Origin: Agathobaculum sp.
GTDB taxonomy: Bacteria > Bacillota > Clostridia > Oscillospirales > Butyricicoccaceae
Reading direction: 5' to 3'
NCBI RefSeq assembly: GCF_022775115.1
Contig: NZ_JALFLA010000082.1
Span: 1 to 35,399 of the forward strand
DNA length: 35,399 nt
Within the stretch, counting starts at the first letter, position 1, and every line of letters begins with the position of its first letter. The notes under the pieces were generated by a model that was given only the letters and a program-made list of their open reading frames with translations, did not search any database and was not told the origin of the DNA. The translations under genes were made by a program, and so were the position numbers. This document shows, in pieces, positions 1 through 35,399 of the stretch.

Positions 1-108
1 CTCCGTTGTAACAACACTCCGCCGGAACACAGGGCAGTATCCGTGGAGGAGGCCATCTTCATTTTGCAGCGTCAGGGCTATCTCGTTACCCCCTGCGCCC
101 GTGGATAG
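1..108 (+). CDS. C-terminal end of an unidentified protein (partial)
   Basis: An open frame runs from the window edge to a TAG at 106-108 and encodes the last 35 residues of a protein whose start lies outside. The visible part includes an amphipathic stretch ([15 protein letters not shown]) that looks like ordinary folded protein, and a short tail. I do not recognise the family. A weak hairpin with a following T-rich stretch lies just downstream (130-154), which fits the end of a transcription unit. The gene points toward the minus-strand flavin reductase, so the two converge. It could also be a chance open frame, because 36 codons without a stop are not rare in GC-rich DNA. Confidence 0.4.
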
Positions 109-129
109 GCTGTGCTACTATATTTTTTC

Positions 130-154
130 GGCTACCACAAGGTGGCCTAGTTTT
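130..154 (+). terminator. Weak hairpin after the partial left-edge gene
   Basis: Arms at 130-136 and 141-147 pair over seven bases, including one G-T wobble, around an ACAA loop. They are followed by TAGTTTT. The stem is short, so this is only a possible terminator for the partial plus-strand gene. Confidence 0.35.
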
Positions 155-229
155 GTGCGCCCCTTTGCGGATAGTGCTTAAATTACAATGTTTCAAACTT
201 TTTTGCCTGTGCGGCAACGCGCCGCAGGC

Positions 230-733
230 TCAGCCCTGATAGGCCGCGACGATCTCTCCGATGTACATTGTATGGTAATCCGGCTCAGCATACCACCGCT
301 CAAGCGTTTCAGTGTGCAGAATGCTCTCCGGCGTGATATCGCTGACGCAGCGCTTTTGGCAGACGAGTACGAGCGCAGCCTCCGCAAAGGTCGGCTGCCC
401 CTCGACGAACACGGGCGTCAGGCCGCTGTCGTGCATCTTGTCGATCTCACGCCCGGATTTCGTGCCCATGCGGTTGAGCGCGTCGCGGTGTCCGTTCTGT
501 AAAAAAGTGAGTGTAAAATACTCCGCGTTATCAACAAACTCCTTGGTGTAGCGGCTGCGGCGGATATAGCAGGTGGCCGCAGGCTTGCCCCAGATCACAC
601 CCACGCCGCCCCAGCTGGCGGTCATGGTGTTCCACTTGTGCTCATCACCTGCCGAGACCAGCAGCCACTGCTTGCCGATCAGATCAAAGGGGTTCAGCGA
701 TAGCTCCGCGATGTTGATTTTTGTCAGCGCCAT
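230..733 (-). CDS. Flavin reductase family protein (FMN-binding split barrel)
   Basis: The 167-residue product resembles the small flavin reductase-like proteins that bind FMN in a split beta-barrel and pass electrons from NAD(P)H or other donors. The N-terminal half has the family look: a strand with KQWLLVSAG, then MTASWGGVGVIWGKP, where the small-residue/Trp run lines the flavin pocket, followed by YIRRSRYTKEFV and FTLTFL. It starts 12 bases downstream of the ftsK stop and is probably cotranscribed with uppP-ftsK. The physiological electron acceptor cannot be read from the sequence. The family call is fairly secure; a specific role is not. Confidence 0.8.
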   Translation of the reverse strand: MALTKINIAELSLNPFDLIGKQWLLVSAGDEHKWNTMTASWGGVGVIWGKPAATCYIRRSRYTKEFVDNAEYFTLTFLQNGHRDALNRMGTKSGREIDKMHDSGLTPVFVEGQPTFAEAALVLVCQKRCVSDITPESILHTETLERWYAEPDYHTMYIGEIVAAYQG

Positions 734-745
734 GTTGTTTCCTCC

Positions 746-3301
746 TTACGGTATGTCGTGTCTGCGCAGCTTCATTTCCTGCCATTCCTCGCGGGATATG
801 AGGATCTGGCGGGGCTTGGAGCCTTCAAACGGCCCGATGATGCCGCGCTCCTCGATCTGGTCGATGATGCGCGCGGCGCGCGAATAGCCCAGCTTCAGGC
901 GGCGCTGCAGCATCGAGGTGGAAGCCTGACGGCTCTCCATGATAACGTCGATGGCTTCCTCGATCATCTCGTCCTCGTCCTCGCCGGGATCGCCCGACGA
1001 GCCACCCTTGCCGTCCGCCTGCTCGGCCTGCCGCTCGATATGCTCCAATATCTCCTCATTATATTCGGGTGTGCTTGTCTCCTTGATGTGCGCGATGACC
1101 GCTTCTATCTCGTCTGACGAGATAAAACAGCCCTGCACACGGGTGGGCTTGCCCTCGCCCAGCGGGGCGTACAGCATATCACCCTTGCCGATCAGCTTTT
1201 CCGCGCCGGTCGTATCCAGTATAATGCGCGATTCGATCTGGCTTGCGACCGCAAAGGCGATACGCGAGGGGATATTGGCCTTCATGATGCCGGTGATAAC
1301 GTCCGCCGAGGGGCGCTGCGTTGCGACCACAAGGTGCATGCCCGCTGCGCGCGCCTTCTGCGCGATACGGCAGATCGAGGTCTCGACCTCCTTGGCGGCG
1401 ACCATCATCAGGTCGGCCAGCTCGTCGATAACGATGACGATCTGCGGCAGCACCTGATAGATTTCAGGCGTGCCGCCCTCCTCCTGCTCGGCCTTGGCAC
1501 GCTCCGCGCGCATCAGGTCATTATAGCCCACCAGATTGCGCACCTGATGGTCGGCAAACAGCTTATAGCGGCGCTCCATCTCGCCCACCGCCCAGTTGAG
1601 CGCACCCGCAGCCTTTTTGGGATCGGTGACGACCGGAATAAGCAGGTGCGGGATGCCGTTGTAGTTGCCCAGCTCGACCATCTTGGGGTCGACCATAATC
1701 AGGCGAACCTCCTCGGGCGTGGATTTGTACAGCAGCGAGATCAGCATCGAGTTGATGCAGACCGATTTGCCTGAGCCGGTCGTACCGGCGATCAGCATAT
1801 GGGGCATTTTGGCGATATCGCCGATGACCGGCTTGCCCGTGATATCCTTGCCCACGGCAAAGGACAGGCGGCTGCGCGCGCCCGTGAACGCGGACGAACC
1901 GATGCATTCGCGGATATACACGGTATTGACCGTTTTATTAGGCACCTCGATGCCAACAGCCATTTTATCCGGTATGGGCGCGATACGCACCGATACCGCG
2001 CCGAGCGCGAGCGCGATATCTTCCGACAGGGACGAGATGCGCGAGATCTTGATGCCGCGCGGGATGGTCAGCTCAAACCGCGTGACCGATGGGCCGCGCA
2101 CGATGCCGATGATCTGCGCGTCTACGCCGAAGGAGCGCAGCGTGTCCAGCAGGCAGGCCGAGCTTTCTTTCAGCTCAGCCTCAACGCCCGCGACCGAGAC
2201 ATGCTTGCCCTGCCCGAGCAGCGCGATCGGCGGGTAATCATACACCGGCAGCGGTGCTTTCTGGCTCTCGTCCATCTGCTCGTTCATCTCGGCCTGCTCG
2301 TTCTCGCTGATCGTTTCAGGCTTTTTGGACTTGCCCTCGGCAGGTGGCTTAGGCGCGGGTTCGGGCGCGGGGACAGGCTCAGGCTCGTCCTCGGGCTTGT
2401 TTGCGACCAGATCGAGGATGCTCGCCGGCGGCGCGGCGGAAGCAGGCGGCTCCGCTGCCTCCCCGTGCTCCCCACGCAGCGCGCGCAGGTATTCGTCCGG
2501 CGCGATAGGCTTGTCCTCCGCGCGGCGCGGCGGTACGGGCGGCGCGTCGTCCAGCTTATCCGGCGCGGGCGGGTCGCTGTCGAGCGGAATGTCAAATTCC
2601 GACGCGGCGCGCTTACGCGCGCGCTTTTCGGCATGTGCCGCTGCCACCTGATGCACGTTGGGCAGCTTAGGCGGCGCTTCGTAGCGCGCGCGCTCCTCCT
2701 CGTCCTCATATTCATAATCGGGCGCGCGGAACATTTCCATCAGCGCATAGGGCGTGATGCGCAGCGCGGCCATCAGCGCTGCGACAAGCAGCAGCAGCAG
2801 CACGAGCAGCGCGCCGACCGAGGACAGCGCCCATTCGAGCACGATGTACAGCCCGCCCGCAAGCAGGCCGCCCGACTCGCCCGCCATACCGCTTTTGAGC
2901 AGGTCGCCCAGCGTGCGCATCGTCAGCGGATAGGCGTTCGGGCTGGTAAAGGCGTGCACCACGCCGCCAAGCAGCACAGGCAGCAAGCCGATGCAGACAC
3001 CGCGCAGGCGCACCGGCCCCTTCTGCCGCGCAAACAGCAGCGCGGAGAGCGCCAGCAGCGCAAACGGCAGCAGGTAGCCCCCCGCGCCAATCAACGCTGC
3101 GATGCCGTTATGCAGCAGCTTGAGCACGAAGCCGTCGATCGGCAGCAGCGCCAGCAGACACAACAGACCGGCCACGCCCCAGAGCACCGCCCACGCCGCG
3201 CGCGACATGATCGGCGCGGACGCGGGCACGGGCGCGCGGCGCGGTGCGCTTTTGCCGCCCCGCGCCGCCGTTTTCTTTGTTTCAGGTTTTTTTGCAGCCA
3301 C
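746..3301 (-). CDS. ftsK: DNA translocase FtsK/SpoIIIE
   Basis: This 851-residue membrane-anchored hexameric ATPase pumps double-stranded DNA during septation, and in sporulating Firmicutes moves the forespore chromosome across the septum. The N-terminus is basic ([14 protein letters not shown]). Hydrophobic segments at about 34-60, 65-90, 100-120 and 145-180 form the membrane domain. An acidic, Pro/Ala/Glu-rich linker spans roughly 195-350. The motor follows with Walker [10 protein letters not shown] at 505-513 and Walker [11 protein letters not shown] at 621-630. The C-terminal winged-helix gamma domain (about 785-851) contains the typical [18 protein letters not shown] segment and would read chromosome polarity sequences. 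Length is within the family range. It lies 15 bases downstream of uppP and 12 bases upstream of the flavin reductase, so the three genes likely form one operon. Whether it is the vegetative FtsK or the sporulation SpoIIIE cannot be decided here. Confidence 0.95.
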
Positions 3302-3316
3302 AGCGGATACCCTTTC

Positions 3317-4150
3317 TTAAATCATACGGAACAGGCTGACGACGATCGTGATCGTGCCGATCAGCGTACAGTAAACGACGAACGGGCGGAAATTGCCGCG
3401 CTTGGACACCAACCTGACCAAACGGATAGCCGCAAGGCCGGACAGCAAGGCCGCCAGTATGCCCGCGATATAGCACAACAGCGACACGTCTCCCAGCGCC
3501 TCGGCGGGCGCGCGCAGCACGTCGATCACCTCCAGCAGATTCGCGCCGAGGATGACCGGCAACGACATGATGAACGCAAAGCGCACGGCAAACTCACGCG
3601 AGAAGCCGCGAAACAGGCCGGTGCAGATGGTTGTGCCCGAGCGCGACAGGCCGGGCAGCACGGCAAAGCACTGGCCCACGCCGACGATCAGCGCGTCCAG
3701 CCAAGTGGCGTTTTGCTCGGTTTTATGCTTTTTGGGCGCTTTTTCCGACAGAAACAGGATGGCCGCCGTGACCAGCAGCAGCAGACCGACCAGCAGCGTG
3801 GACGAAAACGCCTCCTCAAGCTTGCTTTTGATGGGCAGAACGGCGAACATCGGCACAAGCGTGATCAGCACCATGATGATGAAGCGGCGGTACGGATGGC
3901 CGTTGATGCGAAAACCGTCCTTCACCCAACCGAAAAACTCGACCACCAGCTCTTTGATATCCTTCCAGAACGCAACGACCACGCTCAGCAGCGTGCCGAA
4001 ATGCAGCAGCACATTGAACAGCAGGTAATCCGCCTCCACATCGCCGCCGAACAGCATCTGCGCCAGCACCAGATGGCCGGAGGAGGACACCGGCAGGAAC
4101 TCGGTCAAGCCCTGCACCAGCCCCAGCAGGATGGCAAACCAAAGACTCAT
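3317..4150 (-). CDS. uppP: Undecaprenyl-diphosphatase UppP (BacA)
   Basis: This 277-residue polytopic membrane enzyme removes a phosphate from undecaprenyl pyrophosphate and so recycles the lipid carrier for peptidoglycan and other wall polymers. It also gives bacitracin tolerance. Both signature motifs are present: GLTEFLPVSSSGH at residues 14-26, carrying catalytic Glu and Ser/His residues, and PGLSRSGTT in the second half. About eight hydrophobic helices can be seen. I chose the ATG at 4150 because GAGGAG lies just before it and the protein then begins with the usual MSLWFAILLGLVQG. Upstream in-frame starts would add residues absent from the family. It is the first gene of a likely uppP-ftsK-flavin reductase operon. 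Confidence 0.95.
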   Translation of the reverse strand: MSLWFAILLGLVQGLTEFLPVSSSGHLVLAQMLFGGDVEADYLLFNVLLHFGTLLSVVVAFWKDIKELVVEFFGWVKDGFRINGHPYRRFIIMVLITLVPMFAVLPIKSKLEEAFSSTLLVGLLLLVTAAILFLSEKAPKKHKTEQNATWLDALIVGVGQCFAVLPGLSRSGTTICTGLFRGFSREFAVRFAFIMSLPVILGANLLEVIDVLRAPAEALGDVSLLCYIAGILAALLSGLAAIRLVRLVSKRGNFRPFVVYCTLIGTITIVVSLFRMI

Positions 4151-4195
4151 CTCATTTTCTCCTCTCAAACAGAGCAAAGTTTATACATGGTTTTC

Positions 4196-4201
4196 ATTAT
4201 A
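4196..4201 (-). promoter_or_regulatory. Probable -10 box of the uppP operon promoter
   Basis: Read on the minus strand this is TATAAT, 46 bases upstream of the uppP start. No good -35 hexamer is visible at the usual spacing, so the promoter may rely on other contacts. Confidence 0.5.
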
Positions 4202-4318
4202 GCATAGATTTTTCCTGTTTACCACAAAAAAAGTGCCGGACAGGCTGTATTATCCCCGACGGCTCTGCCCGCCCGCCGGCATACCCCGGCGGTCAATTAT
4301 TTGCAATATGCGAATTTT

Positions 4319-4332
4319 CGAACACTTGTTCT
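4319..4332 (+). promoter_or_regulatory. LexA (SOS) box upstream of the phage-type cassette
   Basis: CGAACACTTGTTCT contains a perfect GAAC-N4-GTTC palindrome, the core of the Gram-positive LexA/DinR operator (consensus CGAACRNRYGTTYC). It overlaps the first base of the -35 hexamer at 4332, so bound LexA would block RNA polymerase. I infer that transcription of the downstream terminase-to-coat operon is DNA-damage inducible. LexA binding itself cannot be seen from sequence. Confidence 0.7.
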
Positions 4333-4360
4333 TGACTTTTTCCCCTTCTCCGCCTATTCT
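4332..4360 (+). promoter_or_regulatory. Sigma-A promoter of the phage-type cassette
   Basis: TTGACT at 4332-4337 and TATTCT at 4355-4360 are separated by exactly 17 bases. The expected start near 4367 gives a leader of about 55 bases before the GTG of the small terminase gene. No other good promoter is seen within the cassette, so this one likely drives all nine genes. Confidence 0.7.
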
Positions 4361-4420
4361 ATGCCATACGGGAGGTAAGCCAAGAGAAATGACCCATCTC
4401 GGAAAGGAGGCGAGGCCATT

Positions 4421-4633
4421 GTGCCAAACAAACGCGAGCCGGACGCGCTGATCCGGATGCTGTACGACATCGCCGGGGACGCCGAAGCGCCCGCGAACAG
4501 CCGCCTGTCGGCGATCAAGGAGATCCTCGACCGCACGGTGGGCAAGGGCACGATGCTGGACGGCACGGGAGAGGAGGCGCAGCCGGTCGAGATCGTGTTT
4601 CGCATCGTGGACGGACGATCGAATACGACATAA
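4421..4633 (+). CDS. Small terminase subunit-like protein
   Basis: This 70-residue protein sits immediately upstream of the large terminase, the normal place for the DNA-recognition subunit of a phage packaging motor. Its middle section (APANSRLSAIKEILDRTVGK) is the helical pattern common in short TerS-like proteins encoded next to terminases. It is much shorter than a classical TerS and may be only the DNA-binding part. The GTG start at 4421 is supported by a strong ribosome-binding site (GGAAAGGAGG, 4401-4410). The end of the gene overlaps the beginning of the large-terminase frame, one base out of phase. The assignment rests mainly on position and the helix pattern. Confidence 0.6.
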   Translation: MPNKREPDALIRMLYDIAGDAEAPANSRLSAIKEILDRTVGKGTMLDGTGEEAQPVEIVFRIVDGRSNTT

Positions 4634-5928
4634 CCCCAAGACAGGCGGATTTCATCCGCTCGACGGCGTTTGAAACGCTGTTCGGCGGCGCGGCGGGCGG
4701 CGGCAAAAGCCACGGGCAATTGCTCGATGCACTGCGGTTCGCTATCGTCTACCCCGGCTCGCGGCAGCTGCTGCTGCGGCGCACCATGCCCGAGCTTGCG
4801 CGCTCGCTCATCCCTGCGTCGCTGCGGCTGTTTCCGCAGTCGGTCGCTGCCTACAAGGCCAGCGAGCACCGCTGGGAATTCCACGGCGGTTCGGTGCTCG
4901 AGTTTGGCTACTGCGATGCCGAAAGCGACGTGACCCGGTATCAATCCGCCGAATACGACGTCCTCCGCTTTGACGAGCTGACCCACTTCACCGAAAGCCA
5001 GTTCACCTATCTGATCTCCCGCGTACGCGGCGCCAACGGCTTTCCCAAGCAGGTCAAAAGCACGACCAACCCGGGCGGCATCGGCCACCAGTGGGTCAAG
5101 CGGCGCTACATCGACCCGATGCCGCCTGACACCCTGACCGAATTTGACGGCACGACGCGGCTGTTCCTGCCCGCCCGGCTGGCGGACAACCCTTTTCTGC
5201 AAAGGGCCGATGTGGGCTACGCCAAGCGGCTGCGGCTGCTGTCCCCGCACGACCGGCGGGCGCTGCTTGACGGCGTGTGGGATCTGGACGAGGGACGGTA
5301 CTTCAGCGAATTCTCTGTGCCGTTGCACGTCACCCCACCCTATCCCCTGCCCCGCACATGGAAGCGGTATCTGACGATCGACTACGGGCTGGATATGCTG
5401 GCCGCGCTGTGGATCGCGCAGCGCCCGGATGGGCACAGCGTAGTATACAGAGAGTTATATCAACCGAATTTGATTATCTCTGAGGCAGCCGCCGCAATCC
5501 TTGCGCGGGAGGACGGCAACGAGCACATCTACTGCCGCCTTGCCCCGCCCGACCTGTGGAACCGCCGACAGGAAACGGGCAAAAGCGCGGCCGAACTGTT
5601 CTCAGCCTGCGGGCTGGACTTTGAAAAGAGCAGCAACGAGCGCGTCGCCGGTTGGCTGGCGCTGCACGAGCTGCTCGCCCCGCGCCGGGACGAAACCGGC
5701 GAAGCCCGACCCAAGCTGACCATCTTCGACACCTGCCGCAATCTGATCCGCACGCTGCCCGCGCTGCGGCACGATACGCGCAACCCATCCGACGTGGCGA
5801 ACACGCCGCACGAGCTGACCCATGCGCCCGACGCGCTGCGCGGCTATGCCGCGACCGTGTACGAGGCGCCGCCGCCCGTCCGGCCAACCGCGTATGACTG
5901 CGAGGTGGGCGCGTTTCTGTCCTACTGA
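4618..5928 (+). CDS. Phage terminase large subunit
   Basis: This is the packaging motor: an ATPase that pumps DNA into a procapsid plus a nuclease that cuts concatemers. Counting from 4618 (436 residues), the Walker A-type loop GGAAGGGKS is at 23-31, Walker B LRFDEL at 116-121, and the coupling motif STTNPGG at 148-154. The RNase H-like nuclease domain begins near TIDYG, with a likely metal-binding Asp at 255. The usual C-terminal HAPDALRGY segment is present. The start is unresolved. Between the upstream stop at 4390 and the Walker A loop, the frame has no ATG, GTG or TTG and only one CTG (4678). I placed the start at an ATC (4618) so as to include the family's TPRQADF lead-in. ATA at 4630 or a -1 frameshift from the preceding gene are alternatives. 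The TTG at 4720 lies after Walker A and would remove it. Confidence 0.85.
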   Translation: MEYDITPRQADFIRSTAFETLFGGAAGGGKSHGQLLDALRFAIVYPGSRQLLLRRTMPELARSLIPASLRLFPQSVAAYKASEHRWEFHGGSVLEFGYCDAESDVTRYQSAEYDVLRFDELTHFTESQFTYLISRVRGANGFPKQVKSTTNPGGIGHQWVKRRYIDPMPPDTLTEFDGTTRLFLPARLADNPFLQRADVGYAKRLRLLSPHDRRALLDGVWDLDEGRYFSEFSVPLHVTPPYPLPRTWKRYLTIDYGLDMLAALWIAQRPDGHSVVYRELYQPNLIISEAAAAILAREDGNEHIYCRLAPPDLWNRRQETGKSAAELFSACGLDFEKSSNERVAGWLALHELLAPRRDETGEARPKLTIFDTCRNLIRTLPALRHDTRNPSDVANTPHELTHAPDALRGYAATVYEAPPPVRPTAYDCEVGAFLSY

Positions 5929-6002
5929 GAGACAGCGCAGACCCTTGCGGGACGATTTACCACTCCTCGAATCTGTCACATTGCTATGTTAGGAGGAAAC
6001 CG

Positions 6003-6197
6003 ATGACTGTTTTACTGTACTGCCTTGGCGCGGCGCTGCTGGTGCTGACCGGCGCGATCGTATCGGGCGGCTTGCAGCTGCCCGTGCGCCCGGCGCGGCA
6101 GGATAGCGCGCCCGGTCCGGCGGCGGACGATGCGCTCAGCCGCGACCTTGCTGCGCTGATGGCCTACGGCCGGGAGGAGGGCGAGCATGAAATTTGA
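6003..6197 (+). CDS. Small single-pass membrane protein in the capsid cassette
   Basis: The 64-residue product has one N-terminal hydrophobic helix (about residues 3-25, LLYCLGAALLVLTGAIV) and a short hydrophilic tail ending in RDLAALMAYGREEGE. A good ribosome-binding site (AGGAGG) precedes the ATG. Its last codons overlap the portal start by 11 bases, so translation of the two is coupled. I do not recognise the family. A membrane protein between terminase and portal is unusual. Holin-like, spanin-like or membrane-docking roles are possible, but nothing here proves any of them. Confidence 0.65.
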   Translation: MTVLLYCLGAALLVLTGAIVSGGLQLPVRPARQDSAPGPAADDALSRDLAALMAYGREEGEHEI

Positions 6198-7740
6198 CCT
6201 CTCGCCCGCCGCTGTCTGGCGTAAATATGAGCGCGGGCAGGACTACAAGCGCTCGATCGGTCTGTATGACCGTGTACGGCGCAACGAGGCCTTCTACCTC
6301 GGCCGCCAGTGGGAGGGCTTGAAGGTGCAGTCGCTCGACCCGCTGATTTTTAACGTGCTGCGCCGCTGCGTCAACCTGTTCATATCCATGCTAGTCTCGG
6401 ACGATGTGGCCGTGCGCGCGCAGCCGTTCGATATGGATGACGAGGGGCGCAGAACCGCCCGCATCCTCGACCGCGCGTTTGCCTCGGCCATCGAGCGCTC
6501 GGGCATCAAGGCGATGGGGCGCAGCCTGCTGAAAAACACCTGCGTGGACGGCGACGGCTGCTTTTACATCCGCTTTGACCCCGATCTCGAGACCGGGCAG
6601 GCGGTCAAGGGCGATATCGCGGTCGAGCTGATCGACTCGACCAACATCTACTTCGGCAACCCGGCCTCCGACGAGGTGCAGCGTCAGCCCCACCTCATCA
6701 TCGCCATGCGGCGCGAGGTGGACGAGGTACGCGCCGAGGCCAAGGCCAACGGCATCAGCGCGGAGGAGCGCGCAGCCATCGTGCCGGATGATGACGGTGT
6801 ATACGGCAAGTACCGCGCGCCCGACGACAGCAGCCGCGTGACCGTGCTGCTGCATATGCGCAAGGTGGAGGGCGGCGTGGCCTTCTGCAAAACGACCCGC
6901 ACCGCGACTATCATGCGGGAAAAGGTGCTGCCCTACCGGCTCTATCCGGTGGCGTACATGAGCTGGAACCGTGTGCGCAACTGCTGCCACGGCGAAAGCC
7001 CGGTCACCGAGGCCATCCCCAACCAGATCGCCATCAACAAACTGTACTCGATGTATGTCCAGTGCGTCAAGCAGGTGGCCTTCCCCAAGATCATTTACGA
7101 TATGACCCGCTTTCCAAACGGCTGGTCGAGCGATGTGGGCAAGGCCATCGGTATGCGCGGCAACCCAAACGAGGCCATTGCGACCGCGTTCCGCGCACCC
7201 GATATCTCGGCGCAGGTGCTGCATCTGCTCAAGCAGATGATGAGCGACACGATGGAGCTGATGGGCGCATCCGAGGCCGCGCTCGGCACGGTGCGGCCGG
7301 ACAACACTTCGGCCATCGTGGCCGTGCAGAACGCGACCGCCGCCCCGCTTGAGCTGACCAAGATGGAGTTCTACCGCTTTACCGAGGACTGGGCACGCAT
7401 TTTCCTCGACCTGATGGGTGCGCACTATGGCGTGCGCACGCTCGTGGCCGCCGAGGAGCCGGGCGAGGAGCCAGTGCGGCAGCAGTTCGACTTTTCGACT
7501 CTCGCCGGGAAGGATATGCGGCTGCAGGTCGATGTGGGCGCGGCAAGCTACTGGTCTGAGGTCATGCAGACCGTGACCAACGACAATCTGCTCGAGCGCG
7601 GCATCATCTCCGACCCGATCACTTATTTGGAAAACGTGCCTGATTATCAGGTGCGCGGCAAAAGCGACCTGCTGCACGCGCTGCGGATGCAGAAGCAGCA
7701 AGCACAAAAGGAGGAAATGACAAATGAACCAGAGAATTGA
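6187..7740 (+). CDS. Phage portal protein
   Basis: At 517 residues, this is the likely dodecameric ring at the capsid vertex through which DNA enters and leaves. The opening region (YDRVRRNEAFYLGRQWEG, then LIFNVLRRCVNLFISML) is typical of portals in podovirus-type genomes. The mid-section has the stem-like MSWNRVRNCCHGESPVTEAIPNQ segment, and the later helix LLKQMMSDTMELMGASEAALG matches the portal region facing the DNA channel. The position between terminase and scaffold agrees. Translation is coupled to the small membrane gene upstream and the scaffold gene downstream (overlap of 17 bases). Confidence in the portal call is high; no experimental activity is implied. Confidence 0.85.
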   Translation: MKFDLSPAAVWRKYERGQDYKRSIGLYDRVRRNEAFYLGRQWEGLKVQSLDPLIFNVLRRCVNLFISMLVSDDVAVRAQPFDMDDEGRRTARILDRAFASAIERSGIKAMGRSLLKNTCVDGDGCFYIRFDPDLETGQAVKGDIAVELIDSTNIYFGNPASDEVQRQPHLIIAMRREVDEVRAEAKANGISAEERAAIVPDDDGVYGKYRAPDDSSRVTVLLHMRKVEGGVAFCKTTRTATIMREKVLPYRLYPVAYMSWNRVRNCCHGESPVTEAIPNQIAINKLYSMYVQCVKQVAFPKIIYDMTRFPNGWSSDVGKAIGMRGNPNEAIATAFRAPDISAQVLHLLKQMMSDTMELMGASEAALGTVRPDNTSAIVAVQNATAAPLELTKMEFYRFTEDWARIFLDLMGAHYGVRTLVAAEEPGEEPVRQQFDFSTLAGKDMRLQVDVGAASYWSEVMQTVTNDNLLERGIISDPITYLENVPDYQVRGKSDLLHALRMQKQQAQKEEMTNEPEN

Positions 7741-8215
7741 CCCCAGCCAGCTCGCCGCACAGCAGGCAGACCCCTTTTTGCAGGGCGCGCCTGCGCAGGC
7801 GGCAGGCGACCCGTCCGCTGCGCCGACCTACACGGTCACCGCGGATGGCCAAACGCACGAGTTGACGCTTGAGCAGCTGCTTGATGCGGCGGCGCGCGGC
7901 CTGTCCAAGCAGAACGCCTATATCCGCCGCAACCGCGCGGCCAACGGGATGCCGAACGGCCAGATCTACGCCGCGTTCGTCGAGGAGTACCCCGAGGTAC
8001 GCCCCGAGGACATCCCGCCGCAGGTGTGGGAATGGGCGCAGCAGGAAGGCTCGCTCGTCTCAGCCTACCGCAAGTGGGAGGTACTGACCCTGCGCGACGA
8101 GCTGGCCGCGCTTGAAATGAACCAGAAAAACCGGCAGGCAGCTGTCGGCACGGCCAAGGGCGACGGCGAGCCGGCAGGTCTTGACCCCGTGACGCTGGCG
8201 CTGCTGGGCCGGTAA
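7724..8215 (+). CDS. Probable capsid scaffolding protein
   Basis: This is a 163-residue hydrophilic protein encoded between portal and coat protein, the standard position for a scaffold in phages that assemble procapsids without a maturation protease. The N-terminal 30 residues are Gln/Ala/Pro-rich and probably disordered. A segment around residues 35-60 (YTVTADGQTHELTLEQLLDAAARG) is a pattern often seen in phage scaffold and minor head proteins. The C-terminal half is helical and charged (KWEVLTLRDELAALEMNQKNRQ), suitable for coat binding. No protease gene is present in the cassette, which fits a P22-like assembly route. The function is inferred from position and composition, not from a catalytic motif. 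Confidence 0.6.
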   Translation: MNQRIDPSQLAAQQADPFLQGAPAQAAGDPSAAPTYTVTADGQTHELTLEQLLDAAARGLSKQNAYIRRNRAANGMPNGQIYAAFVEEYPEVRPEDIPPQVWEWAQQEGSLVSAYRKWEVLTLRDELAALEMNQKNRQAAVGTAKGDGEPAGLDPVTLALLGR

Positions 8216-8270
8216 GCGGCTCCGTTTTGACCAATCCGCCATTTTGTAATATATAGGAGGAATTATACTT

Positions 8271-9302
8271 ATGGCTATCAATCTTGCTGCCCGCTATTCC
8301 GACCAGATCGCCGAGGTCTTTACCCGTGCATCGTTCATCAAGGGCAAAACCGCCGAAACCTTTGACCTGACGGGCGTCAAAACGCTTAAAGTATACACGC
8401 CGATCACGGTCGAGGAGGTCGACTACGACCGCGACGGCGGTCTCAAGCGCTACGGCGAGGTGACCGAGATGCAGGACGTTGTGCAGGAGCTGACCATGAC
8501 ACAGGACAAGGCGTTCACGCTGACCATCGACAAGGGCAACAACCTTGACCAGAATCTGGTCAAGAACGCCGCCGACATGCTGCGCCTGCAGCTGAACGAA
8601 AAATCCACCCCCGCGGCGGACAAATACGCCTTCCACCGCTTTGTCACCATGGCGGGCACGATCGCGGAGAGCGCAAAGCCGACCAAGTCGGACATCATCT
8701 CCAAAATCGCGGATGCGTCGCAGGCGCTTGACGATGCGCTTGTGCCGGATGACAACCGCTATCTTTACCTGACGAGCGAAATGTACAAGCTGGTGTGCAC
8801 CTCGGACGAGTTTGCGTCGGTCGACGTGCTCGCCCGCCAGAGCATCGCCAAGGGCGTGTGCGGCGAGGTGTTCGGTATGAACGTCGTGCGCGTACCCAAG
8901 AGCTATCTGCCCGAAAACGTCTGGTTCCTTGTCGCGCACAAGGACGCGGTGCTCATGCCCTATAAGATCGCAGACGCCAAGGTACACGAAGACCCGGTCG
9001 GCGTATCCGGCGCGCTGATCGAGGGACGGCACTACTACGACGCCTATGTGCTGGGTGCAAAGTGCGGCGGCGTGTACGCACTGGTCAAGACCGGGCTTGT
9101 CTCGGCTGCGCCGGTCATTGTGGGCGGCAAAATCACCGGCACGGGCACGATTCGCTACACGCTCGACGGCTCCGATCCCCGCTACTCGGATTCGGCCAAG
9201 GAATATGTCGCCGAGACCGTGCTGACGGCCGAGAGCGGCTGCAGGATCCGCGCTTTTGCAACCGACACCAGCAAATATCCCTCTCCCGTGGCCGAGGGAT
9301 AA
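8271..9302 (+). CDS. Major capsid (coat) protein with a C-terminal extra domain
   Basis: The 343-residue product follows the scaffold and resembles the HK97-fold coat proteins of podovirus-type phages. The N-terminal helix-rich part (LAARYSDQIAEVFTRASF), the central strand run GVKTLKVYTPITVEEVDY, and the ALDDALVPDDNRYLYLTSEMYKL / VPKSYLP region match that layout. The last 60 or so residues (about 280-343) form a distinct segment, GTIRYTLDGSDPRYSDSAKEY followed by CRIRAFAT. This is the pattern of the small Ig-like chitobiase/hexosaminidase C-terminal domain and could decorate the capsid surface. A strong ribosome-binding site (AGGAGG, 8255-8260) precedes the ATG. A hairpin follows the stop and could set a high coat-to-downstream ratio. 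Confidence 0.8.
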   Translation: MAINLAARYSDQIAEVFTRASFIKGKTAETFDLTGVKTLKVYTPITVEEVDYDRDGGLKRYGEVTEMQDVVQELTMTQDKAFTLTIDKGNNLDQNLVKNAADMLRLQLNEKSTPAADKYAFHRFVTMAGTIAESAKPTKSDIISKIADASQALDDALVPDDNRYLYLTSEMYKLVCTSDEFASVDVLARQSIAKGVCGEVFGMNVVRVPKSYLPENVWFLVAHKDAVLMPYKIADAKVHEDPVGVSGALIEGRHYYDAYVLGAKCGGVYALVKTGLVSAAPVIVGGKITGTGTIRYTLDGSDPRYSDSAKEYVAETVLTAESGCRIRAFATDTSKYPSPVAEG

Positions 9303-9318
9303 GCCGGTAAAGCGGACA

Positions 9319-9347
9319 CGCCCCTGCGCCGCCGCGGCGTAGGGGTG
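9319..9347 (+). terminator. Hairpin between coat and adaptor genes (possible attenuator)
   Basis: Arms 9321-9330 and 9336-9345 form a ten-base GC-rich stem with one G-T pair and a five-base loop. Extra closing pairs are possible on both sides. There is no T tract, so it is more likely an attenuator or RNA-stabilising hairpin than a full terminator. Its place right after the coat gene is where phages often step down expression. Confidence 0.45.
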
Positions 9348-9392
9348 GCTGCCCTGCATCCGTTTGACTCAGATGAGATAAGGAGGATACCC

Positions 9393-9761
9393 ATGACAGG
9401 AACCGAATGCTTCCGCGCGGCGCTGAACCTCTTGAGCGAAACGCCCGACAGCGGCGCGTATTATGAGCAGTTTGCGCTTGGTGCGCTCAACCAGCTCCTT
9501 GCCAACAGCCTGCGCGAGATCAACGCCGAGCGCGCGTTTGGCGGCGAACAGCCCTTTGCCGCGCCGCCCCGTGTGTCCGCGCTGACCGAGGAGCTGCCCG
9601 CCTGCGACTGGCTGGTGCGCGAGTGCTTTCCCTATGGATTGGCCGCGCTGCTCGTTGCCGACGATGACAAGGACAAATTTAACTGGGCGGCAAACGAATA
9701 CACCACCCGTCTGCTGCGGCATTGCCCCGCGCAGCTGACCGCCATACAGGAGATGCTCTGA
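9393..9761 (+). CDS. Probable head-completion / head-tail adaptor protein
   Basis: This short protein (122 residues, mostly helical) is encoded between coat and the large propeller-like protein, where P22-type phages carry the ring that extends the portal (gp4 position). It begins with TGTECFRAALNLLSE and contains YYEQFALGALNQLLANSLREIN and a later FNWAANEYTTRLL helix. The ATG at 9393 has a clear ribosome-binding site (AGGAGG, 9381-9386). An upstream in-frame start lacks one. The gene ends at 9761, where it touches the next ATG. The assignment is by position, size and helical content. Confidence 0.55.
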   Translation: MTGTECFRAALNLLSETPDSGAYYEQFALGALNQLLANSLREINAERAFGGEQPFAAPPRVSALTEELPACDWLVRECFPYGLAALLVADDDKDKFNWAANEYTTRLLRHCPAQLTAIQEML

Positions 9762-11578
9762 TGCGCGCCTATCAGTTCCCCCGGAGTGAAACCGTGCGGC
9801 AGACGGTCGTGCGGCGCTTCGGCGGGCTGGACTGCCGCACGCATGAAACCAAGGCCGCGCTCTCCCGCTCGCCCGATATGCAAAACCTGATCGCCGAGCA
9901 GAATGATTTTCTGGTCAAGCGCACAGGTTGGCGCACGCAGCACACCTACGGCGCGCCCATTTATGGCCTGTTCGCCCTGCCCGACGGCACGGGTGCGGTC
10001 GTACACGCGGGAACATGGCTGTTCTGCCGCTTGCACAGCGGCACGCAGACCGTGCTGTGCACCGATATGCACGCGGCTTTCTCCCAGTCGTTCACGGTTG
10101 GCGGCGTGCTGTACCTGCTGGATGGACACACCTACCGCGCGGTGCGCCGCAGCGCCGCCGGCGTATGGGAGGCCGTCAAGGTGCAGGACATCGCCTATGT
10201 GCCGACCACGACCATCTCGGCCGCGCCGACCGGCGGCGGCGCGAGCTTTGAAGCCGTCAATCTGCTCACGCCGCGGCGCATAAACACCTTTATCGGCAAC
10301 GGCTCGGCCACCCAGTTTCAGGTGGACGCACAGGGGCTGGACGCGGGCGCCGTCACCGCGTCGGTGAACGGCACACCAGTCGCTGTCGCTGCCGTCGACC
10401 GGGTGACCGGGCTGGTCACGCTGGCCGCCGCGCCCCCGAACGGCAACGGATTGGCCAACGTATCCATCGCGTTTTCCAAAACGGTGCCGGGTTACGCGGA
10501 TAAGATCAACAAATGCCGCTTTGCCGGGCTGTACGGCGGCAAGAACGACACGCGCGTCTTTGTCGCGGGCAATCCAGCCGAGCCTGCCTGCGACTGGCAG
10601 AGCGGCCTATACGATCCGAGCTACTTCCCCGACACAGGCTACACCCGCATGGGTACCGATTCGTCGGCCATCATGGGCTACCTCAAGCAGTACAGCAGTC
10701 AGTTGGTCGTCAAGGCAGGCGGCGCGCAGGAGTCGACCAGCTTTCTGCGCAGCTATCTGATGGCCGATGACGGCACGGCGCTGTATCCGCTCACCCAAGG
10801 CGCGCAGGGGGAGGGCGCGGTCTCGCCGCGCAGCTTTGCCGTGCTGCGCGACATGCCGGTGTTTCTGTCCGCGCGCGGCGTGCAGGGCGTATTCGGCACA
10901 GCTGTGGCCGAGCAGCGCACCATCCGCCCGGTCTCGGGCGCGATCCTGCCCAAGCTCGCGGCTGAGGGCGGACTGGAAAACGCCTGCGCCATTGTACACG
11001 AGGGCAGGTATTACCTTGCCGTAAACGGCCATATGTACATCGCTGACGGGCAGTTGGTCGAGGAGGACGGCGACCCGGCGTGGTTTTTCTGGTCGAACGT
11101 ACCCGCCCAGTGCCTGTGTGTGCTGGAAGGGCGCCTGTGGTTCGGCACGGCGGACGGCCGTCTCTGCCGCTTTTCCCTGCCCACCGAGGACGGCGCGTAT
11201 CGCGACGACGACGCGGCGATCAACGCCTACTGGCGCACGCCGACACTGCCGCTCTCCCAATGGGGGCGCGTCAAGACCATACGCGATGTCGTGCCGACGC
11301 TCATGCCCTACTCGCGCTCAGGCGCGACCGTACAATATGAAGACGAAAACGGCAAGCTGCTTGCGCTTTCGCGCAACATGGACCTGTTTTCCTTCAAAAC
11401 GCTGGATTTTTCCCGTTTTTCGTTCCGCTGTCTGCCGGGTGCGGTCAGCTACCGCACCCGCTGGCGGCAGCACCGCGTGCCGCTGTTCGCCGTGCGCATC
11501 GGCAACGACCAGCCGGACGAGCCGTTCGGCCTGCTCGCGCTGACCGTGCGCTGGACGCTCGGCCCATCCGTAATCTGA
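9761..11578 (+). CDS. Large beta-rich tail-hub (nozzle) candidate protein
   Basis: The 605-residue product has repeated beta-strand blocks of the kind found in propeller-like phage hub proteins, for example APIYGLFALPDGTGAVVHAG, FTVGGVLYLLDGHTYRAV, AIVHEGRYYLAVNGHMYIADG and CLCVLEGRLWFGTADGRLCRF. These recur at roughly blade-sized intervals. In podoviruses the protein after the adaptor is a nozzle or packaged-DNA stabilisation protein with this sort of fold (T7 gp12 / P22 gp10 type). I chose the ATG at 9761 (protein begins MRAYQFPRSETVRQ), which overlaps the adaptor stop by one base. An upstream in-frame start at 9722 would overlap the adaptor more. No enzymatic motif is seen. It is the largest gene of the cassette and has no frame disruption. 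The structural role is inferred. Confidence 0.55.
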   Translation: MRAYQFPRSETVRQTVVRRFGGLDCRTHETKAALSRSPDMQNLIAEQNDFLVKRTGWRTQHTYGAPIYGLFALPDGTGAVVHAGTWLFCRLHSGTQTVLCTDMHAAFSQSFTVGGVLYLLDGHTYRAVRRSAAGVWEAVKVQDIAYVPTTTISAAPTGGGASFEAVNLLTPRRINTFIGNGSATQFQVDAQGLDAGAVTASVNGTPVAVAAVDRVTGLVTLAAAPPNGNGLANVSIAFSKTVPGYADKINKCRFAGLYGGKNDTRVFVAGNPAEPACDWQSGLYDPSYFPDTGYTRMGTDSSAIMGYLKQYSSQLVVKAGGAQESTSFLRSYLMADDGTALYPLTQGAQGEGAVSPRSFAVLRDMPVFLSARGVQGVFGTAVAEQRTIRPVSGAILPKLAAEGGLENACAIVHEGRYYLAVNGHMYIADGQLVEEDGDPAWFFWSNVPAQCLCVLEGRLWFGTADGRLCRFSLPTEDGAYRDDDAAINAYWRTPTLPLSQWGRVKTIRDVVPTLMPYSRSGATVQYEDENGKLLALSRNMDLFSFKTLDFSRFSFRCLPGAVSYRTRWRQHRVPLFAVRIGNDQPDEPFGLLALTVRWTLGPSVI

Positions 11579-11596
11579 CACAAAGGAGGTAACCCA

Positions 11597-12547
11597 ATGG
11601 CAAGCTACAAGAAGGATTTCGACTACTCCGAAGCCATTGCGAATACGCAAAACGCCGGTGAGCGGCAGCAGCTGCTGGCCGAACGCCAGAACAAGATCGA
11701 TGCCGAGGGACTGGCGGGCAAGGTCGCGTCCAACGATGCGGTATCGACTTGGACGGGCAGCTACCGCCCGTATTCGGTATCAAACGGCGGGGGCAGCGGC
11801 GGAAGCGGAAGCAGATCGGCCATGCTCACGGTCAGCAAGCTGTACGAGGCCGCCGAGCAGGCGCGTCTGAAGCAGTTTGAGACCGCCCGCGCGCGCATCG
11901 GGCAAAGGCTGCAGAGCGATCTGTCCGCGATTGACAGCGACCACACTGCCGCAATGCGCCAGACCGAGATCAACGCGCACCGCTCGGTCGTCAGCAACGA
12001 GGAAAAGCTGGCCGCGCTCGGCCTGAACATGGGCGCGCGCACCGCCGCTGCCACCTCGGGCGCCGCCGAGACCAGCCGCATTGCGATCGACAACCAGTAC
12101 CGCGGTGACCTGAACGCGCTCGGTCAGGCGCGGCTGAGCGCCCGCGCGGCCGCCCAGAGCGCCGCCGCCGATCAGGAGGCTGCGCTTTCGAGCGCCCATT
12201 ATGCCGCCGAGGCAAGCGCCGCCATGCAGCAGGCGCAGGCCACGCTGACACAATTCAACGCCGACCGGGACTACGGCCTGTCTATCGCCGGTCTGACCGG
12301 CTTCCTAAACGGCACGCCAACGCTTGGCTACCGCAACTATGCCGCCAATGTCAGTGCAGCCGAGCACACGGCGGAAAGCGCCGCCCAGTCACAGTCCTAC
12401 GAGCAGGCGCTGGCGCGCTGGAAGGCGGCCGGCTATGTGCAGGCAGGGGACGCGGCCATCCTCGGCGTGCCCGCCGGTACACCGACAGCGGACACAAGCT
12501 ACAAAAACGCCTCGCTCGCACTGCAGCGGTGGAAGGCAGGATATTGA
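11597..12547 (+). CDS. Ala-rich coiled-coil protein, last gene of the capsid cassette
   Basis: This 316-residue protein has a Gly/Ser linker near residues 57-67, then a long Ala/Gln/Glu-rich helical stretch (about 75-230) that looks like coiled coil. A more globular end contains YGLSIAGLTGFLNGTPTLGY and a final LQRWKAGY. A ribosome-binding site (AAAGGAGG) lies just before the ATG. In short-tailed phages such helical proteins encoded after the hub are often internal or ejection proteins that line the DNA exit path. That is only an analogy here. A terminator-like hairpin follows within 15 bases, so this is the cassette's last gene. Confidence 0.6.
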   Translation: MASYKKDFDYSEAIANTQNAGERQQLLAERQNKIDAEGLAGKVASNDAVSTWTGSYRPYSVSNGGGSGGSGSRSAMLTVSKLYEAAEQARLKQFETARARIGQRLQSDLSAIDSDHTAAMRQTEINAHRSVVSNEEKLAALGLNMGARTAAATSGAAETSRIAIDNQYRGDLNALGQARLSARAAAQSAAADQEAALSSAHYAAEASAAMQQAQATLTQFNADRDYGLSIAGLTGFLNGTPTLGYRNYAANVSAAEHTAESAAQSQSYEQALARWKAAGYVQAGDAAILGVPAGTPTADTSYKNASLALQRWKAGY

Positions 12548-12558
12548 CTCTATTGAAA

Positions 12559-12592
12559 CAGGGGGTGCACTTCGTTCGGAGCGCACCCCCTG
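12559..12592 (+). terminator. Hairpin ending the capsid cassette
   Basis: Arms CAGGGGGTGC (12559-12568) and GCACCCCCTG (12583-12592) pair perfectly over ten bases. The T-tract is poor. Position directly after the last cassette gene and before the ccdA promoter supports a terminator role. Confidence 0.6.
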
Positions 12593-12620
12593 CGTTGATA
12601 ACCATGTTCTACTATTTAGG

Positions 12621-12648
12621 TTGACTTATGCCGGAAAACCTATATAAT
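12621..12648 (+). promoter_or_regulatory. Sigma-A promoter of ccdA-tlpA
   Basis: TTGACT (12621-12626) and a perfect TATAAT (12643-12648) are separated by 16 bases. Transcription would start about 45 bases before the ccdA ATG. This separates the thiol-redox genes from the phage-type cassette upstream. Confidence 0.75.
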
Positions 12649-12699
12649 CAAAGGTATGGCCGCTTGCGCCCGCGCGGAGCGGCGGAAAGGAGCGCCCCC

Positions 12700-13362
12700 A
12701 TGCAATACCTCATCTCCTTTTTGGAGGGTATCGTCACCTTCATCTCCCCCTGCCTGCTGCCCATGCTGCCCATTTACATTTCATATTTCGCGGGCGGCGG
12801 CACGCGCAGCACACGGAAAACCCTGACCTGCGCGCTTGGCTTTGTGCTCGGTTTTACGCTGGTGTTCGTCTGCATGGGCGCGCTGGCCGGCACGGTGGGT
12901 GGCTTTCTCAAGGCGCATCAGCAGGCCGTCAACATCGTCTCTGGCCTTGTCGTTATCTTTTTCGGCCTGCACCTGCTCGGCGTTTTTCAGCTGCGCCTGT
13001 TTCACGGCATGGGACGCACGATGGATACGACCGACCTCGGCTTTTTTTCCGCCATGCTGTTCGGCGTCATCTTTTCTCTTGGATGGACGCCCTGCGTGGG
13101 CGCGTTCCTCGGCTCAGCGCTCATGCTGGCCTCCCAGCAGGGGCATGTGCTGACCGGCACGCTCATGCTGCTGGCCTACTCGCTCGGATTGGGACTTCCC
13201 TTTCTGCTCAGCGCGGTGCTGATCGACCGGCTCAAGACCGCCTTTGACTGGATCAAGCACCACTACCAGCTTATCAATCTCATCAGCGGAGGCCTGCTGA
13301 TTGCCGTCGGCGTGCTGATGGCGACCGGAACACTCGGGCGTCTGCTCACTCTGCTCAGTTAG
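12700..13362 (+). CDS. ccdA: CcdA-type thiol-disulfide electron carrier membrane protein
   Basis: This 220-residue polytopic membrane protein of the CcdA/DsbD-core family carries reducing equivalents from cytoplasmic thioredoxin to extracytoplasmic thioredoxin-like proteins. The two redox cysteines are in place: ISPCLLP in the first helix (Cys18) and WTPCVGA in a middle helix (Cys132). About six hydrophobic segments are visible. I chose the ATG at 12700 because GGAAAGGAG lies in front and the protein then begins MQYLISFLEGIVTFISPC like its family. Upstream starts would sit inside the promoter. The next gene, ten bases on, encodes a membrane-anchored thioredoxin, its obvious partner. Confidence 0.9.
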   Translation: MQYLISFLEGIVTFISPCLLPMLPIYISYFAGGGTRSTRKTLTCALGFVLGFTLVFVCMGALAGTVGGFLKAHQQAVNIVSGLVVIFFGLHLLGVFQLRLFHGMGRTMDTTDLGFFSAMLFGVIFSLGWTPCVGAFLGSALMLASQQGHVLTGTLMLLAYSLGLGLPFLLSAVLIDRLKTAFDWIKHHYQLINLISGGLLIAVGVLMATGTLGRLLTLLS

Positions 13363-13372
13363 GAGGGCATTT

Positions 13373-13957
13373 ATGAACAAAAAGAAAAACCTTCTACTCA
13401 CCCTGCTGGCGCTGGCGCTGCTGCTTGGCGGCGCGTCCGCGCTGTATGCGCGGCTCGGCCGGGACGGAACGGCTACCCCTGCCGCCGCGCAGAGCGCTCG
13501 ACCCACCGGCGGCGAAGCGGCAGACCACGCGCCGGCTCCCGCACCTGACTTTACCGTATATGACATCGACGGCAACGCGGTGCACCTGTCCGACTTCGCC
13601 GGTACGCCCGTCGTGCTCAACTTCTGGGCAAGCTGGTGCGGCCCGTGCAAAAGCGAAATGCCCGATTTTGACCAAGCAGCCGCCGCGTATGATGGGCAGG
13701 TGCAGTTCCTGATGGTCAACCTGACCGACGGCGCGCGAGAGACTGTCGATTCCGCCACGAACTATGTCACCGAGCAGGGCTTTTCCTTCCCCGTGTTTTA
13801 TGATACCGACACGGACGCGGCCATGGCTTACCGCGTTTTCTCCATTCCGACCACCTACTTTATCGACAGCGACGGCTACGCGGTCGCTCGGCTGGTCGGC
13901 GCGACTGACGGCGAGACTTTGGCGCAAGGCATCGACCTGATGCTCTCCGAAGGCTAA
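13373..13957 (+). CDS. Membrane-anchored TlpA/ResA-type thioredoxin
   Basis: The 194-residue protein has an N-terminal hydrophobic anchor (about residues 6-24), a Pro/Ala-rich spacer to residue 57, and a TlpA-like thioredoxin domain. The active site WCGPC is at 88-92, and the cis-proline loop appears as SIPTTYFID near the C-terminal part of the fold. It would act outside the membrane, reducing disulfides with electrons received from CcdA encoded just upstream. The natural substrate (for example an apocytochrome or another cell-surface protein) cannot be told from sequence. A GGAGGG ribosome-binding site lies before the ATG. Confidence 0.9.
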   Translation: MNKKKNLLLTLLALALLLGGASALYARLGRDGTATPAAAQSARPTGGEAADHAPAPAPDFTVYDIDGNAVHLSDFAGTPVVLNFWASWCGPCKSEMPDFDQAAAAYDGQVQFLMVNLTDGARETVDSATNYVTEQGFSFPVFYDTDTDAAMAYRVFSIPTTYFIDSDGYAVARLVGATDGETLAQGIDLMLSEG

Positions 13958-14024
13958 GGCTATGCCGCGTGATTGCCGCCCGTTTCGCTTTACCGCATAG
14001 CGCGGTGCTTTCCTGAAAAAACAA

Positions 14025-14059
14025 ACGGCCTTGGCCGCGCTATGCGCGGCCAAGGCCGT
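14025..14059. terminator. Strong bidirectional terminator between tlpA and mrnC
   Basis: Arms 14025-14040 and 14044-14059 are a perfect 16-base inverted repeat with a TAT loop. An A-rich run lies on the left (14016-14025) and TTTT on the right, so it can stop transcription from both the ccdA-tlpA side and the rnf-mrnC side. Confidence 0.85.
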
Positions 14060-14066
14060 TTTCCTG

Positions 14067-14468
14067 TCAAAAATCCGCCGCGATCACATCAAACAACGCA
14101 TTGATGCGGTCGTACTGCTGTCCCAGATACAGCCAGCCGAACAGCGCTTCGAGCGCGGTCGCGTAGGCATATTCGGCGCTTGAGGCCGATTTGGGCACGC
14201 TTTTGGGCTTGGTGTTGCGGCCGCGGCGGAACACCGCCTGCTCCTGCTCGGAGAGCAGCGGCAGGATACGCGCGGCCGCCCGCGCCTGCGCCCCCGCGCG
14301 CACGAGTGTGATCGTCCGGCTGTGCAGATCCTTTGCCGTCTGCGTGCCACCGCAGGCAAGCTGGGTGCGCACCAGCACCTCATAAACGGCGTCGCCCACA
14401 TGGGCGAGCGCAAGGCTCGACATGCGGGCGATCGCAGCGTCATCCAGCCGGGGATGCAGATAGTCCAT
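14067..14468 (-). CDS. mrnC: Mini-ribonuclease III
   Basis: This 133-residue protein contains an RNase III catalytic domain without the double-stranded-RNA-binding domain. In Bacillus the homologue matures 23S rRNA ends. The catalytic signature appears as LALAHVGDAVYEVLVRT, with the acidic residues expected near the N-terminus, and a second acidic region is at YATALEALFGWLYL. Its ATG overlaps the rnfB stop as TAATG, so translation is probably coupled to the Rnf operon and the gene is its last member. In many Clostridia mrnC follows cysS instead, so the attachment to rnf is a point of interest. Confidence 0.9.
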   Translation of the reverse strand: MDYLHPRLDDAAIARMSSLALAHVGDAVYEVLVRTQLACGGTQTAKDLHSRTITLVRAGAQARAAARILPLLSEQEQAVFRRGRNTKPKSVPKSASSAEYAYATALEALFGWLYLGQQYDRINALFDVIAADF

Positions 14469-15352
14469 TACTGCGCTGCCTTTGCCGCTTCGGCCTTGGC
14501 CTTTGCGGCAGCGGCCTGCTTGGCCTGCATCTCCTTGAACTTCGCCTTCTCCTCGTCAGTGGGGATCGGCTCGATACAGTTCTTCGGGCAGACCTTGGTG
14601 CACATCTTGCAGTTGGTACACTTGTCATAGTCGATCTTGGCGACGCCGTTTACCACATGGATCGAGTCGAACTTGCAGGTTTTTTCGCACATTTTGCAGC
14701 CGATGCAGCCGTTGGAGCAAACCTTGATGACATCCGGCCCTTTATCCCGGTTAACACAGTTGACGTGCACCTTCTTGGAGGCGGGGATCAGCTCAATCAG
14801 CTTCTTCGGGCAAGTGGAGACGCACTGGCCGCAGGCGACGCACTTGTCGGGGTCGACCTTGGCAACGCCGTTTACGATGTGCAGCGCGTCAAACTCGCAG
14901 GCCTTGACGCACGAGCCAAGCCCCATGCAACCATAGGAGCAGGCCTTGGGACCACCGGCGACGCGCGCGGCCGCGTTGCAGTCCTGCAAGCCTTCGTACT
15001 TGGTCTTGTCTACCGCGTTGCAGCCACCATTGCAAAACACATGGGCGACCACGCGCTCAGTGGCGCCCACCTCCACGCCCATGACCTCGGCGATCTTGGC
15101 GGCCGTCTCCGCACCGCCGACCGGACAGCCGTTGACCGGCGCGCTGCCATCGACGATGGCGGCAGCCAGACCGTCACAGCCGGGGAAACCGCAGCCGCCG
15201 CAGTTTGCGCCCGGCAGGCACTCGCGCACGCGCGGAACACGCTCGTCAACCTCGACCGCGAAGACCTTAGCGGCCACGCCCAGCAGGATGGCGAATACGA
15301 TACCCATGACAAACAGCACCGCTGCGGCAGCAATTACATTATTGAAATCCAT
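14468..15352 (-). CDS. rnfB: Rnf complex subunit RnfB (multi-cluster ferredoxin-type)
   Basis: At 294 residues, RnfB is the electron-entry subunit of the ferredoxin:NAD+ oxidoreductase that pumps Na+ or H+. An N-terminal membrane anchor (about 5-30) is followed by the Rnf-type cluster motif ANCGGCGFPGC and then by four ferredoxin-like cysteine groups: CSYGCMGLGSCVKAC, CVACGQCVSTCP, CSNGCIGCKMCEKTC and CTNCKMCTKVCP. It ends in a Lys/Ala/Glu-rich tail of about 40 residues with no clusters. It is the last rnf gene, 20 bases after rnfA, and overlaps mrnC by one base. Confidence 0.95.
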   Translation of the reverse strand: MDFNNVIAAAAVLFVMGIVFAILLGVAAKVFAVEVDERVPRVRECLPGANCGGCGFPGCDGLAAAIVDGSAPVNGCPVGGAETAAKIAEVMGVEVGATERVVAHVFCNGGCNAVDKTKYEGLQDCNAAARVAGGPKACSYGCMGLGSCVKACEFDALHIVNGVAKVDPDKCVACGQCVSTCPKKLIELIPASKKVHVNCVNRDKGPDVIKVCSNGCIGCKMCEKTCKFDSIHVVNGVAKIDYDKCTNCKMCTKVCPKNCIEPIPTDEEKAKFKEMQAKQAAAAKAKAEAAKAAQ

Positions 15353-15372
15353 TTCTTATCGTCCTCCCTTGC

Positions 15373-15987
15373 TTACCACGGAATGCTCAGGCCGGAGAAG
15401 CCCATGAAGGACATGGCCAGCAGCGCCGCCGATACCAGCACGATCGGAAAGCCCTCAAAGCATTTCGGACATTTGATGGTCGCATCCATACGCTCGCGGA
15501 TCGATGCGAACAGCACGATCGCCAGCAGATAGCCGATGCCCGCGGCCACGCCATACACGACCGAACCGATGAACGAATTGCCATTGTCGATATTGGTCTT
15601 GGCCGCGCCCAGCACCGCGCAGTTGGTGGTGATGAGCGGCAGGAAGATGCCAAGCGCCGAATACAGCGAGGGCATCGCCTTTTTCATGAACATCTCGACA
15701 AACTGCACGAGCGTTGCGATCACGAGGATGAACGCAATGGTCTGCATATAGCCGAGGCCGAGCGGATCGAGAATGAAATACTGCACCGCCCACGACGCTG
15801 CGGACGCGATTGCCATAACGAAGATGACCGCCATGCCCATGCCGACCGCTGTGTCGGTCTTTTTGGAAACGCCGAAGAACGAGCAGCAGCCGAGGAATTG
15901 CACCAGAATGTAGTTGTTTACCAGAATCGCCGCGATGGCGAGCGACAAAATATCGGTAAGCCCCATGGAGGCAGGTAGGTTAAACAT
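15373..15987 (-). CDS. rnfA: Rnf complex subunit RnfA
   Basis: The 204-residue integral membrane protein has about six hydrophobic helices. The family-typical ILVNNYILVQFLGCCSFFGVSKK near the N-terminus and LGIFLPLITTNCAVLGAA in the second half supply the conserved Cys residues that bind a membrane-embedded iron-sulfur centre together with RnfE. The ATG directly follows the rnfE stop with no gap, and the ribosome-binding site lies within the end of rnfE. RnfA and RnfE are homologous, inverted-topology partners. Confidence 0.95.
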   Translation of the reverse strand: MFNLPASMGLTDILSLAIAAILVNNYILVQFLGCCSFFGVSKKTDTAVGMGMAVIFVMAIASAASWAVQYFILDPLGLGYMQTIAFILVIATLVQFVEMFMKKAMPSLYSALGIFLPLITTNCAVLGAAKTNIDNGNSFIGSVVYGVAAGIGYLLAIVLFASIRERMDATIKCPKCFEGFPIVLVSAALLAMSFMGFSGLSIPW

Positions 15988-16611
15988 TTACTTGCCCTCC
16001 TTTCCGGCCATGACCTTTTGGATGACCGCGAAGATAAAGCCCATCATCAGAAAGCCGCCGGCCGGTAGGATCATCATCACCGCAGGGTTTGCGTTGAAGA
16101 ACGGAACAGCAATGCCCTTGCCTGCGTTGACATAGCCGGAAAGGATGGTGCCCGCGCCGAACAGCTCACGGAAGAAGCCCATGAGCACGAGCGCAAAGGT
16201 GAAGCCGAGGCCCATGACGATGCCGTCCAGCGCGGAGGGCAGTACCTTGTTCTTGGAGGCGAACGCCTCGGCGCGGCCAAGGATGATGCAGTTTACCACG
16301 ATAAGCGGCAGGAACAAACCCAGCGAGGCCGCCAGATCGGGCAGGTAGGCCTGCATCATCAGGTCGATCATGGTAACGAAGGTCGCAATAATTGTGATAA
16401 ACGCCGCGATACGCACCTTATCCGGGATGATCCTGCGCAGCAGCGAGATAACCACGTTCGAGCAGACCAGCACGACGGTCGCCGCCGCACCCATGCCGAT
16501 AGCGTTGGACAGCGAGGTCGTCGTGGCCAGTGCAGGACACAGGCCGATGGTCTGGATGAAAACCGGGTTATTGAGGATAACACCGGCCTTCAGTTGTTCC
16601 TTGAAATTCAT
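15988..16611 (-). CDS. rnfE: Rnf complex subunit RnfE
   Basis: The 207-residue polytopic membrane subunit is recognisable by NPVFIQTIGLCPALATTT near the start and LGLFLPLIVVNCIILGRAEAFA in the middle, the counterparts of the RnfA cysteine loops. It is needed for ion translocation by the complex. The gene lies 15 bases after rnfG and directly abuts rnfA. Confidence 0.95.
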   Translation of the reverse strand: MNFKEQLKAGVILNNPVFIQTIGLCPALATTTSLSNAIGMGAAATVVLVCSNVVISLLRRIIPDKVRIAAFITIIATFVTMIDLMMQAYLPDLAASLGLFLPLIVVNCIILGRAEAFASKNKVLPSALDGIVMGLGFTFALVLMGFFRELFGAGTILSGYVNAGKGIAVPFFNANPAVMMILPAGGFLMMGFIFAVIQKVMAGKEGK

Positions 16612-16626
16612 ATTGGCTTTCCTCCT

Positions 16627-17199
16627 TTAACCCAGCATGGCGACATACGACGCCGCGGTATTGACGCCCTTGGTCACCGCGCGGGAGGTGATCGTCGCGC
16701 CGGTGATGGCGTTGATCGAGCCGCCGTCCTTATTGACGGCGATGCTGCCGTCAGCCGGCTGGCCGACGTACTGCGCGATCCACTCCGCGTCCTGGCTCTT
16801 GGCGCCGAGACCCGGCGTTTCTCCGTGGGCGGTCACCTTGGCGCCCGCGACCGTGCCGTCCGCACGAATGCCGACGATCAGCGTCAGCGCGCCGCCAAAG
16901 CCCTTGGGCTTGACCTCGAGGCAGTAGCCCACCGCGTCACCGTCGATGGTCGCCTTATACACACCGCTGATCTCGGGCGTGTCCTTATCCGGCGCGGGCA
17001 CGATGGTGTTCAGATCCTCAAACGCCGCGCCGGGGATGATCTCCTCCATGGCGGTGTTGCGCTTGTCGATGTTGTTCTGCACGATCTTGTCCGCCGTCAT
17101 GCCGTTAATCACGCCGAGCAGCAGCGCGCAGAACAGCGTGATGAGGCCCAGTACGACGACAAGCTGTACAATGCCGCCTTCTTTTTTGCTGCTTTCCAT
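16627..17199 (-). CDS. rnfG: Rnf complex subunit RnfG (FMN-binding)
   Basis: The 190-residue protein has one N-terminal membrane helix (about 10-32) and an extracytoplasmic FMN-binding domain. The covalent flavin attachment motif TGAT is at 166-169 (NAITGATITSRAV); the second Thr would bond FMN through a phosphoester. HGETPGLGAK around 125 is another family hallmark. It starts three bases after the rnfD stop. Confidence 0.95.
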   Translation of the reverse strand: MESSKKEGGIVQLVVVLGLITLFCALLLGVINGMTADKIVQNNIDKRNTAMEEIIPGAAFEDLNTIVPAPDKDTPEISGVYKATIDGDAVGYCLEVKPKGFGGALTLIVGIRADGTVAGAKVTAHGETPGLGAKSQDAEWIAQYVGQPADGSIAVNKDGGSINAITGATITSRAVTKGVNTAASYVAMLG

Positions 17200-17202
17200 A
17201 AA

Positions 17203-18246
17203 TTACTGCGCCTCCTTCTTTACTTTATCAAGCTTATAGCCGAACTTGCGCGGATGGGTCTTCTTGTCGATCGCCCAAACCAGTGTGTTCATGATCAGGA
17301 TCGAGTAGGAAACACCCTCGGGCAGGCCGCCGAAGTAGCGGATGAACACGGTCAACAGGCCGCAGCCGATGCCGAAGATGATCTGCCCCTTGGGCGTTAC
17401 CGGGCTGGTGACGTAGTCAGTCGCCATAAAAATCGCGCCGAGCATCAGGCCACCCGAGAGCAGATGCGAGCACATCCACTCCACGCGGGACAGGTCGCCC
17501 ACCGGGAACAGGAAGGTGATGACCGCGACGGTCAGGATATATGCCGCCGGGATGTTAATGGTGATGACCTTGCGGTAGAGTAAGTACAGTCCGCCGGCCA
17601 GCAGAGCCAGTGCACAGGTCTCGCCCAGCGCGCCGCCGGTCTGGCCGAGCAGCAGGTCGATCAGCGCGACAGGCTTGGCTGGCGGGGCGGTCGGGCCGCT
17701 GACCGCGTCCAGAATGGTGCTGACCTTGAGTGTGGTCAGCGGGGTCGCGGTTGAGATCGCGTCAGTCACGGTCACATTGCCGAAAAGCGGTAGGCTGGCA
17801 TGCGCCGCGGTCCACGCAGTCATCAGCGCGGGCCACGAGGCCAGTAAGAACGCGCGCGCGCCGAGCGCGGGGTTCATAAAGTTCCGACCGATGCCGCCGA
17901 ACAGCATCTTGACCACGATGATGCCGAACAGCGCGCCGAACACCGGCAGCCACCACGGCGCGGCGACCGGGATGTTGAACGCGATCAGCACACCGGTGAC
18001 AAAACAGGACAGGTCGCCCACCGTATTCGGGTGCCCCACGATTTTGTTGTAAATAGTCTCGAACACCGCGCAGGCGACCATCGAGATAACGGTCAGCACC
18101 AGTGCGCGCGGGCCGAAGGTGAATACCGAAACAGCCAGCGCCGGAATCAGTGCGATCAGCACATCGAGCATCAGGCTGCGGGTGTCGTCATCCGCCTTGA
18201 TATGGGGTGAGGAGGTGACAACTACTTTACTCAGATCATATGCCAT
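17203..18246 (-). CDS. rnfD: Rnf complex subunit RnfD (FMN-binding membrane subunit)
   Basis: This polytopic membrane protein (347 residues, about ten hydrophobic segments) is part of the ion-translocating core. RNFMNPALGARAFLL near 121-135 is a clear family block. The flavin attachment region appears as STATPLTTLK at 165-174, where most relatives have S/T-GATP. The Gly is replaced by Thr here, but the modified Thr is kept. It lies 15 bases after rnfC. Confidence 0.95.
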   Translation of the reverse strand: MAYDLSKVVVTSSPHIKADDDTRSLMLDVLIALIPALAVSVFTFGPRALVLTVISMVACAVFETIYNKIVGHPNTVGDLSCFVTGVLIAFNIPVAAPWWLPVFGALFGIIVVKMLFGGIGRNFMNPALGARAFLLASWPALMTAWTAAHASLPLFGNVTVTDAISTATPLTTLKVSTILDAVSGPTAPPAKPVALIDLLLGQTGGALGETCALALLAGGLYLLYRKVITINIPAAYILTVAVITFLFPVGDLSRVEWMCSHLLSGGLMLGAIFMATDYVTSPVTPKGQIIFGIGCGLLTVFIRYFGGLPEGVSYSILIMNTLVWAIDKKTHPRKFGYKLDKVKKEAQ

Positions 18247-18261
18247 TTCGTTTTCCCCTCC

Positions 18262-19626
18262 TTACTTCTTCTCGGCCTTTTCGGCCTCAGCCTTGGCCTT
18301 TTCCGCCATGCGCTTAGCCTGTATCTTACCTTTGGACAGGCGGAACTGCGCGACCAGCGGGATGCGGGCCGGGCAGACATAGGAGCATGAGCCGCACTCG
18401 ATACAGTCCATCATGCCGCACTCGATCGCGTTGTCAAAGTCGTTGACCTTGCCGTACACGTTCATGTAAATCGGCAGCAGGTGCATCGGGCAGGCGTCAA
18501 TGCAGCGGGCGCAGCGGATGCACTGCGGATCGTCCACACGCTTATCCTCGTCCCCGGCAAAGCAGAGAAAGGCATTGGTGCCCTTGACAACCGGCGTATC
18601 CAGCGAAAACTGGGCGTTGCCCATCATCGGGCCACCGGCCAGCAGCTTGTTGGGCGCTTCCTTGAAGCCGCCGCAGGCGTCAATCAGCTTTTCTATCGGT
18701 GTGCCGATGCGGGCTTCAAGGTTTTTCGGATCGGCCACGGCCGAGCCGGCGATGGTGACCACGCGGCGAATGACCGGCATACCCGTGGTAAACCGGCGGT
18801 ATACCGCGCCGGCGGTATCGACGTTGAACACGGCGCAGGCCGCGTCCGCCGGCAGCTTGCCGGAGGGCACCTCGCGCCCGGTGCAGGCGTTGATGAGTTG
18901 CTTTTCCGCGCCCTGCGGATACTTACACTTGAGCGGGTAGAGCTTGAGCCGCGGATCGTCCGCAATCAGCTTTTCAATGCCGGGGAAGGTGTCGGCCTTG
19001 TTCTCCTCAATAGCGATGATCGCGTTCTGCACGCCCATGATGTCGGCCAGCATCTTCAGGCCGCCGATCACCTCTTCAGGGCGCTCGAGCAGCAGACGGT
19101 GGTCGCTGGTGATGTACGGCTCGCACTCCGCACCGTTGATGATGACCGTGTCGCACTTGCCAATGCCGGATTGGATCTTGACGTGAGTCGGGAAGGTCGC
19201 GCCGCCATGGCCGACGATGCCGGCCGAACGGATGCACTCGATGCGCTCCTCGTTGGACATGGACGCGAAGTCATACGGATGTACGGACTCATGCGGACGA
19301 TCCTCTCCATCGTTTTCGATCACGATGGACAGGAGCTTGCTGCCGCTCGGATGCAGGCGGGGTTCGATCGCCTTTACCTTGCCGGACACGGTTGCGTGGA
19401 CAGGGGCGCTGACAAAGCCGCCCGCCTCCGCGATGGGCTGCCCCAGATCCACGACATCACCGACCGAAACGATCGGCTTTGCCGGAGCGCCGATATGCAT
19501 AGAAACCGGCAGGACGACCTCGTCCGGCAGCGCCAGCTTCTCGATCGGCTTGGTGTTTGTCGCGGCCTTGTAGCCCGGGTCTGCGTGGGTACCGGGATGA
19601 ATGCCGCCACGGAACGAATACACCAT
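18262..19626 (-). CDS. rnfC: Rnf complex subunit RnfC (NADH-binding)
   Basis: At 454 residues, RnfC is the peripheral subunit that exchanges electrons with NAD(H). The N-terminus (FRGGIHPGTHADPGYKA) and the nucleotide/FMN-binding region (VGHGGATFPTHVKI, NGAECEPYITSDHRLL) are typical. Two [4Fe-4S] motifs follow, CIRCARCIDACPMHL and CIECGSCSYVCPARIPL. The C-terminus is a short Lys/Ala/Glu tail. I chose the ATG at 19626 because GAGAGGTG stands before it and the family start MVYSFRGG follows; an in-frame start 45 bases upstream has no such support. It is the first gene of the rnf operon. Confidence 0.95.
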   Translation of the reverse strand: MVYSFRGGIHPGTHADPGYKAATNTKPIEKLALPDEVVLPVSMHIGAPAKPIVSVGDVVDLGQPIAEAGGFVSAPVHATVSGKVKAIEPRLHPSGSKLLSIVIENDGEDRPHESVHPYDFASMSNEERIECIRSAGIVGHGGATFPTHVKIQSGIGKCDTVIINGAECEPYITSDHRLLLERPEEVIGGLKMLADIMGVQNAIIAIEENKADTFPGIEKLIADDPRLKLYPLKCKYPQGAEKQLINACTGREVPSGKLPADAACAVFNVDTAGAVYRRFTTGMPVIRRVVTIAGSAVADPKNLEARIGTPIEKLIDACGGFKEAPNKLLAGGPMMGNAQFSLDTPVVKGTNAFLCFAGDEDKRVDDPQCIRCARCIDACPMHLLPIYMNVYGKVNDFDNAIECGMMDCIECGSCSYVCPARIPLVAQFRLSKGKIQAKRMAEKAKAEAEKAEKK

Positions 19627-19733
19627 GTTTTTCACCTCTCTGTTATTCTGCGCAAGAAGAACCGGAACCAAGCTCCGGCTCCATCTTCATAATGGATCGG
19701 CAGGCCGCGTACACGCACAGCCTTGCACCTTAG

Positions 19734-19763
19734 ATTATACTGTTTATCACACCAAATAGGCAA
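19734..19763 (-). promoter_or_regulatory. Promoter of the rnf operon
   Basis: On the minus strand, TTGCCT (19758-19763) and TATAAT (19734-19739) are separated by 18 bases. The leader to rnfC is about 100 bases and contains a small hairpin near 19661-19678 that could influence expression. Confidence 0.65.
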
Positions 19764-19857
19764 CCCTAAAACACAAAAAATTTGACCAAAATTTCACGAA
19801 CATTGTGGGTCGGCCCGGCGACGGCGCGCCTGCTCCCTCTCCATCAGCCGCGCAAAA

Positions 19858-19894
19858 AGCAGCGGAGAGACCGCAAAACGGCCACTCCGCTGCT
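19858..19894 (-). terminator. Terminator downstream of spoVT copy 1
   Basis: Arms AGCAGCGGAG (19858-19867) and CTCCGCTGCT (19885-19894) form a perfect ten-base stem with further pairing inside. A five-A run on the plus strand gives a U tract for leftward transcripts. It closes the minus-strand spoVT unit. The stretch 19764-19857 next to it holds no gene I can support. Confidence 0.7.
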
Positions 19895-19946
19895 TGTATC
19901 GGTGTGAAAAGATGGTTTTTCTGATTTTTCCGCGCCGAACGCGGCG

Positions 19947-20126
19947 TCACCGTCCATCCGGGCGGCAATAGCGCTCGGTGTATTCGGTCGCGGCGGGATC
20001 ACCGCGCAGCGCGTGCTCTCCGGGATGCCCGCCCTTCGGGGCGACGGCTGCGGTGTCGATATGCGCTGCGTCGTCATACCGTGGGAATGCCTTTGGCTCG
20101 TTTCCGTGCGTCTTTCTGTGCTCCAT
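19947..20126 (-). CDS. Small hydrophilic hypothetical protein after spoVT
   Basis: A 59-residue charged protein begins 14 bases after the spoVT stop, with a GAGGAGG ribosome-binding site that overlaps that stop codon. The sequence (HRKTHGNEPKAFPRYDD, then HPGEHALRGDP) has no membrane helix and no motif I recognise. A terminator lies about 50 bases downstream, so it could be the second gene of the spoVT unit and hence a spore protein, but this is speculative. The other spoVT copy has no counterpart after it. Confidence 0.4.
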   Translation of the reverse strand: MEHRKTHGNEPKAFPRYDDAAHIDTAAVAPKGGHPGEHALRGDPAATEYTERYCRPDGR

Positions 20127-20140
20127 GCCGCCGCGCCTCC

Positions 20141-20683
20141 TCACATCGCCACGCGCTTGGACAAAAACTGCGCCGCAGTCTGGCACAGCTTGACGCCGAC
20201 CTCGTCGGCCGCTGCGTGGTCATCCTCGCTGACAAAGATGACGCAGCCCGTCACATCGCCGTCGGTGATGATCGGCACAGCGACCACCACATTATAGGAA
20301 TCGCTCGGCGACACGAGGATATCCGAGCCTTGCTCCGCGCCGCGCTCGTAAACCGCGCGCTGCTCCATCAGCGCCTCCAGCTCGGCCGAGATGCTCTTTT
20401 CCAGAATATCCTTTTTCGCGCCGCCCGCTGCGGCGATGACCGCGTCGCGGTCGCAGATCGCGCAGCTGACGCCCGCCGTGCGCGCAAGCGCCTCGGCCAG
20501 CTCGGCTGCGACTGCCCCCATCTCCCCCATCGGAGAGTATTTTTTGAAAATGACCTCGCCGTCGCGGTCGGTGAAAATCTCCAGCGGGTCGCCCTCCCGG
20601 ATACGCAGTGTGCGGCGGATCTCCTTCGGAATGACGACGCGGCCCAGATCATCTATACGGCGTACAATGCCGGTTGCCTTCAT
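20141..20683 (-). CDS. spoVT: Stage V sporulation regulator SpoVT (copy 1)
   Basis: This 180-residue transcription factor adjusts sigma-G-dependent genes in the developing spore. Residues 1-50 are the AbrB-type swapped-hairpin DNA-binding domain (TGIVRRIDDLGRVVIPKEIR). Residues about 56-180 are a GAF-like sensor domain (SCAICDRDAVIAAAGG, then PIITDGDVTGCVIF). The ATG at 20683 gives the usual start MKATGIVRR, with GGGAGGG in front. The first 56 residues are identical to those of the second copy at 34681-35223, and the GAF parts differ. A sigma-G-like promoter lies upstream. Confidence 0.95.
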   Translation of the reverse strand: MKATGIVRRIDDLGRVVIPKEIRRTLRIREGDPLEIFTDRDGEVIFKKYSPMGEMGAVAAELAEALARTAGVSCAICDRDAVIAAAGGAKKDILEKSISAELEALMEQRAVYERGAEQGSDILVSPSDSYNVVVAVPIITDGDVTGCVIFVSEDDHAAADEVGVKLCQTAAQFLSKRVAM

Positions 20684-20723
20684 TTGCGTGTTCCCTCCCA
20701 TACGGAATTTCTGGCTGTGGAGG

Positions 20724-20752
20724 TAGTATGACTTCGCAGCGGATAATTATGT
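20724..20752 (-). promoter_or_regulatory. Sigma-G-like promoter of spoVT copy 1
   Basis: On the minus strand, ACATA (20748-20752) and CATACTA (20724-20730) are 17 bases apart. CATACTA is the forespore sigma-G/F -10 motif, and Bacillus spoVT is sigma-G dependent. The second copy has the same elements at the same spacing. Confidence 0.6.
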
Positions 20753-20872
20753 AGCGCTACGTTGTGCAAATTTTGGCAGGCTGCTGCGCGGCAAGCGACA
20801 ATATGTTATTTTAATATAAATTATAACTTATTATATACCCTTTTGCCGACCATGCGCCGTCATGTGCGCGGC

Positions 20873-22141
20873 TCACGCCTCGGTCACGCGGCAGCCGGTG
20901 ACAATGGCGCGCGGTGCGCCGGTGAGCGCTGCGCCGGTAAACGGCGTATTGCTCGATTTGGAGCGGTAGCTTTGGTACACCTTGTTCGCGGTCCAGTCGA
21001 GCAGTACCAGCCGGGCATAGTTGCCCGCCCGCACCGCGCGGCCGGTCAGCCCGTACACCTTGGCCGGGTTCATGCTCATTTTTTCAATGAGCTGCATGGG
21101 CGTCATGCGGCCAGTCTGCACCAGATAGGTGCAGCAGACGGAAAACGCGGTCTCCAACCCGGTGATGCCCGAGGGCGCTTTGGCAAACTCCCGCGCCTTT
21201 TCCTCCGCCGTGTGCGGCGCGTGGTCGGTGACGATCATGTCGATCGTGCCATCGCACAGCCCCGCAATTAGCGCCTGCCGGTCAGTCTCCTGCCGCAGTG
21301 GCGGATTCATGCGCGCCAGCGTGCCGTGGTCAAGCACGTCCTCCTCGGTCAAGGCGAGGTGATGCGGCGTGACCTCAGCGTATATTTGTGCGCCCAGCGC
21401 CTTGCCCGCGCGGATGAGCGCGACCGACTGCGCCGAGGACACATGCTGGAACAGCACACGCGCGCCCGTATCGAGCGCCAGCGCAATATCCCGCGCGATC
21501 ATCGCGCTCTCGGCACAGGCACGCGCGCCGGGCACACCGAATTTTTCCGCCGCCGCCGAGCCGAAATTGACGCCCGGCGAGGGTACGAGCGACGGCTCCT
21601 CCTCATGGAAGGACAGCAGCGCGCCTAGCGCGGCCGCCCGCTCCATCGCCGCGCGGCACAGCCCGGCTGAGGTCAGGTTGATGCCGTCGTCGGTCAGGCA
21701 GGGCGCGCCAGCGTCCAGCAGCGCGCCGAAATCGGTCAGCTCCTGCCCTTTCAGTCCCCGGGTCACTGCGCCCGCCTGTAAAACCTGCACAGGACAATCC
21801 TTAGCCTTATCGGCCACATAGCGGATAATCTCGGGCGTATCGCAGGTCGGCAGCGTATTGGCCATGCAGATGACCGTCGCATATCCGCCCGCGGCGGCCG
21901 CCGCCGCACCTGTCAGCACATCCTCCTTGGCCGTCTGGCCGGGGTCGCGGAAGTGGACGTGCCCGTCGACAAAGCCCGGCGATACGGTCAGCCCGGCCGC
22001 GTCATACACCGCGCAGCCCGCGGGCGCGGCAAGGCGCGGCGCAAGCGCTTCGATCACGCCGTCCTCCCCGATGAGCACGTCGCCCGGTGCGTCCGTACCG
22101 GTGTACGGGTCGAGCACCCGTCCGTTTTGTATCAGCAGCAT
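20873..22141 (-). CDS. pyrC: Dihydroorotase (copy 1)
   Basis: At 422 residues this enzyme closes carbamoyl-aspartate to dihydroorotate in pyrimidine synthesis. The amidohydrolase metal motifs are visible: GHVHFRDPG near residue 60, LTDDGINLTS, FHEEEPSL, QHVSSAQSV, TPHHLAL and TDHAPHTAEEK in the second half. This is the longer, PyrC class I type. I chose the ATG at 22141, where GGGAGG precedes it and MLLIQNGRVLDPYTG follows, as in copy 2. It has its own promoter and is separated from the transporter upstream by a terminator, unlike copy 2. Confidence 0.93.
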   Translation of the reverse strand: MLLIQNGRVLDPYTGTDAPGDVLIGEDGVIEALAPRLAAPAGCAVYDAAGLTVSPGFVDGHVHFRDPGQTAKEDVLTGAAAAAAGGYATVICMANTLPTCDTPEIIRYVADKAKDCPVQVLQAGAVTRGLKGQELTDFGALLDAGAPCLTDDGINLTSAGLCRAAMERAAALGALLSFHEEEPSLVPSPGVNFGSAAAEKFGVPGARACAESAMIARDIALALDTGARVLFQHVSSAQSVALIRAGKALGAQIYAEVTPHHLALTEEDVLDHGTLARMNPPLRQETDRQALIAGLCDGTIDMIVTDHAPHTAEEKAREFAKAPSGITGLETAFSVCCTYLVQTGRMTPMQLIEKMSMNPAKVYGLTGRAVRAGNYARLVLLDWTANKVYQSYRSKSSNTPFTGAALTGAPRAIVTGCRVTEA

Positions 22142-22176
22142 ATGCAAACCTCCCTGCAAAGCGTGTTCTGCCTTCT

Positions 22177-22205
22177 ATTATAGCCGATGGCCGCGCACCT
22201 GTCCA
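22177..22205 (-). promoter_or_regulatory. Sigma-A promoter of pyrC copy 1
   Basis: On the minus strand, TGGACA (22200-22205) and TATAAT (22177-22182) are exactly 17 bases apart. Transcription would start about 30 bases before the ATG, leaving no room for a long pyrimidine-responsive leader. Confidence 0.75.
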
Positions 22206-22225
22206 TGTTCGCGCCGCGTTTTCAC

Positions 22226-22258
22226 AAAAAGCGCCCGCGGAAAACCTTCCACGGGCGC
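22226..22258 (-). terminator. Terminator after CDF transporter copy 1
   Basis: GCGCCCG at 22231-22237 and CGGGCGC at 22252-22258 pair, with further inner pairing of GGAA and TTCC. Five A on the plus strand (22226-22230) give a U tract for leftward transcription. It stops the DUF1294-CDF transcript before pyrC. Confidence 0.8.
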
Positions 22259-22266
22259 AGCGCTCA

Positions 22267-23433
22267 TTACATCTTGTGGTCAAAGGTCACCACAGGGTTA
22301 TACCGAACGTCAATTTCTTTTAATTGATTACGAATTGTCATCATCAAATTGCGCTTGGCGCTGACATCATATGTAAACGGTACGACCACATCGAAAATCA
22401 GGTTGATCTGCCGCTCACCGTCCACCACACGGAAATCGTGCATCGTCAGCGCTGGGTCGATCGCGCGCAGCGTGCTGTCCACATGCTCGCGCAGGGCGGC
22501 GATATGCGCGTTGTTGACGTCGATCGGATCCATATGGATGACCAGATACACACCGGTGCGCTGCCATACGTGCTTTTCCGCCTCGTCGATCGCCTCATGC
22601 ACGGCGACAAAGTCCGAATCCGCGGGCACCTCGGCATGAATTGAGGCCAGCGAGCGCCCCGCGCCGTAATTGTGCACGATCAGGTCGTGCACACCGACGA
22701 TGCAGTCCGACTCCATGACGATTTTGATGATGCTCTGCGCAACTTCGGGGTCGGCGGCCTCGCCCAGCAGGGGCGCGACCGTGTCCCGTGCGATGCCGAT
22801 GCCCGCCCAGATAATAAAGCCCGCCACCAGCACGCCCACATAACCGTCCACCGGCAGGGTGGTGAACCGCCCCGCGATCATGCCGAGGACGACCACGCCG
22901 GTCGTGATGACATCGTTGCGGCTGTCCTGTCCAGCGGCCATGAGCACGGGCGAGTCGATGCGCCGGCCAATGCTGACGTTAAACGCGCCCATCCAAAGCT
23001 TGACGAGCATGGATGCTGCGAGCACGCCGAGCAGCACGCCGGAAAACGCCACGGCGGTCGGGTGGAGGATACGGTCGACCGAGGTTTTGAAAAATTCCAC
23101 GCCCACCAAGATGATGAGAAAGGCCACGGCCAGCCCGGCGATGTATTCGGTGCGCCCATAGCCAAAGGGGTGCTTTTCGTCCGGCTCCTTGCCCGACACC
23201 TTGAAGCCAATGATCGAGATCAGGCAGGAAAGGCCGTCCGACAGGTTATTGAACGCATCTGCCGCGATCGAGATCGAGCCGGTCAGCAAGCCGATGGTCA
23301 GCTTGAGCGCAAACAGCAGCACATTGCAGGCAATGCCCACTGCGCCGGAAAGCACGCCGTAGGACTCGCGCACCCGCGCGTTGCGCGTATCGTCCGCGTT
23401 TTTGATGAACAGATGGATCAATGCATTGGTCAT
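22267..23433 (-). CDS. Cation diffusion facilitator transporter (copy 1)
   Basis: The 388-residue metal/proton antiporter of the CDF family has an N-terminal domain with about six membrane helices. Helix 2 carries AADAFNNLSD, with Asn62 and Asp66 in the site where relatives have D/HxxxD. Helix 5 carries QDSRNDV, a DxxxD site. The C-terminal cytoplasmic part (from about 225) is long and holds an unusual HDLIVHNYGAGRSLASIHAEVP segment and a final VVPFTYDVSAKRNLMM region typical of the ~390-residue clostridial CDF group. Substrate (Mn, Zn, Fe or Co) is not determined. Its ATG overlaps the DUF1294 stop. Copy 2 at 32065-33231 has identical length. Confidence 0.9.
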   Translation of the reverse strand: MTNALIHLFIKNADDTRNARVRESYGVLSGAVGIACNVLLFALKLTIGLLTGSISIAADAFNNLSDGLSCLISIIGFKVSGKEPDEKHPFGYGRTEYIAGLAVAFLIILVGVEFFKTSVDRILHPTAVAFSGVLLGVLAASMLVKLWMGAFNVSIGRRIDSPVLMAAGQDSRNDVITTGVVVLGMIAGRFTTLPVDGYVGVLVAGFIIWAGIGIARDTVAPLLGEAADPEVAQSIIKIVMESDCIVGVHDLIVHNYGAGRSLASIHAEVPADSDFVAVHEAIDEAEKHVWQRTGVYLVIHMDPIDVNNAHIAALREHVDSTLRAIDPALTMHDFRVVDGERQINLIFDVVVPFTYDVSAKRNLMMTIRNQLKEIDVRYNPVVTFDHKM

Positions 23434-23714
23434 AGCAATCCCCTTGAATACAATATGTTATATATGCCAACAATGATTGCAATTTGCAATATCATGATTG
23501 CCGGAATACCCAGCATAAAGCGACGGTGCAGCGTTTTGTGCCGAATGAGCAGCATGGTCAAATAAACGCCCGGCCCACCGCCCACCAGCGCCCAGAAAAA
23601 CAGCGTGCGCTCGGGCACCCGCGTCCAGCCGCGCGGCGCGGCCAGCTTATCATAAACGCAAACGGCCGCGCCGATGGCGCTGACCGCAAGAAAATACCAG
23701 ACCGCGTCACGCAC
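23430..23714 (-). CDS. DUF1294 family small membrane protein (copy 1)
   Basis: This 94-residue protein has three hydrophobic helices and the DUF1294 signature: VYDKLAAPRGWTRVPERTLFFWALVGGGPGV followed by RHKTLHRRFMLGIP. I chose the GTG at 23714 because AAGGGGG precedes it and the resulting protein aligns end to end with copy 2; an ATG further upstream would add residues lying in the promoter and terminator. The function of the family is unknown. It overlaps the CDF start by four bases, suggesting translational coupling. Confidence 0.8.
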   Translation of the reverse strand: MRDAVWYFLAVSAIGAAVCVYDKLAAPRGWTRVPERTLFFWALVGGGPGVYLTMLLIRHKTLHRRFMLGIPAIMILQIAIIVGIYNILYSRGLL

Positions 23715-23754
23715 GGCAGACCTGCCCCCTTGGAAGATGCTTTGTTGTTCCAGT

Positions 23755-23784
23755 ATTGTACCACATACCCGGCGCGGCTGCAAA
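23755..23784 (-). promoter_or_regulatory. Promoter of DUF1294-CDF copy 1
   Basis: On the minus strand, TTTGCA (23779-23784) and TACAAT (23755-23760) are 18 bases apart. Copy 2 has a matching promoter with the same spacing in the same place. Confidence 0.6.
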
Positions 23785-23814
23785 GGGCTGACGGCAAAAA
23801 TAGCCGCCGCTAAC

Positions 23815-23848
23815 AAAACCGGCATCCCGCATAGCTGCGGAACACCGG
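23815..23848 (-). terminator. Terminator after phospholipase-like copy 1
   Basis: CCGG at 23819-23822 pairs with CCGG at 23845-23848, with an inner stem CCGCA/TGCGG around a four-base loop. Four A (23815-23818) give a U tract leftward. The same slot in copy 2 also holds a terminator. Confidence 0.6.
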
Positions 23849-23856
23849 CTGTTTCT

Positions 23857-24792
23857 TCATCTTTTGGCGGCGGCACACTTTTTGGGGTTGCCGTTATCGA
23901 ACGGTTGGTCAAACCGTCCGTGCAGCGTTAGCCCCGCGTCGAACTGCGCGGTATACTGCCCTGCGAGCGCAGCCGCGCGGATGCGCGCCAGACCGAACAG
24001 GTCAATGACTGATTCGCTGCGCGGCTGGCCGGGTGACCAGAGGTTGTGCCATGGGGCGTGCGCATCGTTGAGCGCGTCCCACGCGGGGCGCTCGAGCTTC
24101 ATATGCCCGGTCAGCAGCGCGCCGCGCCCCAGCAGACGCTCAAGCCGCCGCGCCGCGCGGTATACTGTGCGGCTTTCGGAATACAGGAAGCTCTCCCACG
24201 AGAGCATCTCGTCAAACGCGCCGCGCAGTTCGCCGGTCGGCACGTCCGCGCCGTATACCCGGCGCAGCACGGTATGCAGCAGTACGGCCAGCACAGCCTT
24301 TTCCGTCGGTTCGAGTATGTAAAAGTCCTCCGGCTCAAACGAGGTCACCGGCAGGTGCCTGACGCGCTCATACAGCAGAAAGTCAATATCGCTCTCAATT
24401 TGGCAATGCACGGCCGAGGCGGACAGCTTGCCATCCGCTGCGCGTATCTGCTCCTGCCGGCAGTAGACATAGGGGTGCAGCTCGCTGTCGAGCGCATAAT
24501 GGCATACAAAGCCGAAAAAATACGCGGCGGCGATCTCATGTCCCTCCCCGCTGAGCGCCTGCACGGCGCGTGCCAGCGCGGCGAACAGCGCGCCGGTCTT
24601 TTCCCCGTGCATCCGGTTGCCCAGCTTATGCAGCGGACTGCCGCACAGCAGCTTGCGGTAAAACAGTGGATCGGGTCCCTGACACCCCCAGTGAAAACAG
24701 GCCGGGTGCGCGGCCGCGATCTGCTGCACCGCGGCTGGAAATACCCTGAGCGCTTGCTCCCCAAACAGGTGATGTGCTGCAAAATCTGCCAT
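23857..24792 (-). CDS. Zinc-dependent phospholipase C-like protein (copy 1)
   Basis: The 311-residue product belongs to the Zn-dependent phospholipase C-like family (PF00882 type). The His/Asp-rich metal pattern is spread along the chain: ADFAAHHLFGE at the start, CFHWGCQGPDPLFY near 32, NRMHGEK near 60, FVCHYALDSELHPYVYCR near 95-112, and SAVHCQIESDID near 128. There is no signal peptide, so it would act in the cytoplasm and may not be a secreted lipase. The ATG at 24792 has AAGGAAGG in front and gives the same start and the same length as copy 2. The yebC stop is 81 bases upstream, so cotranscription with yebC is possible. Confidence 0.85.
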   Translation of the reverse strand: MADFAAHHLFGEQALRVFPAAVQQIAAAHPACFHWGCQGPDPLFYRKLLCGSPLHKLGNRMHGEKTGALFAALARAVQALSGEGHEIAAAYFFGFVCHYALDSELHPYVYCRQEQIRAADGKLSASAVHCQIESDIDFLLYERVRHLPVTSFEPEDFYILEPTEKAVLAVLLHTVLRRVYGADVPTGELRGAFDEMLSWESFLYSESRTVYRAARRLERLLGRGALLTGHMKLERPAWDALNDAHAPWHNLWSPGQPRSESVIDLFGLARIRAAALAGQYTAQFDAGLTLHGRFDQPFDNGNPKKCAAAKR

Positions 24793-24873
24793 GCGCAAGC
24801 CTTCCTTTCTCTTTGTGCAGGCTGCCATACGGCACCGCGCGGATACACGCGGCCGAGGCGATCACAGAGCCTC

Positions 24874-25617
24874 TCAGCCCTCGTAATCGTCCTCGTTCTC
24901 CCAGTTATGCCAGACGTTCTGCACGTCGTCGTTATCCTCCAGCGCGTCGAGCAGCTTGCGCATCCGCACCATATCCTCCTCTTTTTCAAGGGTGATATAG
25001 TTTTGCGGCACGCGCTCGACCTGCGCCTCGACGAATGAATAGCCGAGCGTCTCGAGCGCCTCGCGCACAGCTGAAAAATCGTCCGGCGCGGTGTATATCT
25101 CAAAGGTCTGCTCGTCGGCGCGGAAGTCCTCCGCACCGGCGTCGAGCGCCTGCATCATCACCGTGTCCTCGTCCAGCTCGCCGCGCTCCATGACGATCAC
25201 GCCCTTTTTATCAAACTGCCACGACACGCAGCCGGCCGAGCCGAGGCCCGCGCCGAATTTGTCAAACCAGTGGCGCACGTCGGCCACCGTGCGGTTTTTG
25301 TTGTCTGTCAGCGTCTCCACGACGACGGCAACGCCGCCCACGCCGTAGCCCTCGTACTCATTGGCCTCGTAATTGACCTGACCGCTCGCACCTGAGTATT
25401 TATCCAGCGTGCGCTTGATATTGTCGTTGGGCATATTGTTGGCCTTGGCCTTTGCGATGCAGTCGCGCAGGCGCGCATTGAAGTCCGGGTTGGCCGAACC
25501 GCCCTCCTTGATGGCAATGGCCATCTCTCGGCCGATCTTGGTGAATATTTTTGCTTTTTTCGCGTCATTCGCGCCCTTGCGCTTGGCAATGTTATGCCAT
25601 TTCGAATGTCCCGACAT
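24874..25617 (-). CDS. yebC: YebC/PmpR family protein
   Basis: The 247-residue protein starts with the family signature SGHSKWHNIAKRKGAND. It continues through IFTKIGREMAIAIKEGG, DFNARLRDCIAKAKANNMPNDNIKR and GYGVGGVAVVVETLTDNKNRT. Members bind DNA as transcriptional regulators, and some relieve ribosome stalling at proline-rich stretches. The ATG at 25617 has an AGAGGG ribosome-binding site; earlier in-frame starts would read through Q/N-gene antisense and are not credible. It lies outside the duplicated block: no yebC accompanies copy 2. Confidence 0.95.
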   Translation of the reverse strand: MSGHSKWHNIAKRKGANDAKKAKIFTKIGREMAIAIKEGGSANPDFNARLRDCIAKAKANNMPNDNIKRTLDKYSGASGQVNYEANEYEGYGVGGVAVVVETLTDNKNRTVADVRHWFDKFGAGLGSAGCVSWQFDKKGVIVMERGELDEDTVMMQALDAGAEDFRADEQTFEIYTAPDDFSAVREALETLGYSFVEAQVERVPQNYITLEKEEDMVRMRKLLDALEDNDDVQNVWHNWENEDDYEG

Positions 25618-25703
25618 GGTGTATATCCCTCTTTCTATCATGGTAAATAGCGACAAAGTGATAAAACGCCGACAGGCGTAGCGTATAAAGTGTATCAAAT
25701 TTT

Positions 25704-25733
25704 TTGCTCTTTCGCAAGACCTGCGCGTATATT
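25704..25733 (+). promoter_or_regulatory. Possible promoter of the Q/N-rich small gene
   Basis: TTGCTC (25704-25709) and TATATT (25728-25733) with an 18-base gap lie about 55 bases before the small ORF. The match is moderate. Confidence 0.35.
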
Positions 25734-25789
25734 TTCCCGCCAAGGCGCGCAAACTGAAGTCGAAAAATCTAAAAAAGAGGTGACTCGTC

Positions 25790-25903
25790 ATGAGCAAGCA
25801 GAATAAGCAGAACGAGCAGCAGAACCAGCAGAACAACCAGCAGCAGAATCGCAACCAGCAGCAGAATCAGCAGAACAAGAAGAACGACCAGCAGCAGTTC
25901 TGA
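25790..25903 (+). CDS. Q/N-rich 37-residue protein
   Basis: A tiny ORF with a good ribosome-binding site (AAAAGAGGTG, six bases before the ATG) encodes a chain made almost only of Gln and Asn with scattered Lys. It starts MSKQNKQNEQQ and ends NDQQQF. The base pattern is a run of CAG/AAC codons. I see no membrane segment. Short Q/N- and K-rich proteins of this type occur in Clostridia, sometimes near sporulation genes, but I cannot assign a function. The clean start, ribosome-binding site and intact frame argue for a real gene; low sequence complexity argues for caution. Confidence 0.6.
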   Translation: MSKQNKQNEQQNQQNNQQQNRNQQQNQQNKKNDQQQF

Positions 25904-25913
25904 GTTCTCTGCC

Positions 25914-25927
25914 CCCCCTTTCGGGGG
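25914..25927 (+). terminator. Hairpin after the Q/N-rich gene
   Basis: CCCCC-TTTC-GGGGG forms a five-base stem eleven bases after the stop. No T tract follows. A second long-loop hairpin (25968-25974 with 25992-25998), followed by a T-rich stretch, could help. Confidence 0.35.
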
Positions 25928-26047
25928 TACATAGAGCCGCGCGGCACGCCCGCTGCGGAAATGCTCCGCCCCGCTTTTTACCGCCGCGGGTGCGGGGCAT
26001 GTTGTTTTCCTGCGCAAAAAACGCGGCCTGCCGCCGCATATCGGTAT

Positions 26048-26076
26048 TTGACAGTCCGCCGTGGGTCTGCTATAAT
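26048..26076 (+). promoter_or_regulatory. Consensus sigma-A promoter of tRNA-Leu
   Basis: TTGACA (26048-26053), a 17-base spacer and TATAAT (26071-26076): a perfect consensus promoter ten bases before the tRNA. Confidence 0.9.
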
Positions 26077-26085
26077 GAAAGACAC

Positions 26086-26172
26086 GCCGCCATGGCGGAA
26101 CTGGTAGACGCAGGGGACTTAAAATCCCCCGGTAGCGATACTGTGCCGGTTCGATTCCGGCTGGCGGCACCA
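26086..26172 (+). tRNA. tRNA-Leu (anticodon UAA)
   Basis: The acceptor arms GCCGCCA (26086-26092) and TGGCGGC (26162-26168) pair fully, followed by discriminator A and an encoded CCA (26170-26172). The anticodon loop CTTAAAA contains TAA at 26120-26122 and reads UUA. The long variable arm is typical of a class II tRNA, and the T-arm has GTTCGATTC. A remnant integrase lies next to its 3' end, the usual arrangement for tRNA-targeted mobile elements. Confidence 0.97.
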
Positions 26173-26178
26173 ATAGAA

Positions 26179-26212
26179 ACCCCGTATTCATCAGAATACG
26201 GGGTATTTTTTT
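26179..26212 (+). terminator. Terminator of tRNA-Leu
   Basis: ACCCCGTATTC (26179-26189) and GAATACGGGGT (26194-26204) form a perfect 11-base stem with an ATCA loop, followed by seven T. Confidence 0.9.
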
Positions 26213-26230
26213 AATTTTTTATGATTTTAC

Positions 26231-26700
26231 TTTTCATCCCAATTGCGTTTTGGTGTTTGTTTGGTGTTTATCGCACCGTTTTCTGCCCTGCGCTGGATAG
26301 CACCCGAAAGGACAGTTTCCAGCGCTTTCGCTGCCGCCGCCCCAGCATGTAAATAAACGGTCTGCCTCTTTCCAGTGGTCGCCTACCTGCAACCGCTGCT
26401 TAGATTGGCTAAGGCGGTGCTGTTTGAGCCTATACAAGGCATCCGCAGTCAATTTAATAACGCGGCGGGAAGCCCTTTTTTCCAGTCAATATCTTTCCAT
26501 TCCAGACCACAAAGTTCGCCGCGCCGCAAACCCGTATATAGTAGAATCGACACCATAACGCGATACTGCTCAGGGGCATCTTGCAGGGCATCCAATAATT
26601 GCGCCGACTGCTCGACGCAGGGCAGACAGAAATCAGCAAGCGCGGCCTGTTCCAGCTTGTCAACGGCAGGATGGGCAATATGGAACGGATGCAGCCCAGA
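26231..26700 (-). pseudogene. Broken tyrosine recombinase (integrase) remnant
   Basis: Reading leftward, one frame encodes LLDALQDAPEQYRVMVS and then LLYTGLRRGELCGLEWKDID, the unmistakable catalytic box I of phage and ICE integrases, and soon hits a stop. A second frame continues with ADALYRLKQHRLSQSKQR. A third gives AKALETVLSGAIQRRAE, the usual C-terminal tail. Box II and the region with the catalytic Tyr are missing, so there is an internal deletion plus frameshifts. The N-terminus is also lost. It points toward the tRNA-Leu 3' end, as expected for an element that integrated there. It cannot be active. Confidence 0.75.
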
Positions 26701-26781
26701 TTAAACGTGCTGCTCCGGCGCGGCTATCTGTGCCTGAAAAAACACGGCACAGGAGGCAGGCCGACGGGAAAATCATTCTGA
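26599..26781 (+). pseudogene. Fragment of a mobile-element replication protein (DUF3987-like C-terminus)
   Basis: The plus-strand frame reads ISKRGLFQLVNGRMGN, then QPRLNVLLRRGYL and TGGRPTG. This matches the C-terminal winged-helix pattern of DUF3987/primase-type replication proteins of plasmids and ICEs (ISKRxLFQ...LxxLxxxGYIR...GGRP). No proper start exists and the reading frame ends early. It overlaps the opposite-strand integrase remnant, which suggests a deletion joined two parts of one element. Confidence 0.4.
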
Positions 26782-26916
26782 ACCTATTGAACCTGCGAGG
26801 TGGGTGTTTCATAGAAGTATACAAAACACGACACATTGCCTTGGTATTTAGGCGTATATCATAATGCGCCGTGCCCTATGGGTGCTTAGATGGCGGAATC
26901 AGGAGGTGTTCCCCGA

Positions 26917-27003
26917 ATGAGGAAAAACCGGGTTTTAGGCGCGGTGCGTCTACTCGGCGGGGTGCTGGACAAGGGAAACCCGCTCGCGCGTATGAGGGGG
27001 TAA
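26917..27003 (+). CDS. Putative 28-residue small protein
   Basis: An AGGAGGT ribosome-binding site (26901-26907) is well spaced before the ATG of a 28-residue ORF rich in Gly, Arg and Leu (RVLGAVRLLGGVLDKGN). It is more GC-rich than the arsenic genes that follow. It could be a leftover of the mobile element or a leader-like peptide. No function is recognised. The interval 26782-26916 shows nothing else I can support. Confidence 0.35.
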   Translation: MRKNRVLGAVRLLGGVLDKGNPLARMRG

Positions 27004-27011
27004 AACAGGTA

Positions 27012-27040
27012 TTGACAAAGCAATTATAGATGCATATACT
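27012..27040 (+). promoter_or_regulatory. Sigma-A promoter of the ars-type operon
   Basis: TTGACA (27012-27017) and TATACT (27035-27040) with a 17-base spacer. The predicted start (about 27047) falls on the ArsR operator, so repressor binding would block initiation. Confidence 0.8.
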
Positions 27041-27046
27041 ATTCAT

Positions 27047-27062
27047 ATCAAATTATTTTGAT
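27047..27062 (+). promoter_or_regulatory. ArsR operator 1
   Basis: ATCAAA-TTAT-TTTGAT is an inverted repeat with six-base arms at the expected transcription start. A near-identical palindrome lies before the permease gene. Confidence 0.7.
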
Positions 27063-27074
27063 GTGAGGTGCGTT

Positions 27075-27380
27075 GTGGCAAACAGTTTTTATGCTCAGGC
27101 AAAAATATTCAAGGCACTATGCGACCCTAAGCGCTTAGCAATACTGGAATTGCTGCGCAGCGGTGAAAAGTGCGCTTGTGTATTAATAGACGAGTTGCAT
27201 ATGGGACAGTCTGCTGTGTCCTATCATATGAAAATTTTATGTGAATCTGGTATAGTATCAAGCCGTCAAGACGGAAAATGGACGCATTACAGCTTAAACA
27301 CGGCGGGAAGCAAAGCTGCCGCTGCCCTACTGTTGCAGCTTACGACACCAGACGCGGAACAGCTTGGCAAAAGCGATTGA
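27075..27380 (+). CDS. arsR: ArsR family repressor
   Basis: The 101-residue winged-helix repressor has AKIFKALCDPKRLAILELLRSGEKCACVLIDEL near the start, with a Cys-Ala-Cys pair in the recognition-adjacent helix. This is the position of the As(III)-binding cysteines in classical ArsR (ELCVCDL). The recognition helix MGQSAVSYHMKILCESGIV follows. I chose the GTG at 27075 with GAGGTG before it. The ATG at 27030 would lie within the promoter and be absent from the transcript. It likely represses its own operon through the two palindromes at 27047 and 27422. Confidence 0.85.
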   Translation: MANSFYAQAKIFKALCDPKRLAILELLRSGEKCACVLIDELHMGQSAVSYHMKILCESGIVSSRQDGKWTHYSLNTAGSKAAAALLLQLTTPDAEQLGKSD

Positions 27381-27384
27381 GAAA

Positions 27385-27411
27385 GCCATCTTTCAGGGAT
27401 GGCCTTTTTTT
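27385..27411 (+). terminator. Terminator between arsR and the permease
   Basis: GCCATC (27385-27390) and GATGGC (27398-27403) with a seven-base loop, followed after one C by a run of eight T. It probably lowers read-through from arsR into the permease. Confidence 0.65.
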
Positions 27412-27421
27412 AGCACCACAC

Positions 27422-27437
27422 ATCAAAATAATTTGAT
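27422..27437 (+). promoter_or_regulatory. ArsR operator 2, upstream of the permease
   Basis: ATCAAA-ATAA-TTTGAT is a perfect-arm inverted repeat that matches operator 1. It implies a second regulated start point for the permease-thioredoxin-arsC genes, though no clear -10/-35 pair is evident there. Confidence 0.65.
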
Positions 27438-27462
27438 TTAAAACTCAAATGGAGGTTAGATT

Positions 27463-28476
27463 TTGGAAATCTTAAAAACTTTCTGGCTGTTCATACAAAA
27501 TCAAGTTCTCGGTATGCAGTGGTTAAACTCAATAATTGGAAAAGGGATTTCTGCTCTTGGACTAGATATCACAACTCGCTTAGGAGGCAGTATTCAGTTT
27601 TTCTTTTATGACACAATAAAAATCACGGTATTGCTTTGCCTACTGATTTTCCTTATTTCATATATTCAAAGCTATTTCCCACCGGAAAGAAGCAAGCGTA
27701 TATTGGGGCGTTTTCACGGGATCTGGGCAAATATTGTTTCCGCACTATTGGGAACAGTCACTCCCTTTTGCTCTTGTTCTTCCATCCCGCTTTTTATTGG
27801 GTTTACCAGTGCGGGGTTGCCTCTAGGCGTGACCTTTTCCTTTCTAATTTCGTCCCCTATGGTTGATTTAGGGAGCCTAGTCCTGCTGATAAGCATTTTT
27901 GGTGCAAAAATAGCGGTAATTTATGTAATCGTCGGTCTGCTTATTGCCGTAATTGGAGGCACAATTATTGAAAAACTGCATATGGAACCATACGTGGAAG
28001 ATTTTATTCACAGCACGGGCAGTGTAGATATCGAATTACCCACACTCACCAAACGCGATCGGGTGCAATATGCAAAAGAGCAGGTTGGTTCTACGTTTAG
28101 AAAGGTGTTCCCTTATATCTTGGTTGGCGTAGGCATTGGCGCAGTCATTCATAACTGGATACCCGAACATTGGATAAAGGCTGTGCTTGGCGGTAATAGT
28201 CCATTCGGGGTATTGGTGGCAACTCTAGTGGGTATTCCGATGTACGCTGATATTTTTGGTACCATACCAATTGCCGAAGCGCTGCTGTTCAAGGGCGCGC
28301 AATTGGGCACGATTCTCGCGTTTATGATGGCGGTAACAACGTTAAGTCTTCCCTCTTTGATTATGCTGCGCAAAGCGGTAAAACCAAAGCTGCTTGCTTT
28401 GTTCGTTGCTGTTTGTATGATTGGCATTGTAATAGTAGGCTACCTATTCAATGCCTTTCAGCCCTTTCTGGTTTAG
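27463..28476 (+). CDS. ArsP-like permease (PF03773 type)
   Basis: This 337-residue polytopic membrane protein has about eight to ten hydrophobic helices. The first half contains TPFCSCSSIPLFIGF with Cys103 and Cys105, the conserved cysteine motif of the permease family that includes ArsP, an exporter of trivalent organoarsenicals. The second half has GIPMYADIFGTIPIAEAL, the matching family loop. A TTG start at 27463 has GGAGG (27451-27455) in front. The ArsR gene upstream and ArsC downstream favour metalloid export, but the substrate is not proven. The DNA is clearly AT-richer than the chromosomal flanks, suggesting transfer. Confidence 0.85.
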   Translation: MEILKTFWLFIQNQVLGMQWLNSIIGKGISALGLDITTRLGGSIQFFFYDTIKITVLLCLLIFLISYIQSYFPPERSKRILGRFHGIWANIVSALLGTVTPFCSCSSIPLFIGFTSAGLPLGVTFSFLISSPMVDLGSLVLLISIFGAKIAVIYVIVGLLIAVIGGTIIEKLHMEPYVEDFIHSTGSVDIELPTLTKRDRVQYAKEQVGSTFRKVFPYILVGVGIGAVIHNWIPEHWIKAVLGGNSPFGVLVATLVGIPMYADIFGTIPIAEALLFKGAQLGTILAFMMAVTTLSLPSLIMLRKAVKPKLLALFVAVCMIGIVIVGYLFNAFQPFLV

Positions 28477-28526
28477 GCATAAATCGTGACAATCACCACA
28501 ATAACAAACGAATAGGAGACACTATA

Positions 28527-28865
28527 ATGACACTGTTTGGATTGAAAAAGGATAAAAGCGTTAACCACAGTGCAACGAATAATGCTGATATGATGGAGCC
28601 TGTGAAAGCAAACAAAGCGAGCGCGGATGTAAAAGTATTGGGCACAGGGTGCGCTAAATGCAATGCGCTGGAAGTCGCGGTAAAAGAAGCGCTTACTGAG
28701 CTTGGTATGGATACGGCGATTGAGCATGTTACTAATTTTACTCAAATCGCGTCTTATGGGGTAATGACAACCCCGGCGCTTGTCGTGAATGGGAAAGTGG
28801 TTTCGTATGGCAAAGTGCTGAAAAAAGATGAGGCAATCGCATTAATACAGAAAGAGAGAGCATAA
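28527..28865 (+). CDS. Small thioredoxin-like disulfide protein
   Basis: At 112 residues it has a 33-residue polar N-terminal extension and then a compact thioredoxin-like domain with GTGCAKC (Cys42, Cys45) and the cis-proline region GVMTTPALVVNGKVVSYG. It is of the redox-active disulfide protein 2/TRX-like type often found next to this permease family. It could pass electrons to, or deliver metalloid-bound thiols to, the permease or ArsC. The ATG at 28527 follows AGGAG. Confidence 0.85.
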   Translation: MTLFGLKKDKSVNHSATNNADMMEPVKANKASADVKVLGTGCAKCNALEVAVKEALTELGMDTAIEHVTNFTQIASYGVMTTPALVVNGKVVSYGKVLKKDEAIALIQKERA

Positions 28866-28867
28866 GT

Positions 28868-29266
28868 ATGAGGCAACGGCCGAAAGTGGCATTTATATGC
28901 GTTCACAACTCTTGCCGCAGTCAGATTGCCGAAGCTTTGGGAAAGGCTTTGGCAGCCGATGTGTTTGAAAGCTATTCTGCAGGAACGGAATTGAAGCCTC
29001 GCATAAACCCTGACGCTGTGCGGTTGATAAAACAGATTTATAACATTGACATGGAACAGACGCAACGGAGCAAATTGCTATGTGACATTCCCCCTGTCGA
29101 TATAGTGGTTACTATGGGATGTAATGTTCAGTGCCCGGCAATTCCCTGCAGGAGGCGCGAAGATTGGGGGTTGGATGATCCAACAGATAAAGGGGACAAC
29201 GAGTTCAGACAAATTATTGCCTGCATTCACAAAAAAATCATTCAATTAAAAGATAGTCTACGATGA
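28868..29266 (+). CDS. arsC: Arsenate reductase (low-molecular-weight phosphatase fold)
   Basis: The 132-residue protein has the CX5R phosphate-type loop CVHNSCRS (Cys11 to Arg17) and the general ArsC form FICVHNSCRSQIAEAL. VVTMGC and DWGLDDPTDKG supply the later cysteine and acid loop. It would reduce arsenate to arsenite using thioredoxin-like partners such as the preceding gene. It begins two bases after the previous stop. No ArsB or Acr3 efflux pump is seen in the window, leaving the permease as the likely exporter. Confidence 0.85.
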   Translation: MRQRPKVAFICVHNSCRSQIAEALGKALAADVFESYSAGTELKPRINPDAVRLIKQIYNIDMEQTQRSKLLCDIPPVDIVVTMGCNVQCPAIPCRRREDWGLDDPTDKGDNEFRQIIACIHKKIIQLKDSLR

Positions 29267-29269
29267 ATT

Positions 29270-29306
29270 AAAAAAGAGTTACCCGATAAATGGGTAACTC
29301 TTTTTT
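29270..29306. terminator. Bidirectional terminator between arsC and DUF4317
   Basis: Arms 29270-29284 and 29292-29306 are a perfect 15-base inverted repeat with six A at one end and six T at the other, serving both converging genes. Confidence 0.9.
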
Positions 29307-29328
29307 GGGTCTTTCATTAAAAATATTT

Positions 29329-30573
29329 TTACAGCGCCGCGCTCACGCCGTTAATGCACGCGGATTCGCCGTTTTCGAGCGGAATGACCAGGCATTTCTG
29401 CCCGCCGATGACCTCGGTCTTGATCTTTTCGGCCTTTTCCTCGGGCACTTGCAGCACGATGCCTGCGCCGGTTTCCGCCCACGGCGGCGCGTCGTCCCCG
29501 GCTTCTGCCTGCTGCGCGAGCTGTTCCTTAAGCGCCGAAACCTGCTCTTCCAGTGCGAGCGTGCGTTCGCGCTGCGCGCTCTGCGCGACGAGTTTGGTAT
29601 CCAGCAGGTTTTGCGCGGCAGGCGGCATCTGGCCGAACTCCTCAGCGTACGCCCGCTCGATGTGCGCTCTCGCGCTGTCCGCCACGCCCGCGTCCTCCAA
29701 AACCCCGGCGACGGCCTCGCGCGTCAGCGTGACCGGAGGAAGCGTTTCGTCCTCCTCTTGCTCGACGACCAGACCGTTTAAATTCTTCTGGATCTTTAAA
29801 AAAGCGGTCTCCGCCTGCTCTTCCTCTTCGCCGAACGCGCTTTTCACGATGGTCTCGAACGTTTCGCGCTCTTCGGCGGCGGTGCGCTGGGACACACAGC
29901 CCAGCACGTTCTCCACAAACTCCGGATGGGATTCCTTGGCGTTTTTCAGGTAATACAGCGCGGCGGAAACGTCGCTCCCGCGCTCGGCAAACGCGGGATA
30001 GACGAAGCCGAGATCGGGCAGGCCGACCACCCAGTCGCGTGCGCGCGCGCCGATACGGTTTTCCTCCTCGCGGTAACCCAGCCCGGGCTTGGAAAGCTCG
30101 ACCGGGCAGACCGCGCACAGCAGGTATTCATAGATTTCCTCGGATTCATCAAGCTTCTGGCGGTCGCTCGTGCGGGTCATCACGTCGTAAACGTCGTGAT
30201 AGACGAGGATTAAGTAGTTGCCCGGATAGCGGTAGTGCTCGATGATCTGCTCGTATAGGCGGTCGAGCAGTTCGTCGTTTTTCAGCTTGCTGCCCTTGAG
30301 CGCGAGCAGGTATTGCTGGCGGGCGGCGGCGTCCTCTGTGCGGTCAAATTCCAGCTCCAGCAGGTTGTTGCCCAGCGTGCCCGAAAGCGTTTTTTTGGCG
30401 ATCTCCAGATATTTAAAGAACTCGTCCTCCTCCAGATCAAGGAAAGGCTCGCTGAATTTCAGCACGACCTGCTTGCCCGAATTGACATAGCAGCCGCACA
30501 CCCGCGTGACCGAGCATTCGGTCTTCTTCATCCGGCGGCGGAGTTCCAAAATATCCCGTTTTGTGATGTTCAT
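29329..30573 (-). CDS. DUF4317 family protein
   Basis: This 414-residue cytoplasmic protein is of a family common in Clostridia and without known function. The N-terminus (NITKRDILELRRRMKKTECSV) and TRVCGCYVN segment are typical. The C-terminal third has a coiled-coil run (LALEEQVSALKEQLAQQAE) followed by a small beta-rich end. I chose the ATG at 30573 with AAAGGAAC before it. Upstream in-frame codons would run into the divergent phospholipase gene. It has its own promoter at 30610-30638. Confidence 0.85.
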   Translation of the reverse strand: MNITKRDILELRRRMKKTECSVTRVCGCYVNSGKQVVLKFSEPFLDLEEDEFFKYLEIAKKTLSGTLGNNLLELEFDRTEDAAARQQYLLALKGSKLKNDELLDRLYEQIIEHYRYPGNYLILVYHDVYDVMTRTSDRQKLDESEEIYEYLLCAVCPVELSKPGLGYREEENRIGARARDWVVGLPDLGFVYPAFAERGSDVSAALYYLKNAKESHPEFVENVLGCVSQRTAAEERETFETIVKSAFGEEEEQAETAFLKIQKNLNGLVVEQEEDETLPPVTLTREAVAGVLEDAGVADSARAHIERAYAEEFGQMPPAAQNLLDTKLVAQSAQRERTLALEEQVSALKEQLAQQAEAGDDAPPWAETGAGIVLQVPEEKAEKIKTEVIGGQKCLVIPLENGESACINGVSAAL

Positions 30574-30609
30574 GGCTTTGATGTTCCTTTCGCGATGCTC
30601 TTGTTTTCC

Positions 30610-30638
30610 AGTATAAGCTTTGGGAGCGCGGCGCGCAA
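30610..30638 (-). promoter_or_regulatory. Promoter of the DUF4317 gene
   Basis: On the minus strand, TTGCGC (30633-30638) and TATACT (30610-30615) are 17 bases apart. Confidence 0.6.
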
Positions 30639-30695
30639 GCGAAAAAATTCTGAAAACTTTTGTCCCGCCGGGTTTCGGTTTGGCGGAAAAGCATG

Positions 30696-30701
30696 TATAA
30701 T
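30696..30701 (+). promoter_or_regulatory. Probable -10 box of phospholipase-like copy 2
   Basis: TATAAT lies 33 bases before the ATG. The -35 candidate (TTTCGG at 30673-30678, 17-base spacing) is poor. Confidence 0.45.
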
Positions 30702-30734
30702 GAGAGCACCACACGCGGAAAGGATGGAGAAAAT

Positions 30735-31670
30735 ATGGCTGACTTTGTATCCCATCATCTGTTTGGCGAGGACGTGCTGCCCGTGATGCCCGCGCCCGCG
30801 CAAATGGCCGCGAGACGCCGCCCGGCATGCTTTCGGTGGGGCTGCCAGGGCCCCGACCCGCTGTTTTACCGCAAAATTGCGGTCGGCAGCCCGCTGCACC
30901 GGGCGGGCAACCGTATGCACTCTGAAAAGGCCGGCGAACTGTTTTCCGCGCTGTCGCGCGCGGTGCATTGCCTGACAGGCGACGCGCACGAGATCGCGCA
31001 GGCGTATTTTTACGGCTTCCTTTGCCACTATGCGCTCGACAGCGAGATCCACCCCTACGTTTACTGCCGGCAGGAGCAGATCCGCTCGGCCGACCCGAAG
31101 CTGTCGGCATCGGCGGTGCACTGCCAGATTGAGAGCGATATCGATTATGCGCTCTATCTCGTACGCGAAAACGAGCCGGTCACAAAGTTTGACCCGGATG
31201 CGTTTTATGCGCTCGAAACGGACGAGCTCGCCGTGATCGCCTGCGTACTGCACGCTGCGCTGCGCATGGTATACGGTGAAGACGTGCCGACACGCGAGCT
31301 GCGCCGCGCATTCCAGGAAATGCTCGCGTGGGAGAATTTCCTCTATTCGGAAAGCCGGCTGGTCTACCGCGGCATGCAGAAAATCGAGCGCGCGCTCGGG
31401 CGCGGCGCGCTGCTCACCGGGCACATGAAGCTCGAGCGTCCAGAGTGGGACTGCCTCAATGAGGAGCACGGCCCGTGGAACAATCTGTGGACGCCGGGCG
31501 AAACGCGCACCGATTCGGTGCCCGAGCTGCTCGGCCTCGCGCGCATCCGCGCCGCCGCGCTCGCCGGGCAGTATGCCGCGCAGTTCGACGCGGGCTGGTT
31601 TTTGCAGCAGCCGTTTGACGTGCCGTTTGACAACGGCAACCCCAAACGCCTTGTGAAGCCAGAAGGCTAA
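30735..31670 (+). CDS. Zinc-dependent phospholipase C-like protein (copy 2)
   Basis: At 311 residues it has the same length as copy 1 (23857-24792) and shares the metal-site pattern: ADFVSHHLFGE, CFRWGCQGPDPLFY, NRMHSEK, FLCHYALDSEIHPYVYCR and SAVHCQIESDID. The His before WGCQGPD in copy 1 is Arg here. By eye about two-thirds of residues match. The two copies differ most at the C-terminus and in the loop after 140. No signal peptide is present. It is followed directly by a strong terminator. Confidence 0.85.
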   Translation: MADFVSHHLFGEDVLPVMPAPAQMAARRRPACFRWGCQGPDPLFYRKIAVGSPLHRAGNRMHSEKAGELFSALSRAVHCLTGDAHEIAQAYFYGFLCHYALDSEIHPYVYCRQEQIRSADPKLSASAVHCQIESDIDYALYLVRENEPVTKFDPDAFYALETDELAVIACVLHAALRMVYGEDVPTRELRRAFQEMLAWENFLYSESRLVYRGMQKIERALGRGALLTGHMKLERPEWDCLNEEHGPWNNLWTPGETRTDSVPELLGLARIRAAALAGQYAAQFDAGWFLQQPFDVPFDNGNPKRLVKPEG

Positions 31671-31673
31671 AGA

Positions 31674-31701
31674 AAAACGCGCCGCTTTTGCGGCGCGTTT
31701 T
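31674..31701 (+). terminator. Terminator after phospholipase-like copy 2
   Basis: Arms 31674-31685 and 31690-31701 (AAAACGCGCCGC and its complement) form a perfect 12-base stem with a TTTT loop. The right arm itself ends in TTTT. Confidence 0.8.
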
Positions 31702-31713
31702 GACGGTTTACCC

Positions 31714-31743
31714 TTGGCTTACCGCGGCATGCTATGGTAGAAT
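31714..31743 (+). promoter_or_regulatory. Promoter of DUF1294-CDF-pyrC copy 2
   Basis: TTGGCT (31714-31719) and TAGAAT (31738-31743), 18 bases apart, equivalent in place and spacing to the copy 1 promoter. Confidence 0.6.
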
Positions 31744-31780
31744 AAACAAATAGTTTGCATTGGGAGGGGAGGCGGCGCAC

Positions 31781-32068
31781 ATGCTGCGGCATATGATCTA
31801 TTATCTGCTTGCGGTCAACCTGATTGGCATGGCCGTATGCGTTTATGACAAGCTGGCGGCGCCGCGTTCGTGGACGCGCGTACCCGAGCGCACGCTCTTT
31901 TTCTGGGCGCTCGTGGGCGGCGGGCCGGGCGTGTACCTGACCATGCTGCTCATCCGGCACAAGACGCTGCATAAGCGGTTCATGCTGGGCATCCCCGCGC
32001 TTATGCTGCTGCAAGCGGCGATTTTTGCGGGACTTTATCATCTTTTAAAAGTAAGAGGGGTATTATGA
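31781..32068 (+). CDS. DUF1294 family small membrane protein (copy 2)
   Basis: This is a 95-residue membrane protein with VYDKLAAPRSWTRVPERTLFFWALVGGGPGV and RHKTLHKRFMLGIP, nearly identical to copy 1 in these blocks. The ATG at 31781 has GGAGGGGAGG in front; a TTG upstream lacks a site. Its stop overlaps the CDF start by four bases, just as in copy 1. Confidence 0.85.
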   Translation: MLRHMIYYLLAVNLIGMAVCVYDKLAAPRSWTRVPERTLFFWALVGGGPGVYLTMLLIRHKTLHKRFMLGIPALMLLQAAIFAGLYHLLKVRGVL

Positions 32069-33231
32069 CAGACATCCTCATCCGCCTATTCGTGCCCGGC
32101 GCGGACAACGCGCGCGACGCGGCGGTGCGCGAACGCTACGGCGTGCTCTCGGGCGCGGTCGGCATCGCGTGCAACGTGTTTTTATTCGCCTTGAAGCTCG
32201 CGATCGGCCTTGTCACGCGGTCGATCTCGATCGCGGCCGACGCGTTCAACAACCTGTCCGATGGGCTTTCGTGCTTGATTTCCATCGTCGGCTTCAAGGT
32301 TTCAGGCAAGGCGCCGGACGCCAAGCACCCGTTCGGCTATGGCCGTACCGAATATATCGCGGGGCTCGCGGTGTCGATGATTATTCTGCTGGTCGGCGTG
32401 GAATTTCTCAAAACCTCGTTTGACCGCATCCTACACCCGGAGGAAATTGTATTTTCGGGCGTGCTGGTCGCCATTCTGGCGGTTTCCATGCTGGTCAAAC
32501 TCTGGATGGGCGCGTTTAACCGCAAGATCGGCACACGCATCGACTCGCCCGTGCTGATGGCCGCCATGCAGGACAGCATCAATGACGTGGTCACGACCGG
32601 CGTGGTCATTCTGGGCATGGTCGCGGGCCGGTTCACCACGCTCCCGGTGGACGGCTATGTGGGCGTGCTGGTCGCGCTGTTCATCCTGTGGGCGGGCTTC
32701 GGCATCGCCAAGGATACGCTCGATCCGCTGCTCGGGCAGGCGGCTGATCCTGAGGTCGCGCAGGCCATTGAAAAGATTGTGCTCGAAGCCGATTACATCG
32801 TCGGCGTGCACGACTTGATCGTGCACAACTACGGCGCTGGCCGTTCGCTGGCCTCGCTTCACGCCGAGGTGCCGTGCAACGCGGACTTCGTCGCCGTGCA
32901 CGAGATCATCGACGAGGCGGAAAAGCACGTCTGGCAGCGCACCGGCGTGTATCTTGTCATCCACATGGATCCGATCGACGTGGACAACGCGCACGTCGCC
33001 GCGCTGCGTGAGCAGGTGGACGCGACGCTGCGCGAAATCGACGAAACGCTCACCATGCATGATTTCCGCGTGGTGGACGGCGAGCGGCAGATCAACCTGA
33101 TTTTCGACGTGGTCGTGCCGTTCAGCTATGACGACGACGACCGCCGCACGCTGATGATGACGCTGCGCGACCGCCTCAAAGAGATCGATAAGCGGTATAA
33201 CCCGGTCGTCACGTTCGACCACCTGATGTGA
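32065..33231 (+). CDS. Cation diffusion facilitator transporter (copy 2)
   Basis: It has 388 residues, as in copy 1. The metal-site signatures are kept: AADAFNNLSD (Asn62/Asp66) and QDSINDV (Asp170/Asp174). The cytoplasmic HDLIVHNYGAGRSLASLHAEVP block is also shared. Differences are scattered, mainly in membrane helix 1 and the last third. Copy 2 is followed after 20 bases by pyrC with no terminator between, so here pyrC is cotranscribed with the transporter, unlike in copy 1. Substrate is unknown. Confidence 0.9.
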   Translation: MTDILIRLFVPGADNARDAAVRERYGVLSGAVGIACNVFLFALKLAIGLVTRSISIAADAFNNLSDGLSCLISIVGFKVSGKAPDAKHPFGYGRTEYIAGLAVSMIILLVGVEFLKTSFDRILHPEEIVFSGVLVAILAVSMLVKLWMGAFNRKIGTRIDSPVLMAAMQDSINDVVTTGVVILGMVAGRFTTLPVDGYVGVLVALFILWAGFGIAKDTLDPLLGQAADPEVAQAIEKIVLEADYIVGVHDLIVHNYGAGRSLASLHAEVPCNADFVAVHEIIDEAEKHVWQRTGVYLVIHMDPIDVDNAHVAALREQVDATLREIDETLTMHDFRVVDGERQINLIFDVVVPFSYDDDDRRTLMMTLRDRLKEIDKRYNPVVTFDHLM

Positions 33232-33251
33232 TATAAGGAAAGGGAAAACAC

Positions 33252-34517
33252 ATGCTGCTGATTCAAAATGGCCATATCATGGACCCTTACACCGGCCTCG
33301 ACGAAAAGCGCGACGTGCTCGTCGGGGACGACGGGGTGATTTCGCGCGTGGACGCGCGCATCGACGCGCCTGCGGGCTGCGAAACGCTCGACGCTGCGGG
33401 GCTGACCGTCTCGCCCGGTTTTGTGGACGGCCACGTGCACTTCCGCGACCCCGGCCAGACCGAAAAGGAAGATGTGCATACCGGCGCGGCGGCGGCCACG
33501 GCGGGCGGCTACGCGGCGGTCATCTGCATGGCCAACACGCTGCCGACCTGCGATACGCCCGAAATCATCCAATATGTGACGAAAAAAGCGGAAAACGAAC
33601 CGGTACAAGTGCTGCAGGCGGGCGCAGTCACCAAAGGCCTTAAGGGACAGGAGCTGACCGATTTCGCCGCCTTGCAATCGGCGGGCGCGCCCTGCCTGAC
33701 CGACGACGGGATAAACCTCACCTCGGCCGCGCTGTGCCGCGCTGCCATGTGCGAGGCCAAACGGCTGGACATGCTGCTTTCTTTTCATGAAGAGGAACCG
33801 TCGCTCGTGCCGTCGCCCGGGGTCAACTTTGGATCGGCGGCCGCGAAAAAATTCGGCGTGCCCGGCGCGATGGCAAGCGCGGAAAGTGCGATGATCGCGC
33901 GCGACATCGCGCTCGCGCTCGATACCGGTGCGCGCGTACTGTTCCAGCATGTGTCGAGCGCGCAGTCGGTCGCGCTCATCCGCGCGGGCAAGGCGCTCGG
34001 CGCGGACATCCACGCCGAGGCGACGCCCCACCATATCTCGCTGACCGAGGCGGACGTGCTCACCTATGGCACGCTCGCGCGCATGAACCCGCCGCTCAGG
34101 AGCGAAAAGGACCGTCTCGCACTCATCGAGGGCCTGCGGGACGGCACGATCGACATGATTGCGACCGACCATGCGCCGCATACCGCGGCGGAAAAGGCGC
34201 GCGAGTTTGCGCGGGCGCCCTCGGGCATCACCGGGCTGGAGACCGCGTTTTCCGTTTGCAACACCTCCCTTACGCGGGCAGGGCATCTGACCAGAATGCA
34301 GCTTTTGGACAAAATGAGCCGCGCGCCCGCCGAATTGTACCGGCTGCCGCGCCACGCGGTCGAGGCGGGGTGCTTTGCAAGGCTCGTGCTGCTCGATTGG
34401 GACTGCGAAAAGACGTACACGTCTTACCGTTCCAAGGCGTCCAACACACCGTATACCGGCTTGAAACTGTATGGCACGCCGGCAGGCATCGTGACCGGAT
34501 GCCGTGTCACCCGGTGA
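33252..34517 (+). CDS. pyrC: Dihydroorotase (copy 2)
   Basis: At 421 residues it has the same amidohydrolase motifs as copy 1: GHVHFRDPG, LTDDGINLTS, FHEEEPSL, QHVSSAQSV, TPHHISL and TDHAPHTAAEK. None of the obvious metal or substrate residues is lost, so both copies look active. A GGAAAGGG site stands before the ATG. The main differences lie in the final 60 residues and the loop after residue 100. The gene ends just before a strong terminator. Confidence 0.93.
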   Translation: MLLIQNGHIMDPYTGLDEKRDVLVGDDGVISRVDARIDAPAGCETLDAAGLTVSPGFVDGHVHFRDPGQTEKEDVHTGAAAATAGGYAAVICMANTLPTCDTPEIIQYVTKKAENEPVQVLQAGAVTKGLKGQELTDFAALQSAGAPCLTDDGINLTSAALCRAAMCEAKRLDMLLSFHEEEPSLVPSPGVNFGSAAAKKFGVPGAMASAESAMIARDIALALDTGARVLFQHVSSAQSVALIRAGKALGADIHAEATPHHISLTEADVLTYGTLARMNPPLRSEKDRLALIEGLRDGTIDMIATDHAPHTAAEKAREFARAPSGITGLETAFSVCNTSLTRAGHLTRMQLLDKMSRAPAELYRLPRHAVEAGCFARLVLLDWDCEKTYTSYRSKASNTPYTGLKLYGTPAGIVTGCRVTR

Positions 34518-34531
34518 CGTTATAAAAAATG

Positions 34532-34567
34532 AAAAACGCCCGGACGCTTTTCTGTCCGGGCGTTTTT
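34532..34567 (+). terminator. Terminator after pyrC copy 2
   Basis: Arms 34532-34545 and 34554-34567 form a perfect 14-base stem with an eight-base loop, with five A and five T at its ends. Confidence 0.85.
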
Positions 34568-34610
34568 GCGCTTTTTGGGCGGTTGAGAAAAAATTCCCAA
34601 ACCAATGCCT

Positions 34611-34639
34611 ACATATTTACAGCGCGGGCAGGGATACTA
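34611..34639 (+). promoter_or_regulatory. Sigma-G-like promoter of spoVT copy 2
   Basis: ACATA (34611-34615) and GATACTA (34633-34639) at 17-base spacing mirror the elements before spoVT copy 1 (ACATA, CATACTA). This suggests forespore expression for both. Confidence 0.55.
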
Positions 34640-34680
34640 CCACTACAGCCAAAAATTCCGTATTGGGAGGGAACGCAACA

Positions 34681-35223
34681 ATGAAGGCAACCGGCATTGT
34701 ACGCCGCATCGACGACCTGGGGCGTGTCGTCATTCCAAAAGAGATCCGCCGCACTCTGCGCATCCGGGAGGGAGACCCGCTTGAGATCTTCACCGACCGC
34801 GACGGAGAGGTGATCTTCAAGAAATATTCGCCCATGGGCGAAATGGGCACCGTTGCAAACGAGCTGGCCGAGGCGCTTTCGCGCACGGCGGGCCTGAGCT
34901 GCGCGATCTGTGACCGCGACGCGGTCATCGCAGTCGCGGGCGGCGCGAAAAAGGATATTTTTGAAAAAACGCTTTCGAGCGATTTTGAAACGCTTATGGA
35001 GCAGCGCACGGTCTACGAGCACAAGCTGGGCGACCCCAGCGATATCAGCATTTCCGAGCATGACGACTACCACGTGGTCGTCGCCGCGCCGATCATCACC
35101 GACGGCGATGTGACCGGCTGCGTCGCTTTCCTCAGCGAGGACGATTCGGCGGCGGCCAGCGAGGTCGATTCCAAGCTGAGCCAGACCGCGGCGCAGTTTT
35201 TAGCCAAGCACGTGGCGATGTAA
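34681..35223 (+). CDS. spoVT: Stage V sporulation regulator SpoVT (copy 2)
   Basis: At 180 residues it has the same length as copy 1. The AbrB DNA-binding domain (1-50) is identical to copy 1, so both should recognise the same sites. The GAF-like domain has changed in several places, for example residues about 95-127, which may alter ligand or oligomer response. GGGAGG lies before the ATG. No small gene like that at 19947-20126 follows it. Confidence 0.95.
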   Translation: MKATGIVRRIDDLGRVVIPKEIRRTLRIREGDPLEIFTDRDGEVIFKKYSPMGEMGTVANELAEALSRTAGLSCAICDRDAVIAVAGGAKKDIFEKTLSSDFETLMEQRTVYEHKLGDPSDISISEHDDYHVVVAAPIITDGDVTGCVAFLSEDDSAAASEVDSKLSQTAAQFLAKHVAM

Positions 35224-35317
35224 GATTAAAATACCCGGCGGGGCGGCACACTATCCTTAAGAAAGATTAACTATTAGAAGTCAACCCCAAAAATGAAGGA
35301 TGGTGGTAAAAAGTCAG

Positions 35318-35399
35318 ATGGCTCGAAAAAGGTATAGCAAAGCAGAGGTCCGGCAGGACCTCAGATGGCTATTAAGGGGGATCAGGCTGCGGGGCAGTA
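35318..35399 (+). CDS. Start of an unidentified gene (partial, right edge)
   Basis: An ATG at 35318 opens a frame that remains open to the window edge (27 codons). The product begins MARKRYSKAEVRQ and is basic. A GGATGGTGG stretch about 12 bases upstream could serve as a weak ribosome-binding site. The basic N-terminus would suit a DNA-binding protein, but the fragment is too short to classify. Confidence 0.35.
   Translation, partial: MARKRYSKAEVRQDLRWLLRGIRLRGS

Follow-up and report, generated by a model that had tools for sequence, protein, structure and literature searches.

The window analysed here, a stretch of 35,399 nt from an Agathobaculum-like species of the Butyricicoccaceae (NZ_JALFLA010000082.1), harbors between host genes a cassette of about 8 kb with nine intact genes, which encode TerS, TerL, a small membrane protein, portal, scaffold, coat, adaptor, a P22-gp10-like hub and a coiled coil (Table 1). 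Comparison of its sequences shows that the cassette is inherited within the genus and held by purifying selection. We regard it as fairly probable that a podovirus module of head and hub genes has been domesticated here, similar to a gene transfer agent (GTA) and under SOS control, which putatively packs host DNA. Among the options that the initial annotation had named, a GTA-like particle or domesticated capsid fits best, since TerS is short and has no helix-turn-helix (HTH) and since FpGTA provides a precedent (PMC12946183).

The presence of a nine-gene phage-head cassette with a LexA box between host genes, as proposed from the first inspection, was confirmed when open reading frames, families and promoter were checked. 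Upstream in the window lie ftsK and uppP (BacA), and downstream ccdA (DsbD_TM), a thioredoxin-like gene and rnf genes. With Pfam and PHROG no integration, replication, repressor, lysis or fibre genes were recognised inside the cassette, and none of the corresponding genes (integrase, repressor, replication, lysis, fibre) was found flanking it, as had been claimed; ten further ORFs of the window matched no PHROG of the integrase, lysis or structural kind. The coat has PDB profile matches to phage capsids, T7 10A among them. Family searches with the scaffold gave no match naming a scaffold, the adaptor has neither a family match nor a credible PDB match, the coil has no significant PHROG or PDB-sequence match, and the profiles of hub, adaptor and coil gave no credible PDB sequence match. 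The doubt raised before about the start of terL is justified, as no ATG, GTG or TTG precedes the Walker A motif in the window. The frame stays open upstream of 4606, the candidate start is an ATA overlapping the terS stop, and no slippery heptamer for a programmed frameshift was seen by eye. The Walker A/B and nuclease motifs of TerL are intact in all 16 cassette rows among 30 aligned, and also in L101. The hairpin thought to bound the cassette is indeed strong, but lacks a T-run, and the scan did not score it as terminator.

Table 1. Features of the cassette and its promoter region in the window.
Feature	Position	Strand	Basis
LexA (SOS) operator core GAACACTTGTTC (putative)	4320..4331	+	sequence
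sigma-A/70 type promoter TTGACT-17-TATTCT (predicted)	4332..4360	+	promoter scan, 9/12 consensus letters
terS, 70 aa, short, without N-terminal HTH	4421..4633	+	weak phrog_10899 terminase small subunit match, E 0.0015; no Pfam HTH
terL, predicted ATPase-nuclease	4606..5928	+	Pfam Terminase_6N/Terminase_3, phrog_979; Walker A/B and nuclease motifs intact
tm, apparently membrane-anchored small protein, 64 aa	6003..6197	+	membrane segment by eye; complete in 20/20 loci
portal	6187..7740	+	phrog_156, E 7.5e-25
scaffold-like protein	7724..8215	+	assigned by position (portal/coat interval); complete in 23/23
coat (major capsid), C-terminal Fn3_assoc/chitobiase-like domain	8271..9302	+	phrog_422, E 6e-37; Pfam Fn3_assoc; PDB profile matches
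head-tail adaptor-like protein, 122 aa	9393..9761	+	assigned by position; 122 aa in 23/23 complete copies
tail hub/nozzle, P22 gp10-like	9761..11578	+	phrog_3287; AlphaFold2 model and fold matches
helical-hairpin protein (coil); candidate internal/ejection or needle protein	11597..12547	+	role inferred; predicted model
strong hairpin 3' of last gene, without T-run	12559..12592	+	RNA fold -30.2 kcal/mol, z -5.5

The LexA core GAACACTTGTTC was initially described as overlapping the -35 hexamer, but it directly abuts it (4332-4337). The motif GAAC-N4-GTTC occurs at nine places in the 2.19 Mb genome compared to 80 in the reversed control, and two of the nine are the lexA promoter and the cassette promoter. 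Therefore, the box of the cassette is not due to chance. Five of the nine sites have no evident SOS link. The promoter scan gave seven promoter-like sites in the region versus 1.9 expected. All 19 genus promoters checked contain a LexA box, 12 of them perfect and seven with one mismatch, and the hexamers in the relatives' promoters, read by eye, are similar to TTGACT/TATTCT. Furthermore, LexA boxes are present at the cassettes of G060 (genus g19), G066 (g20) and G065, with other letters and other promoter positions. In genus g18, no box, either perfect or with one mismatch, was found up to 700 bp from terL in six of the seven loci scanned, L101 being left out, and L098 has one weak match. The lexA gene itself carries a box in 3/3 Agathobaculum genomes, and no perfect box lies upstream of lexA in G060 and G066. 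In the window's genome and in relatives, the genes close to perfect sites are, as named by eye, lexA, an SLOG-like gene, a small pair resembling regulators and, in G013 and G019, a rarA-like gene; no lysis gene was seen near these sites.

An orthologous coat with 88-93% identity is present in 23 of the 25 genus genomes, including the window's own, and all nine genes are complete frames in the genus wherever the contigs reach. In all 19 loci extending past terS, ftsK lies upstream. Of the two neighbors named in the initial annotation, uppP was found upstream in 17 of these 19 loci, but of 24 loci scanned, some with contigs that end soon past the cassette, the window alone was found to have ccdA downstream; enolase takes this place in 11 of 15 relatives. 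In the 72 downstream proteins of 15 relatives, which are the downstream share of 131 listed flank proteins, PHROG recognised neither an integrase nor a holin, endolysin or tail protein and gave one weak RIIB-type match (E 5.6e-4); one downstream neighbor is DUF4914 (Pfam). In L057 a small Cro/C1-like ORF was noticed by eye about 2 kb downstream of the cassette. The cassette recurs elsewhere in the family, in the three genera g18 (8/8 loci fetched whole), g19 (G060) and g20 (G066), and 17 cassettes form one clade in a tree of 32 loci, in which some rows lack a gene. In the order sample a coat homolog (E <= 1e-20) is present in 43 of 297 genomes, 26 inside and 17 outside the family.

The median dN/dS, computed from complete ORFs only, is 0.094 for coat, 0.114 for portal, 0.124 for terL, 0.137 for hub, 0.157 for coil, 0.172 for scaffold and 0.173 for adaptor. 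Hence these seven larger genes resemble the neighboring ftsK (0.149) and uppP (0.158); the host gene flav has 0.096. With unsaturated pairs only, the values are 0.24 for coil and 0.20 each for scaffold and adaptor. The genes terS and tm evolve faster, with medians of 0.34 and 0.36 and maxima for single pairs of 0.89 and 0.94, respectively. Cassette and flank trees of 15 taxa have 10 of 12 splits in common, and two host splits (bootstrap 99 and 100) clash with two cassette splits (89 and 92). This comparison comprises the 15 loci complete for all taken flank and cassette genes, with L049, L055, L060 and cut contigs left out, and A1 is without L034. The earlier proposal that the cassette is maintained and SOS-regulated is thus supported by its genus-wide presence, intact frames, dN/dS well below 1, mostly congruent trees and conserved LexA boxes. 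An empty locus together with relaxed selection had been named as pointing to a prophage remnant; the homologous site is empty in the two of 25 genus genomes without the cassette (G011 and G024), but selection is not relaxed, and therefore this combination was not found.

A TerS without N-terminal HTH is described as a mark of GTAs in passages of PMC12946183 and PMC6854486. None of the five short TerS scanned contains an HTH (Pfam), whereas four of five long TerS of relatives have HTH families at E <= 0.001 (that of L112 under the Pfam cut-off), and the fifth gave a sub-cut-off GP3_package match. In seven related clusters or prophages TerS has a length of 120-196 aa. The hub, which had been called propeller-like, is podovirus-like according to its AlphaFold2 model (mean pLDDT 64), matching P22 gp10 and other short-tailed hubs. 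Its best Foldseek match is the P22 gp1:gp4:gp5:gp10:gp9 complex (E 1.2e-12), and VIA-align gave Z 21.4 to P22 gp10 and 22.0 to phage Pa223, compared to values up to 17.8 for unrelated propellers. The coil is predicted to form two long helices (pTM 0.41), and a viral fold search gave no match at E <= 0.001.

From these parts the following course can be assumed. DNA damage would lead via RecA to self-cleavage of LexA and thereby to derepression of the operon, and portal, scaffold and coat would then form a procapsid. TerS and TerL, acting without pac-site specificity, may fill the procapsid with fragments of the host chromosome, and adaptor, gp10-like hub and helical protein would close a short-tailed particle. 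Since there is no lysis or fibre gene in the cassette, lysis and adsorption must be external and could be supplied from elsewhere, e.g., by co-induced prophages.

Using a g19 endolysin, a g19 fibre and the holin family PF05105 as queries, no second "operon II" was found in Agathobaculum. The endolysin query detected a solo amidase that is not linked to the cassette, present as a full-length frame in 14 of 25 genomes (47-55% identity); in the nine loci examined, none had a LexA box at a distance of up to 250 bp from it. The fibre query matched in 18 of 25 genomes, best on a prophage-like contig and otherwise mostly in short stretches. ComEC is present in 19 of the 25 genus genomes. The holin PF05105 occurs in 11 of 25 genus genomes and is not conserved across the cassette-bearing ones. 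This would fit a helper-dependent unit, in which the cassette fills heads and prophages induced by the same SOS signal provide release and perhaps fibres, as would the lack of a lysis gene in the cassette, a LexA control that could synchronise cassette and prophages, and a related but divergent prophage-like locus on contig C36 of the window's genome. However, we consider such a dependence rather unlikely, as the cassette, in contrast to PICI-type satellites, lacks an integrase and mobility, and 14 of 23 cassette-bearing genomes, the window's own (G000) included, are without this holin, the only lysis family searched genome-wide.

It is also unlikely that the cassette encodes a PBSX-like or tailocin-like killer, i.e., SOS-induced short-tailed heads, empty or filled with host DNA, which kill competitors without gene delivery. 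SOS control and the absence of phage functions are in line with it, and a PBSX-like action of FpGTA is left open in passages of PMC12946183. However, genes for a fibre, spike or lysin or for immunity were not recognised in or beside the cassette, and as killing needs receptor binding, the missing fibre or spike counts against a killer; moreover, TerL is under strong purifying selection and is not obviously needed for killing alone.

A purely intracellular role, either interference with phages through parts of capsid, portal or terminase, or SOS-triggered altruistic packaging and death with no release, would explain why lysis and adsorption genes are absent, and the SOS response can also follow phage infection. 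Such a role seems quite improbable, however, because the whole set for head, hub and closure is kept, which is more than interference seems to need, and PADLOC gave one weak match for the portal (PDC-S01, E 0.0011) and none for the other eight proteins. The recently decayed prophage of the initial annotation fails as an explanation and is very improbable: the genes are phage-derived, most modules are missing, and single copies are damaged or interrupted (coat frame split and coil short in G065, an element inserted within the coat gene in L064, L068 and L069, coat split over two contigs in G052), but complete frames throughout the genus, dN/dS far below 1, mostly congruent trees and a conserved operator contradict it.

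Three further candidates were considered. A mobile satellite or capsid-forming PICI, also considered initially, was rejected, as it does not agree with the constant host neighbors, above all ftsK, and with the lack of an adjoining integrase or excision gene. An active temperate prophage should have an integrase, a repressor and modules for replication and lysis, none of which was found in the window or downstream in relatives. The retained TerL, portal and hub would argue against an encapsulin-like compartment.

Beyond the domesticated GTA-like module, we tentatively suggest a "half GTA" in the SOS regulon, whereby damaged cells would pack their own chromosome, with release and adsorption left to co-induced prophages or to enzymes encoded away from the cassette and with an operator position that differs between genera. 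If so, DNA damage would be tied directly to horizontal transfer in the gut, and the cassette would show how far reduction can go, to about 8 kb without lysis and fibre genes. As cultured strains exist (Agathobaculum desmolans ATCC 43058 and A. butyriciproducens DSM 100391), DNA-damage-driven packaging and transfer of host DNA in gut Clostridia would be directly testable. To our knowledge, few GTA-like elements are known outside the Alphaproteobacteria. In the PMC literature searched, nothing was found linking Agathobaculum to gene transfer agents, "Butyricicocc-" and gene transfer agent co-occur only in a probiotics review, and gene transfer agent, LexA box and terminase were not found together.

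Fuller clusters of the same family (L107 and L108 of g30, L112-L114 of g19) have homologous TerL, portal, coat and hub, but differ from the cassette by a longer TerS and a fibre-like gene; L112 has holin and endolysin by PHROG, and L113 and L114 likewise by eye. A homologous coat is also present in 19 phage records, e.g., Streptococcus phage Javan246 and Dulem virus 31, and the ten listed of these, with sizes of 34-38 kb, match solely residues 1-270 of the coat, at 35-39% identity. PBSX of Bacillus subtilis is an SOS-inducible defective phage that packs host DNA and has a long tail and lysis genes. The cassette resembles it as a putatively SOS-inducible phage derivative in a Gram-positive host but lacks such a tail and lysis genes, and its TerL reaches only 30.8 of 105 bits against the PBSX-family model TIGR01547, far under the cut-off. 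RcGTA is siphovirus-like in form, in contrast to the P22 gp10-like hub predicted here. What RcGTA and other alphaproteobacterial GTAs share with the cassette is a phage-derived cluster retained by the host (cf. PMC6854486, PMC11841831, PMC6473078 and PMC9632790). For R. capsulatus, a passage in PMC6473078 places a LexA site at the regulator gene cckA, whereas the box here lies on the head operon itself. The nearest described system appears to be FpGTA of Faecalibacterium. According to passages in PMC12946183 (Nat Commun 2026), FpGTA is the first such element of the human gut microbiome, the first podovirus-like one and the second in Gram-positives after PBSX; its operon I of about 10 kb encodes, besides podovirus-like parts, portal, scaffold, capsid, TerL and a TerS in which no DNA-binding domain is obvious, the genes for lysis and fibres lie outside it, lysis is reported in late stationary phase, and SOS is mentioned only for GTAs in general. 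Thus, both are operons of gut Clostridia with such a TerS, head genes and podovirus-like parts and no lysis or fibre genes inside, but the cassette belongs to another bacterial family, has no operon II equivalent among the matches obtained and carries a LexA operator in three genera. If our interpretation is true, it would add a further lineage of GTA-like elements, found in a different family and switched directly by LexA.

All nine open reading frames claimed by the initial annotation, terS, terL, tm (a small membrane-type protein), portal, scaffold, coat, adaptor, hub and coil, were found at their positions. TerL, portal and coat have clear phage-family matches in Pfam and PHROG, the hub falls into a virion structural family and TerS gives a weak family match, and scaffold, adaptor, tm and coil have no Pfam or PHROG match giving a name. 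Structure prediction, which had been proposed for the hub, yielded a model of modest confidence (pLDDT 64) that matches P22 gp10 (Z 21.4; other podovirus hubs up to 22.0), with unrelated propellers scoring below the podovirus hubs (Z up to 17.8). The coil protein was modeled as a long helical hairpin and has no significant match. The cassette is preceded by a flavin-reductase-like gene, ftsK and uppP and followed by ccdA, a thioredoxin-like gene and rnf genes. None of ten further ORFs in the window matched an integrase, lysis or structural PHROG, in agreement with the earlier statement that no integrase or lysis gene flanks the cassette. The LexA box at the promoter is present, but instead of overlapping the -35 element, as had been described, it ends directly before the promoter; the hairpin after the last gene is strong by RNA folding, but lacks a T-run. 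Besides, the coat carries a C-terminal domain outside the aligned part of the named-phage matches (among the matches listed), and a large inverted duplication includes AbrB/SpoVT-like, amidohydrolase and cation-efflux genes. A second, divergent podovirus-like locus on contig C36 of the same genome (TerL 56%, coat 34%) contains a resolvase-like gene and is probably a prophage.

Coordinates of features in the window and in loci of related genomes (L numbers)
Feature	Location	Remark
LexA box GAACACTTGTTC	window 4320-4331	immediately 5' of promoter
Promoter TTGACT-17-TATTCT	window 4332-4360	promoter scan
Nine-gene cassette	window 4421-12547 (+)	
Expected terL start	window 4606-4660	
Coat Fn3_assoc/chitobiase-like domain	window 9141-9299	Pfam
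Inverted duplication	window 20344-24792 vs 30735-35020	six pieces, 74-84% complementary
Element inside coat gene	L064 10001-11713; L068 3559-5273; L069 4537-6251	serine recombinase (own reading)
Extra ORF between hub and coil	L099 6752-6904	50 residues
Solo amidase	L173 10009-10728; L174 9873-10595; L177 9525-10238; others	adjoins cysK-like gene in these three

The coat was found in 22 loci of named records with 87-93% identity over at least 86% of its length (titled Agathobaculum in 19, Eubacteriales in two and Butyricicoccus sp. Marseille-Q5471 in one), and among whole genomes 23 of 25 of the genus, including our own, have an ortholog (88-93%). Of the other two, G011 has a relative at 51% only and G024 a weak match only; their homologous locus contains ftsK and uppP together with a DUF4914 gene and one of HAD type, but no cassette. 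An empty locus together with relaxed selection had been named as pointing to an ordinary prophage remnant. The empty locus does occur, but selection is not relaxed, with median dN/dS values (NG86, all pairs, synonymous sites partly saturated) of 0.094-0.362, and all ORFs counted as incomplete are located at contig ends.

Integrity and median dN/dS of cassette and flanking genes
Gene	Complete ORFs	All pairs	Less saturated pairs
terS	19/19	0.338	0.358
terL	19/20	0.124	0.135
tm	20/20	0.362	0.384
portal	20/23	0.114	0.117
scaffold	23/23	0.172	0.200
coat	22/24	0.094	0.098
adaptor	23/23	0.173	0.200
hub	22/23	0.137	0.165
coil	22/22	0.157	0.240
ftsK (flank)		0.149	0.149
uppP (flank)		0.158	0.166
flavin-reductase-like (flank)		0.096	0.141

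ftsK lies upstream in all 19 loci extending past terS and uppP in 17 of them (missing in L049 and L060), and a HAD-type gene (own reading) stands between uppP and terS in most of eleven loci listed, the window and L050 lacking it. Downstream (72 proteins of 15 loci, Pfam and PHROG), enolase follows in 11 of 15 relatives and iPGM, TIM and PGK in 9-10 of the 15 (Pfam, best 25 of 30 families); no integration, lysis or tail PHROG was found among these 72 proteins, one of which has a weak RIIB-type match. Where most relatives have enolase and its companions, ccdA and rnf genes are found in the window, which means that this side is rearranged. The concatenated cassette tree and the flank tree (15 taxa) share 10 of 12 splits; the conflicting ones have bootstraps of 99 and 100 (host) and 89 and 92 (cassette), and therefore some exchange, or model error, is possible. 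In three loci an element is inserted after about coat residue 85, and the coat of G052 is broken at the same place, its halves lying on contigs C5 and C30; the cassette looks like the attachment site of a serine-recombinase-bearing element. The coat-adaptor gap of L040, L049, L050 and L054 holds a small antisense ORF between short inverted repeats, with a membrane segment and an L7/L12-C-terminal-like stretch (own reading), which is eroded in L041, L047 and L051 and absent in the window.

As judged from sequence, the cassette is older than the genus. The coat profile matches 55 of 87 family genomes (E <= 0.001, prophages and short domain matches included). In genus g18 the nine-gene unit is present in all eight loci fetched whole; in the remaining four genomes, the unit runs into a contig end (G057), is seen as a fragment (G055) or has a coat split between two contigs (G052), and G047 gives no match. 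G060 (genus g19) and G066 (g20) also have the unit, terS of both and tm of G060 being assigned by position, and in the copy of G065 (g20) the coat frame is split and the coil short. Common ABC-transporter-type and antiporter-type neighbours (own reading) are found in L100, L101 and L102 of g18, among the loci listed. A DUF4914 protein follows the cassette in L052 (Pfam), G060 and G066 (both by visible similarity), and therefore the neighbourhood is partly common to three genera. In a FastTree of TerL, portal, coat and hub from 32 loci, the 17 cassettes make up a single clade (local support 1.0); the LexA-boxed genera group together (0.66). G066 (locus L099) has an extra, apparently membrane-spanning ORF, possibly a small holin.

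A LexA box lies beside all 19 genus promoters checked, 12 times as perfect GAAC-N4-GTTC and seven times with one mismatch. With promoter elements assigned by eye, the box of G060 (CGAACATTAGTTCG) lies downstream of the -10 and that of G066 (GAACGAATGTTC) inside the -35/-10 spacer; G065 has two boxes. These differing letters and positions of one and the same operator suggest that it has turned over while LexA control stayed under selection. Few places of the own genome carry the motif (9 vs 80 for the reversed control), one of them upstream of lexA, where a perfect box occurs in all three Agathobaculum genomes examined and in neither G060 nor G066. Within 700 bp of terL no box was found in seven loci of g18, three of g30, four others of g19 and seven that are prophage-like, except for one weak one-mismatch match in L098.

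TerS of the cassette lineage has about 50-85 aa, depending on the chosen start, and aligns with the long TerS of seven relatives (120-196 aa) downstream of their N-terminal domain; HTH families (Pfam, E <= 0.001) were found in four of five long and none of five short TerS. Loss of this domain is described as a feature of GTA TerS in the cited passages of PMC6854486 and PMC11841831. The Walker A, Walker B, coupling and nuclease motifs of TerL are kept in 16 of 16 cassettes. No ATG, GTG or TTG stands at the expected TerL start in most species (19 loci), the codon overlapping the terS stop being ATA (12), GTA (3), GTG (3) or CTG (1); either the start is non-standard via translational coupling, or there is a frameshift.

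Fuller clusters with a fibre, which may represent the ancestral state, are found at host loci of other family members, in L112-L114 also with holin and endolysin (L113 and L114 by own reading). Such head-fibre(-holin-endolysin) clusters among host-like genes (L107, L108, L112-L114, L199-L201) occur in other genera, and in other families, of the order and are candidates for further GTA-like elements. Of the 23 genomes with the cassette, 14, including our own, lack a PF05105 holin. Solo amidases with about 50% identity to the endolysin of L112 have an upstream GATTGAC...GTCAATC palindrome in seven of nine loci (among the matches listed); the copy in the window's genome is shorter (175 aa). According to the cited parts of PMC12946183, particles of Faecalibacterium prausnitzii ATCC 27766 are roughly 40 nm in size and contain about 9 kb of DNA; abundant in them are the products of a 10.5 kb operon, in which TerS is described as having no obvious DNA-binding domain. 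A second operon, which only some strains have, carries the genes for fibre, receptor binding and lysis. The Agathobaculum cassette follows the same logic as the Faecalibacterium GTA in that description and would work like a GTA.
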